In this document: one piece after another, positions 1 through 64,000 of the stretch | Position numbering within the stretch: position 1 is the stretch's first letter | How the letters are laid out: each line of letters opens with the position of its first letter | Notes under the pieces: generated by a model | Told to the model about the DNA's origin: nothing | Seen by the model: only the letters and a program-made list of their open reading frames with translations | The model's database searches: none | Assembly: GCF_008001235.1 (NCBI RefSeq) | Contig: NZ_CP040751.1 | Coordinates: 3,475,501 to 3,539,500 of the forward strand | Origin: Salidesulfovibrio onnuriiensis | Lineage (GTDB): Bacteria > Desulfobacterota > Desulfovibrionia > Desulfovibrionales > Desulfovibrionaceae | DNA: 64,000 bases | Direction: 5' to 3' | Translations under genes and position numbers: made by a program

Positions 1-71
1 AAGCCAAGCAGGCCACCATCGACGAAGTGCGCGAAGGTGTGCGGGACGTGTTCAACGGCCTCTTCAACTAG
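1..71 (+). CDS. C-terminal end of an unidentified protein (partial)
   Basis: A gene enters from the left; only its last 22 codons are present, ending in FNGLFN and a TAG stop at 69-71. The tail is a charged helix-like stretch (IDEVREGVRDVF). It is followed 20 bp later by an intrinsic terminator, which supports a real gene end. Too little remains to name a family. Confidence 0.6.
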   Translation, partial: AKQATIDEVREGVRDVFNGLFN

Positions 72-90
72 CCCGGCTATATGGAAACAG

Positions 91-120
91 GGCCGCTCCG
101 GAAGGGGCGGCCTTTTTTTT
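91..120 (+). terminator. Intrinsic terminator of the left-edge gene
   Basis: A 9-bp GC-rich stem (91-99 with 104-112, one G-T wobble, loop GGAA) is followed by eight T residues (113-120). The TAA stop of the convergent gene lies at the end of the same T run. Confidence 0.85.
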
Positions 121-709
121 ATCCCATCATGTGGAAGATGTGGGGAAGCGGGGCCAGGTTCTCGCTGGAATCCCGGCGCTGGCTGTCGGCGGCCCGTCCC
201 TCGTAGGTGATGTTGTGGATCAGGTTGATCCTCTTGGGCTCGTTGAGCACCTGGCTTAATTCGTGGATCTCCAGAAGCACCATGTCCTGGTCGAACCCGT
301 CCACGCCGTCCCAGCGGAAGGTGACCGAACCGATGCCCGTGGCCCGGCACACGCCGAGAATCTCCTTCTTGCGCAGCCGCTCGGTCATCTTGGAGAGGCG
401 GATCTTGTGGCTTTCCTCCTCGATCCTCTCGAACTCCTGCGACACGCCGTCCAGAAAGACCTCGAAACAGAAATGCTTGCCGCCCAGGAGTACACCGGAC
501 TTGGCATAGACCCTCGAAACCGCGCGCCCTGTCTTTTCCCTGACCTCCTGCCAGAGATCCCCGGAATCCTCATGCGAAGCCAGCTGACCGAGCATCCTGG
601 CCCACCCCTTGGTGCCGTAAGCCTGCATACCCGCCTTGATCATGTGGCGATCCAGGTGGAGCAGGCCGACGGTGTAGAAATCACCAAGAAGAGATATTTC
701 CAACTTCAT
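119..709 (-). CDS. Hypothetical soluble protein, 196 aa
   Basis: Intact 196-codon gene starting MKLEISLLGDF. No signal peptide or membrane segment is visible. The middle (residues ~85-115) is charged and probably helical (EFERIEEESHKIRLSKMTERLRKKE), and the C-terminal half is mixed alpha/beta. GC-rich codon use matches the neighbours. It lies downstream of the TPR gene on the same strand with 35 bp between them, so the two may be co-transcribed. Its stop codon sits in the T tract of the convergent terminator. I do not recognise the family. Confidence 0.7.
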   Translation of the reverse strand: MKLEISLLGDFYTVGLLHLDRHMIKAGMQAYGTKGWARMLGQLASHEDSGDLWQEVREKTGRAVSRVYAKSGVLLGGKHFCFEVFLDGVSQEFERIEEESHKIRLSKMTERLRKKEILGVCRATGIGSVTFRWDGVDGFDQDMVLLEIHELSQVLNEPKRINLIHNITYEGRAADSQRRDSSENLAPLPHIFHMMG

Positions 710-744
710 CGAAATACTTGTTCCTTGTTCGTTAGCGAAAAAAG

Positions 745-1692
745 CTAGGTATCATCCTGATCGGGCTTTTCAATGATATTCGACCCGGCCGTCGTGACAA
801 TCGAATCCGGCAGCCCGCCCAGGGCCTTGTACAGGCGCGTGGCCTCCAAGCCGACACCCTCGGGAACGGGCGGTTTTTCATACTTGGTCAGCAGGGCCTT
901 GTCCCTGTACAGGGCGTCTATAAGCCGGCATAGGCCCAAGGCCGGGGTGAGATTGTCGTTAATTTCCAGAGCCGCCTTCAGGTTCTCAAAACATTTGTTC
1001 CAATCCCCCTGCTCGTAAAAGACGCGGGCCAGGTTGTAATAGAGGTGCTCGTCCTCATCGACGCAGAATTCCAGGGCACGGGCGTAATAGCGCGCCGCCT
1101 CGTTGAACATGCGCCCCTTACGCAGGGAGATGCCGAACTCGTTGAACAGGTGCTTGTGCTCCTCCTGGAAGGCGGCCTCCATGTTCACCAGCTGCTTGAA
1201 CACGGCCTGGGCATGGGAAATCTTCCTTAGCTCGGTGTATACGATACCGAGCCCGAAGATGGCCCGAACGTTTTCCTCGTCCACCTCAAGGGCCAGGGTG
1301 TACTGTTCTTCCGCGCCTTCCAGCTCGTCCTCGTGCCTCAGCGCATCCCCTTTATCCAGGGTATCGTGCAGATGACGCATGGCGGGCCCCACCTTGGCAA
1401 GGTGGATCTCGACCTCGGGAGCGTACTCCTGCATGAGCTGGTCAAAGGTGATGGATTCGGCCTTTCCCGTGGGAACGAAATGGGAATTGACTTTCTTGAT
1501 CTGGAAATCATCCTCTCCGGTCTGTTCCACATACCAGAGAATCTTGGATTTCTGCTTCTTGGCGGTGGTGCCTGAGCCTATTTTGATCTCGCGCACGGAC
1601 GAAAACACGCAGGAAAGAGGGTCCTTGTCGCTATCGACCCCTTTGCATGCAAATTCCTTGGCGGCATTGTTTCCGTGTTTTTCCGAAGGCAT
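745..1692 (-). CDS. Tetratricopeptide-repeat protein
   Basis: 315 aa. The first ~110 residues are a non-repeat region with basic patches (TTAKKQKSKILWYVEQ). From about residue 118 onward there are successive TPR units, recognisable in EGAEEQYTLALEVDEENVRAI, a second around FNEAARYYARALEF and a third around WNKCFENLKAALEIN. No signal peptide, so it is probably a cytoplasmic protein-protein interaction scaffold. It precedes the 196-aa hypothetical gene on the same strand. The partner cannot be deduced from sequence; TPR assignment is firm, specific role unknown. Confidence 0.8.
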   Translation of the reverse strand: MPSEKHGNNAAKEFACKGVDSDKDPLSCVFSSVREIKIGSGTTAKKQKSKILWYVEQTGEDDFQIKKVNSHFVPTGKAESITFDQLMQEYAPEVEIHLAKVGPAMRHLHDTLDKGDALRHEDELEGAEEQYTLALEVDEENVRAIFGLGIVYTELRKISHAQAVFKQLVNMEAAFQEEHKHLFNEFGISLRKGRMFNEAARYYARALEFCVDEDEHLYYNLARVFYEQGDWNKCFENLKAALEINDNLTPALGLCRLIDALYRDKALLTKYEKPPVPEGVGLEATRLYKALGGLPDSIVTTAGSNIIEKPDQDDT

Positions 1693-1953
1693 AACCCACC
1701 ACTAAGACATCGTATATACTTGGATTTTGCTGTTATAAAGGAAGAACGTCCATTTTGCCAGCATTAAACGGACATGAACGCACGCCAAAATATTGCTTCC
1801 GGCCCCACAGGGCTGGACATTGGCCGCCCAGGTCTTATCATGTCCCTTCCGGGCAACCCGCATCGTTGCCAGCAGGACGCTTTTCCGCTATGGAAAAGGC
1901 CCGTATACGGGTACGCCCCATACGGCCTGGAAAAAGAAATCGGGAGAATATGT

Positions 1954-2211
1954 ATGCCCATTTTTGAATACGTCTGTGAAAAGTGCGGAAACGAATTCGA
2001 GGAACTGGTCTTCGACCGCAACGAACACCCGCCCTGCCCCAAATGCCAATCCGTGCAGACCAGTAAGCTCATGTCCGCTGTCCGCTCCAAGGTCGGCTCC
2101 GGCGCAGCCGGCGGAGAATCCCAAGGCGAGGCCCCCTCGACGCCGAGCACGTCCTCCTCTTCCCCCTGCGCGGGCTGTTCCGGGGGCAACTGCTCCACCT
2201 GCGGAAGCTAG
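1954..2211 (+). CDS. FmdB-type zinc-ribbon regulatory protein
   Basis: 85 aa starting MPIFEYVCEKCG, the hallmark N-terminus of the FmdB/CxxC-CxxC regulatory family. The zinc ribbon is C8/C11 and C28/C31. A Gly/Ser/Pro-rich linker follows and the protein ends in a second cysteine cluster (CAGCSGGNCSTC). The start at 1954 has GGAGAA just upstream; reading back to an in-frame ATG at 1774 would add 60 residues that do not look like the family. It lies 33 bp upstream of hemC on the same strand. The family is small and metal-binding; its molecular role is poorly defined. Confidence 0.85.
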   Translation: MPIFEYVCEKCGNEFEELVFDRNEHPPCPKCQSVQTSKLMSAVRSKVGSGAAGGESQGEAPSTPSTSSSSPCAGCSGGNCSTCGS

Positions 2212-2244
2212 CCCTGTTCCCATTCCACACAAGGATTTCATTTC

Positions 2245-3183
2245 ATGAAGGACACCATTGTCATTGCCACTCGCGGCAGCAAGCTTGCCCTGTGGCAGGC
2301 TGAGCATATTTCCGCGCGCCTGCGCGAAGAGCACCCCGGCCTGGCCGTGGAACTGCTCAAGATCAAGACCAAAGGCGACAAGATCCTGGACGTGCCCCTG
2401 GCCAAGGTTGGCGGCAAGGGCCTGTTCGTCAAGGAGATCGAGGAAGCGCTCCTGGACGGCCGCGCCGACATCGCCGTGCATTCCATGAAGGATGTACCCA
2501 CGGAACTGCCCGACGGCCTGGAAGTGGGCGTGATCCCCGAGCGGGAGGACCCCACAGACACCCTGCTCTCCGTCAGGTACGACGGCCTGGACGGCCTGCC
2601 CCAGGGAGCCCTGGTGGGCACCTCGAGCCTGCGCCGCCAGTCCCAGCTGGCCGCCCTGCGCCCGGACCTGAAGATCGAATCCCTGCGCGGCAACCTGGAC
2701 ACCCGAGTGGCCAAGCTCCTGGACGGGCAGTACGACGCCATTGTGGTGGCCACCGCAGGCCTCAACCGCCTGGATATTTCCGCGCCCAAAAGCACCATTC
2801 TCGGTCCGCCGGACTTTCTTCCGGCCGTGGCCCAGGGCGCCCTGGGCATCGAATACCGCGTGGCCGACGAGGAAGTGCAGGACATGCTCGCCTTCCTGAA
2901 CCACGACCACACCAAGCATCAGGTCCTGGCCGAACGAGGCTTCCTCACCGGTCTCGACGGCGGCTGCCAGGTGCCCATCGCGGCATGGTCCGTGATCGAG
3001 GGCAACACCCTCAGGCTCACGGGCTTTGTGGCCGATACGGACGGATCCCGTCCCATCCGCCTGGAAACGGTGGGGGCCGTGGACGATGCCTGGGAACTGG
3101 GCATGGGCCTGGCCCAGGACGTGCTGGCCGCCGGCGGGGACGAGATCCTGGCCGAGGTCTATCAGCGCGAATCGGGAGCCTAG
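2245..3183 (+). CDS. hemC: Porphobilinogen deaminase (hydroxymethylbilane synthase)
   Basis: 312 aa, normal length. It condenses four porphobilinogen molecules to hydroxymethylbilane in tetrapyrrole synthesis, in the cytoplasm. Visible signatures: N-terminal [12 protein letters not shown], catalytic Asp in HSMKD (D83), the substrate-binding arginines around SSLRRQ and SLRGNLDTR, and C241 in [10 protein letters not shown], which carries the dipyrromethane cofactor. AAGGA lies about 10 bp before the ATG. The product feeds uroporphyrinogen III made by the CobA-HemD fusion encoded at 41056-42561. A small helix-hairpin-helix gene follows after 2 bp, suggesting translational coupling. Confidence 0.97.
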
Positions 3184-3185
3184 CC

Positions 3186-3467
3186 ATGCCGGACCGGGAC
3201 ATGGCCCTGCAGGAACTGCAACGAATCCCCGGCGTGGGCCCCAGCCTGGCGGACGACCTGTACCGCCTGGGCTTTCGCCATGTGGAAGACCTGCGCGACA
3301 AGGATCCGGAAGCCATCTACCGCAGCCTCATGGCACTCGAGGGAACCCATGTGGACCGCTGCGTGCTCTATGTCTTCCGGTGCGCCGTCTACTTCGCTTC
3401 CAATTCCCTCCACGACGAGGAACTGCTCAAATGGTGGAATTGGAAGGATCGGGAAAACCTGCAATAA
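3186..3467 (+). CDS. Helix-hairpin-helix protein of the Cdd1 ('pathogenicity locus') family
   Basis: 93 aa. A helix-hairpin-helix DNA-binding signature is clear near the N-terminus (LQRIPGVGPSLADDLYRLGF, residues ~9-28), followed by VEDLRDKDPEAIY and the conserved DRCVLYVFRCAVYFAS block, ending in KWWNWKD. That order matches the small Cdd1-like family. The ATG lies 2 bp after the hemC stop, so it is almost certainly in the same transcript. The family name is historical and does not imply virulence here; a nucleic-acid-binding role is inference from the HhH motif. Confidence 0.8.
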   Translation: MPDRDMALQELQRIPGVGPSLADDLYRLGFRHVEDLRDKDPEAIYRSLMALEGTHVDRCVLYVFRCAVYFASNSLHDEELLKWWNWKDRENLQ

Positions 3468-3563
3468 CAACCTGTTAAGCAAAGCCAAACACCCCCTAAA
3501 CATTTTCATCAATCCTCCGATAAAGAAGGTAGCAAGAGATGCAACCGTACAAGGAGGTACACA

Positions 3564-3770
3564 ATGGTTGAAACACTGGGAGTGCTGAATGGGACGGCCA
3601 AGAACAACCTGGCCGAGACCATGAAGAATTTGAATAAGTTGAGGATGCGCCGCCAGGTTTATGAAAACCCCGAGTTCGCGCGCCAGCTGGTCAAGATCGA
3701 AGCCACCGCCACCTACAACGCCCGAGGCGACGTGGTCCAGGCGGTATCCGGAGATCTTGGAAATGCCTAA
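3564..3770 (+). CDS. Small hypothetical protein, 68 aa
   Basis: 68 aa, MVETLGVLNG... with a basic, helical middle (LNKLRMRRQVYENPEFARQLVKIEATATYNARGD is broken here only by family-neutral residues). An excellent AAGGAGGT site lies 8 bp upstream of the ATG, and a strong 17-bp terminator follows 28 bp after the stop, so it is a genuine, separately terminated gene. No membrane segment or cysteine. I do not recognise a family. Confidence 0.75.
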   Translation: MVETLGVLNGTAKNNLAETMKNLNKLRMRRQVYENPEFARQLVKIEATATYNARGDVVQAVSGDLGNA

Positions 3771-3798
3771 ATCCACCGGCAAAGCCGGGAACAGGAAA

Positions 3799-3845
3799 AA
3801 ATCGGCCTGACAGTTCATACCAACTGTCAGGCCGATTTCTTTTAT
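3799..3845. terminator. Strong terminator with perfect 17-bp stem
   Basis: Perfect 17-bp inverted repeat (3799-3815 with 3822-3838, 6-base loop), A-rich on the left and followed by TTCTTTTA on the right. It ends the 68-aa gene and can also act leftward for the convergent arfB transcript. Confidence 0.9.
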
Positions 3846-3917
3846 GGCTGTAAAAAAAACGTCTACTGCGATGCCACACATAAAATCAGATCAGCGGTCA
3901 CCGGTTTCATCACCCAA

Positions 3918-4349
3918 TCACCAGTCATCGCGGCGGGGAGAGCGGCGCATGCGCTTCTTTTCGGCGAGGCGGCGCTTGCGGTCCTGGGTTCGGCGCACCG
4001 AACTCAAGGTGGGCATGGTGGGCTTGCGCGGGGTCACGGGCTTAAGGGCCCAGCGCATGAGTTCCACAAAACGATCCAGCACGGCATCCCGATTGCCCTT
4101 CTGGGAACGGAAGTCATGGGCGGAAATGCGCAGCACGCCGTTCTTGTCCATGCGGCGGCGCAGCTTGCCCCGCACCGAGACCTTCTGCAGCTGGGTCAGG
4201 CTCCGGGTCTTTTCCACGTCGAAGAAAACCGTGGCCTTGGTGGCCGTGGTGTTCACGTGCTGGCCCCCGGGCCCGGGCGAACGGCTGAAGCTGAAACGCA
4301 ACTCCTCTTCCGGAATCGAGACCTTGTCGTTGATGTAAATCATGCTCAT
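3918..4349 (-). CDS. arfB: Peptidyl-tRNA hydrolase ArfB (ribosome rescue)
   Basis: 143 aa from the chosen ATG (a second in-frame ATG lies 6 bp downstream). RF-1 catalytic domain with the GGQ motif (residues 28-30, [12 protein letters not shown]), the HDFRSQKGN block, and a basic C-terminal tail rich in Arg/Lys ([18 protein letters not shown]) that in this family threads into the mRNA channel of stalled ribosomes. It hydrolyses peptidyl-tRNA on ribosomes lacking a stop codon. A longer reading from 4385 is possible but adds a Gly/Arg segment not typical of the family. Confidence 0.92.
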
Positions 4350-4397
4350 GCGGGCATCATGGCACGGCCCCCCGCGCCCACGCAACCGTCTTTTCCG

Positions 4398-4425
4398 TTG
4401 ACACCGCCCCCTTTTCGGTTACCCT
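4398..4425 (+). promoter_or_regulatory. Sigma70-like promoter for the ychJ-like gene
   Basis: TTGACA at 4398-4403, a 16-bp spacer and TACCCT at 4420-4425, about 28 bp before the ATG. The -35 is consensus and the -10 is weak. Confidence 0.45.
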
Positions 4426-4453
4426 CCGGCACATTGAAAACAAGGAGTTTCCC

Positions 4454-4939
4454 ATGAAAGAATGCCCCTGCGGTTCCGGCAAGGACTTCGAAGCCTGCTG
4501 CGAGCCATATATTACCGGTAAGGAAAACGCCCCCACCGCCGAAGCGCTCATGCGCTCCCGGTACAGCGCCTATGCAACGGGGCATGTGGACTATCTCCAT
4601 GAAAGCCTGGCCCCCGAAAAGCAGTCCGAGCACGACCCCGAAGCCGTGCGCGACTGGGCCGAAAAGTCCGAATGGCTCGGCCTGACCATCATGGACACCA
4701 AGGCGGGCACGGAAAAGGACGAAACCGGCGAAGTGAGCTTTGCCGCCAAGTTCCGCCAGAACAACATGGTGCAGGAACACCGGGAGCACAGCCAGTTCCG
4801 CAAGGAGGACGGCAAGTGGTTCTATGTGGACGGCTACCTGCTTCCCCCGGCCACAGTGCGCAACGAAAACAAGGTGGGCCGCAACGAGCCCTGCCCCTGC
4901 GGTTCCGGCAAAAAATACAAGAAGTGTTGCGGCAAATAA
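4454..4939 (+). CDS. YchJ-family protein with two SEC-C zinc motifs
   Basis: 161 aa. It begins with a SEC-C metal-binding motif ([17 protein letters not shown]) and ends with a second ([17 protein letters not shown]). Between them is the NTF2-like YchJ domain ([21 protein letters not shown] at ~29-49, then [20 protein letters not shown]). SEC-C motifs bind zinc and resemble the SecA C-terminus. AAGGAG lies upstream of the ATG, and a clear terminator follows the stop. Cellular function is unknown; the family assignment is secure. Confidence 0.9.
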
Positions 4940-4959
4940 GCCGTGCTTACAGAATATGA

Positions 4960-4994
4960 AAAGGCCCGGAGGTTTTCCTCCGGGCCTTTTTTTT
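4960..4994 (+). terminator. Intrinsic terminator of the ychJ-like gene
   Basis: 13-bp stem (4960-4972 with 4977-4989), tetraloop TTTT and a run of eight T residues. The A-rich left arm may also serve the convergent 62-aa gene. Confidence 0.9.
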
Positions 4995-5003
4995 CGCGCT
5001 GCC

Positions 5004-5192
5004 CTACTGCTCTCTTCGCTTCAAAAACGGGATAATGATGAACACCATTGACGGCACTATGATGCCGCTGAGCACCAGCGTACGCACGGGCAGGGGCAGG
5101 GAAACGCCGGACATGTTCATGCCAAGGCTGATTCCGGTGACCATAATCCAAACACATACCCAGACCTTGAGAGTAAACTTGAATTTAGCCAT
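5004..5192 (-). CDS. Small two-helix membrane protein (DUF2798-like)
   Basis: 62 aa from the ATG at 5192 (MAKFKFTLKVWVCVWIM...). Two hydrophobic segments are visible, ~8-27 and ~37-55, with a charged C-terminus (LKRREQ), so it is a small inner-membrane protein. The ISLGMNMSG and VPSMVFIIIPFLKR parts resemble DUF2798 proteins, but I hold that loosely. Its start overlaps the 3' end of the marR gene by 8 bp on the same strand, so it is probably translationally coupled to the regulator and under the same operator. A longer start at 5222 is less likely. Confidence 0.65.
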   Translation of the reverse strand: MAKFKFTLKVWVCVWIMVTGISLGMNMSGVSLPLPVRTLVLSGIIVPSMVFIIIPFLKRREQ

Positions 5193-5637
5193 CGTCTTCC
5201 TCCTGTGTTGCCATGTGCTCATCCAACAGGGAGTAGTACCCCGGCAAGAGTTCCTGCAGCTTTCGAAGCGCCTTGTCGGTGAGAATCACCAACTTGGCGC
5301 GCTTGTCGTTTTCAAGTTTCTCAAACTCCACGAAACCGGCCTTGGCCATCGACTGCAGCGTCCGGGTCAGCACCGGTTTGGAAACATCGATACGCTCACG
5401 GATCCCGCTGGGGGTCAGGCCATTTGCCTCGGGGTCGCGATGGATGACTATGCAGATCAGAAACCTGAGCTGCGAAAAATCGTGTGCGGAGAAATAGGTA
5501 TCTATCCTTCGGATGAGCATGCTGGCACGGTGCATCAGCTTGAGCGCTCCCTCCACGGACGCGACATTCATTTCCGGAAACCTTGATTTGTAGTTTTCCA
5601 GTATCCGCCTGGAAGGCAGCTCTTTGAGAAAAAACAT
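5185..5637 (-). CDS. MarR-family transcriptional regulator
   Basis: 150 aa starting MFFLKELPSRR. The winged-helix fold is visible: LTPSGIRERIDVSKPVLTRTL is the recognition region (~82-102), followed by MAKAGFVEFEKLENDKRAKLVILTDKAL, the DxR wing (DKRAK) typical of MarR proteins. The N-terminal and C-terminal helices would form the dimer. A 26-bp near-perfect palindrome sits on its own promoter just upstream, so autorepression is very likely. It is followed by a small overlapping membrane protein gene that is probably in the same regulated transcript. The ligand is unknown. Confidence 0.9.
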   Translation of the reverse strand: MFFLKELPSRRILENYKSRFPEMNVASVEGALKLMHRASMLIRRIDTYFSAHDFSQLRFLICIVIHRDPEANGLTPSGIRERIDVSKPVLTRTLQSMAKAGFVEFEKLENDKRAKLVILTDKALRKLQELLPGYYSLLDEHMATQEEDDG

Positions 5638-5656
5638 CCTGCACCTCTTGTTGCTC

Positions 5657-5682
5657 AAGTTAGTTATCATGATAACGAACTT
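5657..5682. promoter_or_regulatory. MarR operator, 26-bp palindrome
   Basis: The centre GTTATCATGATAAC (5663-5676) is a perfect 14-bp palindrome. Allowing one mismatched pair (5662/5677), symmetry extends over 26 bp, flanked by AAGTT and AACTT. It covers the -10 region of the marR promoter. Confidence 0.85.
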
Positions 5683-5696
5683 GTATGCATTGTCAA
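5669..5696 (-). promoter_or_regulatory. marR promoter
   Basis: On the minus strand TTGACA (5691-5696), a 16-bp spacer, and TATCAT (5669-5674). The -10 lies inside the palindromic operator, fitting autorepression. Confidence 0.75.
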
Positions 5697-5698
5697 CA

Positions 5699-5732
5699 GA
5701 AAAGCCCCGAAGGCGAACCTCCGGGGCTTTTG
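5699..5732 (-). terminator. Terminator of the cytochrome b / octaheme operon
   Basis: Inverted repeat of about 14 bp with one mismatch around the loop CGAA; read leftward it is followed by TTTTCTGTT. It lies 13 bp beyond the cytochrome b stop and separates that operon from marR. Confidence 0.8.
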
Positions 5733-5744
5733 TTTCGCGTTGTC

Positions 5745-6401
5745 CTATTCCCTTTCGGTCTTCTTTTCCCAGTCTTCCACATCCATGCCTTCGGGCACCT
5801 CTTCCCAGCCGGTGATCATGGCCTCCACATGGGCGGATACGGTATGCCCCGTGGTGGTCATGTACACGTGCACGATGAGGAATATGAGGATGGCGAACCC
5901 GCCGATGAGGTGCAGGGCCGCCAGCACCTTCAGGCTGATGAACGAAGCGATGCCCCACTTGGCCCAGTCGTTGTAGCCCCAGTAAAGCAGCCCCGTGATC
6001 ATCTGTAGCGGAAGCAGAATGGCGGTGAGCCCCAGGTAGGTCAGACGCTGCATGGGATTGTGCTTGGCGGCTTCGCTCTTCTGCACCGGATGCGGCTCGC
6101 CCCGGAAGATGCCGTGGGCGTAGTACCTGGCCACCTCGAAGAGCTTCCTGGTGGTGGGGATGTACTGTTTGTACTCATGGGTCACGAACATCCAGAAGAC
6201 GATGAACACGAACAGGATGAGCCAGGTGATGCCAATGGTGTTGTGCAGGTTCACGGCGTCCATGAACCCGAAGACGTCGATGGAGCCGTGCACCTCAAAG
6301 CCCGTAAGCAGCAGCAGGATGATGAGCAGTCCCTGGACCCAGTGCCAGAAACGCTCGAACCGCGAGTAGAGGTAGATCTTTTTCATCTTGTGTTCACTCA
6401 T
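5745..6401 (-). CDS. Membrane cytochrome b (b561 / Ni-hydrogenase type)
   Basis: 218 aa with four hydrophobic segments (~22-41, 55-76, 118-137, 158-181). Histidines placed for two b hemes are visible in FERFWHWVQG, DAVNLHNTIG, LHLIGGF and FLIVHVYMTTTGH. The pattern matches the PF01292-type cytochrome b that passes quinol electrons to periplasmic partners such as thiosulfate reductase. The start lies 2 bp after the stop of the octaheme cytochrome c gene, so the two form an operon, and this protein is the likely quinol oxidase/electron donor for it. Terminator immediately downstream. Confidence 0.88.
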   Translation of the reverse strand: MSEHKMKKIYLYSRFERFWHWVQGLLIILLLLTGFEVHGSIDVFGFMDAVNLHNTIGITWLILFVFIVFWMFVTHEYKQYIPTTRKLFEVARYYAHGIFRGEPHPVQKSEAAKHNPMQRLTYLGLTAILLPLQMITGLLYWGYNDWAKWGIASFISLKVLAALHLIGGFAILIFLIVHVYMTTTGHTVSAHVEAMITGWEEVPEGMDVEDWEKKTERE

Positions 6402-6403
6402 GG

Positions 6404-8122
6404 CTAGTCCTCCTTGCGCCTGAGCCCGGATATGAAGCGCATGAATCCATGCAGGATCACGGCCACGAGCGCGACTCCCGCGCCGACCCAGCCGAACATG
6501 TCGATGGTGGAGACCGTGTCACGCCCCGGCATGTAGACCTCGGTGATGTTCGAAAGCCGACTCTGGCGGGTGTGGCACTGGGCGCATTCCAGGGCCGCCG
6601 TCTTGGGTGCCACCATGTGGGTGGCCGGGAAGACATAGGCGGTGTTCACGAACCCGAACTCGCCGCTGTACTTGTAGCCCGCATACTTCATGCCCGCCGC
6701 AATGGCCCTGTTCCAGTCGAACGTCTTCCAGAACGCGTCCTTGTCGTCCTTGCCGCGCGGAAAGAGATGCGGAATGACCATGACGTTGTTGCTGCGGTCA
6801 TACGGCGTCTTGCCGCGATGCACCTTGAAGGGCATGATCCGCGAATTGGGATCGTCCACCGAACCGATGGGACGGCTCACCCAGACCTCGTGGCTGGGAT
6901 CGATGGTATCTTCCACGGTGACGTGCCCCATGGCGCCGTTGAACCAGAAGTACTCCGGCACCACATTCTTTTCCCAGACGAATTCGCCCTTTTTCTTGTC
7001 AAAGGCGGGCTTGCCGTTCTCGCCCATGACCACGGCCTTGCCGTCCATAAGGGTCCCGGCCTTGGACCAGTCCCACCACATCTTGGTGGGCTGGGCGCGG
7101 GCAAACTGCGGGATATGACAGGCCTGGCAGGCCAGCTTGTCGGTGTGGTCGTTGAGCTTGGCGTCCATGCCACCGCTCTCGTGGGGCCGGGTTCCGTGGC
7201 AGGATTCGCACATGATCTTGTCGCCCAGGTCGTCCTGGAGCAGGCTCTTGCGGTCCACGGCGGCGGGCTTGCCGTAGATGCGGCCAGCCACGTGGTGGTT
7301 GCGCGTGGTGTGGCAGCGGGCGCAGGAAAAATCCTGGCCGCCGGACTCCACGGAGCCCATGTGCACGTCCAGGTCCTTGACCGGGTTGACCAGGGAGGAA
7401 TCCAGGTCGCCGTGCTTGACCGCGTCTCCCCCGCCGCCGAAGAAGTGGCAGGTGCCGCAGTTGCGCCGCGAGGGGCGTCCCACGCTCTGGGCCACCTTGG
7501 CCCAGTCAGGCGCGTAGTAGGTCTTGCCGTTGCTCTTGAAAAACTTGCCCTTCTGCTTGCCCGGGTTGTCCGGGTCGGGGACGTAGGGCGCGGGGTATCC
7601 GGCCCCGGCCGGGAATTTCTTGTAGGTGCCGGTCTGCTCGTGGCAGACCAGACAGTCCACCTTGTCCTGGGAGGTAAAATCAAAGGTCTTGTCCTTCCAG
7701 CCGTATCCGGCGTGGCAGGAGGTGCAGCGCGGCTCGTTGCTGACCACGTTGATGCAGAAGTTGTTGACGGCTATTCCACCCTTGCCCAGCTTGGTGGGAT
7801 TGCCGTTGTCGTCCATGTCCCGCCAGGTCCAGTGAATGGTCTTGTGGAACTGCAACGCTGCCTTGTTGTGACATTTCAGGCAGGTTGCGGTGACCTGTTC
7901 GGGCCGGAGCGTCCTCTGCTCCTCTGGGGAGAACTGCAGCTCCTTGAACTTGGTGTGATCCGCAGTCATCGTATTCACGATGGGCTTGGCCTTGGTGGCC
8001 TGGATGGCCATTTCCCGGCCGGGAGCCTTCTCCTCGGTCTGGGCAAAGGCGCTCCAAGCCATGGTCACCAAAAGCGCGACGCACAGCCACGCAGCGGGCC
8101 ATTTCCATTTCCTCGTGCTCAT
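6404..8122 (-). CDS. Octaheme cytochrome c, tetrathionate reductase (OTR) family
   Basis: 572 aa from the ATG at 8122 (MSTRKWKW). A signal peptide (hydrophobic 10-25, ...SAFAQ) is followed by exactly eight CxxCH heme sites: starting at residues 81, 133, 157, 222, 267, 305, 332 and 513. A C-terminal hydrophobic helix (~544-562) ends in RRKED, so the mature protein is anchored on the periplasmic face. Spacing and length fit octaheme tetrathionate/hydroxylamine-reducing cytochromes. Tetrathionate, hydroxylamine or nitrite reduction is known for relatives; the true substrate here is not determined. The cytochrome b gene follows after 2 bp and probably supplies electrons. Confidence 0.9.
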   Translation of the reverse strand: MSTRKWKWPAAWLCVALLVTMAWSAFAQTEEKAPGREMAIQATKAKPIVNTMTADHTKFKELQFSPEEQRTLRPEQVTATCLKCHNKAALQFHKTIHWTWRDMDDNGNPTKLGKGGIAVNNFCINVVSNEPRCTSCHAGYGWKDKTFDFTSQDKVDCLVCHEQTGTYKKFPAGAGYPAPYVPDPDNPGKQKGKFFKSNGKTYYAPDWAKVAQSVGRPSRRNCGTCHFFGGGGDAVKHGDLDSSLVNPVKDLDVHMGSVESGGQDFSCARCHTTRNHHVAGRIYGKPAAVDRKSLLQDDLGDKIMCESCHGTRPHESGGMDAKLNDHTDKLACQACHIPQFARAQPTKMWWDWSKAGTLMDGKAVVMGENGKPAFDKKKGEFVWEKNVVPEYFWFNGAMGHVTVEDTIDPSHEVWVSRPIGSVDDPNSRIMPFKVHRGKTPYDRSNNVMVIPHLFPRGKDDKDAFWKTFDWNRAIAAGMKYAGYKYSGEFGFVNTAYVFPATHMVAPKTAALECAQCHTRQSRLSNITEVYMPGRDTVSTIDMFGWVGAGVALVAVILHGFMRFISGLRRKED

Positions 8123-8270
8123 AGACGCCCCCTCATGGTTGTGTGAACGCCCGTCGCCGGGCGGCAGGTCCCACCCACGCGGCACTCACTTTTGCGACTA
8201 ATCTACCATAAAAGGAGGATAGAGGAAGTATTTTCGGTACTGGCGGCGCATCAACGCGCCGTGAAAACAC

Positions 8271-8304
8271 AAAAACGGGGCCGCTCCGGATGGAACGCCC
8301 CGTT
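8271..8304 (-). terminator. Terminator of the NifX-like gene
   Basis: Stem AACGGGGC/GCCCCGTT (8274-8281 with 8297-8304) read leftward into TTTTTGTGTTTT. It lies 39 bp after the stop at 8344. Confidence 0.75.
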
Positions 8305-8343
8305 CATGTGCTCTTCTGATCGGTCAGGCTGGACGGTTCAGAA

Positions 8344-8862
8344 TCAGCCCCGTCGGCCGCCGCCTCCCATGCCACGGCCTCCGCCTCGGCCCATTCCGCC
8401 GCCCATGCCGCGACCGCAACCGCCACCCATACCACGGCCCATGCCGCTTCCGCCCGTACGGCGGCAGCCGCCTGCGGGAGCGGGCTGTTGCGGAGCCTGC
8501 GTCGGCTGGCCCTGATTGGCCGGACCGGGATTGGCCTCGGTCAACTCACCAGCCAGGAACCGGTCCACGGCTTCCCGGACGCTGCCGCCGGACACGGTGA
8601 CCATGCGGATGCCTCCGGCGCTCAGGGCCTGCCAGGCCTTGGGGCCAAGGCTGCCGGTGATGATCACCTGCACCCCCTGGTCGGCAAGGGTTTGGGCGGC
8701 CTGAATGCCCGCGCCCTGGGCGAGCTGGGCATTGCCGCTGTTGTCATGGTAGCCGTACTCGCCGCTGTCCGTATCATAAATCGCAAACCCGCCAGCCCTG
8801 CCGAAACGGGGTTCGACGGGGACATCGGGTCCGGATGCGTTGGCGCTGATTGCTATACGCAT
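8344..8862 (-). CDS. NifX/NifB-type Fe-Mo cluster-binding protein with Gly/Met/Arg tail
   Basis: 172 aa. Residues ~1-105 form the dinitrogenase iron-molybdenum cofactor-binding fold (MRIAISANASGPDVPVEPRFGRAGGF..., then GIQAAQTLADQGVQVIITGSLGPKAWQAL). After a Pro/Gln linker comes a low-complexity tail of ~45 residues made of Gly, Met and Arg repeats with three cysteines (GGCRRTGGSGMGRGMGGGCGRGMGG...). No nif genes are nearby; proteins of this type in sulfate reducers are linked to metal-cluster handling. The tail could bind metal or nucleic acid, which is inference. Own terminator downstream. Confidence 0.85.
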   Translation of the reverse strand: MRIAISANASGPDVPVEPRFGRAGGFAIYDTDSGEYGYHDNSGNAQLAQGAGIQAAQTLADQGVQVIITGSLGPKAWQALSAGGIRMVTVSGGSVREAVDRFLAGELTEANPGPANQGQPTQAPQQPAPAGGCRRTGGSGMGRGMGGGCGRGMGGGMGRGGGRGMGGGGRRG

Positions 8863-8963
8863 ACGTCCTCCTTGTTGATAATGGTTTTCACGTCACCAAA
8901 ATCACTGCAGGAAGGATTCCAAAATAAAAATGGAATTATTTCAGCCCGTTGGGAAACAGGCCT

Positions 8964-9014
8964 CAAAAAAAGACGCAGAGTTCGCCCGTTTTTCAAAAGC
9001 GCGGGCGAACTCTG
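8964..9014 (-). terminator. Terminator of the dxs operon
   Basis: Perfect 13-bp stem (8976-8988 with 9002-9014), read leftward into CGTCTTTTTTT. It lies 18 bp past the dxs stop. Confidence 0.9.
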
Positions 9015-9032
9015 AGGCAGAATGGGAGAAAA

Positions 9033-10937
9033 TTAAGCGCCCGGCTGGACCAACTCCCGGGCGGCGCGCAGAATACCCTGCTTGTCAATGCCCAGCATGG
9101 ACCGAAGCTGCTTCTGGGTGCCGTGCTCGATGAACTCGTCGGGCAGCCCGAGCCGCTTGATGGTCAGCCCCCCGAGCAGTCCCCGCTCGTTGAACAGCTC
9201 CAGCACGGCCGAACCAAAGCCGCCGGCCAGGGAATTTTCCTCCACAAGGAGAATCCTGCGGTATTTTTCAGCCAGCTCCAGAAGCTGCGCCTCGGGCAAC
9301 GGCTTGATGAACCGGGCATTGAAAACCGCGACGCTCATGCCCTGCTCCTCCAGCTCCATGGCCGCCTCGATGGAGGGATAGACGCGCGAGCCCAGGGTGA
9401 CGATCACGGCGTCGCCGCCCTCGCGCACCAGTTCGCCCCGCCCCAGGGGAATGGCCTCGGGCTCGGGGTCCACATCCGCGCCCACGCCGGTGCCGCGCGG
9501 GTAGCGTACGGCAACAGGCCCCTTGGTCTCGAAGGCGGTGACCATCATGCGCGCCAGCTCGGCCTCGTCCTTGGGGGCCATGAACACCAGGTTGGGAATA
9601 TGGCGCAGGTAGCTCAGGTCGAACGCGCCGTGGTGGGTGGCACCGTCTTCGCCCACCAGTCCGCCCCGGTCCAGGAAGAACTTCACGTCCAGGTTCTGGA
9701 GACAGACGTCGTGGACAATCTGGTCATAGGACCGCTGCAGGAAGGTGGAATAGATGGCCACGGCGGGCTTAAAGCCCTGTGTGGCGAGCCCGGCCGCATA
9801 GGTCACTGCATGCTGCTCACAGATGCCCACGTCCACGAATCGCTCGGGATGGCGCTCCTGGAAACAGCTCGTTCCCGTGCCTTCGGGCATGGCGGCCGTG
9901 ATGGCCACGATTTTGTCGTCCCTGTCGGCCAGGCGGCAAAGCATGTTGCCGAAAATTTCGGTGTACGAGGGATACGGCGCACCCACGAACTTCTTGGCCA
10001 GCCCGGTTTCGGGCTCGAACCGGCCCACCCCGTGGAAAAAGGTCGGGTTGTTCTCCGCAGGCTCGTATCCCTTGCCCTTCTTGGTCAGCACGTGCACCAG
10101 CACGGGCTTGTCGATCTTGCGCACCTGCTCGAAGACCTTGATCAGCTCTTCGGTGTCGTGCCCGTCGATGGGGCCCACATAGGTGAACTGGAAGGCCTCG
10201 AAGAGCATGCCCGGGGTAAAGAAGGTCTTGAGGGAATCGCCGGAACGCTTCACGTAGGTGGCCAGGTCGCTGCCAATGCCCGGCACGCTGGCGACCCAGT
10301 TCTCCACGTCGGACTTGAGGCGCTGCAGCAGTGGCGCGGTCAGCTTGCGGCTCAGAAACGCGGACATGGCGCCCACGTTCTTGGAGATGGACATCTCGTT
10401 GTCGTTGAGCACCACTACCATCTTGCGGCCCATGCCGCCCGCCTGATTCAGGCCCTCGAAGGCCAGCCCGGCCGTCATGGATCCGTCGCCGATGACCGAC
10501 ACCACATCATAATCTTCCCCGGAAAGATCGCGTGCCGTGGCCATGCCCAGGGCCGCGGAAATGGAGGTGGAGGAATGCCCCACCCCGAAATGGTCGTATT
10601 CGCTCTCGGCCATGCGCGGGAACCCGCTGATGCCGTTCAGCTGACGTAGGGAATCGAAACGGTCCGCCCGGCCGGTGAGCAGCTTGTGGGCGTAGGCCTG
10701 GTGGCCCACGTCCCAGACGATCTTGTCCTTCTCGAAGTCATAGGCCTTGAACAGGGCCAGAGTCAGCTCGATAACGCCCAGGGACGGGGCAAGGTGCCCC
10801 CCGCTGCCGGAAACCTGCCCGATGATCACCTGCCGAAGCTCGTGGGCCAGGGCCTTGAGCTGGCCGATCTCCAGCTTGCGAACATCGGCGGGACGCGTGA
10901 TCCCGGACAAAAGGTTGGTGGTGTCTGTATTGCTCAT
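9033..10937 (-). CDS. dxs: 1-deoxy-D-xylulose-5-phosphate synthase
   Basis: 634 aa from the ATG at 10937, normal length. It condenses pyruvate and glyceraldehyde-3-phosphate, the first step of the MEP isoprenoid pathway. The thiamine-diphosphate site is seen as GDGSMTAGLAFEGLNQAG (150-167), with GGHLAPSLG near 47, the transketolase central domain with GICEQHAVTYAAGLA, and the C-terminal domain ending ELVQPGA. It follows ispA (17-bp gap) and xseB on the same strand, the classic xseB-ispA-dxs operon. The start has only a weak ribosome site, consistent with reading through from ispA. Terminator downstream. Confidence 0.97.
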   Translation of the reverse strand: MSNTDTTNLLSGITRPADVRKLEIGQLKALAHELRQVIIGQVSGSGGHLAPSLGVIELTLALFKAYDFEKDKIVWDVGHQAYAHKLLTGRADRFDSLRQLNGISGFPRMAESEYDHFGVGHSSTSISAALGMATARDLSGEDYDVVSVIGDGSMTAGLAFEGLNQAGGMGRKMVVVLNDNEMSISKNVGAMSAFLSRKLTAPLLQRLKSDVENWVASVPGIGSDLATYVKRSGDSLKTFFTPGMLFEAFQFTYVGPIDGHDTEELIKVFEQVRKIDKPVLVHVLTKKGKGYEPAENNPTFFHGVGRFEPETGLAKKFVGAPYPSYTEIFGNMLCRLADRDDKIVAITAAMPEGTGTSCFQERHPERFVDVGICEQHAVTYAAGLATQGFKPAVAIYSTFLQRSYDQIVHDVCLQNLDVKFFLDRGGLVGEDGATHHGAFDLSYLRHIPNLVFMAPKDEAELARMMVTAFETKGPVAVRYPRGTGVGADVDPEPEAIPLGRGELVREGGDAVIVTLGSRVYPSIEAAMELEEQGMSVAVFNARFIKPLPEAQLLELAEKYRRILLVEENSLAGGFGSAVLELFNERGLLGGLTIKRLGLPDEFIEHGTQKQLRSMLGIDKQGILRAARELVQPGA

Positions 10938-10954
10938 AATGAAATTCGAAATGC

Positions 10955-11851
10955 TTAATAAACCCGGTCCACGATGTAGCGGGCCAATTCCGACAGGAAC
11001 GCCTGTTCGTCGCCTTGGCAATCGTCCAGGTATGTCACGGCCCGGTCCACGTATTCGCGGGCCAGTTCCTTGCTCTTTTCCAGCCCCATGAGCGCGGGAT
11101 AGGTGCTCTTGCCCTGTTCCTCGTCGCTGCCCACGGGTTTGCCCAGGGTGGCCTCGTCGCCCACCACGTCCAACACGTCGTCCACGATCTGGAAGGCAAC
11201 GCCAATGGCCCGGCCGTATTCGCGGGCCTTTTCGATATCGTTCTCGTTCGCGCCGGAAAGAATGGCCCCGCATTCGCAGGCCGCAGTGATCAACGCGCCG
11301 GTCTTCATGGCGTGCATCCGCCGCAGCTCGTCCAGGGAAACCTGGCCGAAGCGGCCGGTGAACTCCATGTCGATGGCCTGACCGCCCACCATGCCCCCGG
11401 AACCGGCGGCGCGCGCCAGCACGTTCACGGCGCGCAGCACGCGGTCGGCCGGAAGCCCTTGCCCGAGGCCAGCCTCGGTCATGAGCACGAAGGCCTCGGT
11501 GAGCAAACCGTCTCCCGCGAGAATGGCGGTGGCCTCGTCAAACTGCTTGTGGTTGGAGGGCTTGCCCCGCCGCAGGTCGTCGTCGTCCATGGCCGGCAGG
11601 TCGTCGTGGATCAGGGAATAGGTATGGATACATTCCAGGCTGGCGGCAAAGGGCAGGGCCCTGGCAAAGTCGCCCCCGAGCATGGCGCACCAGGAAAGCG
11701 CCAGCACCGGGCGCAAACGTTTGCCCCCGGCCAGCAGGCTGTATTCCATGGATTGGAGCAACCGCTCCGGGATATTGCGTTCGCGCAGGCAGGAACCGAG
11801 AAAATCCTCGACAACGGCGGCGCGCTTGGCCAGCTTTTCCTTGACCGTCAT
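10955..11851 (-). CDS. ispA: Farnesyl (polyprenyl) diphosphate synthase
   Basis: 298 aa. The first Asp-rich motif is DDLPAMDDDD (83-92), the second DDVLD (224-228), with GGKRLRP at ~42-48. It elongates dimethylallyl/geranyl diphosphate with isopentenyl diphosphate to C15 (or another short chain; exact product length is not certain from sequence). Its ATG begins directly at the xseB stop, so translation is coupled, and dxs follows. Confidence 0.95.
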   Translation of the reverse strand: MTVKEKLAKRAAVVEDFLGSCLRERNIPERLLQSMEYSLLAGGKRLRPVLALSWCAMLGGDFARALPFAASLECIHTYSLIHDDLPAMDDDDLRRGKPSNHKQFDEATAILAGDGLLTEAFVLMTEAGLGQGLPADRVLRAVNVLARAAGSGGMVGGQAIDMEFTGRFGQVSLDELRRMHAMKTGALITAACECGAILSGANENDIEKAREYGRAIGVAFQIVDDVLDVVGDEATLGKPVGSDEEQGKSTYPALMGLEKSKELAREYVDRAVTYLDDCQGDEQAFLSELARYIVDRVY

Positions 11852-12088
11852 CTATTCGTCCCCTTCCGCGCCGAAACCGTCCAGGGCCTCGAATTCCCTG
11901 AGCAGCCCCTCGCTGACCACCTTGACCTCGTGGCGGGCGTTTTCCAGCTGCCTGCCGCAGCCCTTGGCCAGCTCCAGGCCTTCCTTGTACAGGGCAACAC
12001 CCTGTTCCAGGGGAAGCTCGCCGCGCTCCAGGCGCTCCACTATTTCACGAAGCCGTTCCAGCCTCTGCTCGAATGTCTGTTCAGCCAT
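11852..12088 (-). CDS. xseB: Exodeoxyribonuclease VII small subunit
   Basis: 78 aa starting MAEQTFEQRLERLREIVERLERGELPLEQ, the conserved family core; two long helices follow (LEQGVALYKEGLELAKGCGRQL). It partners XseA (encoded at 15031-16446) to form exonuclease VII, which degrades single-stranded DNA. The stop abuts the ispA start. A longer in-frame start at 12130 adds 14 residues not typical of XseB. Confidence 0.95.
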   Translation of the reverse strand: MAEQTFEQRLERLREIVERLERGELPLEQGVALYKEGLELAKGCGRQLENARHEVKVVSEGLLREFEALDGFGAEGDE

Positions 12089-12190
12089 TGTCTCACCCTT
12101 TTGATCATGTCGTCCGGTCCTTGTACCCAATTCCCGGGGCTTGCTCCAGTATTGTCTTGGGCGTCGCCCAAAGGGAATCCGACCGGGGAA

Positions 12191-12478
12191 TCAGCCGAGA
12201 AAGGCCTCAAAACCCGGCGCATACTTGGTTGGTTCGAACTCGATCACCTCGTATTCGGCCACCCCTTCCCGGTGGAAGGGATCCTCGGCAATGATGGTCC
12301 GGACCTCTTCGGCAGACGCGGCCCGGCAGAGGATGACGCCGCCGGTGCGCGGATTCTTGCGCCCCGAGCACAGGAACTTGCCCAGGCCGTAATACTTCTC
12401 CAAAAAGGCCACATGCCCTTCCAGGCAGGCGTCCACAGCCTCGAGCGGCTTCACGTAAGTCAACAAAATCAGAAACAT
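12191..12478 (-). CDS. YciI-family protein
   Basis: 95 aa, MFLILLTYVKPLEAVDACLEGHVAFLEKYY..., with the YCII ferredoxin-like fold signatures: LEGHVAFLEKYYGLGKFLCSG and ASAEEVRTIIAEDPF, where the His and Asp of GH and EDPF are the conserved polar pair of the family. Small cytoplasmic enzyme-like domain; reaction unknown for most members. It stands alone between xseB and the VC0807-like gene. Confidence 0.85.
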   Translation of the reverse strand: MFLILLTYVKPLEAVDACLEGHVAFLEKYYGLGKFLCSGRKNPRTGGVILCRAASAEEVRTIIAEDPFHREGVAEYEVIEFEPTKYAPGFEAFLG

Positions 12479-12525
12479 AATAATAATCCTGTTGTAACGA
12501 GTTCAGTGGGTTGCGATCTTCACTA

Positions 12526-13140
12526 TTAAGCTGATGGAGGCCGAACCAGCTCGGGCTGCTTCTCCCAATAACTTCGGGGATACCAGAAGCTGAAGGCCAA
12601 AAGCCCGGCCATGACCGGCCAGCCCAGGACGGCTCGCGCCGAAAGATATACCTCCAGGGTGGTCCAGACAAGCAGCGCGGCCAGCAAACCGGCCTTGCAC
12701 AGGTAGACCGAGGCCCACATGCAGGTCACCCTGTCCCAGCAGGCCACATAATGACGACTTTCGCGAATATGTTCAGGGAAGGCGTCAATGCCCACGGTCT
12801 GTTCCGCGAAATAGCGCAGCATGGGGCGACGCACGGCTATTGAGAGCAGGAAAAACAGGCCGAAGGAAGCGCCAAAGACGATGGGCGAAAACAGATACCA
12901 ATCCGGGTCGCTGGTCAGCAGCACCGTGATCAGTTCGGCCACGGCATAGAATCCGCCCACCGTGGAAAAGGCGTCCCAGGTTTTCCGACGCGCCAGGTAA
13001 TAGGCCATGACGAGCACGCACCAGACAGAGGCGCAGATCGCGCCCTCCAGCGCCATGTCGGCCTTGCGGCAGAAATAGAAGATGCCCACCGGCACGACGG
13101 ATCCGGCGATGATGCGGTCAAAGGGAATCTTCTGCGCCAT
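12526..13140 (-). CDS. VC0807-like multi-pass membrane protein
   Basis: 204 aa from ATG 13140 (MAQKIPFDRIIAGSVVPVGIFY). About five to six hydrophobic segments (e.g. ~10-28, 33-50, 60-75, 83-103, 140-160, 165-185), polar segments between them, C-terminus soluble. The architecture resembles the VC0807 family related to intracellular septation protein A. The role is not known. It lies 22 bp downstream of a periplasmic M23 peptidase gene on the same strand, suggesting an envelope context. Confidence 0.65.
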   Translation of the reverse strand: MAQKIPFDRIIAGSVVPVGIFYFCRKADMALEGAICASVWCVLVMAYYLARRKTWDAFSTVGGFYAVAELITVLLTSDPDWYLFSPIVFGASFGLFFLLSIAVRRPMLRYFAEQTVGIDAFPEHIRESRHYVACWDRVTCMWASVYLCKAGLLAALLVWTTLEVYLSARAVLGWPVMAGLLAFSFWYPRSYWEKQPELVRPPSA

Positions 13141-13162
13141 GAAACGTTCCTTGAAGCCGATC

Positions 13163-14038
13163 CTACTGCATTTTGAACAGCGGTTCGGGGTCGATGGCCA
13201 CGCCCTGGGCAAAGACGCTCAGGTGCAGATGCGCCCCCGTGGAACGGCCCGTGGAGCCGGAAAGGCCAATCTTCTGGCCGCGCTCCACCATCTGTCCTTC
13301 CCTGACCAGCACCTTGGACATGTGCACGGACATGGAAACGACGCCGTTGCCGTGGTCGATGTAAACGCAATTGCCCGCGTAGTAGAAATTATCGCCCACC
13401 AGAATGACCTTGCCCGGCGCGATGGCCCGGATGGGCGTTCCCAGCCAGGCGCGGAAATCCAGACCCCAGTGGCGGCGCTTGGTGTCGCCGTTGAAGGTGC
13501 GGCGCAGTCCGAAGCGGCTGAGCATCTTGCCCTTGACCGGCAGGGAGAACGGCGCTTCCCACAAGCGTTCTGAGGACACCGTGGAGATGGCCTTTTTGGA
13601 CTTTTCGCGCTCGCGCTCGATCCTGGCGTGGAACTTTTTGGGCGGCTTGACCATTCCGGGCGCAACCCGCAGCGTCTCCGTGGGATACTCGTGATCCTCG
13701 ACGCGGACGAGCTTGCGCAAACGGCGGCGCTCGCCGTTCACCGAGGCCTCCACCTCCAGGGAATAAAGCCCGAACTTGACATACAGGCTCGTGCCGAACA
13801 GGGCCAGGGCGCGGCAGTCGCCCTGCCCGCATGCGGCCGGGCTCACGGACTTGCCGTCCCAGAATATATCCACGTCCTCCAGCTCATGGGGCGAAACAAC
13901 CTTGACCAGAAACGGCTGGCCCACGCCCACGGCATCGGGGGCATGGATGGAGAACGGCTGTTCCCCGGCAAGGGCCGCCGGGGCCAGGCACAGGCTCAGC
14001 AACAGGACAAAAACGAACGAACGAAGGCAGCGTTGCAT
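13163..14038 (-). CDS. Periplasmic M23 (LytM) metallopeptidase, copy 1
   Basis: 291 aa with a signal peptide (hydrophobic 7-22, ending AALAG). An Ig-like N-terminal domain (~26-115) and a charged helical linker (IEREREKSKK) precede the M23 domain (~160-285). Zinc ligands are visible as HWGLD (H190, D194) and HLHLS (H270/H272), so it looks catalytically intact, a probable peptidoglycan endopeptidase. The next gene upstream (14078-15034) is a paralogue with the same architecture, 39 bp away. Confidence 0.9.
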   Translation of the reverse strand: MQRCLRSFVFVLLLSLCLAPAALAGEQPFSIHAPDAVGVGQPFLVKVVSPHELEDVDIFWDGKSVSPAACGQGDCRALALFGTSLYVKFGLYSLEVEASVNGERRRLRKLVRVEDHEYPTETLRVAPGMVKPPKKFHARIEREREKSKKAISTVSSERLWEAPFSLPVKGKMLSRFGLRRTFNGDTKRRHWGLDFRAWLGTPIRAIAPGKVILVGDNFYYAGNCVYIDHGNGVVSMSVHMSKVLVREGQMVERGQKIGLSGSTGRSTGAHLHLSVFAQGVAIDPEPLFKMQ

Positions 14039-14077
14039 GGGATTCCTCGTTGAATGAAGGGCTGGGGAACGGACCCG

Positions 14078-15034
14078 CTACTTGAGCAGCTGGTCCACGT
14101 TCTTGGCAAAGAGCGGCGCGGGGTCCACCAGCTTTCCGAGCACGGCGACGCTCAGGTGCAGGTGCGCGCCCGTGGCCCGGCCCGTGGATCCGGAAAGGCC
14201 CACCAACTGGCCACGCTCAACCGTCTCGCCTTCCTTCACCGAAACCTTGGAAAGGTGGAAATACATGGAGACAACGCCGTTGCCGTGATCGATGTACACG
14301 GAGTTGCCCGCATAGTAATGCTCGCCCACCAGCACGACCTTGCCGTCGGCCACGGACTTGATGACCGTGCCCTTGGGCGCGCGGAAGTCCATGCCCCGAT
14401 GTGGGTTCTTGGGCTGCTTGTTCAGGTAGCGCCGCAGGCCGTAGACGCTGGTCACGTCTCCGTCCACCGGGCGCTGGAAGGGCAGCTTCCACATGCGTTC
14501 CGGGCTGATGGTGTCGCGGGCCTCGGCAATGACCTTGCTCTCCCGGGCGATGCGGTCATAGACCTCCTTGGGCGGGGTGACCATCTTCTTGGGCAGGGTC
14601 AGGTCCTGGCGGGGAAATTTCTTGTCCGCGACGACCACGTTCTTCTTGTAGGTCTTGCGCACGTTGTCGATGCTGGCCGTGACCACCAGCTCCTGCTTGC
14701 CGGGCTCGGCATTGAGCACGTCCGTGCCCAGCAGGGCCAGGGCCACATGCTTGTCGTTCCAGACGCTGATGGCGGGCATGACCTCCTTGCCCTGCCAGTA
14801 GATGACCACCTCGTTGAGCGGCTTGGTGGAGGTGATGCGCACGGCAAAGGGCTCGCCCACCGCCACGCTGTCCGGGGCGGCGAACACGAGCTGGGGCTGG
14901 GCATCAGTGGCGTTGGCGTCCGTGGAAAGGGTGATGTCGTCCCCTTCCTGCAGCCCGAACTGGGCAAAGGCGGTCGAAGCGGACATGAGACAGATCAGGA
15001 ACAGGAATATGAGCGAAATACGCCGTAAAATCAT
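14078..15034 (-). CDS. Periplasmic M23 (LytM) metallopeptidase, copy 2
   Basis: 318 aa with a signal peptide (1-24, STAFA). Same layout as copy 1: Ig-like domain (~45-135), helical linker with RIARESKVIAEARD, and M23 domain with HRGMD (H212, D216) and HLHLS (H291/H293), so intact zinc ligands. Its ATG overlaps the xseA stop by 4 bp (ATGA), so it is translationally coupled to xseA. The high similarity of catalytic blocks (YAGN-VYIDHGNGVVSM, GLSGSTGR) with copy 1 shows tandem duplication. Confidence 0.9.
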   Translation of the reverse strand: MILRRISLIFLFLICLMSASTAFAQFGLQEGDDITLSTDANATDAQPQLVFAAPDSVAVGEPFAVRITSTKPLNEVVIYWQGKEVMPAISVWNDKHVALALLGTDVLNAEPGKQELVVTASIDNVRKTYKKNVVVADKKFPRQDLTLPKKMVTPPKEVYDRIARESKVIAEARDTISPERMWKLPFQRPVDGDVTSVYGLRRYLNKQPKNPHRGMDFRAPKGTVIKSVADGKVVLVGEHYYAGNSVYIDHGNGVVSMYFHLSKVSVKEGETVERGQLVGLSGSTGRATGAHLHLSVAVLGKLVDPAPLFAKNVDQLLK

Positions 15035-16446
15035 GAATTCTCCTTGAATGATTGGGTAACCGTTGCGGCGATACTACCATCCTTGACGCGAATGTCGAGT
15101 GCATCGCCTTGCACCACCTCGTCGGGGCTGCGCAAGAATTTGCCGGTCTTTTCCACCCGCACCAGACTGTAGCCGCGCTCCAGGGGTTTTTCCGGGTCCA
15201 GGCCCCGCAGCCCGGCTTGCAGCACGCCGAATTCACGCTCGCGTCCCTCCACCAGCCGGTGGGCGGCGTTGTAGAGCCCCTGCCCCAGTGCGGAAAGCCG
15301 CGCGGCCTTGTGGCGCAGGTTCGCCTCGCCATGAGCCCGCATGAGGCGGCCCGTCAATTGCTGTGTGCGCTGGGACGTGCCAAAGACCCCGGCTTCCCCG
15401 GCCCGGCGCAGGCGATGGATAAGCGACCGAAAATTCTGCTCATACCGCTCCACCTTGCGCACCGGAGAAAGCCAGAGCAGGGCCCGGCGCAGCTCGCCGA
15501 AGGCGGCGGCCTTTTCGCCGAGAAGGGCGGCATAAGCCCGGTTCAGGCCCATCTCCAGCTGATCCACGGACTGCATGAGGGTCTCGCGCCGGGGCCAGAG
15601 TTCCTGGGCCGCATGGCTGGGGGTCGCCACGCGCCTGTCGGCCACAAAATCGGAAATGGAAACGTCGGGCTCGTGCCCGATGCCCGAAACCACGGGCACC
15701 TGGGCCCGAAAAATGGCGTCGGCCACAGGCTCGGTATTGAAGGCCCAGAGATCCTCCAGGGATCCGCCGCCGCGAATGAGCACGGCCACCTCGGCCCAGC
15801 CGTCCTCGCCGACCTGGTCCAGGGCGGCCGCAATCTGTTCGGGGGCCTGATCGCCCTGCACCAGCGAGGGGTAAATTCGTATTTCCGCGCCGGTTCCTCG
15901 CTGGTCTGCGATGCGCAAAAAATCGCGGATGGCGGCCCCGCTCGGGGAGGTGATCACGGCCACGCGCTTGGGGTCGCGCGGCAGGGCCATCTTGCGGTCC
16001 TCGTCAAAGTAGCCCTTGGCGGCAAGTTTCGCCTTGAGCGCCTCAAAGGCCATGCGCAGGTCGCCCACGCCCTGCTCCTGCACCAGTTCGGCAATGAGCT
16101 GATACTGGCCGCGCGGTTCATAGACGTTGAGCCGCCCGGCGCAGAGCACTTCCATGCCGTCCTCGAGCGTTTCGGAAAGGCTGGTTCCGCCGCTCTCCTC
16201 CACCTCGCCGGTCAGGGGGTTGATGGCCTCGCCGCCCCGGCTTACGGGCGCGGCAGACTGTTGCGAGCCCTTGAACCAGACCACGCCGAGCACGGCGTCC
16301 CCGTCCGTGAGCGAAAAATAGAGGTGCCCGCTGCCCGGCCGGGCCAGGTTGGTGACCTGACCGCGCACCCAGACAAACGGGAATTCCGCCTCCAACAGGT
16401 CTTTCACTGCGCGGGTGAGTTCGGAAACGGAAAGAATGGCTGACAT
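15031..16446 (-). CDS. xseA: Exodeoxyribonuclease VII large subunit
   Basis: 471 aa. N-terminal OB-fold (LSVSELTRAVKDLLEAEFPFVWVRGQVTNL...), then the catalytic domain with PKRVAVITSPSGAAIRDFL, VLIRGGGSLEDLWAFN and SGIGHEPDVSISDFVADRRVATPSHAAQ, the family signature. C-terminal coiled-coil region and terminal beta domain are present. With XseB it degrades single-stranded DNA. A repeat element carrying a hairpin and a GGAGG lies just upstream of the start. Overlaps the M23 gene by 4 bp. Confidence 0.96.
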   Translation of the reverse strand: MSAILSVSELTRAVKDLLEAEFPFVWVRGQVTNLARPGSGHLYFSLTDGDAVLGVVWFKGSQQSAAPVSRGGEAINPLTGEVEESGGTSLSETLEDGMEVLCAGRLNVYEPRGQYQLIAELVQEQGVGDLRMAFEALKAKLAAKGYFDEDRKMALPRDPKRVAVITSPSGAAIRDFLRIADQRGTGAEIRIYPSLVQGDQAPEQIAAALDQVGEDGWAEVAVLIRGGGSLEDLWAFNTEPVADAIFRAQVPVVSGIGHEPDVSISDFVADRRVATPSHAAQELWPRRETLMQSVDQLEMGLNRAYAALLGEKAAAFGELRRALLWLSPVRKVERYEQNFRSLIHRLRRAGEAGVFGTSQRTQQLTGRLMRAHGEANLRHKAARLSALGQGLYNAAHRLVEGREREFGVLQAGLRGLDPEKPLERGYSLVRVEKTGKFLRSPDEVVQGDALDIRVKDGSIAATVTQSFKENS

Positions 16447-16454
16447 AATGCTTG

Positions 16455-16537
16455 TTTTGCCTCCGGCGGCTCAAGAACCTTTTAAAAAAGGTTCTTGAGA
16501 ATCTCCAAAACTCTTTATCGACGGCTTCGCCGTGGTT
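16455..16537. repeat. Dispersed repeat element, copy 1 (upstream of xseA)
   Basis: Begins GCCTCCGGCGGC (16459-16470), then a 14-bp hairpin (16470-16483 with 16486-16499), the linker GAATCTCCAAAACTCTTTAT, and a second GC hairpin (16521-16533). The same parts in the same order occur at 42571-42660. Read toward xseA, the end of the element supplies GGAGG 14 bp before the ATG. Confidence 0.8.
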
Positions 16538-16585
16538 CAAACACTAACCCGTTTTGGAAAGGTTTCTCCCGGCAACTCTGCCAAA

Positions 16586-17200
16586 TCACTCAGCCACCAC
16601 GGCCACACCGGCGCCAATCATGACAGCCCCGGCGGAACGGTTGGCGATCTTCCACAACCTGGTGGACTGCGCGGCCTGACGCCCCTTGGCGGCCAGCCAT
16701 GCGTAGCAGACCATGGCCAGGAACACGATGGGCAGGATGATGGAAACCACCAGCGCCATGTCGGTTCCAGTCAGGGTGGCCATATCCACGAAGCCGGGCA
16801 GGAACCCGCAGTAAAAGGCGATGACCTTGGGATTGCTCAGGCTGACGCACATGCCGCCCAAGAGCGTGCGGGAGTAGCGCCTGTGGGTGACGACCGGCTC
16901 GGCGACCCCGGTGGGCGGCTTGGCCAGCCAGCACCTGACGCCGAGATAGAAAAGATAAACCGCGCCAAGGATCTTGAGAACGATGAAGGCCTCGCCCATC
17001 TGGGAGGCGACCCAGCCCATGCCGAACATGGCCAGCATGAGATAGACGAAATCGCCCATGACAAGGCCGGTGCCCCAGAAAACGCCGTGGGTGAAGCCTC
17101 GGGCCAGGGACTGGGCAACGAGCGCGGTGACGCCCGGCCCGGGAATGACGGCAAAGACCAGGGTGGCGAGAGCCAAGCCTATTGCACCTTCAATGGTCAT
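16586..17200 (-). CDS. LysE/RhtB-family amino-acid exporter
   Basis: 204 aa with about six membrane segments. The family N-terminus is clear: ALATLVFAVIPGPGVTALVAQSLARG, with GxGPG-like IPGPG at ~20-24, followed by GFTHGVFWGTGLVMGDFVYL and the SNPKVIAFYCGFLPGF block (~115-130). Exports amino acids or derivatives across the inner membrane; substrate not predictable. It lies between the xseA-side repeat and the proS terminator, transcribed alone. Confidence 0.9.
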   Translation of the reverse strand: MTIEGAIGLALATLVFAVIPGPGVTALVAQSLARGFTHGVFWGTGLVMGDFVYLMLAMFGMGWVASQMGEAFIVLKILGAVYLFYLGVRCWLAKPPTGVAEPVVTHRRYSRTLLGGMCVSLSNPKVIAFYCGFLPGFVDMATLTGTDMALVVSIILPIVFLAMVCYAWLAAKGRQAAQSTRLWKIANRSAGAVMIGAGVAVVAE

Positions 17201-17216
17201 GACATCTACCCCTCTC

Positions 17217-17237
17217 GCTTTACGCGCAGCGTAAAGC
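17217..17237. repeat. 9-3-9 inverted repeat upstream of the LysE gene
   Basis: Perfect 9-bp arms (17217-17225 and 17229-17237, GCTTTACGC / GCGTAAAGC, 3-base loop) located 17 bp upstream of the exporter ATG. Could be an operator or the base of a terminator; no T run follows. Confidence 0.5.
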
Positions 17238-17239
17238 CG

Positions 17240-17306
17240 CTAAAAAGTTTAGGGGGGTGGGGCCTGGGGGAGGAACCCTTTTCAAAGGGGCTCTCCCCCA
17301 GTCGCT
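17240..17306 (-). terminator. Terminator-like repeat after proS
   Basis: Stem CTGGGGGAG/CTCCCCCAG (17264-17272 with 17293-17301) with an inner CCCTTT/AAAGGG, then a G-rich tract and CTTTTTAG on the minus strand. It closely matches the element after valS (42696-42756), so it belongs to a dispersed family. Confidence 0.65.
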
Positions 17307-17313
17307 TACATTC

Positions 17314-19047
17314 TTACTTCAGACCCCAGGCCTGCCAGATGGAATCGCGCCACTGGGTGAAGGCCTCGGCGAAATTGTCCAGCGGCAGCTCGATGCGCTC
17401 GCCGGTCTTGCGGTCCTTGGCTTCGATAATGCCGTTCTGGAGCCCCTTGCCGCCCAGAACGAGCTGCATGGGATAACCGATGAGGTCCGCATCCGCGAAC
17501 TTGACGCCCGGACGTTCCTTGCGGTCGTCGTAGCAGACGTCGATGCCCATGGATTTCAGCTGGGCGTAAAGGTCCTCGGCCTTCTCGTTCACGGCCTCGT
17601 CCTTGCCGCCCAAGGAGATGAGGCAGGCCTCGAAGGGCGCGATGGAGGGCGGGAAAATGGCCCCGTTCTCGTCGTGGTTCTGCTCGATGGCCGAGGCCAC
17701 GATGCGCGAAATGCCGATGCCGTAGCAGCCCATGACCATGAACTGCTCCTTGCCGTTCTCGTCCAGGAAGGTGGCGTTCATCTTTTCGGAATACTTGAGG
17801 CCCAGCTTGAACACGTGGCCCACTTCGATACCCTTGGTGAATTCGATCTCGCCATTGCACTCGGGGCAGGGATCGGACTCGGTGATGACGCGCAGGTCGG
17901 CGTACTGCTCGATTTCGCAGTCGCGGCCCAGGGAGAGATGCATCACGTGGGTATCGGCCTTGTTACCGCCCGCGATCCAGTCCGTGCCCAGGCACAGCTC
18001 GTTGTCGGCCACGATGCGCACGCCCTTCTTGAGGCTCTGAGGCCCGGCAAAACCGACCGGCGCGCCGGTGAGCTCCCTGACCAGGGCCTCGTCGGCCATG
18101 TCGATCTCGTCGCCGCCGATGAGGTTGCGCAGCTTGGCGTCGTTCAGCTCGCGGTCGCCACGCACCAGTGCGGCAACGGGCTCGCCGTCCACCACGAACA
18201 GCAAGGTCTTGACCAGCGCGGACGGATCCACGCCCAGGAATTCGCAGACCTCCTCCACGGTGTGCTTGCCCGGGGTGGCGATCTCTTCCAGCGCCGGGCA
18301 CTCGGCCTCGGCGCAGCCGCCTTCGGGCTTGTTGATGCGGGCCTTTTCCAGGTTGGCCGCAAAGTCGCAGGCCTTGCAGGAGGCAATGGTGTCCTCGCCG
18401 GTGTCGGCCAGCACCATGAACTCGTGGGAGAAATCGCCGCCAATGGCCCCGGAATCGGCCTGAACCGGCTTGAAGCGCAGCCCAAGGCGGGTGAAGGCCT
18501 TCTTGTAGGCCTCGAACATGTTCCAGTAGGACTCCTCTGCACCGGCCTCGTCCTTGTCGAAGGAATAGGCGTCCTTCATGATGAATTCACGGCCGCGCAT
18601 GAGCCCGAAGCGGGGGCGGATCTCGTCGCGGAACTTGGTCTGCACCTGGTAGAGATTGACGGGCAGCTGCTTGTAGGAACGAACCTCGCCGCGCACCAGA
18701 TCGGTGATAACCTCTTCGTGCGTGGGTCCGAGACAGTAGTCGCGGCCGTGGCGGTCGTTGAAGCGCAGCAGCTCCTTGCCGTAATAGTCCCAGCGCCCGG
18801 TTTCCTGCCAGAGGTCCGCGGGCTGCACGGAAGGCATAAGCACTTCCATGGCCCCTGCGTTGTCCATTTCCTCGCGGACGATGTCGGCCACCTTGTTCAG
18901 CGAGCGCAGGCCCAGCGGCAGGTAGTTGTAGATGCCGCTGGTGAGCTTGCGGATCATGCCCGCGCGCATGAGCAGCTTGTGGGAGACGACCTCGGCTTCG
19001 GCCGGATCTTCCTTGAGGGTGGGAATATAGTAACGGGACAATTTCAT
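17314..19047 (-). CDS. proS: Prolyl-tRNA synthetase (bacterial type)
   Basis: 577 aa. Class II signature motifs are visible: motif 1 region [19 protein letters not shown], motif 2 [24 protein letters not shown] after GPTHEE, and motif 3 [17 protein letters not shown]. The YbaK-like editing insertion lies between motifs 2 and 3 (~230-390), which removes mischarged Ala-tRNA(Pro). Its ATG shares one base with the ispG stop (TAATG) and AGGAGA precedes it, so it is coupled to ispG. A dispersed terminator-like element follows. Confidence 0.97.
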
Positions 19048-20120
19048 TATCGATTTCTCCTTTCTTCCAGAAAAATATCTATTTCCTTCATGAATTCGGG
19101 CAGCAGGTTCTCGTCGCCCTTCACCTTTCGGACGACCTCGCCCTTTCTGAATATGATGCCCAGGCCACGTCCGCCCGCAATGCCTATATCGGCTTCGCGC
19201 GCCTCGCCCGGGCCATTGACCACGCAGCCCATGACGGCCACGGTGAAAACATCCTCCACGCCGCGCAGGGCGTCCTCCACCTGCTGCGCCAGGCCGATGA
19301 GATCGATCTCGGTGCGCCCGCAGGTGGGGCAGGAGATGATCTCGGGACCACGCTCGCGCAGGCCGAGGGACCGCAGGATTTCCCAGGCCACGCCGATCTC
19401 GGCCACCGGGTCGTGGGTCAGGCTCACGCGCAGGGTGTCGCCGATGCCCTGCCAGAGCAGGATGCCCAGCCCCACGGACGACTTGACCGCGCCGCGCACC
19501 AGGGTCCCGGCCTCGGTCACGCCGATGTGCAGCGGGTAGTCCACCTTTTTCGCCAGCAGTTCGTAGGCCGCGATGCAGGTCAGCACCGAGGACGACTTCA
19601 GGGATACTTTGGTATCGTGAAAGCCCCGCTTCTCGAGCATGGCGATATGGCCCATGGCGCTTTCCACCATGGCCTCGGGCGTGGGGCCGCCGTACTTCCT
19701 GAGCAGTTCCCTTTCCAGGGACCCGCCGTTGACGCCGATGCGGATGGGCGCACCCACGGACTTGGCGGCCTGCACCACGGCATCCACCTTGTCCTCGCCC
19801 CCGATGTTGCCGGGGTTGATGCGCAGACCGTCCATGCCCGCATCCACGGCGGCCAGGGCCAGCCGGTGGTCGAAATGAATATCCGCCACCAGGGGCACGG
19901 GCGACTGCCTGCGTATCCCGGCCAAGGCGTCCGCCGCCTTCTGGTCGGGCACGGCCAGACGCACGATCTCGCACCCGGCCTCGGCCAGCTGGTTGATCTG
20001 GGAGACGGTGGCGGCAACGTCGCGGGTGTCGGTATTGCACATGGACTGCACGCGCACGGGATTGTCCCCGCCGATGCCCACGCCGCCGACACTGATGGTT
20101 CGTGTTTTTCTCCGGTCCAT
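19047..20120 (-). CDS. ispG: 4-hydroxy-3-methylbut-2-enyl diphosphate synthase (flavodoxin/ferredoxin)
   Basis: 357 aa from the ATG at 20120 ([18 protein letters not shown]). A [4Fe-4S] enzyme of the MEP pathway converting MEcPP to HMBPP. Visible: [12 protein letters not shown], the TIM-barrel blocks, and the cluster cysteines in ISCPTCGR and [14 protein letters not shown] longer start at 20168 would add 16 residues; no clear ribosome site separates them. Together with dxs and ispA in this window, three isoprenoid genes are present. proS follows with a one-base overlap. Confidence 0.95.
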
Positions 20121-20249
20121 AAGAAATGGGACGTTACTGTATTCGCCCCCGAATGCCAAGCGTCCCAACGCATCCAGACAAGGTTCTCTCCCTGTTTCCC
20201 GAGCCGGGATGGCGGTTTCAGGAAAAGTTGAAAAAACTTCATTTTCAGG

Positions 20250-20278
20250 TTGACTTAAGTTAGAAATAGTAATTATTA
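20250..20278 (+). promoter_or_regulatory. Rubrerythrin promoter
   Basis: TTGACT (20250-20255), 17-bp spacer and TTATTA (20273-20278), 36 bp before the ATG, AT-rich surroundings. The -10 lies within the inverted repeat at 20267-20281. Confidence 0.6.
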
Positions 20279-20281
20279 CTA
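20267..20281. promoter_or_regulatory. PerR-like box before rubrerythrin
   Basis: TAGTAAT-T-ATTACTA is a perfect 7-1-7 inverted repeat with the same geometry as the PerR consensus TTATAAT-N-ATTATAA. It covers the -10 element, so repression relieved by peroxide is a plausible inference. Confidence 0.6.
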
Positions 20282-20314
20282 CTTCAACGAAATCAACTCA
20301 CAAAGGAGAAACAT

Positions 20315-20809
20315 ATGTCCAAGACCCTGACCAACCTGAAAGACGCCTTTGCCGGGGAATCCCAGGCCAACCGCAAATACCTCGCCTTTGCCGCCAAAGC
20401 GGATACAGAGGGCCTGCCCCAGGTGGCCAAGCTGTTCCGCGCCGCCGCCGAGGCGGAAACCATACACGCCCACGCCCACCTGCGCCTCATGAAGGGCATC
20501 GGCTCCACGGCGGAGAACCTCCAGGCGGCCATCGACGGCGAAACCTACGAATTCGAATCCATGTATCCGGAGATGATCGAGGACGCCAAGGCCGAGGGCG
20601 AACGTGCGGCCGAACGCTATTTCGGGTTTGCCAACAAGGCCGAGGAAGTGCACGCGGAGTACTATTCCAAGGCCCTGAGCCAGATGGATAAGCTGGAAGA
20701 CGTGGATTACTATATCTGTAGTGTCTGCGGCCACATCCATGAAAACGAGCCCACCGGGAACTGTCCCATCTGCGGTGCCGCTCCCAAAGCCTACTTCAAG
20801 GTAGACTAG
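20315..20809 (+). CDS. rbr: Rubrerythrin
   Basis: 164 aa, a compact rubrerythrin. The diiron ferritin-like domain supplies E15, EAETIHAH (E48, H51) and AEEVHAEY (E111, H113); the C-terminal rubredoxin-like iron site is C135/C138 and C150/C153. It reduces hydrogen peroxide to water in anaerobes. AAAGGAGAA precedes the ATG. A PerR-like box and sigma70-like promoter lie upstream. Downstream, its terminator is formed by a remnant of a cbiD 3' end. It is shorter than the ~190-aa classical form. Confidence 0.96.
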   Translation: MSKTLTNLKDAFAGESQANRKYLAFAAKADTEGLPQVAKLFRAAAEAETIHAHAHLRLMKGIGSTAENLQAAIDGETYEFESMYPEMIEDAKAEGERAAERYFGFANKAEEVHAEYYSKALSQMDKLEDVDYYICSVCGHIHENEPTGNCPICGAAPKAYFKVD

Positions 20810-20909
20810 CCTCCTCCGGTTCACTCGCACCGAAAGCGAAGACGACACACTCACACTCACGGCCTGCAAAGCCCCTGGCGGCTGCGCAGGCCTTTTCTTT
20901 GCCCGGCAT
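20796..20909 (-). pseudogene. Remnant of a cbiD 3' end
   Basis: On the minus strand this stretch reads GKEKACAAARGFAGRE-CECVVFAFGASEPEEA in frame, matching the C-terminus of the CbiD encoded at 21449-22540 (KKKACAAARGFAGREIDVRYVVFDFDASE). DNA identity is exactly 41 of 41 bases (20856-20896 versus 21509-21549), then about 24 of 30 after an in-frame 6-base gap. The rest of the gene is missing. It lies on the opposite strand right after rubrerythrin, overlapping the rbr end by a few codons. Confidence 0.8.
20861..20900 (+). terminator. Rubrerythrin terminator formed within the cbiD remnant
   Basis: Stem GGCCTGC/GCAGGCC (20861-20867 with 20886-20892), inner AGCC/GGCT, followed by TTTTCTTT. Same hairpin as at 21514-21553 inside cbiD. 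Confidence 0.75.
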
Positions 20910-20984
20910 ATCGGATATATCCCGTCACTATTAAAAATATGTATGGGGAATAGTATACTTTTTCATCAAAATGGGGATTCAAGA

Positions 20985-21437
20985 ATGAGATTACGACTGC
21001 TTTTCATCCTGGCCTGCTTCTTCCTGCTGCTTCCCGCATGCGGAAAAATGGATGTGGTTCACAAGCCGGCCGCAGGCATCGAGGACGCCCAAAAACTTTA
21101 CATCATCAAGAGCGACACCACGAAAATCGGTTTTCTCGAAGCGCTGGAGAGCTGGTGCAAGAAGGAAGGCGTCCGCTACGAAGTTCTTCCCTCATCCGCC
21201 AACCCGTCCGATCATGAATGGGCCCTGACCTACTTCGGCCGCTGGTCCTGGGACCTGGCCATCTTCCTTTCCAACGCCGAAATCACCGCCTTCCACAACG
21301 GCAAACAGGTGGGACAGGAAAAACTCATTGTCGGCCAGTGGGACAAGAACAAATTCGAAAAGGGTGAAAAGAGAATCCACAAGATGATGGACATGCTCTA
21401 CGACAAGGCAAGCCATTATTACACGTCGGAAAAATAG
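20985..21437 (+). CDS. Small lipoprotein (possibly Sbal_3080-like)
   Basis: 150 aa from ATG 20985. Lipoprotein signal MRLRLLFILACFFLLLPAC with lipobox LPAC (C19). The mature part (IEDAQKLYIIKSDTTKIGFLEALESWCKKEGVRYEVLP, then GRWSWDLAIFLSNAEI) resembles the Sbal_3080 lipoprotein family, which I offer tentatively. No good ribosome site is seen. The gene is flanked by two copies of the cbiD 3' end (20856-20896 and 21509-21549) in the same orientation, which suggests it arrived or was trapped by a recombination event at cbiD. It converges on cbiD with 11 bp between stops. Confidence 0.7.
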   Translation: MRLRLLFILACFFLLLPACGKMDVVHKPAAGIEDAQKLYIIKSDTTKIGFLEALESWCKKEGVRYEVLPSSANPSDHEWALTYFGRWSWDLAIFLSNAEITAFHNGKQVGQEKLIVGQWDKNKFEKGEKRIHKMMDMLYDKASHYYTSEK

Positions 21438-21448
21438 ACGTACGGCGG

Positions 21449-22540
21449 TCAGTTGCGAGACGTCAGCTCACTGGCGTCGAAATCGAAGACCACATACCTC
21501 ACGTCGATCTCACGGCCTGCAAAGCCCCTGGCGGCTGCGCAGGCCTTTTTCTTGAGCAGGGACAGCAGCGGCGGAAGGATTTCGCCGCCCTTGAACATCT
21601 CCAGCACCTGCCGGGCCGTGTTGGCCTTTTCGATGGAGGGCAGCAAATCGGAGGCCGCTCCGGCCTCGGCGCATAGCCCGGCCAGCAGGCCGAAGTCCAC
21701 GGGATGGGTCTTGGCGTGGGTGTAGGCAAGCCCCTGGGCGTGCTTGACCAGCTTGCCGAAAAACAGGGCCCAGGAAACGCTCCCGAATCCCTTTTCCGCA
21801 GCCGAGCGCATGGAAAACTCGAAAAAATCCGCCGCCTGCACCATGGCCAGCTTCGGCGTCTCCGGAAATTGCTCGAGATAAAACTTCTCGCTGCGCCTGC
21901 CCGTGGTGAAGACAACATGGTCGAGCCCCTGGGCCCGGGCCACGTCCAGGGCCTCGGCAATGGAGGCCTTCCAGGAGTCGTGGGAATAGGGTTTGACGAT
22001 GCCGTGGGTGCCCAGAATGGAAATGCCTCCCACAATGCCCAGCCGCAAATTCATGGTCCTGTGGGCCAGGGCCTCGCCCTCGGGAACCTCCACCAGCACG
22101 GAGACCACGCCCGCTTCCAGCCCTTCGGCCCCTTCAAGCACGGCCCTCTCGATCTGCGCGCGCGGTGCGGGATTGATGGCCGCCTCGCCCACGGGCACGG
22201 GCAGGCCCGGCAGGGTCACCCGCCCAACCCCACGGCCACCCTCGACGAGTACGGAAAGAGGTTCGGCCATGTCGTGCAGCCCCACCACGGCCTGAATCTC
22301 GGCCCCATGGGTGGCGTCCGGGTCGTCGCCGCCGTCCTTGATGACCGTGACGCGCGCCAGCGGCCCCTCGGAATCCAGGCGCTCGATGGGCACGGCCAGC
22401 CGGTTGCCGTCGGGCAGGGGCGTATCCACGGCCGCCGCGCGCTTGCCTGTGAGCAGAAAGCGGATCCCGGCCTTGGCCGCGGCCGAGGCGCAGGTGCCGG
22501 TGGTGTATCCGGTACGGAGTTTCTTGTCGGAAGAAGGCAT
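21449..22540 (-). CDS. cbiD: Cobalt-precorrin-5B C1-methyltransferase
   Basis: 363 aa. Anaerobic cobalamin pathway enzyme. Family signatures: LRTGYTTGTCASAAAKAG at the N-terminus (the TGTCAAAAA region) and GGISILGTHGIVKPYS in the middle, plus TTGRRSEKF. Full length. Its ATG shares one base with the upstream SDR gene stop (TGATG), so the two are coupled. The last ~30 codons contain the hairpin sequence that is duplicated as the rubrerythrin terminator. Downstream it converges with the lipoprotein gene. Confidence 0.95.
   Translation of the reverse strand: MPSSDKKLRTGYTTGTCASAAAKAGIRFLLTGKRAAAVDTPLPDGNRLAVPIERLDSEGPLARVTVIKDGGDDPDATHGAEIQAVVGLHDMAEPLSVLVEGGRGVGRVTLPGLPVPVGEAAINPAPRAQIERAVLEGAEGLEAGVVSVLVEVPEGEALAHRTMNLRLGIVGGISILGTHGIVKPYSHDSWKASIAEALDVARAQGLDHVVFTTGRRSEKFYLEQFPETPKLAMVQAADFFEFSMRSAAEKGFGSVSWALFFGKLVKHAQGLAYTHAKTHPVDFGLLAGLCAEAGAASDLLPSIEKANTARQVLEMFKGGEILPPLLSLLKKKACAAARGFAGREIDVRYVVFDFDASELTSRN
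21514..21553 (+). terminator. Plus-strand terminator hairpin inside the cbiD 3' end
   Basis: Hairpin GGCCTGC/GCAGGCC (21514-21520 with 21539-21545), then TTTTTCTT. It lies antisense within cbiD coding sequence, 76 bp past the lipoprotein stop, and could end that transcript. Confidence 0.55.
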
Positions 22541-24048
22541 CAGTCGGCGTTCACCTGTTTGGGGGCTTCATAGAGATGCATGCCCGCTGCCCGGGTGATA
22601 TTCTCGATCATGTTGCCGAACATGACCATGTGCAGGGGATACAGGCCGTACCAGTAGGCCAGTCCGAACAGCCCACGGGGCAGGAAACTTGCGGTCATCT
22701 TCATCTCTATAACGTTCTCCCAGTGCGGGGTCAGGCGAAATTCCAGCAGGGCCTCACCGGGCAGACGCATCTCGGCCCGCAGCAGCAGACGGCGCTCCTC
22801 CTGCACATCCACCACGCGCCAAAAGTCCAGGGCGTCGCCCACACGGGTTTTGTCCGGGTCGCGACGGCCGCGCTTGAGCCCAGGCCCGGCCAGCAGGCTG
22901 TCCAGCCAGCCGCGAAGCCGCCAGAGCGGGTCGCCGTAGTACCAGCCCTGCTCGCCGCCGATGCGCTCGATGACCTTCCAGACGTCGGCGATATCGCCCT
23001 GCAGGCGGGCCGCAAAGGCTATCTCCTTTTTCGCGCCGCCCGCATAGGGGGCGTCCTCATGGGCCGCCCATTCCGGAATGCAGGCATCCCCCACGTCAAA
23101 GCAGTGGGAATCAATGGCCATGCGCTCGGTATTTTGCAGGGCGCGGCGAATGGCGACGCGGCAGGGAACGAGTTCCTGCGGGATCATTTCCCGGATGCGG
23201 TTGTCGCGGCAGATGACCTCGTTGCGCAGACCCTCGACCAGGGGGCGCACCAGCCCCATGGGCACGGGCGTGGTCAGGTTGACCCAGTAGGAGGACAGGC
23301 GCGGCGACAGGAACGGCACAGGGATGAGCAGAGGTTTTCTGATCTTGGCCTCTTCCGCGTAGAGCCGGAAAAGCTCGGCATAGGTGAGCACGTCCGGCCC
23401 GCCGATATCCAGGGTCTGCCCTGCGGTCTCCCCGTTCTCCAGGCAGCCGAGCAGATAATGCAGCACGTTGCGGATGGAGATGGGTTGAGCCCGGGTGTTC
23501 ACCCAGCGGGGCGTAAGCATCATGGGAAGGCGTTCGCACAGGTAGCGAAGGATCTCGAAGGAGGCGCTGCCCGAACCGAGGATCATGGCCGCACGCAGGG
23601 TGGTGCACTGGGCGCAGCCCAGGGCCAGGATGCGCCCCACCTCGGCCCGGGACCGGAGATGCTTGCTCAGGGGCACGTCCTCCAGGTCCTCGCCCAGGCC
23701 GCTGAGATAGATGATGCGCTTCAGCCCGGCCGCGTTGGCGGCCTCCACCATGTTGCAGGCACCCCTGCGGTCCAGGTCCGAAAAATCGCCCAGCCCCTTG
23801 GTCATGGAATGAACCAGATAGTAGGCCACGTCGCAGCCCTGAACAGCTCGGTTCAGGGCAGGGGCGTCGAGCACATCGGCGGCCATCGGCTCGAGATCGG
23901 GATGATTCCCCCAGGGACGGGCGCGGATCTTTTCTTCGGATCGCGCAACCGCGCGAACCTGATAGCCGCGCTCCAGCAGCAGCGGCACGAGCCTGCCGCC
24001 CACGTAACCGGTGGCCCCCAGGACCAGAACCCGTCCGATCTCAGCCAT
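22540..24048 (-). CDS. NAD(P)-binding SDR fused to DUF2867
   Basis: 502 aa. N-terminal Rossmann domain with GATGYVGGRLVPLLLERGYQV (~11-31), then YYLVHSMT, and EAANAAGLKRIIYLSGLG, as in atypical short-chain dehydrogenases. The C-terminal half (~330-500) matches the DUF2867 domain (WKVIERIGGEQGWYYGDPLWRLRGWLD, WRVVDVQEERRLLLRAEMRLPGEALLEF). A hydrophobic stretch near the end (LFGLAYWYGLYPLHMVMFGNM) may touch the membrane. Reaction unknown. Coupled to cbiD by a one-base overlap, though a cobalamin role is only suggested by that. Confidence 0.88.
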   Translation of the reverse strand: MAEIGRVLVLGATGYVGGRLVPLLLERGYQVRAVARSEEKIRARPWGNHPDLEPMAADVLDAPALNRAVQGCDVAYYLVHSMTKGLGDFSDLDRRGACNMVEAANAAGLKRIIYLSGLGEDLEDVPLSKHLRSRAEVGRILALGCAQCTTLRAAMILGSGSASFEILRYLCERLPMMLTPRWVNTRAQPISIRNVLHYLLGCLENGETAGQTLDIGGPDVLTYAELFRLYAEEAKIRKPLLIPVPFLSPRLSSYWVNLTTPVPMGLVRPLVEGLRNEVICRDNRIREMIPQELVPCRVAIRRALQNTERMAIDSHCFDVGDACIPEWAAHEDAPYAGGAKKEIAFAARLQGDIADVWKVIERIGGEQGWYYGDPLWRLRGWLDSLLAGPGLKRGRRDPDKTRVGDALDFWRVVDVQEERRLLLRAEMRLPGEALLEFRLTPHWENVIEMKMTASFLPRGLFGLAYWYGLYPLHMVMFGNMIENITRAAGMHLYEAPKQVNAD

Positions 24049-24107
24049 AACCGTCCCTCGCTTCTTGCCTTGTTCACCCGGGAGCTCCGGGCTTCATTCA
24101 GCCGCCG

Positions 24108-24350
24108 CTAGAACGTATCCTCTTCCCATCCCAGGGCCTTGAGGCATTTCTCATAGACGTCCTGGCGATACTCCTCGTTTTCCGGAGTATCCGCATAGGT
24201 CTCGTCCACTTCCTTGCGGCACTGCGCAGAATGGACCTCGAACGCCTCGTCCTCTTTCTTTGGATCGGCGATGTTGGGGTGGGACCACTTGGATGAGAAA
24301 CACCCGCCCAGGAACACCAGCATCAGCAACATGACAGCGATTTTCTTCAT
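24108..24350 (-). CDS. Small lipoprotein, 80 aa
   Basis: From the ATG at 24350: MKKIAVMLLMLVFLGGC with lipobox LGGC (C17). The mature part is charged and has two further cysteines (SAQCRKEVDET, VYEKCLKAL). It lies directly after gpsA on the same strand, overlapping the spacer so that AAGGA is inside the gpsA end. Function unknown; the Cys pair suggests a small disulfide-stabilised helical domain. Confidence 0.75.
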   Translation of the reverse strand: MKKIAVMLLMLVFLGGCFSSKWSHPNIADPKKEDEAFEVHSAQCRKEVDETYADTPENEEYRQDVYEKCLKALGWEEDTF

Positions 24351-24363
24351 AACCGAATTATCC

Positions 24364-25356
24364 TTACTCTTCCTTGAGCTCACGGCCCATGAGCTCTATG
24401 ACAGCATCCTCGGGATTCTTGCCTTCGTAAATGATTTTATAGACCTGGCTGGTAATGGGCAGCTCCACGCCGATCTTGCGCGAAAGGTCGTACAGGGACC
24501 GGGTGGTCTTGACCCCCTCGGCCACGGACTGGGTTTCGCCCACGATGTCGTCCAGCTTCCGGCCCTGGCCCAGCTTGAGGCCCACCTGCCGGTTGCGGGA
24601 AAGATCGCCAGTGCAGGTCAGCACCAGGTCGCCCATGCCGGAAAGTCCCATGAAGGTCTTCACGTTCGCGCCCATGGCCGCACCCAGGCGGCTCATCTCG
24701 GCGAGCCCCCGGGTGATGAGCGCAGCCCGGGCGTTGGTGCCGAACTCCAGGCCGTCGGCCATGCCCGTGGCAATGGCCATGACGTTCTTGACCGCCCCGC
24801 CCAGCTCCACGCCCGTGTAGTCCCGGGTGGAATAGACCCGGAAAAAGGAATTGGAAAACAGCTCCCGCAATTGCTTGCCCAGGTCCTGGTCCTCGCAGCC
24901 CAGGGCCACGGAGGTGGGGCATTCCCGGGCCACCTCGTCCGCAAAGGACGGGCCCGAAAGCATGGCGTACCGGGGTTCCTTGCCCTCCAGGGCCTCGGCC
25001 ACCACCCGGGACATGGGCGCCAGGCTGCCCAGCTCTATGCCCTTGCTGGCGCAGACCATCACGGGTTTGTGCGGCAACAGGTCCCGGTGCGTCTCCAGGA
25101 AGGAGCGCAGATATTGGCTGGGAATGACCACCAGAAAGACGTCCGCGCCCTCGAAGGCCTCGGTCGCGTCGCTGGTGAAGGAGAGATCCGGGCTGAGCGG
25201 GATGCCCGGCAGGTAGGTTCTGTTTTCCCGGTGCTGGCGCAGTTGCGAGATCAGTTCGGGACTGCGGGCCCAGAGTACGGTTTTCCGGCCGTTCTTGGCC
25301 AGCATGTCGGCCAGGGCAGTGCCCCATGCGCCCGCGCCGAGTACTGCAGTTTTCAT
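24364..25356 (-). CDS. gpsA: Glycerol-3-phosphate dehydrogenase [NAD(P)+]
   Basis: 330 aa from ATG 25356 (MKTAVLGAGAWGTALADML). NAD(P) site GAGAWGTALA (7-16), SKGIE, PSFADEVAR, the catalytic lysine region GGAVKNVMAIATGMADGLEFG and the MGLSGMGDLVLTCTGDLSRNR block. It makes sn-glycerol-3-phosphate for phospholipids. Longer N-termini are possible but not family-like. Confidence 0.96.
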   Translation of the reverse strand: MKTAVLGAGAWGTALADMLAKNGRKTVLWARSPELISQLRQHRENRTYLPGIPLSPDLSFTSDATEAFEGADVFLVVIPSQYLRSFLETHRDLLPHKPVMVCASKGIELGSLAPMSRVVAEALEGKEPRYAMLSGPSFADEVARECPTSVALGCEDQDLGKQLRELFSNSFFRVYSTRDYTGVELGGAVKNVMAIATGMADGLEFGTNARAALITRGLAEMSRLGAAMGANVKTFMGLSGMGDLVLTCTGDLSRNRQVGLKLGQGRKLDDIVGETQSVAEGVKTTRSLYDLSRKIGVELPITSQVYKIIYEGKNPEDAVIELMGRELKEE

Positions 25357-25388
25357 GGAATCGTCCACTCCTGAGTGTTTGAGATCTC

Positions 25389-26630
25389 CTAGGGCTTTTC
25401 CGCCCAGAGAATGAAGACCGGATTCTGGGCCTTGAAACGAAGATCGCCCGCCAACCGGTCCGAAGAATTGGCCTGAAGCTGGATCACCCCGAACTGCCAT
25501 CCGGCCTTTTCCAGGTGCTCGCGCGCGCTGAGCAGGGTATCCAGCAGAATGCAGTGCATGACCAGACGGCCCCGCGGCTTGAGCCGATTGCAGACCGTTT
25601 CCATCAGGGAGCTCCCCTGGTTGGATTCGCCGCCCAGGCCGCCGCCGATGAAGATGCGGTCCGGGTCGGGCAGGTCAACGAGGCAGCCGGGCATGTCCCC
25701 GTGCACCACCTCCACCATCCAGGCTCCGGTGCGCCGCTGGTTCTCGCGGATCATGGCCGCGCGGGTCTTGTTGCGCTCCACGGCGTAAACGTTGCCCGCC
25801 CGGGCCAGATGCGAGGCCTCGATGGCCACGGAGCCGCACCCGGCGCCCAGGTCCCATACCACGGATTCCTGCTCCACGGCCAGCAGGGAGAGCCCTGCCG
25901 CACGCACGGGCAGCTTGGTGATCAGGCCGCGCTGGTGCAGGTAGAAATGGTCGGGAATACCCAGGTGCAGGGTCAGTTCGGGCGGGTACTCCCGCTCCAG
26001 AAAAACGATGTTCAGGGGCGAGAATTCCATGCCCCAGGTTTCCTGCAATCCCAGCTGGCGGACCTGCTCCCGGTCCGTGCCCAGGTCTTCCAGCACGGTC
26101 ATGGTGAACCCGTCCGCCCCGCGCTGAAGCATGGCCCGGGCAACCTCGGCCGGGCCGTTGTCCTGGTCAGTGAACACGGCAATGGTGTCCGCGCGCACCA
26201 GGGCGGAATACAGCGGCGTGTAGTCGCTGCGCCCGTGCAGGGAAACGAACGCGGTCCTTTCCCAGGCCACGCCCAGCCGCGCGGCGGCCAGCTGCAGCGT
26301 GCTCAGGGAGGGATGCACTCGGATGTTCTCCCGGCCCAGTTCCCGCGCCAGGAGATTGCCGATGCCGTAGAAAAGGGGATCTCCGTCGGCCAGCACCACA
26401 ACGCGCCTGCCGCCCTGCGCAACCGAGGCAAGGGTCTCCACCACCGCATCCATGGGCGAGGCAATGACCAGCCGGTCCGCAGCGGGACACCACTCGGCCG
26501 GACAGGCGTCCAGCAGACGGCGGCCGCCGGCCACCAGTGCAGCGCCTTCGAGCAGGGCCCGGGATTCGCCGGACATGTCCAGACTGCCGGGCTGCATACC
26601 GAGGATATGGACGGGTTCCTTGAACGACAT
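25389..26630 (-). CDS. cbiET: Precorrin-6Y C5,15-methyltransferase / decarboxylase (CbiET fusion)
   Basis: 413 aa, two domains. Residues ~1-210 are the CbiE tetrapyrrole methylase (HILGMQPGSLDMSGESRALLEGAALVAGGRRLL, then VLADGDPLFYGIG). Residues ~225-410 are the CbiT Rossmann methyltransferase/decarboxylase (LLAVEQESVVWDLGAGCGSVAIEASHLA). Acts late in anaerobic cobalamin ring synthesis, with CbiD and CbiF/CobM encoded elsewhere in this window. AAGGGA precedes the ATG. Confidence 0.95.
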   Translation of the reverse strand: MSFKEPVHILGMQPGSLDMSGESRALLEGAALVAGGRRLLDACPAEWCPAADRLVIASPMDAVVETLASVAQGGRRVVVLADGDPLFYGIGNLLARELGRENIRVHPSLSTLQLAAARLGVAWERTAFVSLHGRSDYTPLYSALVRADTIAVFTDQDNGPAEVARAMLQRGADGFTMTVLEDLGTDREQVRQLGLQETWGMEFSPLNIVFLEREYPPELTLHLGIPDHFYLHQRGLITKLPVRAAGLSLLAVEQESVVWDLGAGCGSVAIEASHLARAGNVYAVERNKTRAAMIRENQRRTGAWMVEVVHGDMPGCLVDLPDPDRIFIGGGLGGESNQGSSLMETVCNRLKPRGRLVMHCILLDTLLSAREHLEKAGWQFGVIQLQANSSDRLAGDLRFKAQNPVFILWAEKP

Positions 26631-26749
26631 GGGTTCCCTTGTAACGTGTTACGGCCTTGGGGGAAAGAGCTATTCATACAAGGAAATCGGGCCGCTGGAG
26701 GCAGAGGATTTCCTTGCCTTTCCCGGCCCCAGGAGTCACATTCGAAAAC

Positions 26750-28033
26750 ATGAAACACACGCGGACGAACAGGGGGCTGTGGTCCTGGGCCTTTTACGAT
26801 TGGGCCAACGCCGGGTTCTGCACCCTGGTGCAGACCTTTGTCTTCGCCGCCTATTTCACCCGCTCGGTCGCCGGGAACGAGGCCGCGGGCACGGCCCTGT
26901 GGGGCAACATGATGGGTGTGGCCGGGCTGTTCATCGGCCTGGGGGGGCCTGTCATGGGGGCCATCGCCGACCGCACCGGCCGCCGCAAGCCCTGGATCGC
27001 GGCCTTCACGGCCCTGTGCATCGCGGCCACCACCCTGCTCTGGTTCGTGCGTCCGGACGCATCCTGGATCTGGTACGCCCTGGTCTTTGCCTGCATCGGA
27101 ACCATCGGCTCGGAATACGCCAACATCTTCTACAACGCCATGCTGCCCGGCCTGGCCGCCCCCGAACGCATGGGGCGCTGGTCCGGGTGGGGCTGGAGCA
27201 TGGGCTATGCGGGCGGCCTGCTCTGCCTGGTGCTGGCCCTCTACGGCTTCGTGGACAAGAACGCCCTGCTGCCCATTCCTCACGACAACGCCCTGCACGT
27301 GCGAGCCACCATGCTCCTTTCCGCGGGCTGGTACCTGCTCTTCGGCCTGCCCCTTTTCCTGCGCACCCCGGACACGCCGTCCTCGGGAAGCCCCCTGGGC
27401 CGCTCCGTGCGCGAGGCCCTTGCCCAACTGCGCGACTCCCTGCGCCAGGTGCGCAATTACCGCAACATCGCCCTGTTCCTGCTGGCCCGCATGCTCTACA
27501 ACGACGGCCTGACCACCATGTTCGCCTTTGGCGGCATCTATGCGGCCGGAACCTTCGGCATGGGACCCAGCGAGGTCATCATCTTCGGCATCGGGCTGAA
27601 CGTCACGGCCGGGCTGGGCGCGGCCGCCTTTGCCTGGCTGGACGACAGGGCCGGGCCGCGCAAGGTCATTCTCTGGTCGCTTGCGGGGCTCATCCTGCCC
27701 GGCGCGGCCATCCTGCTGGTGCGCTCCAAGGTCCTGTTCTGGATTTTCGGGCTGTTGCTGGGTATATTCGTGGGCCCGGTGCAGGCCTCCAGCCGCACAT
27801 GGCTGGCCCATGCAGCCCCCGGCGAGCTGCGCACCCAGATGTTCGGGCTGTTCGCCCTGTCCGGCAAGCTGACCAGCTTTGCAGGACCGTTGCTGGTTGG
27901 CTGGCTGACCCTGGCGGCGGGCAGCCAGCGAGCGGGCATGTCCGCGGTCATAGCCCTGTTCGTGGCGGGATTCCTGCTCATGCTGGCCGTGCCGCCCGTC
28001 ACGAAAACCAATATTCCCAAGGAGACCCCGTAA
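26750..28033 (+). CDS. UMF1/Atg22-type MFS transporter
   Basis: 427 aa from ATG 26750. Twelve hydrophobic segments. The N-terminus GLWSWAFYDWANAGFCTLVQTFVFAAYFT is the UMF1 family signature, and DRTGRRKPWI is the MFS loop 2-3 motif. Substrate unknown. The AMMECR1 gene begins right at its stop, so the two are co-translated. Divergent from cbiET, with ~120 bp between them. Confidence 0.9.
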   Translation: MKHTRTNRGLWSWAFYDWANAGFCTLVQTFVFAAYFTRSVAGNEAAGTALWGNMMGVAGLFIGLGGPVMGAIADRTGRRKPWIAAFTALCIAATTLLWFVRPDASWIWYALVFACIGTIGSEYANIFYNAMLPGLAAPERMGRWSGWGWSMGYAGGLLCLVLALYGFVDKNALLPIPHDNALHVRATMLLSAGWYLLFGLPLFLRTPDTPSSGSPLGRSVREALAQLRDSLRQVRNYRNIALFLLARMLYNDGLTTMFAFGGIYAAGTFGMGPSEVIIFGIGLNVTAGLGAAAFAWLDDRAGPRKVILWSLAGLILPGAAILLVRSKVLFWIFGLLLGIFVGPVQASSRTWLAHAAPGELRTQMFGLFALSGKLTSFAGPLLVGWLTLAAGSQRAGMSAVIALFVAGFLLMLAVPPVTKTNIPKETP

Positions 28034-28585
28034 ATGTCCGGTTTTCATCTTTCCCTGAACGACGAGGAAAAACACTCCCTCATGGACCTGGTAAAGGATT
28101 CCATCCAGTCCTATTTCAACGGCGAGCACGCCGAGCCCCCGACCCCGGAAACCAAAACCCTGCAAAAGGAGCTGGGCGCATTCGTGACCCTCAAAATCGA
28201 CGGGCACCTGCGCGGCTGCATCGGCAATGTCCAGGGCAACGGGCCGGTCTACCGGACCATCTGGAACATGGCCCGCTCCGCCGCCTTCAACGACCCGCGC
28301 TTCCCGGAGCTCACTCCCGACGAATTCGCCAGGGTGGACATCGAAATCTCCATCCTCGGCCCCATCAGCGAATGCCATCATCCCGGGGAAATCAAGGTGG
28401 GCAGGCACGGGCTCATCATCGCCCGGGGCGGGCAGTCCGGCCTGCTGCTGCCGCAGGTGCCCGTGGAATGGGGCTGGGACCGGGAAACCTTCCTCAGGCA
28501 GACCTGCCGCAAGGCCGGATTGGCCGAGGATTCCTGGAACAAGGCCGGGACCACGATTTTCTGGTTCGAAGCGGTCGTGTTCTAA
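28034..28585 (+). CDS. AMMECR1-domain protein (AmmeMemoRadiSam system A-like)
   Basis: 183 aa. AMMECR1 core: LGAFVTLKIDGHLRGCIGNVQGNGPVYRTIWNMARSAAFNDPRFPELTPDE, with the conserved LRGCIG. It ends FFWFEAVVF-like (TIFWFEAVVF). The cysteine and basic residues are conserved in the family; its biochemical role is unclear. It starts directly after the UMF1 stop; no Memo or radical SAM partner is present in the window, which is odd for this family. Confidence 0.9.
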   Translation: MSGFHLSLNDEEKHSLMDLVKDSIQSYFNGEHAEPPTPETKTLQKELGAFVTLKIDGHLRGCIGNVQGNGPVYRTIWNMARSAAFNDPRFPELTPDEFARVDIEISILGPISECHHPGEIKVGRHGLIIARGGQSGLLLPQVPVEWGWDRETFLRQTCRKAGLAEDSWNKAGTTIFWFEAVVF

Positions 28586-28779
28586 GGCTTTTTCGTGAAA
28601 TCACCCCAGACAGGAAAGAAAATCATTTTGCAATAGGTTGATATTCGTTACAGTTATATCGGTTCTCTCTCCTTCGTGCCCACGGCCCGTGAAGGGAATC
28701 TCTCGCAAAGGATCACAAAGAAAACTGGCTGTGCGCCGCATCGGGTAACGCGGCGCCCCCCCAACCAGCGGGAGCGACT
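28586..28779 (+). other. Structured leader upstream of the PilZ gene
   Basis: About 190 bp without a gene. The AT-rich first 70 bp (TTGATATTCGTTACAGTTATATC) probably hold a promoter. The rest is GC-rich with foldable pieces: CTGG...CCAG enclosing GCGCCGC/GCGGCGC near 28727-28765. A CGCAAAGGATCA string also occurs as CGCAAAGGGATCA before flgD (50261). I see no convincing c-di-GMP riboswitch core. Confidence 0.3.
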
Positions 28780-29487
28780 GTGCAGACCGAAACCGCCAAG
28801 AACAAGACATCCGGAGCCGCACCGCCGGCAACGGAAAACAAGATCGCCAAGATAGCCGGAGTGAACCTGGAGGTCGCCCTGGGCAGCGATCTCGTGGTCA
28901 TGTTCCCCGACGCCCAGACCGGCTACCGGGGAAGGATCGTGGGCTACGACGCCTACGAGTACATCGTGGCCAGCCTGCGCCTGCCCAAGGCCGTTCGCGA
29001 CGCCCTGACCTACAAGGGCGAGATCGTCATCAAGTACCTGCACGAAGGCACGGTCTACGGTTTCCGCTCCAACATACTCAATCACATCACCAGGCCCGCG
29101 CCCCTGCTGTTCTTCACCTATCCGGACTCCCTGGAGAAGCTGGACCTGCGAAAGGCTTCGCGCACCAGCTGCAACATCGACGCGATCATATTCACCATGG
29201 AAGGCGCCGGGTACGACTGCCTGGTGCTCAACGTGAGCGAAACCGGATGCAAGGTGGCGGTTTCCGTCACCGCCCGCGACCCGCTCAACACCATGGAGGC
29301 CGGGGAGGACATGATGGTGACCATGCAGCTCGGAGGCGCCGGCACGGTGAAGCTGCCGGTGGTGGTCAAGAACATCACCAAGGAAAAGGGGAACATCCAT
29401 TTCGGCTGCATGTTCCTGGACATCAACAAGGAAGAACAGGAACAGATCGCGCAATACGTGGACAAGATAGAGCGGCTCAGCAAATAG
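28780..29487 (+). CDS. PilZ-domain flagellar brake-like protein
   Basis: 235 aa, GTG start with GGGAG 6 bp upstream. N-terminal YcgR-like domain (~25-120: LEVALGSDLVVMFPDAQTGYRGRIVGYDAYEYIVASLRLPK) and a C-terminal PilZ domain (~125-230) with the c-di-GMP-binding RKASR motif (LRKASRTSCNIDA) and a later NVSETGCKVAV, matching the (D/N)xSxxG motif. It is followed 16 bp later by an HD-GYP protein, so the pair forms a c-di-GMP sensing/degrading unit. Confidence 0.9.
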   Translation: MQTETAKNKTSGAAPPATENKIAKIAGVNLEVALGSDLVVMFPDAQTGYRGRIVGYDAYEYIVASLRLPKAVRDALTYKGEIVIKYLHEGTVYGFRSNILNHITRPAPLLFFTYPDSLEKLDLRKASRTSCNIDAIIFTMEGAGYDCLVLNVSETGCKVAVSVTARDPLNTMEAGEDMMVTMQLGGAGTVKLPVVVKNITKEKGNIHFGCMFLDINKEEQEQIAQYVDKIERLSK

Positions 29488-29503
29488 CCGCCCAGGGTGA
29501 GGG

Positions 29504-30727
29504 ATGATCAAGAAAATCTCGGTGGACGACCTCAAGCCGGGCATGGAGGTGGTGCAGCTCAACGCTGACGTTTGGCAGTACCTGCCCTACCTCTACACCA
29601 AGCCAGGGCCCATAGAAAACGAGGCGCAGATCGAGCGCATCAGGCGCGAGGGCTTTCTGCATGCCTTCGTCAACCTGGAGGCCGACTCCCCCGTTTCCGA
29701 CGAGGAGCGTCTGGAAAAGCTGATCCTCGCGCAGGACCATGCCCCGAGGCGCAAGCCCAAGAAGTCCTTCGACAAGGTCATCGACCAGGCCCGCAAGGCC
29801 TATTCCCAGGCCCTGGACCAGACCAAGCGCATCATCACGGACGTGAAGATGGGCCGCCAAGTGGACTACCAGGCCTCGGCCGAAGCCCTGGAGGGCGTCA
29901 TCGAGTCCGCCATCCAGAACGCGGACACCATCGTCTGCCTGTCCAAGCTCTCCAAGTACGACTCCTACACCTACTCCCACAGCATCAACGTGGCGGCCAT
30001 CGCCGTGGTCTTCGGGGAATTCCTGGGCATGCCGCGCAAGGACCTGGAGGTGCTGGGCGTTGCGGGCATGATGCACGACCTGGGCAAGACCGCCATCCCC
30101 AACCGGATCATCAACAAGCGCGGGCGGCTGACCCCCAATGAGTTCGACCAGATCAAAAAGCATCCCATCCTGGGGCTCAAGATCCTGGAAAAATCCCCGG
30201 GGATTCCGGTGGAGGTCATGCAGGCCGTGGCTGAGCACCATGAAAAATACAACGGCAGCGGCTACCCGCACGGCCTCAGGAAGCAGGACACCTGCGTGTT
30301 CGGCCGCATCCTGAGCCTGGCCGACGTCTACGACGCCCTGACCAGCGACCGCTCCTACAAGCAGGCCATCCTGCCCAACAAGGCGCTGGCCATCATGTAC
30401 GGCATGCGCGACCAGGATTTCGACGCACGCGAGGTCCAGCTCTTCATCAAGTGCCTGGGCATCTTTCCGGCGGGCAGCCTGGTCAAGCTCAGCTCGGGCA
30501 ATTTCGGCGTGGTCTTCGAAAGCAATCCCCAGCAGCCGCTGCTGCCCAAGATCAAGGTCATCCTGGACGAGGATCTCTCCCCCATCCCGGCTCGGCTCGT
30601 GGACCTGGCCGTGCCCAACAACGGCAGCGACCTGCGCATCCTGGAATGCGCGGACCCGGGGCAATACAAGATCAATCTCAAGCCGTATTTCCACTCCAAG
30701 GTGGACAATTCGCCTTTCAATTTTTGA
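29504..30727 (+). CDS. HD-GYP phosphodiesterase (c-di-GMP)
   Basis: 407 aa. N-terminal DUF3391 region (~1-130: KISVDDLKPGMEVVQLNADVWQYL). HD-GYP domain ~140-330: H159, HD at 191-192 (MMHDLGKTAIPNRIINK), H220, HH at 245-246, and GSGYP (251-255), all metal ligands and GYP present, so likely active in c-di-GMP hydrolysis. C-terminal extension of ~75 residues. Sits just behind the PilZ gene. Confidence 0.93.
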   Translation: MIKKISVDDLKPGMEVVQLNADVWQYLPYLYTKPGPIENEAQIERIRREGFLHAFVNLEADSPVSDEERLEKLILAQDHAPRRKPKKSFDKVIDQARKAYSQALDQTKRIITDVKMGRQVDYQASAEALEGVIESAIQNADTIVCLSKLSKYDSYTYSHSINVAAIAVVFGEFLGMPRKDLEVLGVAGMMHDLGKTAIPNRIINKRGRLTPNEFDQIKKHPILGLKILEKSPGIPVEVMQAVAEHHEKYNGSGYPHGLRKQDTCVFGRILSLADVYDALTSDRSYKQAILPNKALAIMYGMRDQDFDAREVQLFIKCLGIFPAGSLVKLSSGNFGVVFESNPQQPLLPKIKVILDEDLSPIPARLVDLAVPNNGSDLRILECADPGQYKINLKPYFHSKVDNSPFNF

Positions 30728-30847
30728 CCGAACCTGCATTAACCGTTACATATTCAAGAAAATATACTCGACACAAACGGCACGGCGCGTCATACTGCAT
30801 TGGAATGTTTCTCAGTTTCAAGACCGTTTTCCGGAGGGCGTGACGGT

Positions 30848-31273
30848 ATGGATTTCGACATGTGGGTTGCCCTGGGGGGGCTGCTGGGCGTGTTGCTCGT
30901 GGTGCGGGCCATCGTGGGCAAGCTCCAGAAAAAACACAAGGTCCTGCGCGTCAGCGAGCGGACCATCGAGGCTTCGCGCGGTATTGCTGTCCGGTACCTG
31001 CCCATGGTGGAGGACAACAAGGACAGCCTGATCGACATCATGGAACTGCCCTGCGACAAGCAGCAGATCAAGAGCGCCCTCAAGGTCATGGCCTACTGCT
31101 TCACCCGCAAGCGCAAGCACCAGGACCTGGCCCGGATCAAGAGCGCCTTTGTGGCCCTGCACCGCTTCCAGGACGGGGACCTCACGGACCAGTACACCAT
31201 CAATGCGGCCGCCCGGGAAAAGGAACGGCTGGTCAACGAGATCGAGGACTACCTGTCCAAGCACTTCGCCTGA
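30848..31273 (+). CDS. Small protein with an N-terminal membrane helix
   Basis: 141 aa from ATG 30848 (MDFDMWVALGGLLGVLLVVRAIVGKL). One membrane segment (~5-24), then a charged cytoplasmic domain of ~115 residues with helices (ASRGIAVRYLPMVEDNKDSLIDIMELP, and HQDLARIKSAFVALHRFQ). GGAGGG lies upstream. Same strand as the HD-GYP gene, 120 bp downstream. No family recognised; a signalling or scaffold role near c-di-GMP proteins is only context-based. Confidence 0.65.
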   Translation: MDFDMWVALGGLLGVLLVVRAIVGKLQKKHKVLRVSERTIEASRGIAVRYLPMVEDNKDSLIDIMELPCDKQQIKSALKVMAYCFTRKRKHQDLARIKSAFVALHRFQDGDLTDQYTINAAAREKERLVNEIEDYLSKHFA

Positions 31274-31275
31274 TT

Positions 31276-31388
31276 CGATTGCCCATAAGGGGACAATCGC
31301 GGCAAAGCCTCCAACTCCACAGGTATCACTGATACGCTCCGGGCTTGGAGACTTCGTATTTCGTCCCATCTGAACAACCGCGGGAGCT
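31276..31388. terminator. Inverted repeats between convergent genes
   Basis: Three foldable pieces: CGATTG/CAATCG (31276-31300), GTATCA-C-TGATAC around 31323-31335, and AAGCCTCCAA/TTGGAGACTT enclosing it. No clear T run, so termination is uncertain. Confidence 0.35.
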
Positions 31389-31646
31389 TTATGCCTTTTT
31401 CTCGTCGGCCAGGCGCTCGCGGATTTTCTTGAGAATGTAATCGTACCCCTTGGGCGCGTGGGGAATGAGGCACAGTGTGCAATCCTTCACGCCCGCATCC
31501 GTCCGGCGGTAATTCCCGCCGCACTCCTCGAAAAAATAGAGCGGGCAGTAGCAGAAGAGGCAGTTGAAGTCCTCGGGCCTGTCCGTCTTGTGGCAGGGAA
31601 AGAACTTGCACTCCCTGTTGCTGAAGAAACGGTAGCTGTTTTCCAC
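31389..31646 (-). CDS. Cysteine-rich small-domain protein
   Basis: 85 aa, GTG start. Eight cysteines in the pattern NRECKFFPCHK...FNCLFCYCPLYFFEECGGNY...DCTLCLIPH, matching the cysteine-rich small domain family (PF04071-like). Metal binding is expected; function unknown. A DUF4389 membrane protein gene lies just upstream (9 bp between), so they are probably co-transcribed. Confidence 0.8.
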   Translation of the reverse strand: MENSYRFFSNRECKFFPCHKTDRPEDFNCLFCYCPLYFFEECGGNYRRTDAGVKDCTLCLIPHAPKGYDYILKKIRERLADEKKA

Positions 31647-31655
31647 GCCGGTCCC

Positions 31656-31967
31656 CTAGTCGAAGGTGATGGTATTGGAGGGCCGGTCGCAATCCCCGGC
31701 CTTGGGGAAGTCGCTGAAGGGAAACGGCTTGCTGTTGTCGTTCAGCGTGGCATAGCGCAACAGCCTGTAGGCAAAGCAGCTCATGCGATTGGAAAACTTG
31801 CGCAGCGGATCGCTGTGCCTGCGGGCAATGAGCATGTACAGGAACTGGAAGAAGACCGTGGCGTAGACCAGGATGCGCACCAGCTCAAACACCAGCAGAC
31901 TGACGATGGTAACCAGGAAACGCCTGAGAATGTCCATGCGTTCCACGTCTATTTCGATAACAGCCAT
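31656..31967 (-). CDS. DUF4389-type membrane protein
   Basis: 103 aa. RRFLVTIVSLLVFELVRILVYATVFFQFLYMLI provides the membrane part, with RRHSDPLRKFSNRMSCFAYRLLRYATLNDNSKPFPFSDFP as the conserved DUF4389 core. GAGGT upstream. Function unknown. Confidence 0.75.
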   Translation of the reverse strand: MAVIEIDVERMDILRRFLVTIVSLLVFELVRILVYATVFFQFLYMLIARRHSDPLRKFSNRMSCFAYRLLRYATLNDNSKPFPFSDFPKAGDCDRPSNTITFD

Positions 31968-32208
31968 GACAACCTCGCTTGTTTTTTTAGCGTGTTAAGC
32001 CTGCAGCCGGGACAGTACTCCACATCCGGCGGCCAAGTCCACGGATTCATGAATTCATGTCTCCATTGCATGAGCGCACTTCGGAGACGGAGGCGGATAC
32101 ATTCGATCCGCAAACCGTATGGCATCCCTGTTGACGACGCCCCCCGAATAATTGCATTCTTTGCGCCCACACAGGGGAGGTTCGCCCCTGGGGCAGAAGA
32201 GGTTCGCC
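31968..32208. promoter_or_regulatory. Divergent intergenic region with a 12-bp palindrome
   Basis: 241 bp between the DUF4389 gene and the solute-binding protein gene. CATGAATTCATG (32048-32059) is a perfect palindrome that could be an operator. I see no convincing paired -35/-10 elements. Confidence 0.3.
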
Positions 32209-32988
32209 ATGAGATTTCTATACAAAACGGTCTGTCTCCTTGCCGCAACCATGGCGTGGTTGGCGGCCGCGCACTTTCCCGTTCAAGCCCAGCCTCCCCT
32301 TGTCGTTGCATGCCCGGACTACCCGCCCTGGCGCATGGCTCTCGAAGACGGAAGCTTCGGCGGCATCGACATTGAACTGATTCAACTGATTGCCGAGCGC
32401 ATGAAACTCCCCCTCGTCGTGGAAAGGATGCCCTGGCACCGGGCCATGTACATGCTTGAAACAGGGGACGCCGACATGCTCTCCAATGTCTTCAAGACCC
32501 CTGCCAGGGAACGATTCCTCCACTTTCTGAGCCCGCCGTACCGCACGCGAAGCCGCGTTGTCTTCTATGTCCCCAAGGGAAAGGAGCATCGGATAGCCAC
32601 CTATGGCGACCTGGGCCTCCTTCGCGTCGGCACGATCAAGAACGTACTTTATTTTCCCCAATTCGACGCGGACAAGGCCTTGGACAAGCAACCGGTCATG
32701 GCCGAATTGCAGAATCCCAGAAAACTGCTGGACGGACACATCGACACATATGTGGAAACCGAGGTCGCCGGAGACTGGACGCTGATGCAGGCAAAACTGT
32801 CGAATCGGATAGACAAGGCCGACTACCACTATGAACTGGAAAGACCCGTCTACCTGGTGCTCTCCAGACATTCCAGGCATGCGGACCGTCTTGAGGAATT
32901 CAACCGGACCCTTCGCTCATTGATTGGGGAGGGGGTGGTCGAAAGGCTTGTCGACAAATATCTGGAACGGGAAGGACTGGATCCCTAG
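32209..32988 (+). CDS. Periplasmic amino-acid-type solute-binding protein
   Basis: 259 aa from ATG 32209 with AGAGG upstream. Signal peptide MRFLYKTVCLLAATMAWLAAAHFPVQAQ. The mature part is a family 3 solute-binding fold: PLVVACPDYPPWRMALEDGSFGGIDIELIQLIAERMKLPL, then DADMLSNVFKTPARERF and FLSPPYRTRSRVVF. No permease or ATPase gene is adjacent, so it may serve an orphan transporter or a sensor. Its TAG stop overlaps the convergent yjbQ-like stop in a shared CTAG. Confidence 0.88.
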   Translation: MRFLYKTVCLLAATMAWLAAAHFPVQAQPPLVVACPDYPPWRMALEDGSFGGIDIELIQLIAERMKLPLVVERMPWHRAMYMLETGDADMLSNVFKTPARERFLHFLSPPYRTRSRVVFYVPKGKEHRIATYGDLGLLRVGTIKNVLYFPQFDADKALDKQPVMAELQNPRKLLDGHIDTYVETEVAGDWTLMQAKLSNRIDKADYHYELERPVYLVLSRHSRHADRLEEFNRTLRSLIGEGVVERLVDKYLEREGLDP

Positions 32989-33377
32989 CCCAGCCACTTG
33001 ACCCACAGTTTGCGGGAACGCGGGCCGTCGAATTCGCAGAAATAGATCTTCTGCCAGGTGCCGAGCTGGAGTTCGCCGCCCTCCACGATGACCATCTGTT
33101 CGCAGCCGAACATGGAGGACTTGATGTGCGCGTCCGAATTGCCCTCGGCGTGGTGATAGTCGCCGCGATGAGGCACCAGCTTGCGCATGTTCACCAGGAC
33201 ATCGCGCACCACGTCGGGATCGGCCCCTTCGTTGATGGTCACGGCCCCGGTGGTGTGCGGGCAGTAAAGCAGCACCGCGCCGTCGCTCCAGCCCCACTTA
33301 CGCAGCATCTTGCGGATCTCGGCGGTGATGTCCACCATCTCCTCGCGTTCATGTGTGGTTATCTGCACAGTTTCCAT
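32985..33377 (-). CDS. YjbQ/UPF0047-family protein
   Basis: 130 aa, full length. Family blocks YCPHTTGAVTINEGADPDVVRDV, HAEGNSDAHIKSSMFG and LGTWQKIYFCEFDGPRSRK. Members are annotated as secondary thiamine-phosphate synthases on the basis of weak activity; the physiological role is uncertain. Converges on the solute-binding gene with stops overlapping. Confidence 0.9.
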   Translation of the reverse strand: METVQITTHEREEMVDITAEIRKMLRKWGWSDGAVLLYCPHTTGAVTINEGADPDVVRDVLVNMRKLVPHRGDYHHAEGNSDAHIKSSMFGCEQMVIVEGGELQLGTWQKIYFCEFDGPRSRKLWVKWLG

Positions 33378-33401
33378 GGGATCCTCCGTACCACGATTCC
33401 G

Positions 33402-34163
33402 CTATTTCCGATACATGTGCCGAAACGATTCGTCATAGAGCAATGACCTGGCCGTGCCCATGTCGTGCTCGCCCTGCCCCGGCAGCACCAGGAACACGGT
33501 CTGGCGGGTGAAGCCGTTCTCACGGGCCGTCGCCGCCAACCTGTCCAGGGTGGTTTCAACGATTTTCTGGTCGGGCCAGCCCACCCGGAAGGCCTCCACC
33601 ACCAAGGTTTCGGCGGGCATGCCGCCCTCCAGCAGGGCCTGCTGCACGCCCTGGGGATCCCCTGCGGAAAGGTAGACGCACATGCTGGAGCGGCTGCGGG
33701 CCAGCTCGCGCAGGTGCTCGCGCTCGGGCACCGGAGTGCGTCCCTCCAGCCGGGAAAAGATCAGGGTCTGGGTCACCTCGGGCACGGTAAAGGAACGGCG
33801 CGACGCCGCAGCGGCGGCAAATCCGGCGGTGACCCCGGGAACGATCTCCCAGGAGATGTTCTCGCCATCCAGCAGCTCGGCCTGCTCGCGCACCGCGCCG
33901 TACAGGGCCGGGTCGCCAGTGTGCACCCGGGCCACCATGCCGCCCTGGCGCACGGTTTCGGCAATGAGCGCATGGGTCTCCTCCAGGGACATGGGTGCCG
34001 AGTTCACCACCTGCGCGCCCTGCCGGGCGCAGGCCACCACTTCCGGCGGCACCAGGGACCCGGCATAGAGCACCAGGTCGGCCTCGCCGATAAGGCGTCT
34101 GCCCTTGACCGTGACCAGCTCGGGATCGCCCGGTCCGGCGCCAATGAAATATACCTGCGTCAC
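33402..34163 (-). CDS. cbiF: Precorrin-4 / cobalt-precorrin-4 C11-methyltransferase
   Basis: 253 aa from a GTG at 34163 with GGAG 6 bp before it (VTQVYFIGAGPGDPELVTVKG). The tetrapyrrole methylase fold is clear: GAGPGDPELVTVKGRRLI, ADLVLYAGSLVPPE, VHTGDPALYGAVREQ and VPGVTAGFAAAAAS. CbiF/CobM are equivalent; with CbiD here, the anaerobic name fits. A longer start at 34313 would pass through an upstream terminator and is rejected. Confidence 0.93.
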   Translation of the reverse strand: MTQVYFIGAGPGDPELVTVKGRRLIGEADLVLYAGSLVPPEVVACARQGAQVVNSAPMSLEETHALIAETVRQGGMVARVHTGDPALYGAVREQAELLDGENISWEIVPGVTAGFAAAAASRRSFTVPEVTQTLIFSRLEGRTPVPEREHLRELARSRSSMCVYLSAGDPQGVQQALLEGGMPAETLVVEAFRVGWPDQKIVETTLDRLAATARENGFTRQTVFLVLPGQGEHDMGTARSLLYDESFRHMYRK

Positions 34164-34231
34164 CTTTTTCTCCTTGATGCCAGGCAGCCTATTGCGGATC
34201 GATGCCGATTTCAAAGATATTTTTCCGCCGC

Positions 34232-34257
34232 AAAACAAAAAGCCACCCGAAGGTGGC
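34232..34257 (-). terminator. Terminator after the YHS-like gene
   Basis: Stem GCCACC/GGTGGC (34242-34247 with 34252-34257) with loop CGAA; read leftward it runs into TTTTTGTTTTG. It lies ~63 bp past the stop at 34320 and just before cbiF. Confidence 0.75.
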
Positions 34258-34319
34258 AGGCCGCAAGCCAGCACGGCGCCGTTGCGGCGCGACTTCACTA
34301 CGAATCCGGGCAAACCGCC

Positions 34320-34535
34320 TCAGGAGCAGGTATTGTCCCCCTTGTGCTGCTCGATGAAACGGGTCATGCACTTGGTCCCGCAGAACCAGTACTCCCGCCC
34401 GTCCACCTTGAGGCAACGCACGTCATGGTGCCGGGGGTCCAGCTTCTTGCCGCAGACCGGATCCACGTACACCGTGTCGGGGTACTCATACTTTTCCCGG
34501 ATGCCACAACCGTCGCAATGACTGCAGTCAACCAT
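34320..34535 (-). CDS. Small YHS/TRASH-like metal-binding protein
   Basis: 71 aa from ATG 34535 (GGGAGG upstream). Starts CSHCDGCG and has VDPVCGKKLDPRHHDVRCLKVDGREYWFCGTKCMTRFIEQ, a YHS-type fold (DPVCG...YWFCGTKC). Nine cysteines and two histidines: probable metal or metallochaperone role. Last gene of the GtrA/glycosyltransferase transcript by position; a functional link is not evident. Confidence 0.75.
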   Translation of the reverse strand: MVDCSHCDGCGIREKYEYPDTVYVDPVCGKKLDPRHHDVRCLKVDGREYWFCGTKCMTRFIEQHKGDNTCS

Positions 34536-34616
34536 GGACGCCTCCCGTGTTGCCTGGTCCACATAATAAAATAAGCACTCGGCAGGGGGCGGGCAAGAAG
34601 CGAGCGGGGAACGGAT

Positions 34617-35015
34617 TCAGCGCTTCCGGGAGGTAAAGACAAAAAAAGCGGCTCCGCAGTAGTTGACGGCCAGGGCTATGATGGAGGCGACCACCAAGGG
34701 AATGGTCAACCCCAGGGAAGGCATGGTCATGACCATGCCGGAATAGATGCCCACGTTGACCAGCGCGCCCAAACCGTTGCTCAGAAGATAGCGGCACAAT
34801 TCAAGAAAATTGGGACGTCCGATTGCGGCAAAGGTAAACCAGCGGTGCAAAAGCCAGGTAACAAGCAGGGCCAAGAAACAGGAAACGAATCGCCCAAGAA
34901 CCGGATCAAGACCCAGGAATCGGACTTCGGCCTGAAGTATAAGCCAATCCACGCAAAAGCCCACACCACCAACAATACAGTATCGCCAGAAGGGATGTGC
35001 AGTCAGTACCCACAT
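34617..35015 (-). CDS. GtrA-family membrane protein
   Basis: 132 aa with four hydrophobic segments (YCIVGGVGFCVDWLIL, FVSCFLALLVTWLLHRWFTF, YLLSNGLGALVNVGIYSG, IPLVVASIIALAVNYCGAAFFVF). The GtrA signature FRYCxVGG...WLLHRWFTF is present. GtrA-like proteins move or hold lipid-linked sugars. Sits 21 bp after a GT2 gene, in a sugar-transfer operon. Confidence 0.88.
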   Translation of the reverse strand: MWVLTAHPFWRYCIVGGVGFCVDWLILQAEVRFLGLDPVLGRFVSCFLALLVTWLLHRWFTFAAIGRPNFLELCRYLLSNGLGALVNVGIYSGMVMTMPSLGLTIPLVVASIIALAVNYCGAAFFVFTSRKR

Positions 35016-35036
35016 GCCGATAACGCCTGCCTCGCC

Positions 35037-36203
35037 CTACCCTCTGCGCAGACCGAGGACGCTGAGGAAAAAACTGTTAAGCATGATCTGAACGCCCAGA
35101 ACAACCAAGCCCACACCGGGAATAACGCGAAATCCTGCAACAGCCGGTGAAAGGGAGCCAAAATCCAGGGCCGCCCACTCCGCGAATGCGCTGCCGATCA
35201 TCCACAGTCCCAGCACGCTGAACACGAGACTGATTACCAGCCCAACCTCCAGACGCGCCAACCTGATCCATTTCTCAAAGGAAGGGCTCGAAGGCAGCAG
35301 CCCTTCGGTAATGGCGAAAACCTTGGTAAAGACGCCCAGCGCGAGACTCTGGAAACCGAGAAAGCCTCCAAGCAAACCGACCAGCATGGTATTCACATGG
35401 AACGCGGAGCCGTCTCCCCACATGCCCTCGAGCAGGACGAAAAGCGCAACGAGAAGGCCGAGCCCCCCCAGGGCCAGGCCCGGAATCATGAAAAGCCACA
35501 TGGGGGAATACAGCAGCATGAAACGGAGGTGCCGCCAACCGTCCCTCCAGGTACGAAGATGCGGCGCTCTGTTCCTTCCGTCGGGATGCAGGGTTATGGG
35601 GACCTCGCATATGGAAAGCTTGTTCAGACACGCTTTGGCCACCATCTCGGTAGCGAATTCCATACCCGGCATACGCAGATCAAGAGAAAGAATCTTCTCT
35701 CGGGAAAAGCCACGCAACCCGCAATGGAAGTCATTGACAGGCGCCCTGAAAAAGAGTTTGCCGAGCCATGTCAACACCGGGTTGCCCAGCCAGCGGTGTA
35801 AAACAGGCATTGCACCCGGGACGATGGTCCCCCCACCCTTGGGCAGTCGGCAGCCCATAACCAAATCGTGCCCGGCCCGCAGTTGCTCGACAAAAGAGTC
35901 CACAGCGCCCCAATCGTAGCTGTCATCCGCGTCGGCCATAAGCACATAGGTTCCTCGGGCTTCGCGAATGCCACCCATGAGAGCGCTGCCGTAGCCCTTC
36001 AGAGGAACCGGTACCACTCTGGCGCCCAGGCTTTCGGCTATGTCCTGCGACCCGTCCGTGCTGCCGTTGTCCGCAATGACCACCTCGGCTTCCAGTCCCA
36101 GCCGTTCAATGGACTGCATGCACTTCTTGATACAGGTTCCCAACGTTTCCGCCTCGTTGAGGCAGGGCATCAGAAAAGTAAATTCCGGAGAGAAATCTGT
36201 CAT
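35037..36203 (-). CDS. Family 2 glycosyltransferase with C-terminal membrane helices (dolichol-phosphate-mannose-synthase-like)
   Basis: 388 aa. GT-A fold N-terminus: FLMPCLNEAETLGTCIKKCMQS, ADNGSTDGSQDIAESLGARVV, LMADADDSYDW (the DxD region), and RGFSREKILSLDLRMPGMEFATEMVAKA. C-terminal membrane segments (~235-258, 270-295, 315-340, 350-380). Probably charges undecaprenyl phosphate with a sugar. Followed by gtrA and preceded by a second GT2 gene. Confidence 0.9.
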   Translation of the reverse strand: MTDFSPEFTFLMPCLNEAETLGTCIKKCMQSIERLGLEAEVVIADNGSTDGSQDIAESLGARVVPVPLKGYGSALMGGIREARGTYVLMADADDSYDWGAVDSFVEQLRAGHDLVMGCRLPKGGGTIVPGAMPVLHRWLGNPVLTWLGKLFFRAPVNDFHCGLRGFSREKILSLDLRMPGMEFATEMVAKACLNKLSICEVPITLHPDGRNRAPHLRTWRDGWRHLRFMLLYSPMWLFMIPGLALGGLGLLVALFVLLEGMWGDGSAFHVNTMLVGLLGGFLGFQSLALGVFTKVFAITEGLLPSSPSFEKWIRLARLEVGLVISLVFSVLGLWMIGSAFAEWAALDFGSLSPAVAGFRVIPGVGLVVLGVQIMLNSFFLSVLGLRRG

Positions 36204-36449
36204 GAATATACCACTTGAGTATTAACCATCCCGGCCAGGGATAGACTGTATTTCGATACGAATAGGAACACCCGGCAACGCTTTTTCCCAACATCAACCA
36301 AAAACGTTTTCACCGCACCGGGTACATCCCCCCAATAGCCCCATTCCCCAAAACACGCATAGCAGGCAGCGCAAACCGAACCTCGCCACCCCCACTCCCA
36401 CCACGGCGTCATGACAAAATCGAATTCCGCATCATCCCCGGAGAAACGG

Positions 36450-37391
36450 TTACACCCTGCCCCTGGGGGCGGGCAGAGTCAGATACTTCAACCGTTTGTT
36501 CTCAAGGTGATTGCGGGCGACACTGTCGAGGATCAGGCCACAGGTCAAACTGATGGCGCTGAGCAACATGATTCCCATGGCCAAAATGGCTGTGGGAAAA
36601 CGTGGCACAAGGCCGGTAGCGATCCAGGTGCCGACAATCGGCAATCCCAATCCCAGAGAAACGGCGGCAAACAATGCCGCTATGGAGCAGAAAAAACGAA
36701 AAGGATACACTTCCTTGAACAGCTTGAATATGGTCCACAGAATACGCAGGCCGTCCTGATAGGTGTTGAGCTTGCTGTAGGAACCCTCCGGCCGCGCATA
36801 GTATGTGGTCTTATATTCCGCAGTGGGCAACAGGAGCTTCACGGCATGGATGCTCATCTCGGTCTCGATTTCGAAACCGGAAGACAGGGCCGGAAACGAT
36901 TTGACGAAACGCCGTGAAAAGACACGGAATCCGGAAAAGATGTCCGTGAACTGATTGCCGAAACAGGCCGCGAAAATCCTGTTGAACGCCTTGTTGCCCC
37001 AGGAATGACCGGCGCGATAGGCATCTCCCTTCGGATCCGCTTCCTCGCGCACACCCACCACCATGTCCAACCCCTGTTCCAACAGCATGTTCACCATGGT
37101 TGAGACACTGGGCGCGTCGTATGTGTCATCACCGTCCACAAGCACGTAAATATCCGCCTCAACGTCGGCAAACATGCGACGGACCACATTGCCCTTGCCC
37201 GGCACAGGTTCATTGCGAACGATAGCCCCGGCCTTCCGGGCTATTTCCGCAGTGTCGTCGCTGGAGTTGTTGTCGAAGACGTATATGTCCGCGCCGACCA
37301 GTTGAGTGCGAAAATCATCGACCACCTTGGCGATGGCCGCCGCCTCGTTGTAACATGGAATGACCACGGCTATTTTCTGTTCTGCCTGCAT
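36450..37391 (-). CDS. Family 2 glycosyltransferase
   Basis: 313 aa. IAVVIPCYNEAAAIAKVVDDF, FDNNSSDDTAEIARKAGAIVRNEPVPGKGNVVRRMFADVEADIYVLVDGDDTYD, and SGFRVFSRRFVKSFPALSSGFEIETEMSIHA are classic GT2 blocks, DGDD being the metal-binding DxD. Two membrane segments near the C-terminus (~225-280). About 246 bp separate it from the next GT2 gene; the gap is AT-richer and I find no gene in it. Confidence 0.9.
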   Translation of the reverse strand: MQAEQKIAVVIPCYNEAAAIAKVVDDFRTQLVGADIYVFDNNSSDDTAEIARKAGAIVRNEPVPGKGNVVRRMFADVEADIYVLVDGDDTYDAPSVSTMVNMLLEQGLDMVVGVREEADPKGDAYRAGHSWGNKAFNRIFAACFGNQFTDIFSGFRVFSRRFVKSFPALSSGFEIETEMSIHAVKLLLPTAEYKTTYYARPEGSYSKLNTYQDGLRILWTIFKLFKEVYPFRFFCSIAALFAAVSLGLGLPIVGTWIATGLVPRFPTAILAMGIMLLSAISLTCGLILDSVARNHLENKRLKYLTLPAPRGRV

Positions 37392-37422
37392 TTCACATAA
37401 TTCCGATTACTGTTTGCCGGGT

Positions 37423-38919
37423 TCAACCTGCATGAGACGCTTCCAGGGGAAATGCCACTTTCAATGCCTTGAACTCCTTGCGGCCGAAGTCAATCACAAC
37501 CCCTTGCCCTGGCTCATTGGCCGCTTCCGGATCCGTATTGTCATACGCGGTAAAATATCGGCTCATCGCCACAGGAGCTGCCTCCCGAACCCTCTGGGCG
37601 CGTTCCAGATCATCCATAAACAGACTAGTTATTCTATTGCTGTTCTTCAACATCACCCGTCTCGCTTCAAAGTCGGACAACTCCTTGCGCCGAATCTTTC
37701 CACCGACGAGCTCAACTACCGCCGTTTCAACCCAATTCGGCTCCCAAGGCTGGTAATGCATGAAAACCGGTTCCCCGCCAGCAAAGGCCGCTTGAAGAAC
37801 CCTGTAGTCCTCGGCAGTCTGCAACAAGCTGTTTCGTGAAGGAATCTTCTTTACGGAAAAAGCAACAAAGGCTGACAGAACAACCACAAACAAACCTTTG
37901 GCAAGCACTGGCCTACGCTTGGCGGCAACGCACAGCCACAATGACAACGCAAGCATCCCGAAAGGCACCACGACACAATTGTACCGCGAACCGATCGGTT
38001 GGGCGATCTTAAGGGGAGACAGGCTGGATACCATCCAGATCTCCAAAACAAGATGGGCAATATACAAGACGGCCAATGCTCTGACACGCATGTCCTTCAT
38101 GCGCAGCAAGGCAAAACAGGCCACAAGGTTCACGACCACGCTGCCGAGCAGCCCCTTGAGCTTTGTCAGTCTGACGAAATGAAACAGGTAGTCCTTCCCA
38201 GAAATCAACAATTCGTCTTTGCTGACATGAGAACCTGTGAGTAAGCCGATTCGTCCCAAAGGATTTCCGGTATCCCACCAGAACCAGGCCAGTTCGCCGA
38301 GACACAAGACTCCTATGCTGCAGCAGAAGAGCAAAAGGGCCTTGAAATCACGGGTGGGCAACCAGATCAGCAAGAGAAGCCCCGGCAGGAAATACACTGC
38401 TGTGACACGGGCTCCCCAACCGAAAAAAAAGGCCGCTGCCGCCAGCAGCAACAGGGAGCGGGATCGTGAATCGATCCACATGAGCAGGAGCAGAAAACAG
38501 GTCAGCAGATAGGCCATCTCGAAAACCGACGGCCATATCTGGCTCCCCGTCTGGGTCATCTGGGGATAAAGGACAAACAGAACCGCCGCAGCCAAGCCGG
38601 CCTTCAGGCTGTGCAGGCGTTCACCCACCAGGCAGATCAGCACGGCCGACACAGAAGCAAACAAAATGGGAATCACATAATAGAGCGCGGGATGCGTTCC
38701 GAGAAGCTTCATCATGCCCCACACAGGCATGACTGTCGCCCAGCGCATGTTATGATGGGTCCACTGGGGGAGGCCCATGCCTTCCGTCAGCAAACGGGCG
38801 TCAAGCCACAGTCCGACACAGTCTCCGCCGTTCTCGACATACTCAGCGGTCACCACGCGAACCACAATGCTGAACGCGAAGACTGCCGCAAGGAGAAGCC
38901 ATCTGCGGGAGAATTTCAT
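37423..38919 (-). CDS. Polytopic glycosyltransferase (GT39/ArnT-like)
   Basis: 498 aa from ATG 38919. About ten membrane segments. The first periplasmic loop has acidic residues ENGGDCVGLWLDARLL after helix 1, as in lipid-phosphate-sugar-dependent transferases. The last ~110 residues are a soluble periplasmic domain. Its ATG overlaps the purN stop by one base (TAATG). Likely uses the lipid-linked sugar made by the two GT2 proteins; acceptor unknown. Confidence 0.8.
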   Translation of the reverse strand: MKFSRRWLLLAAVFAFSIVVRVVTAEYVENGGDCVGLWLDARLLTEGMGLPQWTHHNMRWATVMPVWGMMKLLGTHPALYYVIPILFASVSAVLICLVGERLHSLKAGLAAAVLFVLYPQMTQTGSQIWPSVFEMAYLLTCFLLLLMWIDSRSRSLLLLAAAAFFFGWGARVTAVYFLPGLLLLIWLPTRDFKALLLFCCSIGVLCLGELAWFWWDTGNPLGRIGLLTGSHVSKDELLISGKDYLFHFVRLTKLKGLLGSVVVNLVACFALLRMKDMRVRALAVLYIAHLVLEIWMVSSLSPLKIAQPIGSRYNCVVVPFGMLALSLWLCVAAKRRPVLAKGLFVVVLSAFVAFSVKKIPSRNSLLQTAEDYRVLQAAFAGGEPVFMHYQPWEPNWVETAVVELVGGKIRRKELSDFEARRVMLKNSNRITSLFMDDLERAQRVREAAPVAMSRYFTAYDNTDPEAANEPGQGVVIDFGRKEFKALKVAFPLEASHAG

Positions 38920-39626
38920 TAAAACCCTTCCTCCAGGGGCGGCCAGACAAGAGCATTGGCCGAGGGCTCCACGTCGGCCCGCGGGGCCGGAGCCAGGGGG
39001 AGGCCGGCCACCTTGAGATGCACATGGCGTCCTTCGATTGACAGGCGGTCCTGGGCCAGCCACTGGATGGCCTGGGGATAAATGCGATGCTCCAGCTTGA
39101 GGATGCGCGGGCCGAGGTGCCCGCCGTCCTCGCCTGCGTTGCAGGGCACGGCTGCCTGGATGATGACAGGACCGTGGTCCATTTCCTCGTCCACGAAATG
39201 CACGGTGGCCCCGGAAATCTTCACGCCGTAGTCAGCGGCGTCGCCCTGGCCGTGCACGCCCGGGAAACTGGGCAGCAGGGCCGGGTGGATGTTGACGACC
39301 CGGTGGGGAAATGCGGAAAGCAGTTCGCTGGTGACCATGCGCATGAAACCGGCCATGAGCACCGCACCCTCCGGTGCGCTGACGCCGTGCTCGTTGATGG
39401 CCTTGACCATGGCGCGGTCGTATTCCTCGCGGCTGCGGTAGTCCTTGTGGGAAAGCACCGCATAGGGAATGCCGTGCTTCTTGGCGCGCTCGATGCCAAA
39501 GGCGCTGGCCTTGTTGGAAAGCACCAGACGGATCTCGGCGTCCAGCACGCCCTCCTCTATCTTGTCGATAATGGACTGGAGGTTGGATCCTCCGCCGGAA
39601 AGCAGAACAGCAATGGGCAGCGCCAT
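38919..39626 (-). CDS. purN: Phosphoribosylglycinamide formyltransferase
   Basis: 235 aa. Transfers formyl from 10-formyl-THF to GAR in purine synthesis. Visible: LPIAVLLSGGGSNLQSIID, AGFMRMVTSELL, catalytic HPALLPSFPGVHGQGDA (N/H) and TVHFVDEEMDHGPVI. The C-terminal extension (~35 residues: VHLKVAGLPLAPAPRADVEPSANALVWPP) is longer than usual. Overlaps the GT39-like gene start by one base. Confidence 0.95.
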   Translation of the reverse strand: MALPIAVLLSGGGSNLQSIIDKIEEGVLDAEIRLVLSNKASAFGIERAKKHGIPYAVLSHKDYRSREEYDRAMVKAINEHGVSAPEGAVLMAGFMRMVTSELLSAFPHRVVNIHPALLPSFPGVHGQGDAADYGVKISGATVHFVDEEMDHGPVIIQAAVPCNAGEDGGHLGPRILKLEHRIYPQAIQWLAQDRLSIEGRHVHLKVAGLPLAPAPRADVEPSANALVWPPLEEGF

Positions 39627-39640
39627 GACGACTCCTTGGA

Positions 39641-40156
39641 TCAGGCCTTTTTCCGGAACACCAGTCCCGGCTTGTTGATATCGAACGTATCGGGATTGTT
39701 TTGCAGGAACTTCCTGACCTTGTCCACATGCCAGGGGGCCGGGCCAAGGGATTCGGCCAGCACGTCCCAGACATAAAGCGTGGACTCTATCTTGCGGGCG
39801 ATGAAGAAGACTCGCTCAAAGGTTTCGACGCTGGAGCCGCTCCGAATCAGGAACTCTGGAAACGCCAGCACGTAAAGCTCGCTGCCCGGTATCCGCGAAG
39901 AAAGAAACAGGCCGCCGTAGGACTCCTCGTCCACCCGGAGCAAGGCGTTCATGCCGTTGGTGGCGTCAATGGCCAGCAGCGGCAGATGCCCCGCCTCGAA
40001 CGACTCGCCCTTCTTGGGCACATAGTCGTAATCGCCCATCCAGTCCTGCGCGACGGCAGGCTGTCCCTCGAAAAAGACGATATCGCCCAGGGTGGCGGGC
40101 ATGCAGGCGCACAGGGCCAGCAGCAAAAGCGGCGCTATGAATCGAAATGCTTTCAT
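39641..40156 (-). CDS. Hypothetical lipoprotein, 171 aa
   Basis: Signal MKAFRFIAPLLLLALCAC with a cysteine near 16-18 fitting a lipobox. The mature domain is mixed beta (LPLLAIDATNGMNALLRVDEESYGG...). It lies 14 bp upstream of purN on the same strand. Family unknown. Confidence 0.7.
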   Translation of the reverse strand: MKAFRFIAPLLLLALCACMPATLGDIVFFEGQPAVAQDWMGDYDYVPKKGESFEAGHLPLLAIDATNGMNALLRVDEESYGGLFLSSRIPGSELYVLAFPEFLIRSGSSVETFERVFFIARKIESTLYVWDVLAESLGPAPWHVDKVRKFLQNNPDTFDINKPGLVFRKKA

Positions 40157-40321
40157 ATCAAGGCGTTACAAAGACATAAAAATAAACGTCAAACACAGAT
40201 GGCCGCATATGCCCCGTCTTTCGGCCTGGGCATGGGTACCATCACCCGCTGCGTTGATGTGCACGATCATGGACAAAAAGACAAGGAGAATCGCCCGGCC
40301 GGGACGCGCCGCCCGTTGCCG

Positions 40322-40879
40322 CTAGTCTTCGGCAGGCCCTCCGGCCCTCTTGCAGCGGGGAATGAGGAACGGCGTGCCGCGCCTGTATTGCTCGTATTCC
40401 TCGCCGAAACGGGCGCGCAGTTCCTTTTCCTCGATGAAATGGTGGTAGCTTCCGCCCACGGCAAAGGCCACAAGCAGCGCCACCAGGCCCGTGACAAGCG
40501 AGAAGAACGCCGTCCCAAGCCCCAGCAGGTAGATCATCATGCCCAACTGCATGGGATTTCGGCAGTACCGGAACGGCCCGCTGACGACGAGCTTCCTTGT
40601 GGGGGCCAGGGGAGCCGGGGTCCCCTCCGCCTGCATCCACATGACCAGGGCGGTCCAGCCCGCCACGGCCGCGCCGATTGCGGCAATAACCCCGCCGACA
40701 ACGGGCAGCGGCTCCACAAAGAGCGTGTTGAAGACATCCACCAGCCAGTGGGAGATCCACAGGACCAGCCAGGCAAAGACCACCAGGAACAGGGTCGCCC
40801 CCACGACCAGGGTAATGACCTTGAACCGGGAGGAGCGTTCCTCGGACGCAATCGCAACGAATTTGTCGGTGTACTTCAT
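40322..40879 (-). CDS. Isoprenylcysteine methyltransferase-family (ICMT-like) membrane protein
   Basis: 185 aa from ATG 40879. Membrane segments ~20-47, 60-85, 112-145. The conserved C-terminal block is visible: GPFRYCRNPMQLGMMIYLLGLG and HHFIEEKELRARFGEEYEQYRRGTPFLIPR, the ICMT/PEMT signature (SAM binding, RNPmxxG; E-E...Y). A small-molecule or lipid methyltransferase; substrate unknown. Confidence 0.85.
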   Translation of the reverse strand: MKYTDKFVAIASEERSSRFKVITLVVGATLFLVVFAWLVLWISHWLVDVFNTLFVEPLPVVGGVIAAIGAAVAGWTALVMWMQAEGTPAPLAPTRKLVVSGPFRYCRNPMQLGMMIYLLGLGTAFFSLVTGLVALLVAFAVGGSYHHFIEEKELRARFGEEYEQYRRGTPFLIPRCKRAGGPAED

Positions 40880-40983
40880 GCCGCCATATTCCCCCTTGAC
40901 CGGAAAAAGGCAAGCCGGCAAGCGACATAATAATGCAAGGCCATTCAAAAGAGCGGCGGCTCCTGATGCGGAATGCCGGGCAC

Positions 40984-41021
40984 AAAAAAACAGCCCGCAA
41001 CGTATTCATACGCTGCGGGCT
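40984..41021 (-). terminator. Terminator of cobA-hemD
   Basis: 14-bp stem with one A-C mismatch (40991-41021, inner CGTAT/ATACG), read leftward into TTTTTTTGTG. It lies 34 bp past the stop. Confidence 0.85.
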
Positions 41022-41055
41022 GGCGTTGTTGCAGTAGCAAACGCGTCCAGGAAAA

Positions 41056-42561
41056 CTAGACGTCCTTGAGCAGTTCCTCCACCAGACCCGGAATCGTGTA
41101 CTCTTCGGGCTTCACGGCCACGGTGAACCCGTATTCGTGGACGGTCTTGGTGGTCACAGGGCCGATGGAGGCGATCTTCACGCCTTCGTATTTCTTGAAC
41201 TCCTCGGCGGGCATGAGCTCGAAAAAGTTGTGCACCGTGGAGGAGGAGGTGAAGGTCACGTATTCGATCTTCCCCGCGTCCAGTGCGGCGCGGACCTCGT
41301 CCACGTCGGAACCGGCCAGCCGGGTTTCGTAGACGGGCAGGATCTGCACCTCACACCCGGCCTTTTTCAGCTCGTCGGGCAGCACCTCGCGGGCAACCTT
41401 GGCGCGCGGGACCAGCACGGACTTGCCCTGGATGCCCCGGGCCAGCAGGCCCTCGACCACGTGCTCGGCCACGTACTTCTCGGGCACAAAATCCGGGTTG
41501 ATGCCGCGCTCGCGCAGGGCGTCCGCGGTTGCCGGGCCGATGGCGGCCACTTCCAGGCCCGCCAGGATACGCGAATCCAGGCCGATTTCCTGGAGCTGCT
41601 CCCAGAAGAACTTCACGCCGTTGACAGAGGTGAACACCAGCCAGTCATACCGGGCGAGCTGCAGGATGGAGGTTTCCACCTCGGCATAGTCGTCCAGATG
41701 CTCCACGGAAATGGTGGGAAACTCGTACACGCAGGCGCCGTGGCCGCGCAGGACATCCACCAGTCCGCTGGCCTGCTCCCGGGCGCGGGTGACCACAACG
41801 CCCTTGCCCAGCATGGGTTTCTTCTCGAACCAGGCCAGTTTGTCGCGCAGGCCGCATACGCCGCCCACCACGATGATGGACGGGGCGGCAAAGCCCTGCT
41901 CCTCTGCGTCCCGGGCCACGTTCTCCAGGGTGGAGAGCATGCTCTGCTGGTTGCAGCGGGTGCCCCAGCGCACCAGAGCCACCGGGGTATCGGCGGAACG
42001 GCCGTTGTCCATGAGATTCTTTGCGATCATGGGCAGGTTCTTCACGCCCATGTAAAAAACCAGGGTGGAGGTGGACCGGCCGTAGGCCGACCAGTCATGG
42101 CCGGTTTTTTCCTTGGTGGGGTCCTCGTGGCCGGTGATGAAGCATACCGAGGTGGTGTGGTCGCGGTGGGTGACCGGAATACCGGCATAGGCAGGGGCGG
42201 CGACGCCCGCGGTGATGCCCGGCACCACCTCGAAGTCCACGCCCGCTTCCACCAGTTCCTCGGCTTCCTCGCCGCCGCGGCCGAAGACATACGGATCGCC
42301 ACCCTTGAGACGGCAGATGTTCTTGCCTTCTCCGGCCTTGGCTATGATCAGCTCGTTGATCTTGTCCTGCGGCAGGGTGTGGTCGCCGCCCTTCTTGCCC
42401 ACATAAAGGATTTCACAGTCCGGCCTGCACCAGTTCAGGAAATCCTTGTTGGCCAGATAATCGTAGATCATCACATCGCAGGTCTCGATGATCTCCTTGG
42501 CGCGAAGGGTCAACAATCCGGGATCGCCCGGGCCAGCACCGACAAGATAAACAGTAGCCAT
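41056..42561 (-). CDS. cobA-hemD: Uroporphyrinogen-III methyltransferase / uroporphyrinogen-III synthase fusion
   Basis: 501 aa from ATG 42561 (MATVYLVGAGPGDPGLLTLRA). Residues ~1-245 are the SUMT (CobA/SirA-type) SAM methyltransferase: RLKGGDPYVFGRGGEEAEEL and VPGITAGVAAPAYAGIPVTHR. Residues ~255-501 are HemD: VVVTRAREQASGLVDVLRGHGACV, FTSVNGVKFFWE, AAIGPATADALRERG, VTFTSSSTVHNFFEL. It makes uroporphyrinogen III and methylates it to precorrin-2, at the branch to siroheme/cobalamin. A dispersed repeat with GGAGG ends 10 bp before the ATG. Confidence 0.96.
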   Translation of the reverse strand: MATVYLVGAGPGDPGLLTLRAKEIIETCDVMIYDYLANKDFLNWCRPDCEILYVGKKGGDHTLPQDKINELIIAKAGEGKNICRLKGGDPYVFGRGGEEAEELVEAGVDFEVVPGITAGVAAPAYAGIPVTHRDHTTSVCFITGHEDPTKEKTGHDWSAYGRSTSTLVFYMGVKNLPMIAKNLMDNGRSADTPVALVRWGTRCNQQSMLSTLENVARDAEEQGFAAPSIIVVGGVCGLRDKLAWFEKKPMLGKGVVVTRAREQASGLVDVLRGHGACVYEFPTISVEHLDDYAEVETSILQLARYDWLVFTSVNGVKFFWEQLQEIGLDSRILAGLEVAAIGPATADALRERGINPDFVPEKYVAEHVVEGLLARGIQGKSVLVPRAKVAREVLPDELKKAGCEVQILPVYETRLAGSDVDEVRAALDAGKIEYVTFTSSSTVHNFFELMPAEEFKKYEGVKIASIGPVTTKTVHEYGFTVAVKPEEYTIPGLVEELLKDV

Positions 42562-42570
42562 ACGTAGAAT

Positions 42571-42660
42571 GCCTCCGGCGGCCAAAGAAACCTTTGAAAA
42601 AATTTCTTTGGAATCTTCCAAACTTTTTGGCAAGCGCCTGAAGGCGCTGGACTCGTTTCA
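42571..42660. repeat. Dispersed repeat element, copy 2 (upstream of cobA-hemD)
   Basis: GCCTCCGGCGGC (42571-42582), hairpin CCAAAGAAA/TTTCTTTGG (42582-42590 with 42603-42611), linker AATCTTCCAAACTTTTTG, then AGCGCC-TGAA-GGCGCT. Same parts and order as copy 1 near xseA. Toward cobA-hemD it supplies GGAGG as a ribosome site. Confidence 0.8.
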
Positions 42661-42695
42661 AATAGCACCCCACCCACCGCGAAGCGGTATCCAAA

Positions 42696-42756
42696 CAGTT
42701 TTGGAGGGAGGGGTCCGGGGAGGGAAACCTTTTTCAAAAGGTCCCCTCCCCGGCTC
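42696..42756 (-). terminator. Terminator-like repeat after valS
   Basis: Stem CCGGGGAGGG/CCCTCCCCGG (42715-42724 with 42744-42753) with an inner ACCTTTT/AAAAGGT. It matches the element after proS (17240-17306). Confidence 0.7.
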
Positions 42757-42767
42757 TTCAATATCTT

Positions 42768-45434
42768 CTAGCTGGCTACACTAGCCAGGCGTTCTTTCAA
42801 CTGGGTGAGCTTGGTCAGCTCCTCTTCCATCTCGGCCAGCTTGGCCTTTTCCTTTTCGACCACGTCTGCGGGCGCGTTGTTCACGAACCCGGGGTTGGCC
42901 AGCTTCTTGGCCACGCCGCCCATGGTCTTTTCGATCTTGGCGATGTTCTTGTCCAGACGCGCCAGCTCGGCATCGAAGTCCACGACGCCCTCCAGGGGAA
43001 CGTAAATCTCGTTGCCCTGCACCACGGTGGAACCGGACGCCTTGGGCCCCTTCACGTCCGCGCCGATGGTCACGTTCTCGAGGCGGGCCAGGGACCGGAT
43101 CAGCTCCAGGTTGGCCTCGAGCACTCCCTTGTCGGCCTCGGACACGGTGCGCACCAGCAGATCCAGCTTGCGGGCCGGCTCAATGAGCAGCTCGGTGCGG
43201 ATGTTGCGGGTGCCGGAAACCACGCCCATGAACAGCTCCATCTCGGCCATGGCCTCGGGGCTGCGCAGTTCGGGCCGCATTTCCGGGTAGGCCAGGGTGG
43301 CGATGTCGTCACTGCGGTCATCTCCCTCGGGCCTCGGCAGCGCGGACCAGATTTCCTGGGTGATGAACGGCGTGGTGGGATGCAGCAGGATCAGGATCTC
43401 GGACAGCACGGTCCAGAGCACCTTCTGGGTCGCGGCCTTGGCGGTCTCGTCCTCGCCGTAGAGCGCGGGCTTGACCATTTCCAGGTACCAGTCGCAGAAC
43501 TCGGACCAGATGAACTTGTACAGGGTCTGGGCGATCTCGTTGAAACGGTATTCCTCGGTGGCCTGCCGGACCTGCTCCTTGACCTCTTCGAGGCGGTGCA
43601 GGATCCACTTGTTGGCCAGCCCTTCGGCCTCGGAAAGTTCCACGGCCGGAATGACCTCGGGCAGGTTCATGAGCGCGAAGCGGGCCGCGTTCCAGATCTT
43701 GTTCATGAAATGGCGGTAGCCTTCGATGCGCTGTTCGGAAAGCTTGATGTCCCGGCCCATGGCCGCAAAGGAGGCCAGGGTGAAACGCAGGGCGTCGGCG
43801 CCGTATTTCTCGATCATGTCCAGGGGGTCGATGACGTTGCCCGTGGACTTGGACATTTTCTTGCCCTGCTCGTCGCGCACCAGGGCGTGAATGTAGACGT
43901 GATGGAACGGAACCTCCTGCTTGAAGTGCAGGCCCATCATCATCATGCGCGCCACCCAGAAGAACAGGATGTCAAATCCCGTGACCAGGCAGGAGGTCGG
44001 GTAGTACTTGGCCAGGTCCGCGGTTTCATCGGGCCAGCCCATGGTGGAGAACGGCCACAGGGCCGAGGAGAACCAGGTGTCCAGAACGTCCTCGTCCTGC
44101 ACCAGCTTGGAACCGCCGCACTTGGTGCAGGAGGTCGGGTCTTCCTTGGCCACGATCAGTTCGCCGCAGTCCTCGCAGGTCCAGGCCGGGATGCGGTGGC
44201 CCCACCAGATCTGGCGGGAAATACACCAGTCGCGGATCTCGTCCAGCCACTTGTAGTAGGTCTTGGTCCAGTGTTCGGGGAAAATCTGGGTCTTTCCGGG
44301 CACGGCGGCGCGGGCCTTTTCGGCCAGCGGCTTCATGGAGACGAACCACTGGGTGGAGACGTGCGGCTCGATGACCGACTTGCAGCGGTAGCAGACGCCG
44401 ACCTTATGGTCGTGTTCCTCCACCAGGATCAGGCGGCCTTCGGCCTCCAGGTCTTCCATGACGGCCTTGCGCGCCTCGTCCTTGTGCATGCCCCGGTACT
44501 TTTCGGGCGCGTTCTCGTTGATGTAGCCCTTCTCGTCCAGGATGGAGATGATCTCGAGATCGTGCTTGCGGCCCAGTTCCCAGTCGTTCATGTCGTGGGC
44601 CGGGGTGACCTTGAGACAGCCGGTGCCAAACTCGATGTCCACGTAGCTGTCGCCGATGATGGGCAGCTCGCGGCCCACGAGAGGCAGGGTCACGGTCTTG
44701 CCGATGAGGTGGTTGAAGCGGTCATCCTCGGGGTTCACGGCAATGGCGGTATCGGCCAGCATGGTCTCGGGGCGGGTGGTGGCGATGACGATGTCGCCGG
44801 AGCCGTCCGTGAGGGAATACCTGATGTGGTGCAGCTTGCCCGGCTTGGGTTCGTGCTCGACCTCGTCGTCGGCCAGGGCCGTGTGGCAGCGGTTGCACCA
44901 GTTGATGATGTAGTCACCCTTGTAGATGAGGCCGTCCTCGAAAAGCTTGACGAAGACCTCGCGCACGGCCTTGGCGCGCTGGTCGTCAAAGGTGAAGGCC
45001 TCGCGGGTCCAGTCCACGGAAGCGCCCATGCGCCGGATCTGGCTCAGGATGTGATCGCCCTTTTCCTGTTTCCATTCCCAGACGCGCTCGATGAATTTCT
45101 CGCGGCCCAGGTCGTCGCGGGTCTTGCCCTCTTCCTTGAGCTGGCGCTCCACCACGTTCTGGGTGGCGATGCCCGCATGGTCGGTGCCGGGAATCCAGAG
45201 CACGTTCTTTCCCTGCTGCCGGTTGAAACGGCAGAGGATGTCCATGATGGTCAGGTTCAGGCCATGACCCATGTGCAGGACGCCGGTCACGTTGGGCGGC
45301 GGAATGACGATGGAGTACGGGTCGCGTTCGTCCTCCACGTCCGGCGTGAAGGTCTTGTTGTCTTCCCAGTGTTGCTCCCATTTCTCTTCAACGTCCCAAG
45401 GTTCGTATCCCTTGGCCAGCGTCGGTCGGCTCAT
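42768..45434 (-). CDS. valS: Valyl-tRNA synthetase
   Basis: 888 aa, normal length. Class I motifs: HMGH in PPNVTGVLHMGHGLNLT and KMSKS in GKKMSKSTGNVIDPLD. Editing domain (CP1) with TTRPETMLADTAIAVNPED, GTGCLKVTPAHD. C-terminal coiled coil (LDKNIAKIEKTMGGVAKKL... KLAEMEEELTKLTQLKERL). No tRNA-like T-box is seen upstream. Transcribed divergently from the BPL_N-like gene. Confidence 0.97.
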   Translation of the reverse strand: MSRPTLAKGYEPWDVEEKWEQHWEDNKTFTPDVEDERDPYSIVIPPPNVTGVLHMGHGLNLTIMDILCRFNRQQGKNVLWIPGTDHAGIATQNVVERQLKEEGKTRDDLGREKFIERVWEWKQEKGDHILSQIRRMGASVDWTREAFTFDDQRAKAVREVFVKLFEDGLIYKGDYIINWCNRCHTALADDEVEHEPKPGKLHHIRYSLTDGSGDIVIATTRPETMLADTAIAVNPEDDRFNHLIGKTVTLPLVGRELPIIGDSYVDIEFGTGCLKVTPAHDMNDWELGRKHDLEIISILDEKGYINENAPEKYRGMHKDEARKAVMEDLEAEGRLILVEEHDHKVGVCYRCKSVIEPHVSTQWFVSMKPLAEKARAAVPGKTQIFPEHWTKTYYKWLDEIRDWCISRQIWWGHRIPAWTCEDCGELIVAKEDPTSCTKCGGSKLVQDEDVLDTWFSSALWPFSTMGWPDETADLAKYYPTSCLVTGFDILFFWVARMMMMGLHFKQEVPFHHVYIHALVRDEQGKKMSKSTGNVIDPLDMIEKYGADALRFTLASFAAMGRDIKLSEQRIEGYRHFMNKIWNAARFALMNLPEVIPAVELSEAEGLANKWILHRLEEVKEQVRQATEEYRFNEIAQTLYKFIWSEFCDWYLEMVKPALYGEDETAKAATQKVLWTVLSEILILLHPTTPFITQEIWSALPRPEGDDRSDDIATLAYPEMRPELRSPEAMAEMELFMGVVSGTRNIRTELLIEPARKLDLLVRTVSEADKGVLEANLELIRSLARLENVTIGADVKGPKASGSTVVQGNEIYVPLEGVVDFDAELARLDKNIAKIEKTMGGVAKKLANPGFVNNAPADVVEKEKAKLAEMEEELTKLTQLKERLASVAS

Positions 45435-45566
45435 TCCATGTCTCCTTACAATATCGAATTGGACGCACCGGAACCTGCCGGGCGTCCTGAAATTTCATAC
45501 GGTTGCGCTTGCTTCAGCGCCAAGGCCTTGATAGCGTGCGAAATACCCTCATTGAGAGAGCACCAT

Positions 45567-46814
45567 ATGTCAAGCATCCATATATACTGGGACGAATCGC
45601 ACTTCTGGGGCCTGCTGGTGCAGCGTGCGCTCAAGGCATGGGGAGTCCCCCACCGCCTGGTGCGCGCAGATGAAATAGCCCAAGGCGCGCTGGCTGGCAA
45701 GCTCGACGGCGAGATCCCGCTGGCGCTCGTGGTTCCGGGCGGCCGCGCCCGGGGCAAGATGGACCGGCTGGGTCCGGCCGGGCAGGCGGAGATCCGCCGC
45801 TACGTGAACGACGGGGGCGCGTATGTCGGCTTTTGCGGCGGCGCGGGGCTGGCCCTTTCCGACACGGGCCTGGGCCTCTGCCCCTGGAAACGGCAGGGAT
45901 TCGACAACCGCCTGCAGCACTTTCTCTCCGGCCATGTGAACGTGGCCTTGCGAACCGGGCACTCCCTTGTGCCGGACACCCTGGGCGCGCACGCCCTGAT
46001 CCCGGTCTGGTGGCCGGGCCAGTTCGCCGAAGAGGACAACGGCGTCACCGTTCTGGCCACCTATGGCGCTCCCGGCCCGGATTTCTGGGTGGCGGACCTC
46101 AATCTCAAGCACCTGCCCGAAGGCACCCTTTCGGACTGGGAGGCCCTCTACGGCATCCGCCTCACGCCCGACTTCATACAGGGCAGGCCCTGCGTGATCA
46201 CTGGGCAACACGGCAAGGGGCGCTACCTGCTGAGCTACGCGCACCTGGAAACCCCTGCCTCGCCCCAGGCCAACGCGTGGCTCGGCCACATCCTGGGCGA
46301 AATCCTGGGACACCCCGCTTTCCGTGAGCCCATCCCGGCCTGGGACGTCTCCGGGACCGAGGTCCGCTGGGCCGATGAAACCCTGCTCGCGGCCAAGGCC
46401 ATGCTGGAGGAGATCATCGACACCGGACGCACGCATTTCCTGCTCTTCTGGCGCAACCCCTGGCTGCTGGGCTGGCGGCGCGGTATTCCCGGCGCAGGCA
46501 TCAACAGCCTCTATTCCCTGATCTGCGAAACCCTGGCCTCGGAAGCAAACGAATCGGCAAGAACCTACTGGAACGAAGTTTCCGGACGGTTCTCCGAACT
46601 GATGCGACTCATGCATGAAGGGGTCACCGGCTACCTGCTGGCCGAACGACTGGCCATGACCGTACTGCACTCCGGCCCTTCCGCCATCAACCCTCGGGTC
46701 CTCCGGGAGAATCGGGCGGCGCTCTTTGGAAAACCACCCGCTCCGGGAGGCCTGTATGTGCAGTTGGCGGCCTCTCTTGAAGAATTGTACTGGCATCTGC
46801 ACAAAAGTCCCTGA
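45567..46814 (+). CDS. BPL_N-domain (class I glutamine amidotransferase-like) protein
   Basis: 415 aa from ATG 45567. The N-terminal ~240 residues look like the amidotransferase-like BPL_N domain: LALVVPGGRARGKMDRLGPAGQAEIRRYVNDGGAYVGFCGGAGLAL, the GFCGGA nucleophile-elbow region with a Cys, then PCVITGQHGKGRYLLSYAHLETP. The C-terminal ~170 residues are helical and unique. Not biotin ligase. Divergent from valS. Function unknown. Confidence 0.8.
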   Translation: MSSIHIYWDESHFWGLLVQRALKAWGVPHRLVRADEIAQGALAGKLDGEIPLALVVPGGRARGKMDRLGPAGQAEIRRYVNDGGAYVGFCGGAGLALSDTGLGLCPWKRQGFDNRLQHFLSGHVNVALRTGHSLVPDTLGAHALIPVWWPGQFAEEDNGVTVLATYGAPGPDFWVADLNLKHLPEGTLSDWEALYGIRLTPDFIQGRPCVITGQHGKGRYLLSYAHLETPASPQANAWLGHILGEILGHPAFREPIPAWDVSGTEVRWADETLLAAKAMLEEIIDTGRTHFLLFWRNPWLLGWRRGIPGAGINSLYSLICETLASEANESARTYWNEVSGRFSELMRLMHEGVTGYLLAERLAMTVLHSGPSAINPRVLRENRAALFGKPPAPGGLYVQLAASLEELYWHLHKSP

Positions 46815-46930
46815 AAGTTTTCCACAACTTTCTGTCGTGTTGCGCAAAACTCGCCGACTATGTTACATAGGCAGCGAGAAGTATAGGGAGTTTCTCGCGG
46901 CATAGGCAGGAGTTTGGAGCGCGGCCCACC

Positions 46931-48919
46931 ATGCGCCACGCTCCAAGCTCTCCACCTTCAACAACGGCAGCGACCATGGCGGAAAACGATACCTGCACGC
47001 CCATGAACGACATCAAGGAAGGCGATCATTCCAATGATGCGCATTTCCGTTTCTGCATGTCCGAAGACGGCATGAAGCTCGGGGTGAACCGCTACTTCCC
47101 GCCCAAGGGTCATGGCGCCAAGCCCAGTGTCGAGCTTCTCAAGCAGCAGGTGGCCGCGGCCGGAGTCCGGCTGTCCGTGGACGAGGAGGCAGCCGAAAAG
47201 ATTCTCTCCCACCTGGCCGAGGCCCGGGAGATCACCGGCATCACCCTTGTGCGCGGCGTCGAGGTCCAGAACCCCGAAGACGCCCGCTTCGAAACCATCG
47301 GCAATCTCGATTACCCGGTTTTCCCGGGGTATAAATTCGCCGTCAAATATCCCCCGAAAAAGGCACGCCAGGGGGAAACCATCGACGGGAAGATCACCAA
47401 GCCCTCTTCCACCGACCCGCCCGAGGACATCAAGATCCAGGCCGGGGAAAACTGCGACTTCGATGCAACCGAAGGAACCTTCACCTCCCAGGTCTACGGC
47501 ATGGCCCGCGTGGACGAAAAGGAAGGCCTGGTCTGGGTGGACCCGCTCCTACGCATAGACAGCGACAATATCACGGTGACCAGCACCATATTCCACCAGG
47601 ACTGCTTCGGCAGGCCCCTCTCGGTCCAGGCCCTGGAAAAGGAACTGCTGGACCTGGGCGTGGCCATCGAAATCGATCCGGACGCCATCGACAAGTTCAT
47701 CCGCAAGGCCAGCGTAAGTCAGCAGCCGGTGCCCAACGCGGTACTGGTGCGCGGTCGCCATCCGGTGAACGGCAAGGACGGCTGGCTGGAATACCTGGTC
47801 AGCACGCGCGACGCCACCGGCACCGAGGACGAGAGCGGCAGGGTGGACTTCAAGGACCGGGGAGCCTACCCCTCGGTCGCTCCGGGGCAAACCATCGCCC
47901 GCCTGCACCCGCCCACCAAGGGCGAGGGCGGCATCGACATCTACGCCAAGACGCTCCCGGCCAACGAGGGGGTGGAGCTGCATGTCCATCCCGGCGAAAA
48001 CGTGGAGATCTGCGAAGACGGAGCAACCTTTACGGCCAACGCCACGGGGATCATGGTCCTGGACCGAAACGTGCTTTCCGTCTCCGAATGCCTGGTGCTG
48101 CCCGAGAACGTGGACATGAACACCGGCAACGTCAAGGTGGACACGGGCTCGGTCAAGATCATGGGCAATGTGCAGGCCGGATTCCATGTGGCAGCGCCCA
48201 AGAACATCATCGTCCAGGGCTCCATTGAAAGCGCGGAGGTGGAGGCCGGGGAAAACATCGAGGTCGGTGGCGGCATCCTCATGCCCGACGGAGGCATGGT
48301 CACGGCCCAGGGCAACATCACGGTCTCCTACATGAACAACGCCAGGGTGCACGCACACGGCAGCATCCTGTTCAAGAACGAAATTTCAAATTCCACGATC
48401 CAGGCGGACGGCTATATCCGGGCGGAAAAGGGCAAGGGCATCATCCAGGGAGGCTCGGCCATCTGCTCCCGCGGAATGGAGGTCAATGAGCTGGGCTCGG
48501 AACTGGGCGTCCAGACCATCGTGGGCATCAACCTGAGCACCAGCGACGACCGGGAAGCCATGGCCGAGCGCGCCAACCTGGCCAAGGAAATCAAGAGAAT
48601 CGACAAGGCCCTGGGGAACGGCAATCCCAAGGACATCCTCAGGCGCGTCCCCCCGGAAAAGCGCCCATCCATCGTCAAGGTGCTCAAGCACCGCATGGAA
48701 CTGGCGAAACGCTACAAGGAAGTGGCCGACGAGCTGGCCGAAAAGGCCGAGATTCGCCGCAACGAACTGAGGGGCGTCACCATCAAGGTTCTTCGGACCA
48801 TCCACGGCGGCACGGTCATCAAGATGGGCGGCCATACCGCGCGGGTCAAGCGAACCATGGATCGTTCCCTGATCTACTGGAGCGAAGAGGAGCAGAAGAT
48901 CGCCTTCGGCACGCTCTAA
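46931..48919 (+). CDS. FapA/DUF342-family flagellar assembly protein A
   Basis: Up to 662 aa; the start could instead be the ATG at 46976 (MAENDTCTP), as neither has a perfect ribosome site. DUF342 architecture: an N-terminal helical region, the beta-helix core (VNTGNVKVDTGSVKIMGNV..., IVQGSIESAEVEAGENIEVGGGILMPDGG..., HAHGSILFKNEISNSTIQADGYIRAEKGKGIIQGG), then a coiled coil (~560-610) and a short C-terminal domain. FapA relatives act in flagellar assembly; its position before flgD-flgE fits. A 13-bp terminator follows. Confidence 0.85.
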   Translation: MRHAPSSPPSTTAATMAENDTCTPMNDIKEGDHSNDAHFRFCMSEDGMKLGVNRYFPPKGHGAKPSVELLKQQVAAAGVRLSVDEEAAEKILSHLAEAREITGITLVRGVEVQNPEDARFETIGNLDYPVFPGYKFAVKYPPKKARQGETIDGKITKPSSTDPPEDIKIQAGENCDFDATEGTFTSQVYGMARVDEKEGLVWVDPLLRIDSDNITVTSTIFHQDCFGRPLSVQALEKELLDLGVAIEIDPDAIDKFIRKASVSQQPVPNAVLVRGRHPVNGKDGWLEYLVSTRDATGTEDESGRVDFKDRGAYPSVAPGQTIARLHPPTKGEGGIDIYAKTLPANEGVELHVHPGENVEICEDGATFTANATGIMVLDRNVLSVSECLVLPENVDMNTGNVKVDTGSVKIMGNVQAGFHVAAPKNIIVQGSIESAEVEAGENIEVGGGILMPDGGMVTAQGNITVSYMNNARVHAHGSILFKNEISNSTIQADGYIRAEKGKGIIQGGSAICSRGMEVNELGSELGVQTIVGINLSTSDDREAMAERANLAKEIKRIDKALGNGNPKDILRRVPPEKRPSIVKVLKHRMELAKRYKEVADELAEKAEIRRNELRGVTIKVLRTIHGGTVIKMGGHTARVKRTMDRSLIYWSEEEQKIAFGTL

Positions 48920-48948
48920 CGCCCCGCGCGATAAAATGAACTCCTCCG

Positions 48949-48975
48949 CGTAACCTTTGCCGCATCGGCTCCGTC
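48949..48975 (+). promoter_or_regulatory. ECF-type promoter motif 1 (upstream of a short RNA)
   Basis: CGTAAC (48949-48954), 17-bp spacer, CGTC (48972-48975). One base from the TGTAAC seen at the other five sites. It lies 36 bp before the terminator stem at 49011. Confidence 0.45.
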
Positions 48976-48981
48976 TACATT

Positions 48982-49043
48982 TGTAGCAGCATTGTATTAA
49001 TGCACCTTCTAAAAGCACCTTTTTCACAAAAGGTGCTTTTTTT
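48982..49043 (+). ncRNA. Candidate small RNA between fapA and the sigma gene
   Basis: Promoter motif 1 would start transcription near 48982, and the terminator at 49011-49043 would end it, giving ~60 nt. It contains a GCATT-GTATT-AATGC hairpin (~48990-49004) before the terminator stem. No ORF. Entirely inferred from promoter and terminator. Confidence 0.35.
49011..49043 (+). terminator. Terminator after fapA
   Basis: Perfect 13-bp stem (49011-49023 with 49028-49040), loop TCAC, then a T run into TATTTA. Confidence 0.95.
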
Positions 49044-49053
49044 ATTTATCGAA

Positions 49054-49082
49054 TGTAACCACTTCAGACTTTGCACCGACTT
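49054..49082 (+). promoter_or_regulatory. ECF-type promoter motif 2
   Basis: TGTAACC at 49054, 17-bp spacer after TGTAAC, CGACTT at 49077-49082. It starts 11 bp after the fapA terminator T run. Confidence 0.55.
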
Positions 49083-49119
49083 TAATGCATTTAATAAAAA
49101 TATTAATATTAAATTACAT

Positions 49120-49148
49120 TGTAACCTTATTACCAAACCAAACGTCTA
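49120..49148 (+). promoter_or_regulatory. ECF-type promoter motif 3
   Basis: TGTAACC at 49120, 17-bp spacer after TGTAAC, CGTCTA at 49143-49148. CGTC is the classical ECF -10 core. Confidence 0.55.
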
Positions 49149-49336
49149 TGACTATGGAAAGATATTTTTGAAACATTAATACAAATTAAACCATTCAAAT
49201 TTATTTAACCTCTAAAAATCTATAATCACTACACATAAAAATTATTTAATTTTTCTCATGGATGTTTTCATTTCTCGATTCGTACCACTCTATGAAAGAG
49301 ACAACAAACTTCGCAAACAAGGTTTTATGAAAACAA

Positions 49337-49885
49337 ATGGCAGAAAGTATTCATCTCGAATCATTCTTTGATGAAAACAACATCAAGCAGAATTGGGATG
49401 CTCTTGTAGAGAAATATGCATCATCCATATATGGATACCTGCATCACTACTGCAAGGCTCACATGAACGGATTGAAAGAAGATGATATATGCGACATCAC
49501 GCAAAATGTATTTCTCAAGCTCGTGAAAGATGATTTCAGGCTTTTACGACGCTACGACCCGAAAAAAGGTTCTTTCTCAACCTGGCTTGCCGTCCTGACC
49601 CGCTCCACGGCGCTGGACTACCTGCGCGCAAGAGCGAGGAACCACGTCCCCCTGGAGGACTATCAGGACAAACTGCAGGCAGAGGAACAAGGGCCGCGCC
49701 TCCAGGTGAATTATCCCACGGGAGTGCTCACCGAACGGCAGCAGAGCGTTCTTCACCTCCTCTTCGAGAAGGACCTGGACCCGGCCGAGGTGGGCCGGCT
49801 CATGGGGGTCAAGACCCAGACGGTCCGCAGCATCAAGCACCAGGCGCTGGACAGGCTCAGGGCCCATTACGGAGTGACGGCGTAG
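49337..49885 (+). CDS. RNA polymerase sigma factor, ECF-type
   Basis: 182 aa. Region 2 spans ~20-100 (YASSIYGYLHHYCKAHM, then DDICDITQNVFLKLVKDDF, and GSFSTWLAVLTRSTALDYLRARAR, the region 2.3/2.4 helix). Region 4 ~128-178 (LTERQQSVLHLLFEKDLDPAEVGRLMGVKTQTVRSIKHQALDRLR, HTH). No anti-sigma is adjacent. The first ~75 codons and the leader are AT-rich and switch to GC-rich near 49580. No Shine-Dalgarno. Placed between fapA and flgD, and preceded by two promoter motifs shared with the second sigma cassette. Confidence 0.88.
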   Translation: MAESIHLESFFDENNIKQNWDALVEKYASSIYGYLHHYCKAHMNGLKEDDICDITQNVFLKLVKDDFRLLRRYDPKKGSFSTWLAVLTRSTALDYLRARARNHVPLEDYQDKLQAEEQGPRLQVNYPTGVLTERQQSVLHLLFEKDLDPAEVGRLMGVKTQTVRSIKHQALDRLRAHYGVTA

Positions 49886-49947
49886 ACGAAAGCGCCACGC
49901 CAGGAACATACAAGGGACGGAGTTCCCGCACTCACAGGAGGTATTCC

Positions 49948-50253
49948 ATGGACGGAATCAAGCTCTTTGGCAACGGTTTGACCATTGCAGCCACCGGACA
50001 GGCGCAAAAGGCCGCTTCCGGGCAGTCGCAGGACAACGGCTTTGCCGGTTGCCTGGACAAGGCCCTGGAGCAGGAGCGGGATTGCGAAGCCGCTTCGGGC
50101 CAGCAGGCCGCGGGAATCTGCAACAGGGAACTGATGGAACTGAGGGCCCGTTTCGACGGGCAGGCCATGCAGCCCCCGGCGCATGTCATCGAGCGCGCAC
50201 AATCGCTGGTGAATGACGAAGGGGAAGTGGCGGCCCACACGTTCACGGTCTGA
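49948..50253 (+). CDS. Small hypothetical protein in the flagellar cluster
   Basis: 101 aa, MDGIKLFGNGLTIAATGQAQKAASG..., ACAGGAGG 6 bp upstream. The C-terminal half is amphipathic helical (ELMELRARFDGQAMQPPAHVIERAQSLV). Two cysteines. It lies between the sigma gene and flgD; the usual hook-length protein FliK of such operons is not seen here, and this protein is too short for it. Function unknown. Confidence 0.65.
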   Translation: MDGIKLFGNGLTIAATGQAQKAASGQSQDNGFAGCLDKALEQERDCEAASGQQAAGICNRELMELRARFDGQAMQPPAHVIERAQSLVNDEGEVAAHTFTV

Positions 50254-50426
50254 TCCCGCCGCAAAGGGATCAAAATTTCGGACGGAGTGCCATACGCACC
50301 CCGTCCCGGGCGGAAAGGCCGCCCTCTGCGAACGGTTGTCTCTTTCAAACACCGGCAGAAGTCTGCCCGCCCTGGGCATTGGGCCCGGGGCAGCGGACCC
50401 TGTCTCGACCGAAGGAGGCAACCGTT

Positions 50427-51104
50427 ATGTATACCAGCAGCGCAAGTTACCTGAACAGCGTCTATACCTCTTCCACCACGTCGTGGGATACCGAAGAGTC
50501 GTCCACCGATCTCGGCCAGGACGAATTCCTGCAGCTCTTCGTGGCCCAGCTGGAAAACCAGGATCCCCTGGACCCGGTGGACGACAGCGAATCCATCGCC
50601 CAGATGGCCGAGTTCTCCAGCCTGGAGCAGCTCACCAACATCAATTCCCAGATCAGCGACCTGATCGACACCATCAACACCCAGACCCTGAACACGGCCG
50701 TGAGCTACATCGGCAAGAGTGTCGTGGCCTCCGGCTACTCCATGAGCAAGGAAGGGGAAACCATCAGCGACGTCACCTACACCGTTCCCGTCGATGTGGA
50801 GGACCTCACCGCCCACATCATCGACGAGGACGGCAGCATCGTGAACAGCATCGACCTCGGCGCACACGACGCGGGCGAATACGATTTCTCCTGGGACGGC
50901 ACCGGATCGGACGGGGAGGAACTCGAAGACGGCCTTTACTCCATCGCCTTCACGGCCACCAACTCCGAGGGCGAATCGGTTTCCATTTCCACCATGGTCA
51001 GCGGCGTTGTGTCGGGGGTTTCCCAATCCAGCGGCTCCACCCTGCTGACCCTTGAGGACGGCCGTCAGGTCTACCTGTCGAACGTCTACGAAGTTACCGC
51101 ATAA
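50427..51104 (+). CDS. flgD: Flagellar hook-cap protein FlgD
   Basis: 225 aa from ATG 50427 (GAAGGAGG upstream). The conserved N-terminus LGQDEFLQLFVAQLENQDPLDPVDDSESIAQMAEFSSLEQL is diagnostic. Central FlgD Ig-like and tudor-like domain: YDFSWDGTGSDGEELEDGLYSIAFTATN. It caps the growing hook and is required for FlgE polymerisation. First of the contiguous hook operon flgD-flgE-flgK-flgL-fliD. Confidence 0.96.
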   Translation: MYTSSASYLNSVYTSSTTSWDTEESSTDLGQDEFLQLFVAQLENQDPLDPVDDSESIAQMAEFSSLEQLTNINSQISDLIDTINTQTLNTAVSYIGKSVVASGYSMSKEGETISDVTYTVPVDVEDLTAHIIDEDGSIVNSIDLGAHDAGEYDFSWDGTGSDGEELEDGLYSIAFTATNSEGESVSISTMVSGVVSGVSQSSGSTLLTLEDGRQVYLSNVYEVTA

Positions 51105-51128
51105 AACAAAAAATTTCAGGAGGATACC

Positions 51129-52730
51129 ATGAGTCTTACAGGATCGCTTTATTCCGGCATCACTGGCCTGACCGCCCACAGCCAGGCCATCTCCGTGGTC
51201 GGCAACAACCTGGCAAACACCAGCACCATCGGGTTCAAGGGTTCCACCATGCAGTTCGAGGACCTCTTCTACTCGTACGTGAACACGGCAAGCGGCGTGG
51301 ACCAGATGGGCCACGGCGTGGCCACCTCGGCCATCATGACCGACTACTCGCAGGGCCCCTACGAATCCTCCACCGAGGTGACGGACATGGCCCTGGGCGG
51401 CGAAGGTTTCTTCACCGTGCATGACCCGAGCACCGGCGACGAGTACTACACCCGCGCGGGCAACTTCCGTTTTGACGACGACGGCTACCTGGTAACCCCG
51501 GCGGGCCTGCGCGTGCAGGGCTGGGAAGTGGTGGACGGCGAAAGCACCTCGTCCGGGCTGACCCAGATCACCGGCACGCCCCAGGACATCCGCCTGGAGA
51601 ACTTCCAGTCCCCGCCCGAAGCCACCAGCGAGGTGAGTTTCGTGCTCAACCTGGATTCGGACAGCGACGACAACGCGGCAGTGGCCACCAACCCGTGCTT
51701 CTCCATGTTCCAGTACTGGGACGGCTCCGAGGACACCCCGCTTTCGGACTCCCGCTACGCCTACCAGACCACCATCTCGGTCTACGACGAAAACGGCACG
51801 GCAACGGACCTGACCGTCTACTTCGACCCGGTCGACGACAGCAGCGTCGCCAGCCAGTCCGGCGGCTACCAGGTCTGGGAATACGTCGTCACCATCCCGC
51901 CCAGCGCGGACGGCAGGACCCTGGACGGCCAGTCCCTGGGCACTACCTCTGCGGGCGGCGTGCTCATGATCGGCACTCTGACCTTCAACACCGCGGGCAA
52001 CCTGGTGGGCCAGAGCGCCTTCACCCTGGCCAGCGGCGCATCCGGCGACATGAAGGACCTGAGCAACTGGACACTGGCCGATTTCTCCGACGACGGTCTG
52101 CCCATCATGACCGCCAACTTCTCCGGGGCCTCCAACGCCAGCGCCACGAACCAGATAAACTCAACCAGCTTCTCCATCGACTTCGGCCTCTCCACGGCCG
52201 ACCTGATCACCAACAACGGCTGGGAGGCGGGCAGCGTCTCCAACGCCTCGCTCATCGGCAGCACCTACGCAAACATCCCCAACATGGATGCCCTGGACAT
52301 TGCGGCCGACGCCACCACCTCCTACGACACGAGCTCCTCCACCCTGACCCAGCAGCAGGACGGCTATTCCGCCGGTTTCCTGCAGAGCCTGACCGTGAGC
52401 AGCGACGGCATCATCACCGGCAACTATTCCAACGGCCAGGTGCTGGACCTCTATGCGGTGACCCTTTCCCGCTTCGACAACAAGTACGGCCTGGAGCACG
52501 AGGGAGGGAACCTGTTCTCGGCCACCCGCGATTCGGGCCAGGCCATCACGGGCACGGCCAACACCAGCACCTTCGGATCCGTGGCCGCCAACACCCTGGA
52601 GCAGTCCAACGTGGACACCGCCACGGAAATGGTGCGGCTGATCACCCTGCAGCGCGGCTTCCAGTCCAACAGCAAGGTCATCACCACGGCCGACACCCTG
52701 CTCAGCGAAGTCATTGCGCTGAAGCGCTAG
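51129..52730 (+). CDS. flgE: Flagellar hook protein FlgE
   Basis: 533 aa, CAGGAGG upstream. N-terminal D0 signature (LYSGITGLTAHSQAISVVGNNLANTSTIGFKGS) and C-terminal D0 (EQSNVDTATEMVRLITLQRGFQSNSKVITTADTLLSEVIALKR). Long variable domains between. Forms the hook; follows flgD by 24 bp and precedes flgK by 19 bp. Confidence 0.96.
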   Translation: MSLTGSLYSGITGLTAHSQAISVVGNNLANTSTIGFKGSTMQFEDLFYSYVNTASGVDQMGHGVATSAIMTDYSQGPYESSTEVTDMALGGEGFFTVHDPSTGDEYYTRAGNFRFDDDGYLVTPAGLRVQGWEVVDGESTSSGLTQITGTPQDIRLENFQSPPEATSEVSFVLNLDSDSDDNAAVATNPCFSMFQYWDGSEDTPLSDSRYAYQTTISVYDENGTATDLTVYFDPVDDSSVASQSGGYQVWEYVVTIPPSADGRTLDGQSLGTTSAGGVLMIGTLTFNTAGNLVGQSAFTLASGASGDMKDLSNWTLADFSDDGLPIMTANFSGASNASATNQINSTSFSIDFGLSTADLITNNGWEAGSVSNASLIGSTYANIPNMDALDIAADATTSYDTSSSTLTQQQDGYSAGFLQSLTVSSDGIITGNYSNGQVLDLYAVTLSRFDNKYGLEHEGGNLFSATRDSGQAITGTANTSTFGSVAANTLEQSNVDTATEMVRLITLQRGFQSNSKVITTADTLLSEVIALKR

Positions 52731-52749
52731 CAAACCGGAGGATTGATCC

Positions 52750-54837
52750 ATGATCTCGTCCCTCTATTACACGGGATTGCTCTCCCTGCAGAATTTCCAG
52801 GGAGCCATATCCATCCACGGCAACAACATCTCCAACGTGGATACGACCGGGTACACCCGGCGTACCGTGGAGTTTACCTCCCTCCCCTCGGTGCAGACCG
52901 CCGTGGGGAGGGTGGGAACCGGATCCACCGTGGACCGGATCACCCGTCATCTCAACGAATACCTGGAAAGCCAGTACAACGAGAAAATGGGGGGGCTGAC
53001 CAAGTGGAGCACCGCATCCGAGTATCTCTCCAGCCTGGAGGCCCTGTTCACCCAGGGAGAGACCACCGGGATCAGCGCTTCGCTGGCCAACTTCTGGGCC
53101 GCCTGGGAAGACCTTTCCTCGGCACCGGGCGAAACCACCCAGCGCACCACGCTCGTCTCCGAAACCGACACGCTGATCTCCCTCCTCGCCAGCACGGCCG
53201 AGGACCTGGAATACCAGCAGCTGGAAATGGAACAGGCCATCAGCGAGGAGGTGGACGAGATCAACGACATCCTCGAGGACCTGGCCGCGCTCAACGCCCA
53301 GATCCCGGGGCAGACAGACAACCTCGAACTGCTCGACACCCGCGACTACCTGGTGCGCGCCCTGGCGCAACGGGTGGATGTGCAGACCATAGAGCAGGAA
53401 GACGGCCAGATCACGGTGCTCACCGGCGAGGGCCTTTCCCTGGTGGACGGGGACAAGGCGTACACCTTCAGCTACGAAAGCGCCCAGTCCTCATCCTCGC
53501 TCTATCCCACCTCGGACTTTGACGGCTCGATCTACTTTGAAGGCTCCTCCAACCAGGAATTCACCATCGAGGTCGTCAACGGGGGCTATGCCTCGGGCGG
53601 CGGTTCCGCAGCCACCTTCAAGGTCTCCCTGGACGGCGGCAAGACATGGCTCACGGACGACGACGGCGAACCGGTCTACTACACGGCCGGGGACACGGAC
53701 AACCGGATCGAGATAGGCGGCGTGGAAATCTGGTTCGGCGACGAATCGGATTCCGGGACCATGGCGGGCACCGAACTGACGGCGGGTGACCAGTTCACCA
53801 TCGTGGCCAAGTCGGCCGTCTACTGGGAAAGCAACAGCTCGGGCAAGGTCAACGTGACCCCCTTTGCCGACACCACGAGCAGCGGCAGCCGGTTGAGCGG
53901 GGGCTCCCTGGCCGGGATGCTCATCGCCCGCGACAGCTACCTGGGTGACTACACCGAGCAGCTCGACGCCTTCGCCTCGTCCCTGATCTGGGAAGTGAAC
54001 TACGCCCACAGCCAGGGGGCCGGGCTGGATCACTGGGACTACGTGCTGGGCTCCTACCAGGCCCAGTTCACGGACCGCCCCATCAGCGAGAGCGGTCTGG
54101 ATTTCGAGGACTACATCGAGGAAGGCTCCTTTTCCCTGGCCATCTACGACGAGGATACCGGCGAGTTGCTGAGCAACGCCTCCGTTGACTTCTCGTCCAT
54201 CTCGCCGGGCATCTCCTACTTCGACCCCACCGTGCATTCCATGGAAGACGTGTGTGATGCCATCGAGGCCACCTTCCCCGGCCAGATCGACGCCGAGATC
54301 ATTGACGGCAGACTCTCTCTGGAAGCGGCCGACGGCACGGAGTTCGAATTCGCCGGGGACAGCTCCGGCCTGCTGGCGGGGCTGGGCATCAACACCTACT
54401 TCGACGGACACGACGCCGCGTCCATCTCCATCAACACATACATCGAGGCGGACTCCGAACGGGTCAACGCCGGCCACGTCAACGGCGCGGGCGAGGTCAA
54501 CGAAGGCGACAACACCATAGCCCTGGCCCTGGCCGAACTGGCCACCAAGGAAGTCACCATCACCACCATCTACGGCAGCGTGGAGCAGGATCTCCAATCC
54601 TACTTCGACAGCCTGGTTTCCGAGGTGGGCGGCGACGTATCCACCGCGTCCACCAACGCGGCCTATTACAGCACCCTGGCCGAGGACCTGGCGGAACAGC
54701 AGGAAGAGGTTTCCGGCGTCAACATCGACGAAGAGCTGACCATGCTCATGCGCTATCAGCAGTCCTACGCGGCTGCGGCCAAGATGATCACCACGGCCAG
54801 CGAGCTCTTCGACATCGTGCTCGCGCTCAAGAGCTAG
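52750..54837 (+). CDS. flgK: Flagellar hook-associated protein 1 (FlgK)
   Basis: 695 aa. D0 N-terminus YTGLLSLQNFQGAISIHGNNISNVDTTGYTRRTVEF; C-terminus SGVNIDEELTMLMRYQQSYAAAAKMITTASELFDIVLALKS. Between are large insert domains; residues ~270-360 contain SLDGGKTW (293-300), an Asp-box pattern, then AGDQFTI. Longer than typical FlgK (~550). Forms the hook-filament junction. Confidence 0.95.
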   Translation: MISSLYYTGLLSLQNFQGAISIHGNNISNVDTTGYTRRTVEFTSLPSVQTAVGRVGTGSTVDRITRHLNEYLESQYNEKMGGLTKWSTASEYLSSLEALFTQGETTGISASLANFWAAWEDLSSAPGETTQRTTLVSETDTLISLLASTAEDLEYQQLEMEQAISEEVDEINDILEDLAALNAQIPGQTDNLELLDTRDYLVRALAQRVDVQTIEQEDGQITVLTGEGLSLVDGDKAYTFSYESAQSSSSLYPTSDFDGSIYFEGSSNQEFTIEVVNGGYASGGGSAATFKVSLDGGKTWLTDDDGEPVYYTAGDTDNRIEIGGVEIWFGDESDSGTMAGTELTAGDQFTIVAKSAVYWESNSSGKVNVTPFADTTSSGSRLSGGSLAGMLIARDSYLGDYTEQLDAFASSLIWEVNYAHSQGAGLDHWDYVLGSYQAQFTDRPISESGLDFEDYIEEGSFSLAIYDEDTGELLSNASVDFSSISPGISYFDPTVHSMEDVCDAIEATFPGQIDAEIIDGRLSLEAADGTEFEFAGDSSGLLAGLGINTYFDGHDAASISINTYIEADSERVNAGHVNGAGEVNEGDNTIALALAELATKEVTITTIYGSVEQDLQSYFDSLVSEVGGDVSTASTNAAYYSTLAEDLAEQQEEVSGVNIDEELTMLMRYQQSYAAAAKMITTASELFDIVLALKS

Positions 54838-54863
54838 GGCGCGGCAGCAAGGAGGGAATGACC

Positions 54864-56345
54864 ATGCGCGTCACCCAGAACATGATTTTCAGTACGTCCA
54901 TCTCCAACATCAACAACGCCCTGTCCGAGGTCATGCGGCTCAACGCCCAGAACTCGGCCCAGAAAAAAATCCTGAGCCCGTCCGACGACCCCTCCGGCTA
55001 CAAGCAGGTGCTGGACCTGCGGGCCTACACCTCGGCGATGGAGCAGTACGAGGACAATATCGACACGGCCAATGGCTGGCTCAACCTGGCGGACGAAATG
55101 CTGCTGCAGGCCAGCGAACTCCTGACCAGCAGCAAGGAACTGGCCACCCAGGCGGCCACCGGCACCCTGACCGCGGACCAGCGCCAGTCCCTGGCATCCC
55201 AGGCCCGCCAGAACCTGGCCAGCATGATCTCCATCGCCAACACCGAGTACGTGGGCCAATCCATCTTCGCCGGGCACAAGATCGACGACAACGCCTACGA
55301 GCAGATCCTGGGAGTGACCGTCAACGACGAGAACCTGTCGGCCGACGACATCGTCAGCGTGACGGGCGACGCGGAGTACACCATCTACGTCCGAACCCTG
55401 ACCGCGGGAGTTGTGGGCACGGACGCCATCGACTACGAATATTCCGCGGACGGCGGCGAGACCTGGACCCAGGCCACCCTGGCCGCGGGCGACACCGTGC
55501 TGGACTGCGGCACGGCCCAGCTGGAACTGGCCGCGGGAACCAATGTTCAGGCCAACGGCGACACCAGCTTTTATCTGCGTCCGGCGGCGGTCTACCTGGG
55601 GGACACCAACGACGGCATCAACATCACCAAGTCCGGTGCGGCCGCCATTGAGGCCTCGGCCGACGGCGTGTTCTCGGGCGACATCACCGTGCGCATCGAC
55701 AGCGGCACGGACATCAACGGCGCCGTGGAATATTCCTTCAGCCTGGACGGCGGCAGCACCTGGGTGGAAGGCAACGTGACCTCCAATGCCCAGCTGCCCC
55801 TGCCCGGCGGATTCCTGAACCTGACCTCGGGCGCGGGCACGGCAATCGCGGCGGGCGACCAGTTCCAGATCACGCCTGCGGACGCGGACATCTCCATCAA
55901 CGTCAACCGCTACAGCGAGGTGGTGGTCAACAACGTGGGCCTGGAAATCTTCGGAGGGCTCTACGACGCCGACGGAGACGGCACGGCCACGGAGGCCCTG
56001 CCGGAAACGCCCGAGGAAAACCTGTTCGAGGCCATGAGCGACCTCATCGGCTATCTGGAAGTGAACGACACGGACGGCATAGGCGAGTGCATCGACAGGA
56101 TCAAAGCGGCCCAGGAACGCCTGGAGACCTATGCCGCGGACGTGGGCGCCCGAGAAAACAGGCTGGAATCCCAGGCGAGCATCCTCACGGTGCAGAAGAG
56201 CAACGCCACAAGCCAGATATCCCAGATCGAGGACGCGGACCTGAGCACCCTGCTCGCGGAGCTGTCCAAGGCGGAATACATCTATGAATCCGTGCTCAGC
56301 TCCTCTTCCAAGATCATGAGCATGACCCTGCTCAGCTATCTCTAG
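54864..56345 (+). CDS. flgL: Flagellar hook-associated protein 3 (FlgL)
   Basis: 493 aa from the ATG at 54864, 8 bp after GGAGG (the ATG at 54858 is too close to the ribosome site). N-terminal MRVTQNMIFSTSISNINNAL and C-terminal ERLETYAADVGARENRLESQ and EIDADLSTLLAELSKAEY blocks are the flagellin-like D0/D1 regions. The ~185-residue middle insert (~160-345) carries two Asp boxes, SADGGETW (194-201) and SLDGGSTW (293-300), and AGDQFQI, homologous to the FlgK insert. Usual FlgL is ~300 aa. Confidence 0.94.
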   Translation: MRVTQNMIFSTSISNINNALSEVMRLNAQNSAQKKILSPSDDPSGYKQVLDLRAYTSAMEQYEDNIDTANGWLNLADEMLLQASELLTSSKELATQAATGTLTADQRQSLASQARQNLASMISIANTEYVGQSIFAGHKIDDNAYEQILGVTVNDENLSADDIVSVTGDAEYTIYVRTLTAGVVGTDAIDYEYSADGGETWTQATLAAGDTVLDCGTAQLELAAGTNVQANGDTSFYLRPAAVYLGDTNDGINITKSGAAAIEASADGVFSGDITVRIDSGTDINGAVEYSFSLDGGSTWVEGNVTSNAQLPLPGGFLNLTSGAGTAIAAGDQFQITPADADISINVNRYSEVVVNNVGLEIFGGLYDADGDGTATEALPETPEENLFEAMSDLIGYLEVNDTDGIGECIDRIKAAQERLETYAADVGARENRLESQASILTVQKSNATSQISQIEDADLSTLLAELSKAEYIYESVLSSSSKIMSMTLLSYL

Positions 56346-56357
56346 GGAGGAACGGCC

Positions 56358-58097
56358 ATGAGCGATTACTCCTACGACTACATCAACAGCTATTACGAGG
56401 GCTACTACGACACCGAGACCTACACGTCGGGCCAGATCACCTTTTCGGGGGTCTCCACCGGCACGGACTTCGACACCCTCATCGAGGGTCTGGTCTCGGC
56501 GGAAAGCTACACCCTGGACAACCTGGAGAACTGGAAATACCAGTGGGAAGCCAAGAACGAGGCCCTCAGCGACCTGAACACGGCGCTCATCAGTCTGCAG
56601 ACCGCCCTGGAAGACCTGGACACCCTGAGCGAGTTCTTTGCCAAGTCCGCCTCGGTCACGGATTCGAGCGCACTGTCCGTGAGCGTGGATGCCGACGCCC
56701 AGGAAGCAACCCACAACATCGTCATCAACCAGCTGGCCCAGAACGACATCTGGTTCAACACCGGCGCGGGCTATTCCGCCACCGACGAGGTGCTCACCTC
56801 CACGGGCGGCACCTTCGTGCTCGAATACGCGGGGGAATCCTACACCATCGATGTGGAGGCGGGAACAACCGTGAGCACCTTCGTCAACCTCATCAACAGC
56901 GACGCGGACCTGGACGACGGGGTGCGCGCCGCGCTGGTCAACGACGGGGACGAGTATCACCTGGAACTGCGGGGAATGGACCTGGGAGAGGACAACACCA
57001 TCTCCATCACCAGCTCCACCATCGCCTCCCTGGATCCCTCCAACTTCGAACAGACCCAGGTGGCCTGCAACTCCCAGATCAAGGTGGACGGATTTCCCAC
57101 GGCGGCGGACGAATGGATCGAACGGGATTCCAATTACATCGACGACGTGCTGGACGGCGTGGCCCTGACCCTGAAGGATACCACGGACAGCGGCGGCACC
57201 ACCATGACCGTGTCCGTGGACAACGACGCCATCGTGGAAAACGTGCAGACCTTCGTGGAGCAGTTCAACACGGTCATTTCCCTGATCCAGGAAATATCGA
57301 GCGTGGACTATGAATCCGACGAGGACGAACCCGAGGCCTCGGTCATGACCGGCAACTACGGCGTGGACATGGTCAACCAGAACCTCAAGGACGTCATCGC
57401 CACCCTGGGCCTGGGCTTCAGCTACTACGACAGCGACACAGGCGGGGGCGACTACTACTCGACCCTCTCCCAGCTCGGCATCACCACGGACGCGGACGAC
57501 AGCTCCGTGACCTTCGGACAGCTGCTCTTTGACGAGGAGGACTTCCTGGAGGCCCTGGAAAAGGACCCGGAAGGCGTGGCCATGGTCTTTTCCGCCAACG
57601 ACATCGCCGAAACCGATTCCACGGACTTCACGATTCTCTCCACGGTGGACGGGACCACCCAGCCCGGCGTTTACGACGTCGAGTACACCATGAGCGGCGG
57701 TGCCGTCGTCAGCGCCACCATCGGCGGGGAAACGTGCGCCATCAGCGGCGACGAAATAACCTGTATCTCCGGAGACGCTCTGGGCATGGCCCTCCGCGTG
57801 GACGACCTTACGGACGGGACCTATACGGGCTCCGTGGCCGTCAAGCGGGGCAAAATCCCGGAACTGGTCGAGTCCATCGACGAGATGTGCGACTCCCAAA
57901 ACGGCATATTGAACATTATCCAGGAAAACTATAATGACATTATCGACAGCATCGATGACAAAATAGACAACGAAGAAACCCGGTTGGAACAGTACGAATC
58001 CAGACTGCGCGACAAGTACAGCCGCCTGGAAACCACGCTGAGCGAATATTACAGTCTCCAGACGACGTTGGAAAGCCAGCTTGACCAGCTTGAATGA
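56358..58097 (+). CDS. fliD: Flagellar filament cap protein FliD (hook-associated protein 2)
   Basis: 579 aa, GGGAGG upstream. N-terminal FliD-like GVSTGTDFDTLIEGLVSAESYTLDNLENWKYQWEAKNEALSDLNTALISLQTAL, the FliD C domain (FVEQFNTVISLIQEISS..., GNYGVDMVNQNLKDVIATLGLGF) and a C-terminal coiled coil (DKIDNEETRLEQYESRLRDKYSRLETTLSEYYSLQTTLESQ). Caps the filament. The end overlaps the region from which the next gene is promoted. Confidence 0.93.
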   Translation: MSDYSYDYINSYYEGYYDTETYTSGQITFSGVSTGTDFDTLIEGLVSAESYTLDNLENWKYQWEAKNEALSDLNTALISLQTALEDLDTLSEFFAKSASVTDSSALSVSVDADAQEATHNIVINQLAQNDIWFNTGAGYSATDEVLTSTGGTFVLEYAGESYTIDVEAGTTVSTFVNLINSDADLDDGVRAALVNDGDEYHLELRGMDLGEDNTISITSSTIASLDPSNFEQTQVACNSQIKVDGFPTAADEWIERDSNYIDDVLDGVALTLKDTTDSGGTTMTVSVDNDAIVENVQTFVEQFNTVISLIQEISSVDYESDEDEPEASVMTGNYGVDMVNQNLKDVIATLGLGFSYYDSDTGGGDYYSTLSQLGITTDADDSSVTFGQLLFDEEDFLEALEKDPEGVAMVFSANDIAETDSTDFTILSTVDGTTQPGVYDVEYTMSGGAVVSATIGGETCAISGDEITCISGDALGMALRVDDLTDGTYTGSVAVKRGKIPELVESIDEMCDSQNGILNIIQENYNDIIDSIDDKIDNEETRLEQYESRLRDKYSRLETTLSEYYSLQTTLESQLDQLE

Positions 58098-58113
58098 TTT
58101 TTCTTCTTCCCCC

Positions 58114-58142
58114 TGTAACCGGTTCGACGCTGCGCCCGACAA
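58114..58142 (+). promoter_or_regulatory. ECF-type promoter motif 4 (second sigma gene)
   Basis: TGTAACC at 58114, 17-bp spacer after TGTAAC, CGACAA at 58137-58142, about 60 bp before the ATG at 58204. It lies just past the fliD stop. Confidence 0.65.
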
Positions 58143-58203
58143 ATGGTATGAACCGCCATGGACGGCCAATACCTACTGGACCGCAAAAGTGACTGAGACA
58201 GGG

Positions 58204-58785
58204 ATGAAGGGGAAGCAACTTTCGCCGGACACGGCTGTTGTTCAGGAGATCCTTGAGGGCAATGTCAACGCCTTCGAGACTCTGGTGAACAGGCACCAGG
58301 AGCATGTGTCGCGCATCGTGGGCAATCATGTGCCCTACCAGCGCGTGGACGAAGTGGTGCAGGCGGCGTTTGTCAACGCCTACCGGTCGTTGAACACCTT
58401 CCGGGGTGAAAAGCCGTTCCGGAACTGGCTTTCGAAGATAAGCGTCCGATGCTGCTACGACTTCTGGCGCGAGGAATACCGCTACCGGGAAACGCCGGTC
58501 AGCACCCTGGGGGCAGATCCCTGGGACATGCTCGACCGCCTGACCGCGAATCAGGCGCAGGAGGAATTTCTGGCCCAGGCGCAGCAGGAGGAAAACATCA
58601 AGCTGCTGGACTGGGCCCTGGACCAACTTTCCCCCGAGGACCGGATGGTGGTAACCCTCACGGCCCTGGAGGAAAAAAGCGTGGCCGAGGCAGCCCACCT
58701 GCTCGGCTGGACAAAGGTGAATGTGAAGGTCCGAGCGCATCGGGCCAGAAATAAACTAAAGAAAATCCTAAAACAGGCGATCTGA
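58204..58785 (+). CDS. RNA polymerase ECF sigma factor (second)
   Basis: 193 aa from ATG 58204. Region 2 ~15-100 (NVNAFETLVNRHQEHVSRIVG, RVDEVVQAAFVNAYRSLNTFRGEKPFRNWLSKISVRCCYDFWREE). Region 4 ~135-190 (LDQLSPEDRMVVTLTALEEKSVAEAAHLLGWTKVNVKVRAHRARNKLKKIL). Followed 16 bp later by a small membrane protein and then a CnrX-like sensor, a CnrYXH-like arrangement. A promoter motif at 58114 supports this start and argues against an earlier one inside fliD. Confidence 0.92.
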   Translation: MKGKQLSPDTAVVQEILEGNVNAFETLVNRHQEHVSRIVGNHVPYQRVDEVVQAAFVNAYRSLNTFRGEKPFRNWLSKISVRCCYDFWREEYRYRETPVSTLGADPWDMLDRLTANQAQEEFLAQAQQEENIKLLDWALDQLSPEDRMVVTLTALEEKSVAEAAHLLGWTKVNVKVRAHRARNKLKKILKQAI

Positions 58786-58801
58786 AATGGAGGGGAGAAC
58801 C

Positions 58802-59083
58802 ATGACGCATCGCTCAAGAACAACGATGGAAGCGCTGAGCGCCATCCACCGGACAAAGAGGCCGCCAAAGACGAACCCGAATCTCGTGTACGCCATCATG
58901 GGCGAAATCCGTACCCTGGATATCGAGCAGGCGCGGGACTTCATCCGCATAGCCTTCCCGTTTTCCGCGGTGGCGGGGATTGCCGCCATGGCGCTGTTCA
59001 TGCTGAGTTCGAACACGTCCCTCAGAGTCGAGGATATGCTGGTCTGCATGTACAACGGTGGCTCGCTCGTATTGGGAATGTAA
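58802..59083 (+). CDS. Small single-helix membrane protein, putative anti-sigma factor
   Basis: 93 aa from ATG 58802, GGAGGGGAG upstream. A ~48-residue cytoplasmic N-terminus with helix (LDIEQARDFIRI), one membrane helix (~49-69) and a short periplasmic tail. Position between an ECF sigma and a periplasmic sensor, and topology, match CnrY-type membrane anti-sigma proteins. No sequence homology is claimed; the role is inferred. Confidence 0.65.
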   Translation: MTHRSRTTMEALSAIHRTKRPPKTNPNLVYAIMGEIRTLDIEQARDFIRIAFPFSAVAGIAAMALFMLSSNTSLRVEDMLVCMYNGGSLVLGM

Positions 59084-59114
59084 GGGCCACGCCCGTATCA
59101 TTCAGGAGAAAGCG

Positions 59115-59540
59115 ATGCTGCAAAGCAAGAACTGGAAAGAATGGATCGCCGTATTGCTGCTTTTCGGCACCGGGGCCCTGGTGGGCGCCGGGATCATGCG
59201 GCTGTATATGGATAGATTTCCGCCGCCTCCCATTCCGGCCCCCGAGGAGCTCAAGGACAGGATCATCGGAAGGCTGGATACGGAACTGAACCTGACTTCG
59301 GAACAGTATGAAGCCATCACCGAGATATTCGAGGAGGGCTTCCGACGCTCCATGGAAATCCGCAAGCCCATCGACAAACAGATGGATGAACTGCTCGATG
59401 AACAGTACCGGCGGATCATGGCTCTCCTGACGCCGGAACAGCAGGAAAAATTCAAGGTGCTCCACGAACGGTTCGAAAAGCGGCGCAAGGCCTTCCACAG
59501 GCCGGGGCCACCACCGCCTCCGCCGCCTCTCATGGATTAA
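59115..59540 (+). CDS. CnrX/Spy-like periplasmic sensor (heavy-metal resistance family)
   Basis: 141 aa from ATG 59115 (CAGGAGA upstream). Membrane anchor ~10-28, then a periplasmic helical domain with two LTxxQ motifs, LTSEQ (60-64) and LTPEQ (105-109), as in Spy/CpxP/CnrX proteins. Pro-rich tails at both ends (PPPPIPAPEE; RPGPPPPPPP). Likely senses misfolding or metal in the periplasm and signals to the small membrane protein, freeing the sigma factor. This is inference from cassette order. Confidence 0.82.
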   Translation: MLQSKNWKEWIAVLLLFGTGALVGAGIMRLYMDRFPPPPIPAPEELKDRIIGRLDTELNLTSEQYEAITEIFEEGFRRSMEIRKPIDKQMDELLDEQYRRIMALLTPEQQEKFKVLHERFEKRRKAFHRPGPPPPPPPLMD

Positions 59541-59550
59541 ATGAAAAAAA

Positions 59551-59588
59551 GTCGCCGGGTTTGTAACCGCAAGGTTAAACCCGGCGAC
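59551..59588 (-). terminator. Long hairpin, terminator in the reverse direction
   Basis: Stem of ~16 bp with a 2-base bulge (59551-59568 with 59573-59588), loop GCAA. Read leftward it runs into TTTTTTT, as a minus-strand terminator; rightward it has no T run. No minus-strand gene ends here, so it may stop antisense transcription. It overlaps promoter motif 5. Confidence 0.5.
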
Positions 59589-59590
59589 AC
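59562..59590 (+). promoter_or_regulatory. ECF-type promoter motif 5
   Basis: TGTAACC at 59562, 17-bp spacer after TGTAAC, CGACAC at 59585-59590. It lies within the hairpin at 59551-59588, so it may be coincidental there. Confidence 0.35.
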
Positions 59591-59656
59591 TGATATTGAG
59601 AGAAGGCAGTCTACCCAACTGCTTTTGCAAACCCACCCTAATCCCTTCTTCCCCGC

Positions 59657-59688
59657 AGCCCCGCTACCCCGGCGGGGCTCACTTTTTG
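59657..59688 (+). terminator. Terminator of the sigma/sensor cassette
   Basis: Stem AGCCCCGC/GCGGGGCT (59657-59664 with 59672-59679) followed by CACTTTTTG. Ends just before promoter motif 6. Confidence 0.6.
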
Positions 59689-59717
59689 TGTAACCGGATC
59701 CAGTCCGCACCGGACTT
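59689..59717 (+). promoter_or_regulatory. ECF-type promoter motif 6 (spy-like gene)
   Basis: TGTAACC at 59689, 17-bp spacer after TGTAAC, GGACTT at 59712-59717, ~40 bp before the ATG at 59758. It shares TGTAACCGG-TC and GC-CC-GAC with motif 4, 20 matching bases of 27. Confidence 0.65.
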
Positions 59718-59757
59718 GAAAAGCAGAAGCGATCACAAAATGCACAAGGAGTGTGTA

Positions 59758-60282
59758 ATGAAGAAAACAAGCATCATCATAACCAGCATCATTCTGGTAT
59801 CCATGGCCTTCACCATGGCGCTGGCCATGGACAATATGGACGACCACGAGAAAATGCCCGCCCCGCCCCACCATGAGAAGATGAAGAAGGGCCCCCATCC
59901 GGCGGACCAGCTGGTGCAGGACCTGGAACGGCTCGGCCTGACCCAGGCCCAGAAAACGAAGATAGCCAAGCAGCTCAAGACGGAATGGGACACGATGCGG
60001 GAAATGCACGATGCCGTGCATGAAGACATGGAGGCCATGCGCCAGGCCCAGTTCCAGGGCAATGTGGACGCGGTCCGCGCCCTGAGCAAGAAAATGGCCC
60101 AGCAGCGGCAGGCCCACGATGTGGAACGCGCCGCAAGCATGGCCAAGATCCGGAGCGTGCTGACCGCGGAGCAATCCGCCAAGCTGGACATGATTCACCG
60201 GCAGTTCATGGAAAAGATGGAAAAGCAGCGTCCCCCCAAAAAAAGGATGAACATGGATTCCTGGATCCTGGAAAACATCTAG
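59758..60282 (+). CDS. Spy/CpxP-like periplasmic protein
   Basis: 174 aa, AAGGAG upstream. Signal peptide 1-23 (ending ALA), then a His/Met-rich segment (MDNMDDHEKMPAPPHHEKMKKGPHP, ~24-48) and a helical domain with LTQAQ (61-65) and LTAEQ (135-139), the LTxxQ motifs of Spy-type chaperones. Probably protects or buffers metal in the periplasm. It has its own promoter motif like that of the sigma gene and is terminated at 60314-60343. Confidence 0.85.
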   Translation: MKKTSIIITSIILVSMAFTMALAMDNMDDHEKMPAPPHHEKMKKGPHPADQLVQDLERLGLTQAQKTKIAKQLKTEWDTMREMHDAVHEDMEAMRQAQFQGNVDAVRALSKKMAQQRQAHDVERAASMAKIRSVLTAEQSAKLDMIHRQFMEKMEKQRPPKKRMNMDSWILENI

Positions 60283-60313
60283 CGGATCCGGCGTTCCTGC
60301 CCTTCGGAACCAT

Positions 60314-60343
60314 GGCGCGCAGCTTCGGCTGTGCGCCTTTTTT
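60314..60343 (+). terminator. Terminator of the spy-like gene
   Basis: Stem GGCGCGCAG/CTGTGCGCC (60314-60322 with 60329-60337, one G-T wobble) then TTTTTT (60338-60343). The last T overlaps the convergent FliD-like stop. Confidence 0.85.
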
Positions 60344-62388
60344 CATCCCTTCTTGCTCACCAGGCCGGAATTGAGCCCGGCATCCAGCAACGATTCCAGG
60401 TTGGATTCGGACTGGTCGAACAGGTCCAGCAACTGGTTGCTCTTTTCCAGCTCCAGCTCGGTGCGCGGGGTCGGCTTGCCGTAAATGGGGTCGGTGATGG
60501 AGGCCTCGTTGATGAGCAGGGACGAAGTCCCGGCGTCCAGCACGGACTGGGTTTCGTCCAGCCAGCGGGTCAGCAGCCCGTCCTCCTCGTCCAGCAACAG
60601 GCTCTGGGTGCGTTCCGGGTCCGCGCCCAGGGACTCGTAGAAAGCGTCATGGGAGAACCAGAGCGTCTTTTCCAGGCCGGTTTCCCGCAGGCCGATGGAT
60701 TGCAGGTCCGTGGCGTTGTCGGTCACGGGATCCCGCCAGAGCGCATCCGTCTCCTCGCGCAGGATATCCAGATTCTTGACCAGCAGGGAGCGAAGGTCGT
60801 TGTAGGAGGTGATCACGTCCGAAAGCCGGTCCTGCATCTCCTGCAGCGGCTCCACCACGGACAGGGGGATGGTTTCGGAGAAATTCTCCTCGATCTCCAC
60901 CTGCAACCGGCCCTGATCCAGCACGATGGCCCCCGCGGCCCGCTCATAGATCCTGCCGCCGGTGCTCACCTCGGTGTCCGAACCGGGCTGGGCCGTGGCC
61001 CCGAGCCCCAGGGCCGTGAGCGGATATTCCGTGGTGAAGGTCACGCTGTGGTCGCCGCTTCCGTCGTCGGTGAGGGCAATGGCCGTTCCGGCCTCGGCGT
61101 CGGTCTTGCTGGTCGCCAGCTGGATGAGCCTGCCCGTGTCGCTCTTGATGGCGTAGTAGGTCGTGTCCTCGGCAAGGCCGGTGGGCAGGGTGCCGTCCGT
61201 GGAAAGGGTCACCTGCGCCCCGGTGACGATGGCGTCGTACTGCTCCTCGCTGACCTCGAGATACCGGACGCCCAGATCGTCATTGACTGTGAAGGAACCG
61301 TCCCCCACGTGCACGCCCCCGGTGATGGACAGCCGCTCGCCCAGCTTGGGATCAAGGGCCTCGAACCGGAGCTGTACCCCGTCCATGTACAGGAGCTGGT
61401 CCTGCACCTGGTCGGAGAGCATGCGGTTGGAAACCACTTCGGCCGAGAACATGGACTGGCTGCCGCCTGCGGCGTCGGCCACCTTGTTGAGCAGGTCCTC
61501 CCAGGTGTCATCCGGATCCACGGAAAAGGTGAAGGTGCCGCTCTGCTCGCCCATGCTCCAGTCGATGGAGTGGACGCCCGCGTTCAGGGTGACGGCGGCG
61601 TTGGGATCGAAGGTATCGGAATAGAACAGGGAGGCCTTGCCCGCACGGCCGCCGGAAAGCAGGTAGGTGTCCAGGTCGGCCGGCTCAGTGGGCACGTTCA
61701 CGGCCGAGAAATCGAACTCGTTCAGCAGGTGCCCCTGGGTATCCGAAAGCGACAGATCCTGCTCCGCGCTTCCGGCATTGACCGCCAGCAGCAGCGAGGT
61801 GCCCTCGGCGTTGAGATCCGGAACCCGAAGACCCGGGGAAAGCTGAAACACCCTTTCGGCCTGCACCTGGAGCGTGCTGCCGTTGATGGCCTCGGCCACC
61901 GCATCGATGAGATCGCCTTTGGTCCAGTCCGCTTCCACGTCGATGGAGAATTCCTCGCTGTCGTCGCCCAGGGCGACCTCGAACTTGTATTCCCCTTCCG
62001 TGAGATCGGCGTCCGCCTCGGCATCCAGTCCCCGGGAAAAGAACTTGTAGTAGCGGACCGCCTCGCCCTCCTTGCTCACGTCGGCCGAAACATACTTCTC
62101 GAAATCGTCGCCGCCCACCACCAGCCGCCCCTTGAACAGGGGATCGGACTTGGGCCACTGGAAGGATTCCAGGCTGTTCTTGAACAGATTGAGGGTGTTT
62201 TCCAGCCGGATGGCCAGGGATTCGCCGGTCTTGTGGAATTTGGAATAAAGCTGGGCGTTCTGAAACTTGTCCTGCCACACAGAACCCTCGAAAGAGCCTT
62301 GCAGGGCCCTTTGCAGGGTAAAGTGGAGACTGGCGGATTCGTTATCCGCAGTCCCCAGTGTCAGGACTGTCTTCAGGTCGTCGCTCAA
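60343..62388 (-). CDS. FliD-like flagellar hook-associated protein, divergent
   Basis: 681 aa, TTG start (62386-62388) with AGGAGA upstream. Central region carries insert-type domains (DGTLPTGLAEDTTYYAIKSDTGRLIQLATSKTDAEAGTAIALTDDGSGDHSVTF, a repeat common in phage and surface proteins). The C-terminal ~180 residues resemble FliD_C (IPLSVVEPLQEMQDRLSDVITSYNDLRSLLVKN..., SLGADPERTQSLLLDEEDGLLTRWLDETQSVLDAGTSSLLI). It lacks the N-terminal FliD_N. Overlaps truA by 47 bp. Function uncertain; a filament cap or adaptor is possible. Confidence 0.7.
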   Translation of the reverse strand: MSDDLKTVLTLGTADNESASLHFTLQRALQGSFEGSVWQDKFQNAQLYSKFHKTGESLAIRLENTLNLFKNSLESFQWPKSDPLFKGRLVVGGDDFEKYVSADVSKEGEAVRYYKFFSRGLDAEADADLTEGEYKFEVALGDDSEEFSIDVEADWTKGDLIDAVAEAINGSTLQVQAERVFQLSPGLRVPDLNAEGTSLLLAVNAGSAEQDLSLSDTQGHLLNEFDFSAVNVPTEPADLDTYLLSGGRAGKASLFYSDTFDPNAAVTLNAGVHSIDWSMGEQSGTFTFSVDPDDTWEDLLNKVADAAGGSQSMFSAEVVSNRMLSDQVQDQLLYMDGVQLRFEALDPKLGERLSITGGVHVGDGSFTVNDDLGVRYLEVSEEQYDAIVTGAQVTLSTDGTLPTGLAEDTTYYAIKSDTGRLIQLATSKTDAEAGTAIALTDDGSGDHSVTFTTEYPLTALGLGATAQPGSDTEVSTGGRIYERAAGAIVLDQGRLQVEIEENFSETIPLSVVEPLQEMQDRLSDVITSYNDLRSLLVKNLDILREETDALWRDPVTDNATDLQSIGLRETGLEKTLWFSHDAFYESLGADPERTQSLLLDEEDGLLTRWLDETQSVLDAGTSSLLINEASITDPIYGKPTPRTELELEKSNQLLDLFDQSESNLESLLDAGLNSGLVSKKG

Positions 62389-63151
62389 GGCATTTCTCCT
62401 CGGCCATGGCCGGATATTGGACGAACTCGAGGCACAGCCCCTGCGGGGGGGCCGTTGCCGGGGCGGCGGTTCTGTCCGCTTCGTCCAATATTGATCGGAT
62501 GGTTTGTGGAGAAACTTTACCGCGCCCGGCCTCCACCAGGCAGCCCATGATGTTGCGGACCATCTGCTTGAGAAAGCCGTCCGCGGAAAAACGCCACACG
62601 CTCTCGTGTTCGTTTATGCCCGGGCAGCGCTCCAGGCGGGTCATGGTGCGCACCGTGCTCTTGACCGGGGTTCCCGTGTTCTGGAAGGCCGCGAAATCAT
62701 GCGTGCCCAGAAAGACCTCGGCGGCCCGCTCCATGAGCCCGAAATCCACGGGCCCACAGGCCCAGACCTGATTGCGCCGGTGGGGAAGAAGAAATTCGCG
62801 GGTATGCCACAGGGTGTAGGCATATGTCTTGGAAACCGCCGAATAGCGGGAATGAAATTCGGCATCCGTCACATGGCAGGAAAGAACGGATACATCGTCG
62901 GACAGCAAACTGTTCAGGGCCCGCCGCCAGGGAATGGTTGCCCGGGATTCGGGGACGTCGAAATGGCAGACCTGACAGAGGGCGTGCACCCCGCTGTCCG
63001 TGCGGCCCGAGCCGTGCACGCGCACGGGTTCGCCCACGATGCGGGCAATCGCCGTTTCCAGTTCGCCCTGCACGGTGCGCTCCCTGGCCTGGAGCTGCCA
63101 GCCGCAAAAGGCCGTGCCGTCGTAGGCCAGGGTCAGGCGAATGCGGGGCAC
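62342..63151 (-). CDS. truA: tRNA pseudouridine38-40 synthase
   Basis: 269 aa, GTG start with GAGGAAC upstream. YDGTAFCGWQLQ near the N-terminus, the catalytic Asp in SGRTDSGVHAL (D52), and FLKQMVRNIMGCLVEAG. Modifies U38-U40 of tRNA anticodon arms. Overlaps the FliD-like gene by 47 bp; its start is 3 bp after the motE stop. Confidence 0.95.
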   Translation of the reverse strand: MPRIRLTLAYDGTAFCGWQLQARERTVQGELETAIARIVGEPVRVHGSGRTDSGVHALCQVCHFDVPESRATIPWRRALNSLLSDDVSVLSCHVTDAEFHSRYSAVSKTYAYTLWHTREFLLPHRRNQVWACGPVDFGLMERAAEVFLGTHDFAAFQNTGTPVKSTVRTMTRLERCPGINEHESVWRFSADGFLKQMVRNIMGCLVEAGRGKVSPQTIRSILDEADRTAAPATAPPQGLCLEFVQYPAMAEEKCLERRPEDSPDTGDCG

Positions 63152-63154
63152 GGG

Positions 63155-63802
63155 CTATTGTTCCTCGAAAGGAACCTGGAGACGGGTGAGCGCCTCAGAG
63201 AACTGGGCGGCCTTCTTGGCCTCCACAAAGGTCAGAATCTCGCCCGCAGTGCGGCCGCGCATGCCCGACAAAACCTTGACGGCCAGGTCCTGGTCCATGC
63301 TTTCCAGAATCTTTGCGGCCTGCTTGGCCTTGGTGCTGGAAAGCATATCCACCAGCTGCTTGACCTTCTTGTCCTTGGTGGCCTTGGCCTCCTCGAGCAT
63401 GTTCTTGATCTCGTCGCGCAGCTTGGTCAGCCGTTTGGTCTCGGCCTCCACAAAGGCCTTGAGTTCCTCGTTGTTGCGGCGCTCGATGGCGATCTGCTCC
63501 TGCAGCTTCTTGAGCGCCTTCCAGTCGTCGGGCAGGTCCTCGGCCCCGGCGGGCTTGGCCGGGGCGGGAGCGGCCTGGGCCTGATTCGCATCGGACTGCC
63601 CGGCCGCGGCGTCCTTTTGGGCCGGTTTTTCGGCCTGGGCCATGGCCTCGGTGGGGGAAGCCAGTTCAATGGCGGACTGGGGAAGCACGGCCTCGGCCAC
63701 CTCGAGCGTCACGGAATCGACACTCAGCATGCCGAACACGGCAAGCTTCAGCAGGGCCAGAAAGATCAGACTCAGCAGAACCCTAGATATCCTTACGTTC
63801 AT
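63155..63802 (-). CDS. MotE-family flagellar/motility protein
   Basis: 215 aa from ATG 63802. N-terminal membrane helix (~8-26), an Ala/Pro linker (~55-90), coiled coil (~95-135: KLQEQIAIERRNNEELKAFVEAETKRLTKLRDEIKNMLEEAK) and a C-terminal MgtE_N-like domain (VKQLVDMLSSTKAKQAAKILESMDQDLAVKVLSGMRGRTAGEILTFVEAKKAAQFSEAL), the MotE layout, often next to fliJ. Overlaps fliJ by 20 bp. Confidence 0.85.
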   Translation of the reverse strand: MNVRISRVLLSLIFLALLKLAVFGMLSVDSVTLEVAEAVLPQSAIELASPTEAMAQAEKPAQKDAAAGQSDANQAQAAPAPAKPAGAEDLPDDWKALKKLQEQIAIERRNNEELKAFVEAETKRLTKLRDEIKNMLEEAKATKDKKVKQLVDMLSSTKAKQAAKILESMDQDLAVKVLSGMRGRTAGEILTFVEAKKAAQFSEALTRLQVPFEEQ

Positions 63803-64000
63803 ACCGAATCGTTGCCATTTCGTCGTTTTCTTTCTGTTCCCGGAGGTTTTCCTCTGCATAGTGCTTCCTTGCCTGATTTTCCTTGAGCTTTTCCAACAGC
63901 TTCCGATCCCTGGAACGCCGAACCGCTTCCTCACGAACCTTATGCAACATCAAGGCCAACTCCCGCAAGCGGACCCGCGCTGCGGCCAGGTCCGTTTCCA
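63783..64000 (-). CDS. fliJ: FliJ-family flagellar chaperone (partial, C-terminal part)
   Basis: The last ~71 codons of a gene that continues beyond the window, ending ENDEMATIRYERKDI. Long charged coiled coil (AAARVRLRELALMLHKVREEAVRRSRDRKLLEKLKENQARKHYAEENLREQKENDE), typical of FliJ, the export-apparatus stalk. It precedes motE in the same transcript. Confidence 0.8.
   Translation of the reverse strand, partial: ETDLAAARVRLRELALMLHKVREEAVRRSRDRKLLEKLKENQARKHYAEENLREQKENDEMATIRYERKDI

Follow-up and report, generated by a model that had tools for sequence, protein, structure and literature searches.

The window, a 64,000-nt stretch of the Salidesulfovibrio onnuriiensis genome (GCF_008001235.1, NZ_CP040751.1 3,475,501-3,539,500; genome G000), carries a predicted regulon of TGTAACC-N16-CGAC promoters, probably read by the ECF sigma factor sigma2, that would include the sigma2 operon itself, a Spy-like gene, the gene for a second sigma factor (sigma1) and a small RNA, sRNA-a, with feedback by the RNA (probability about 0.75; Table 1). 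In the mechanism we propose, two small downstream partners would hold sigma2 at the membrane; released sigma2 would turn on its own operon, the Spy-like periplasmic chaperone, the sigma1 gene and the ~94-nt RNA, whose C-rich core may pair with the sigma2 mRNA around its Shine-Dalgarno and start codon and limit sigma2 synthesis. This pairing would be the weakest step of the explanation.

Table 1. Features of the predicted sigma2 regulon, in window coordinates
Feature	Position	Strand	Basis or remark
Motif site after fapA, predicted sRNA-b promoter	48949..48975	+	G021 counterpart TGTAACC-N16-CGTC
sRNA-b candidate	48982..49047	+	Terminator scan; ends at terminator, stem 49011-49040
Motif match not conserved in G021	49054..49080	+	
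Predicted sigma2-type promoter of sigma1	49120..49146	+	Exact motif, conserved in G021
sigma1, ECF-like sigma factor, 182 aa, predicted sigma2 target	49337..49885	+	Sigma70_r2/r4
Predicted sigma2-operon promoter, TGTAACC-N16-CGAC	58114..58140	+	Exact motif; transcription start expected near 58147
sigma2, ECF sigma factor, 193 aa	58204..58785	+	Sigma70_r2 and Sigma70_r4_2 above cut-off
Small protein, 93 aa, one hydrophobic segment, predicted anti-sigma	58802..59083	+	CnrY/AabA size and topology
Helical protein, 141 aa, N-terminal hydrophobic segment, CnrX-like sensor candidate	59115..59540	+	Metal_resist/LTXXQ-like
Inverted repeat over -35 and -10 of sRNA-a promoter	59551..59588	.	Minus-strand side with T-run
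Predicted sigma2 promoter of sRNA-a	59562..59588	+	Exact motif
sRNA-a, predicted ~94-nt RNA	59594..59687	+	5' hairpin, invariant C-rich core, intrinsic terminator 59657-59687
Predicted sigma2 promoter of Spy-like gene, TGTAACC-N16-GGAC	59689..59715	+	Exact motif
Spy/CpxP-like periplasmic protein	59758..60282	+	LTXXQ and Metal_resist above cut-off

The six (T/C)GTAACC-N16-(C/G)G(A/T)C sites that a sequence-only reading had placed at 48949, 49054, 49120, 58114, 59562 and 59689 lie exactly at those coordinates, all on the plus strand, and a scan of both strands reveals no further match in the window. Site 48949 starts with CGTAACC, not TGTAACC. The by-eye count of 20 identical bases out of 27 between 58114 and 59689 holds, as does the statement that other TGTAAC occurrences lack a -10 element, with one position corrected from 26643 to 26640. 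A first-order Markov model of the window yields a mean of 0.1 motif matches and a maximum of 2 over 300 draws, and six of the 15 matches in the genome fall within 10.8 kb, where the density of the other nine would predict 0.025. The genome-wide search that the same reading had proposed shows no overall excess, those 15 matches facing 19 for the reversed pattern; nor do the genus-wide counts (70 vs 99). Without such enrichment the argument has to come from comparison, and since the pattern was derived from these very sites, the independent test is conservation. The nearest relative, G021, conserves five of the six sites (the 59689 counterpart reads TGTAACT-N16-GGAC), the exception being 49054, which is unsupported as a promoter by its absence there and is probably not functional.

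sigma2, containing regions 2 and 4 only and scoring above the TIGR02937 cut-off, has the domain make-up of an ECF sigma factor. Upstream of it, on the same strand, YGTAACC-N16-CGAY is found in 22 of 22 other genus orthologues (at least 43% identity), 21 of these sites being TGTAACC within ~850 nt. Its position is similar in relatives (-90 in G021, -89 in G017, -107 in G014 and -84 in G009); for most of the distant orthologues the distance to the sigma gene is 155-1041 nt, and an RpoD-like promoter often lies closer. The background probability per orthologue is ~2e-4, a slight overestimate computed with 74 genus matches where the table sums to 70, and a joint probability would mislead because the orthologues are related. 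The conserved promoter-like motif before its own gene predicts autoregulation of sigma2, and this comparison supports the earlier proposal of autoregulation by at least one of the two ECF sigma factors, which would also drive a small regulon nearby. By this evidence, sigma2 is the probable reader of the motif, and sigma1 is more probably one of its targets than another reader.

The association extends beyond the genus. Outside the order, the exact motif occurs in three of five loci from a contig scan (L023, L025 and L026), is present with a spacer one base shorter in L024, and is absent from L027, a 28% match. Across the phylum, TGTAAC(C/T)-N16-(C/G)GA(C/T) occupies 11 of 29 loci, vs 0 of 29 for the reversed control; no credible site is found at another 11 of the 29, including L199, which has only 186 nt upstream. 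LTXXQ-like frames begin 75-113 nt past a motif in eight of these 29 loci, and a Spy-like gene lies downstream of the motif in L025 and L026.

The three-gene operon, composed of sigma2 and two small downstream genes, is conserved. In 18 of 20 orthologue loci a neighbour of 97-103 aa with a hydrophobic segment is called; the corresponding protein measures 107-108 aa in L024 and L023. Queried with an upstream start, the 93-aa protein of the window returns no Pfam family and no meaningful PDB sequence match; its place and size suggest an anti-sigma role, and a gene of ~100 aa with one hydrophobic segment following the sigma gene is the arrangement that marks a putative CnrYXH/SigAb-type module. 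The 141-aa protein scores 27.1 bits against PF13801, below the cut-off of 29.2; P0001 has a precomputed PF13801 assignment. Its AF2 model is all-helical (pLDDT 81, pTM 0.47), and a fold search with it reveals no clear relative. The sensor of CnrYXH belongs to the Metal_resist family, to which the candidate here shows a resemblance below the cut-off; by analogy with CnrYXH and SigAb, it may sense envelope or metal stress.

The Spy-like protein, with 38.4 bits against PF07813 (cut-off 24.3) and a hydrophobic N-terminus, falls within the Spy/CpxP family, matching the Spy and CpxP equivalogs weakly and below their cut-offs. The motif precedes Spy-like genes in G000, G021, G017 (TGTAACC-N16-CGAC) and G014 (TGTAACC, the spacer being longer by one base). 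On the sigma1 side, a close orthologue of sigma1 (86%) is present in one of 59 other genomes searched, G021. Site 48949 lies 29 nt past the fapA stop, and in G017 and G014 the sigma2 promoter lies 21 and 27 nt past a FapA-like end. The element following this site, whose terminator hairpin is kept in G021, may be sRNA-b, a weaker candidate than sRNA-a, or else the fapA terminator.

The possible sRNA of the sequence-only reading becomes a strong predicted candidate at ~59594-59687 and a weaker one at ~48982-49047. The former, sRNA-a, is a predicted small RNA, so far unlisted and presumably made; the Rfam families matched nothing in the window, L087, L088 or L089. Four genomes, comprising two pairs of close relatives, carry it together with its promoter and terminator, each with GTAAC-N17-CGAC in front (CGTAACT in G017, TGTAACG in G014). 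The inverted repeat over this promoter recurs in G021 with one change and is absent from G017 and G014. A search with the 24-nt core (up to 3 mismatches) detects it in 3 of 247 order genomes, and G014, outside the 247, is the fourth carrier. Within the 5' hairpin, three of eight pairs are changed on both sides yet kept, and two are broken, in one sequence each. An ECF-type promoter, a stand-alone terminator and a conserved unpaired region, the sequence hallmarks of an ECF-dependent trans-acting sRNA, are found in four genomes.

Several other readings of these sites were weighed. A pattern fitted to its own sites and lacking an excess over the reversed control in genome or genus is what chance matches or non-promoter repeats, clustered by post hoc choice, would give; this is strongly disfavoured, to the point of being very improbable, by the motif being retained in every one of the 22 other genus orthologues and at several loci beyond the order. 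The -10 elements lean to CGTC on the sigma1 side (48949 and 49120; CGTC and CGAC in G021) and to CGAC/GGAC on the sigma2 side, so that there may be two readers with overlapping tastes, sigma1 and sigma2 forming a cross-activating pair for which 48949 and 49120 are autoregulatory for sigma1. We consider such a pair unlikely: a same-strand motif precedes 0 of 24 distant sigma1 homologues (three have a divergent site at 268-289 nt), and the region 4 C-terminal helix differs, being roughly NVKVRA.RA..KLK in the sigma2 group vs TVRSIKHQALDRLR in sigma1. A same-strand site is also absent from the third ECF-like gene and the FliA-like gene of the genome (L002 and L006).

For sRNA-a, its location between two genes of one regulon, those for the sensor and the Spy-like protein, and its terminator at the end would suit a mere leader or operon terminator region, but this is improbable given that in four genomes the RNA has a conserved promoter and terminator to itself, a core identical among the four carriers, the others of which have sigma2 proteins 67-85% identical to that of the window, and a G014 Spy-like gene that has its own motif-like site and starts ~130 nt past the sRNA terminator. 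The target of the RNA is more evenly balanced. The identical core segment pairs with the sigma2 start in each carrier, at -21.4 to -22.8 kcal/mol in the four carriers, cleanly separated from -3.7 to -13.9 kcal/mol in 17 non-carriers, and the sigma2 start is the best-pairing one among the operon starts tested (2 to 4 per genome). Called starts pairing as well or better number 2 of 122, 2 of 39, 3 of 23 and 0 of 34, and shuffles of the same leader give z-scores of only -1.4 to -2.2. C-rich cores pair with many G-rich starts, and ECF sRNAs described in the consulted parts of PMC8103513 and PMC12153292 mostly act elsewhere; we give even odds to sRNA-a resembling RybB/MicA or SabS in mainly targeting other mRNAs, here of envelope or metal genes, its sigma2 complementarity just reflecting a G-rich Shine-Dalgarno. 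The separation of carriers from non-carriers and the rank of sigma2 in its operon argue against this, as does the 11-nt core seed, which has no match common at a gene start, shared matches falling inside coding sequence. Negative feedback through pairing at the sigma2 start is possible within the sigma2 regulon.

A broader view is tentative and carries well under even confidence: a Desulfobacterota-wide ECF envelope-stress system (sigma, CnrY-like anti-sigma, CnrX-like sensor, Spy output and TGTAACC-N16-CGAC promoters) in which one lineage gained a sigma-activated sRNA blocking translation of that sigma over its start codon, with a second sigma in a cascade below. Among the titles and abstract openings that searches of open-licence PMC articles listed, there is no description of an ECF regulon or ECF-driven sRNA in sulfate reducers.

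Among known systems, Cpx/CpxP/Spy likewise has an output of the Spy/CpxP family and an sRNA close to a Spy-like gene, under two-component control, unlike the ECF sigma here. RybB feeds back indirectly on sigma-E. E. coli sigma-E with RybB, MicA and MicL, as outlined in parts of PMC8103513, similarly combines an ECF sigma, an sRNA arm and periplasmic chaperones, but differs in its RseA-type anti-sigma, many targets and promoter. In a PDB sequence search, sigma2 matches sigma-E (3.2e-18) slightly better than CnrH (5.1e-15). CnrYXH of Cupriavidus metallidurans resembles the present operon in pairing an ECF sigma with a membrane-bound two-protein anti-sigma complex, according to the relevant parts of PMC9045368 and PMC8103513, and drives a metal efflux system, whereas the predicted targets here are Spy-like genes and an sRNA. 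In SigAb-AabA-AabB of Acinetobacter, the ECF sigma comes first, then an anti-sigma of 107 aa with one TM, then a predicted helical protein of the periplasm; the operon is autoregulated, with a small direct regulon including an sRNA, SabS (PMC12153292, in part). The likeness drawn here is one of operon layout and regulon type. The SigAb motif is GTCAAC-N16-18-CGTT, its direct targets are sigAb, relA and sabS and therefore include no Spy gene, and the feedback pairing proposed here has no reported equivalent for SabS in the consulted parts of PMC12153292. The outcome is a testable promoter motif, a regulon whose Spy-like output is also seen outside the order, and an sRNA whose predicted pairing site is defined. 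If true, the feedback would let an sRNA act directly as a brake on an ECF sigma factor, in parallel with the anti-sigma brake but not dependent on it; together with SigAb/SabS, it suggests that sRNAs are repeatedly recruited by small modules of the CnrYXH type.

The motif (T/C)GTAACC-N16-(C/G)G(A/T)C is present at all six places claimed by the sequence-only reading, each a real and exact plus-strand match. Its genome-wide search gave a divided result: the 3.89-Mb genome holds 15 matches versus 19 for the reversed control, while 6 of the 15 fall within 10.8 kb, a length in which the density of the other nine predicts 0.025. Without a genome-wide surplus, the motif's meaning must rest on clustering and conservation. 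TGTAACC-N16-CGAY likewise shows no surplus over 36 genus genomes (70 matches versus 99 reversed), and the signal is therefore its place before sigma2.

Motif sites and predicted features in the window
Feature	Position	Strand
Motif site	48949	+
Candidate second RNA, sRNA-b	48982-49047	
Motif site	49054	+
Motif site	49120	+
sigma1, ECF-like sigma gene	49337-49885	+
Motif site	58114	+
sigma2, ECF sigma gene	58204-58785	+
93-aa protein	58802-59083	
141-aa protein	59115-59540	
Inverted repeat	59551-59588	
Motif site	59562	+
Predicted small RNA, sRNA-a	59594-59687	
Motif site	59689	+
Spy-like gene	59758-60282	
Minus-strand gene	60343-62388	-

The nearest relative found, an uncultured Desulfovibrio MAG (G021, locus L022), carries sigma1 and sigma2 about 9 kb apart in the same arrangement and has five of the six sites (48949, 49120, 58114, 59562, and 59689, which reads TGTAACT there); the 49054 site has no counterpart there and was dropped from the set. 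Counting the window's own, the genus holds 23 sigma2 orthologues of at least 43% identity. A same-strand YGTAACC-N16-CGAY lies upstream in 22 of the 22 others, of which 20 were judged from longer fetched stretches and two from locus L049 and the positions of genus motif matches; 21 have the TGTAACC form within about 850 nt, and genome G026 has CGTAACC at -1041. Outside the order, a contig scan of genomes yielded five other loci, with the exact motif in L023, L025, and L026, a spacer one base shorter in L024, and no motif in L027 (a 28% match).

Close sigma2 is present in 64 of 297 genomes in a phylum search. Among 29 other phylum loci fetched, partly overlapping the contig scan (site sequences of L204 and L197 are those of L025 and L024), TGTAAC(C/T)-N16-(C/G)GA(C/T) lies upstream in 11, with 0 of 29 for the reversed control. 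A form relaxed in spacing or first base, which the strict-form control does not cover, occurs in seven more, and 11 have no credited site, including L207 (match inside a Spy-like frame) and L199 (186 nt of upstream sequence). As a negative control, 24 distant sigma1 homologues have no same-strand YGTAACC-N16-CGAY, with looser matches in two; within 1000 nt of L002, the third ECF-like gene in the genome, and of L006, its FliA-like gene, there is no motif site either. At L075, L076, and L077 (genomes G034, G024, and G035), a TGTAACC-N16-CGAT sequence stands divergently, 268-289 nt ahead of a distant sigma1 homologue. The comparative evidence supports the proposal that one or both ECF sigma factors autoregulate and control a small local regulon, the motif being read most probably by sigma2.

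Of 59 other genomes, G021 alone has a close sigma1 orthologue and, with it, the upstream sites; a cascade from sigma2 to sigma1 is the simplest reading. A FapA-like end adjoins sigma2 in relatives G017 and G014, the sigma2 promoter lying 21 and 27 nt behind it, respectively. In the window, sigma1 and flagellar genes (identified by eye) fill the interval between fapA and sigma2 (48917-58204), so that sigma2 is 9 kb off. The 48949 site comes 29 nt behind fapA and, given this similar distance, may descend from the old sigma2 promoter. The stretch behind it closes in a terminator that G021 also has and may, less certainly, be a second short RNA.

The most interesting part of the system is sRNA-a. 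No protein gene directly follows the 59562 site; about 94 nt follow, closed by a terminator. The window's genome, G021, G017, and G014 share GTAAC-N17-CGAC ahead (the base after GTAAC is C in two genomes and T or G in the other two), a 5' hairpin, and a C-rich core that does not vary; their terminators are almost identical. Of the eight pairs in the hairpin, three are altered on both sides yet kept, and two are each broken in one sequence. The core (up to 3 mismatches) occurs in 3 of 247 order genomes, a draw outside which G014 falls. Model R1, built from the four carriers, matches strongly only there among 36 genus genomes (E < 1e-31; next, 3e-6), and Rfam gave no match. Genome G009, with the next closest sigma2 orthologue (61%), has neither sRNA-a nor a Spy-like neighbour at this locus. 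The inverted repeat covers both the -35 and the -10 of the predicted sRNA promoter and has a T-run on its minus-strand side; it may terminate antisense transcripts coming from the minus-strand gene at 60343-62388.

In each of the four carriers, the core pairs with the sigma2 start-codon region, from -15 to +10, at -21.4 to -22.8 kcal/mol; the same core segment is used throughout, and the mRNA sequences differ between the two pairs of genomes. The same test on 17 sigma2 orthologues without the RNA gave -3.7 to -13.9. Three points weigh against a function for this pairing: z-scores versus shuffles are -1.4 to -2.2, some other called gene starts pair equally well, and the four carriers are two pairs of close relatives. 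Negative feedback of sRNA-a on sigma2 is a tentative reading, with the odds against it.

The Spy-like gene carries its own motif site, as do counterparts in G021 (TGTAACT), G017, and G014 (spacer one base longer). Spy-like genes sit between motif and sigma gene in L025 and L026, and in 8 of 29 phylum loci a regular expression picked out an LTXXQ-like frame with a hydrophobic start that begins 75-113 nt past a strict or relaxed site. This recurrence points to envelope protein damage or metal stress as the likely signal of the predicted system. Another candidate target of sigma2, and a recurrent one, is a small EF-hand protein that starts shortly past the motif, at L108:978-1403 (-) in G009 and L106:3912-4385 (+) in G030. 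In three relatives (L114, L131, and L132), TGTAACCTTTTC(T/G)TTGCCAAAAGCGAT precedes TetR-like regulators named by eye. Several leaders of distant sigma2 orthologues (L094-L106) have in common, between ECF site and sigma, a CGATCTCC...GGCCGCGCC hairpin stretch together with an RpoD-like promoter, CTTGTGG...GGCATG; this may be a second leader RNA or an sRNA.

Downstream of sigma2 lie the 93-aa protein, which has a single hydrophobic segment, and the helical 141-aa protein, whose hydrophobic segment is N-terminal and which scores just under the Metal_resist and LTXXQ cut-offs of Pfam. Gene calling recovered both at 18 of 20 orthologue loci and missed one or both in L095 and L097; the pair also occurs in L023 and L024. 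Their predicted roles are anti-sigma and sensor, respectively. In size, order, and topology, the operon agrees with CnrYXH and with SigAb-AabA-AabB (PMC12153292). The predicted whole joins an ECF sigma factor to CnrY-like and CnrX-like partners and adds an sRNA arm, a new version of a known type.
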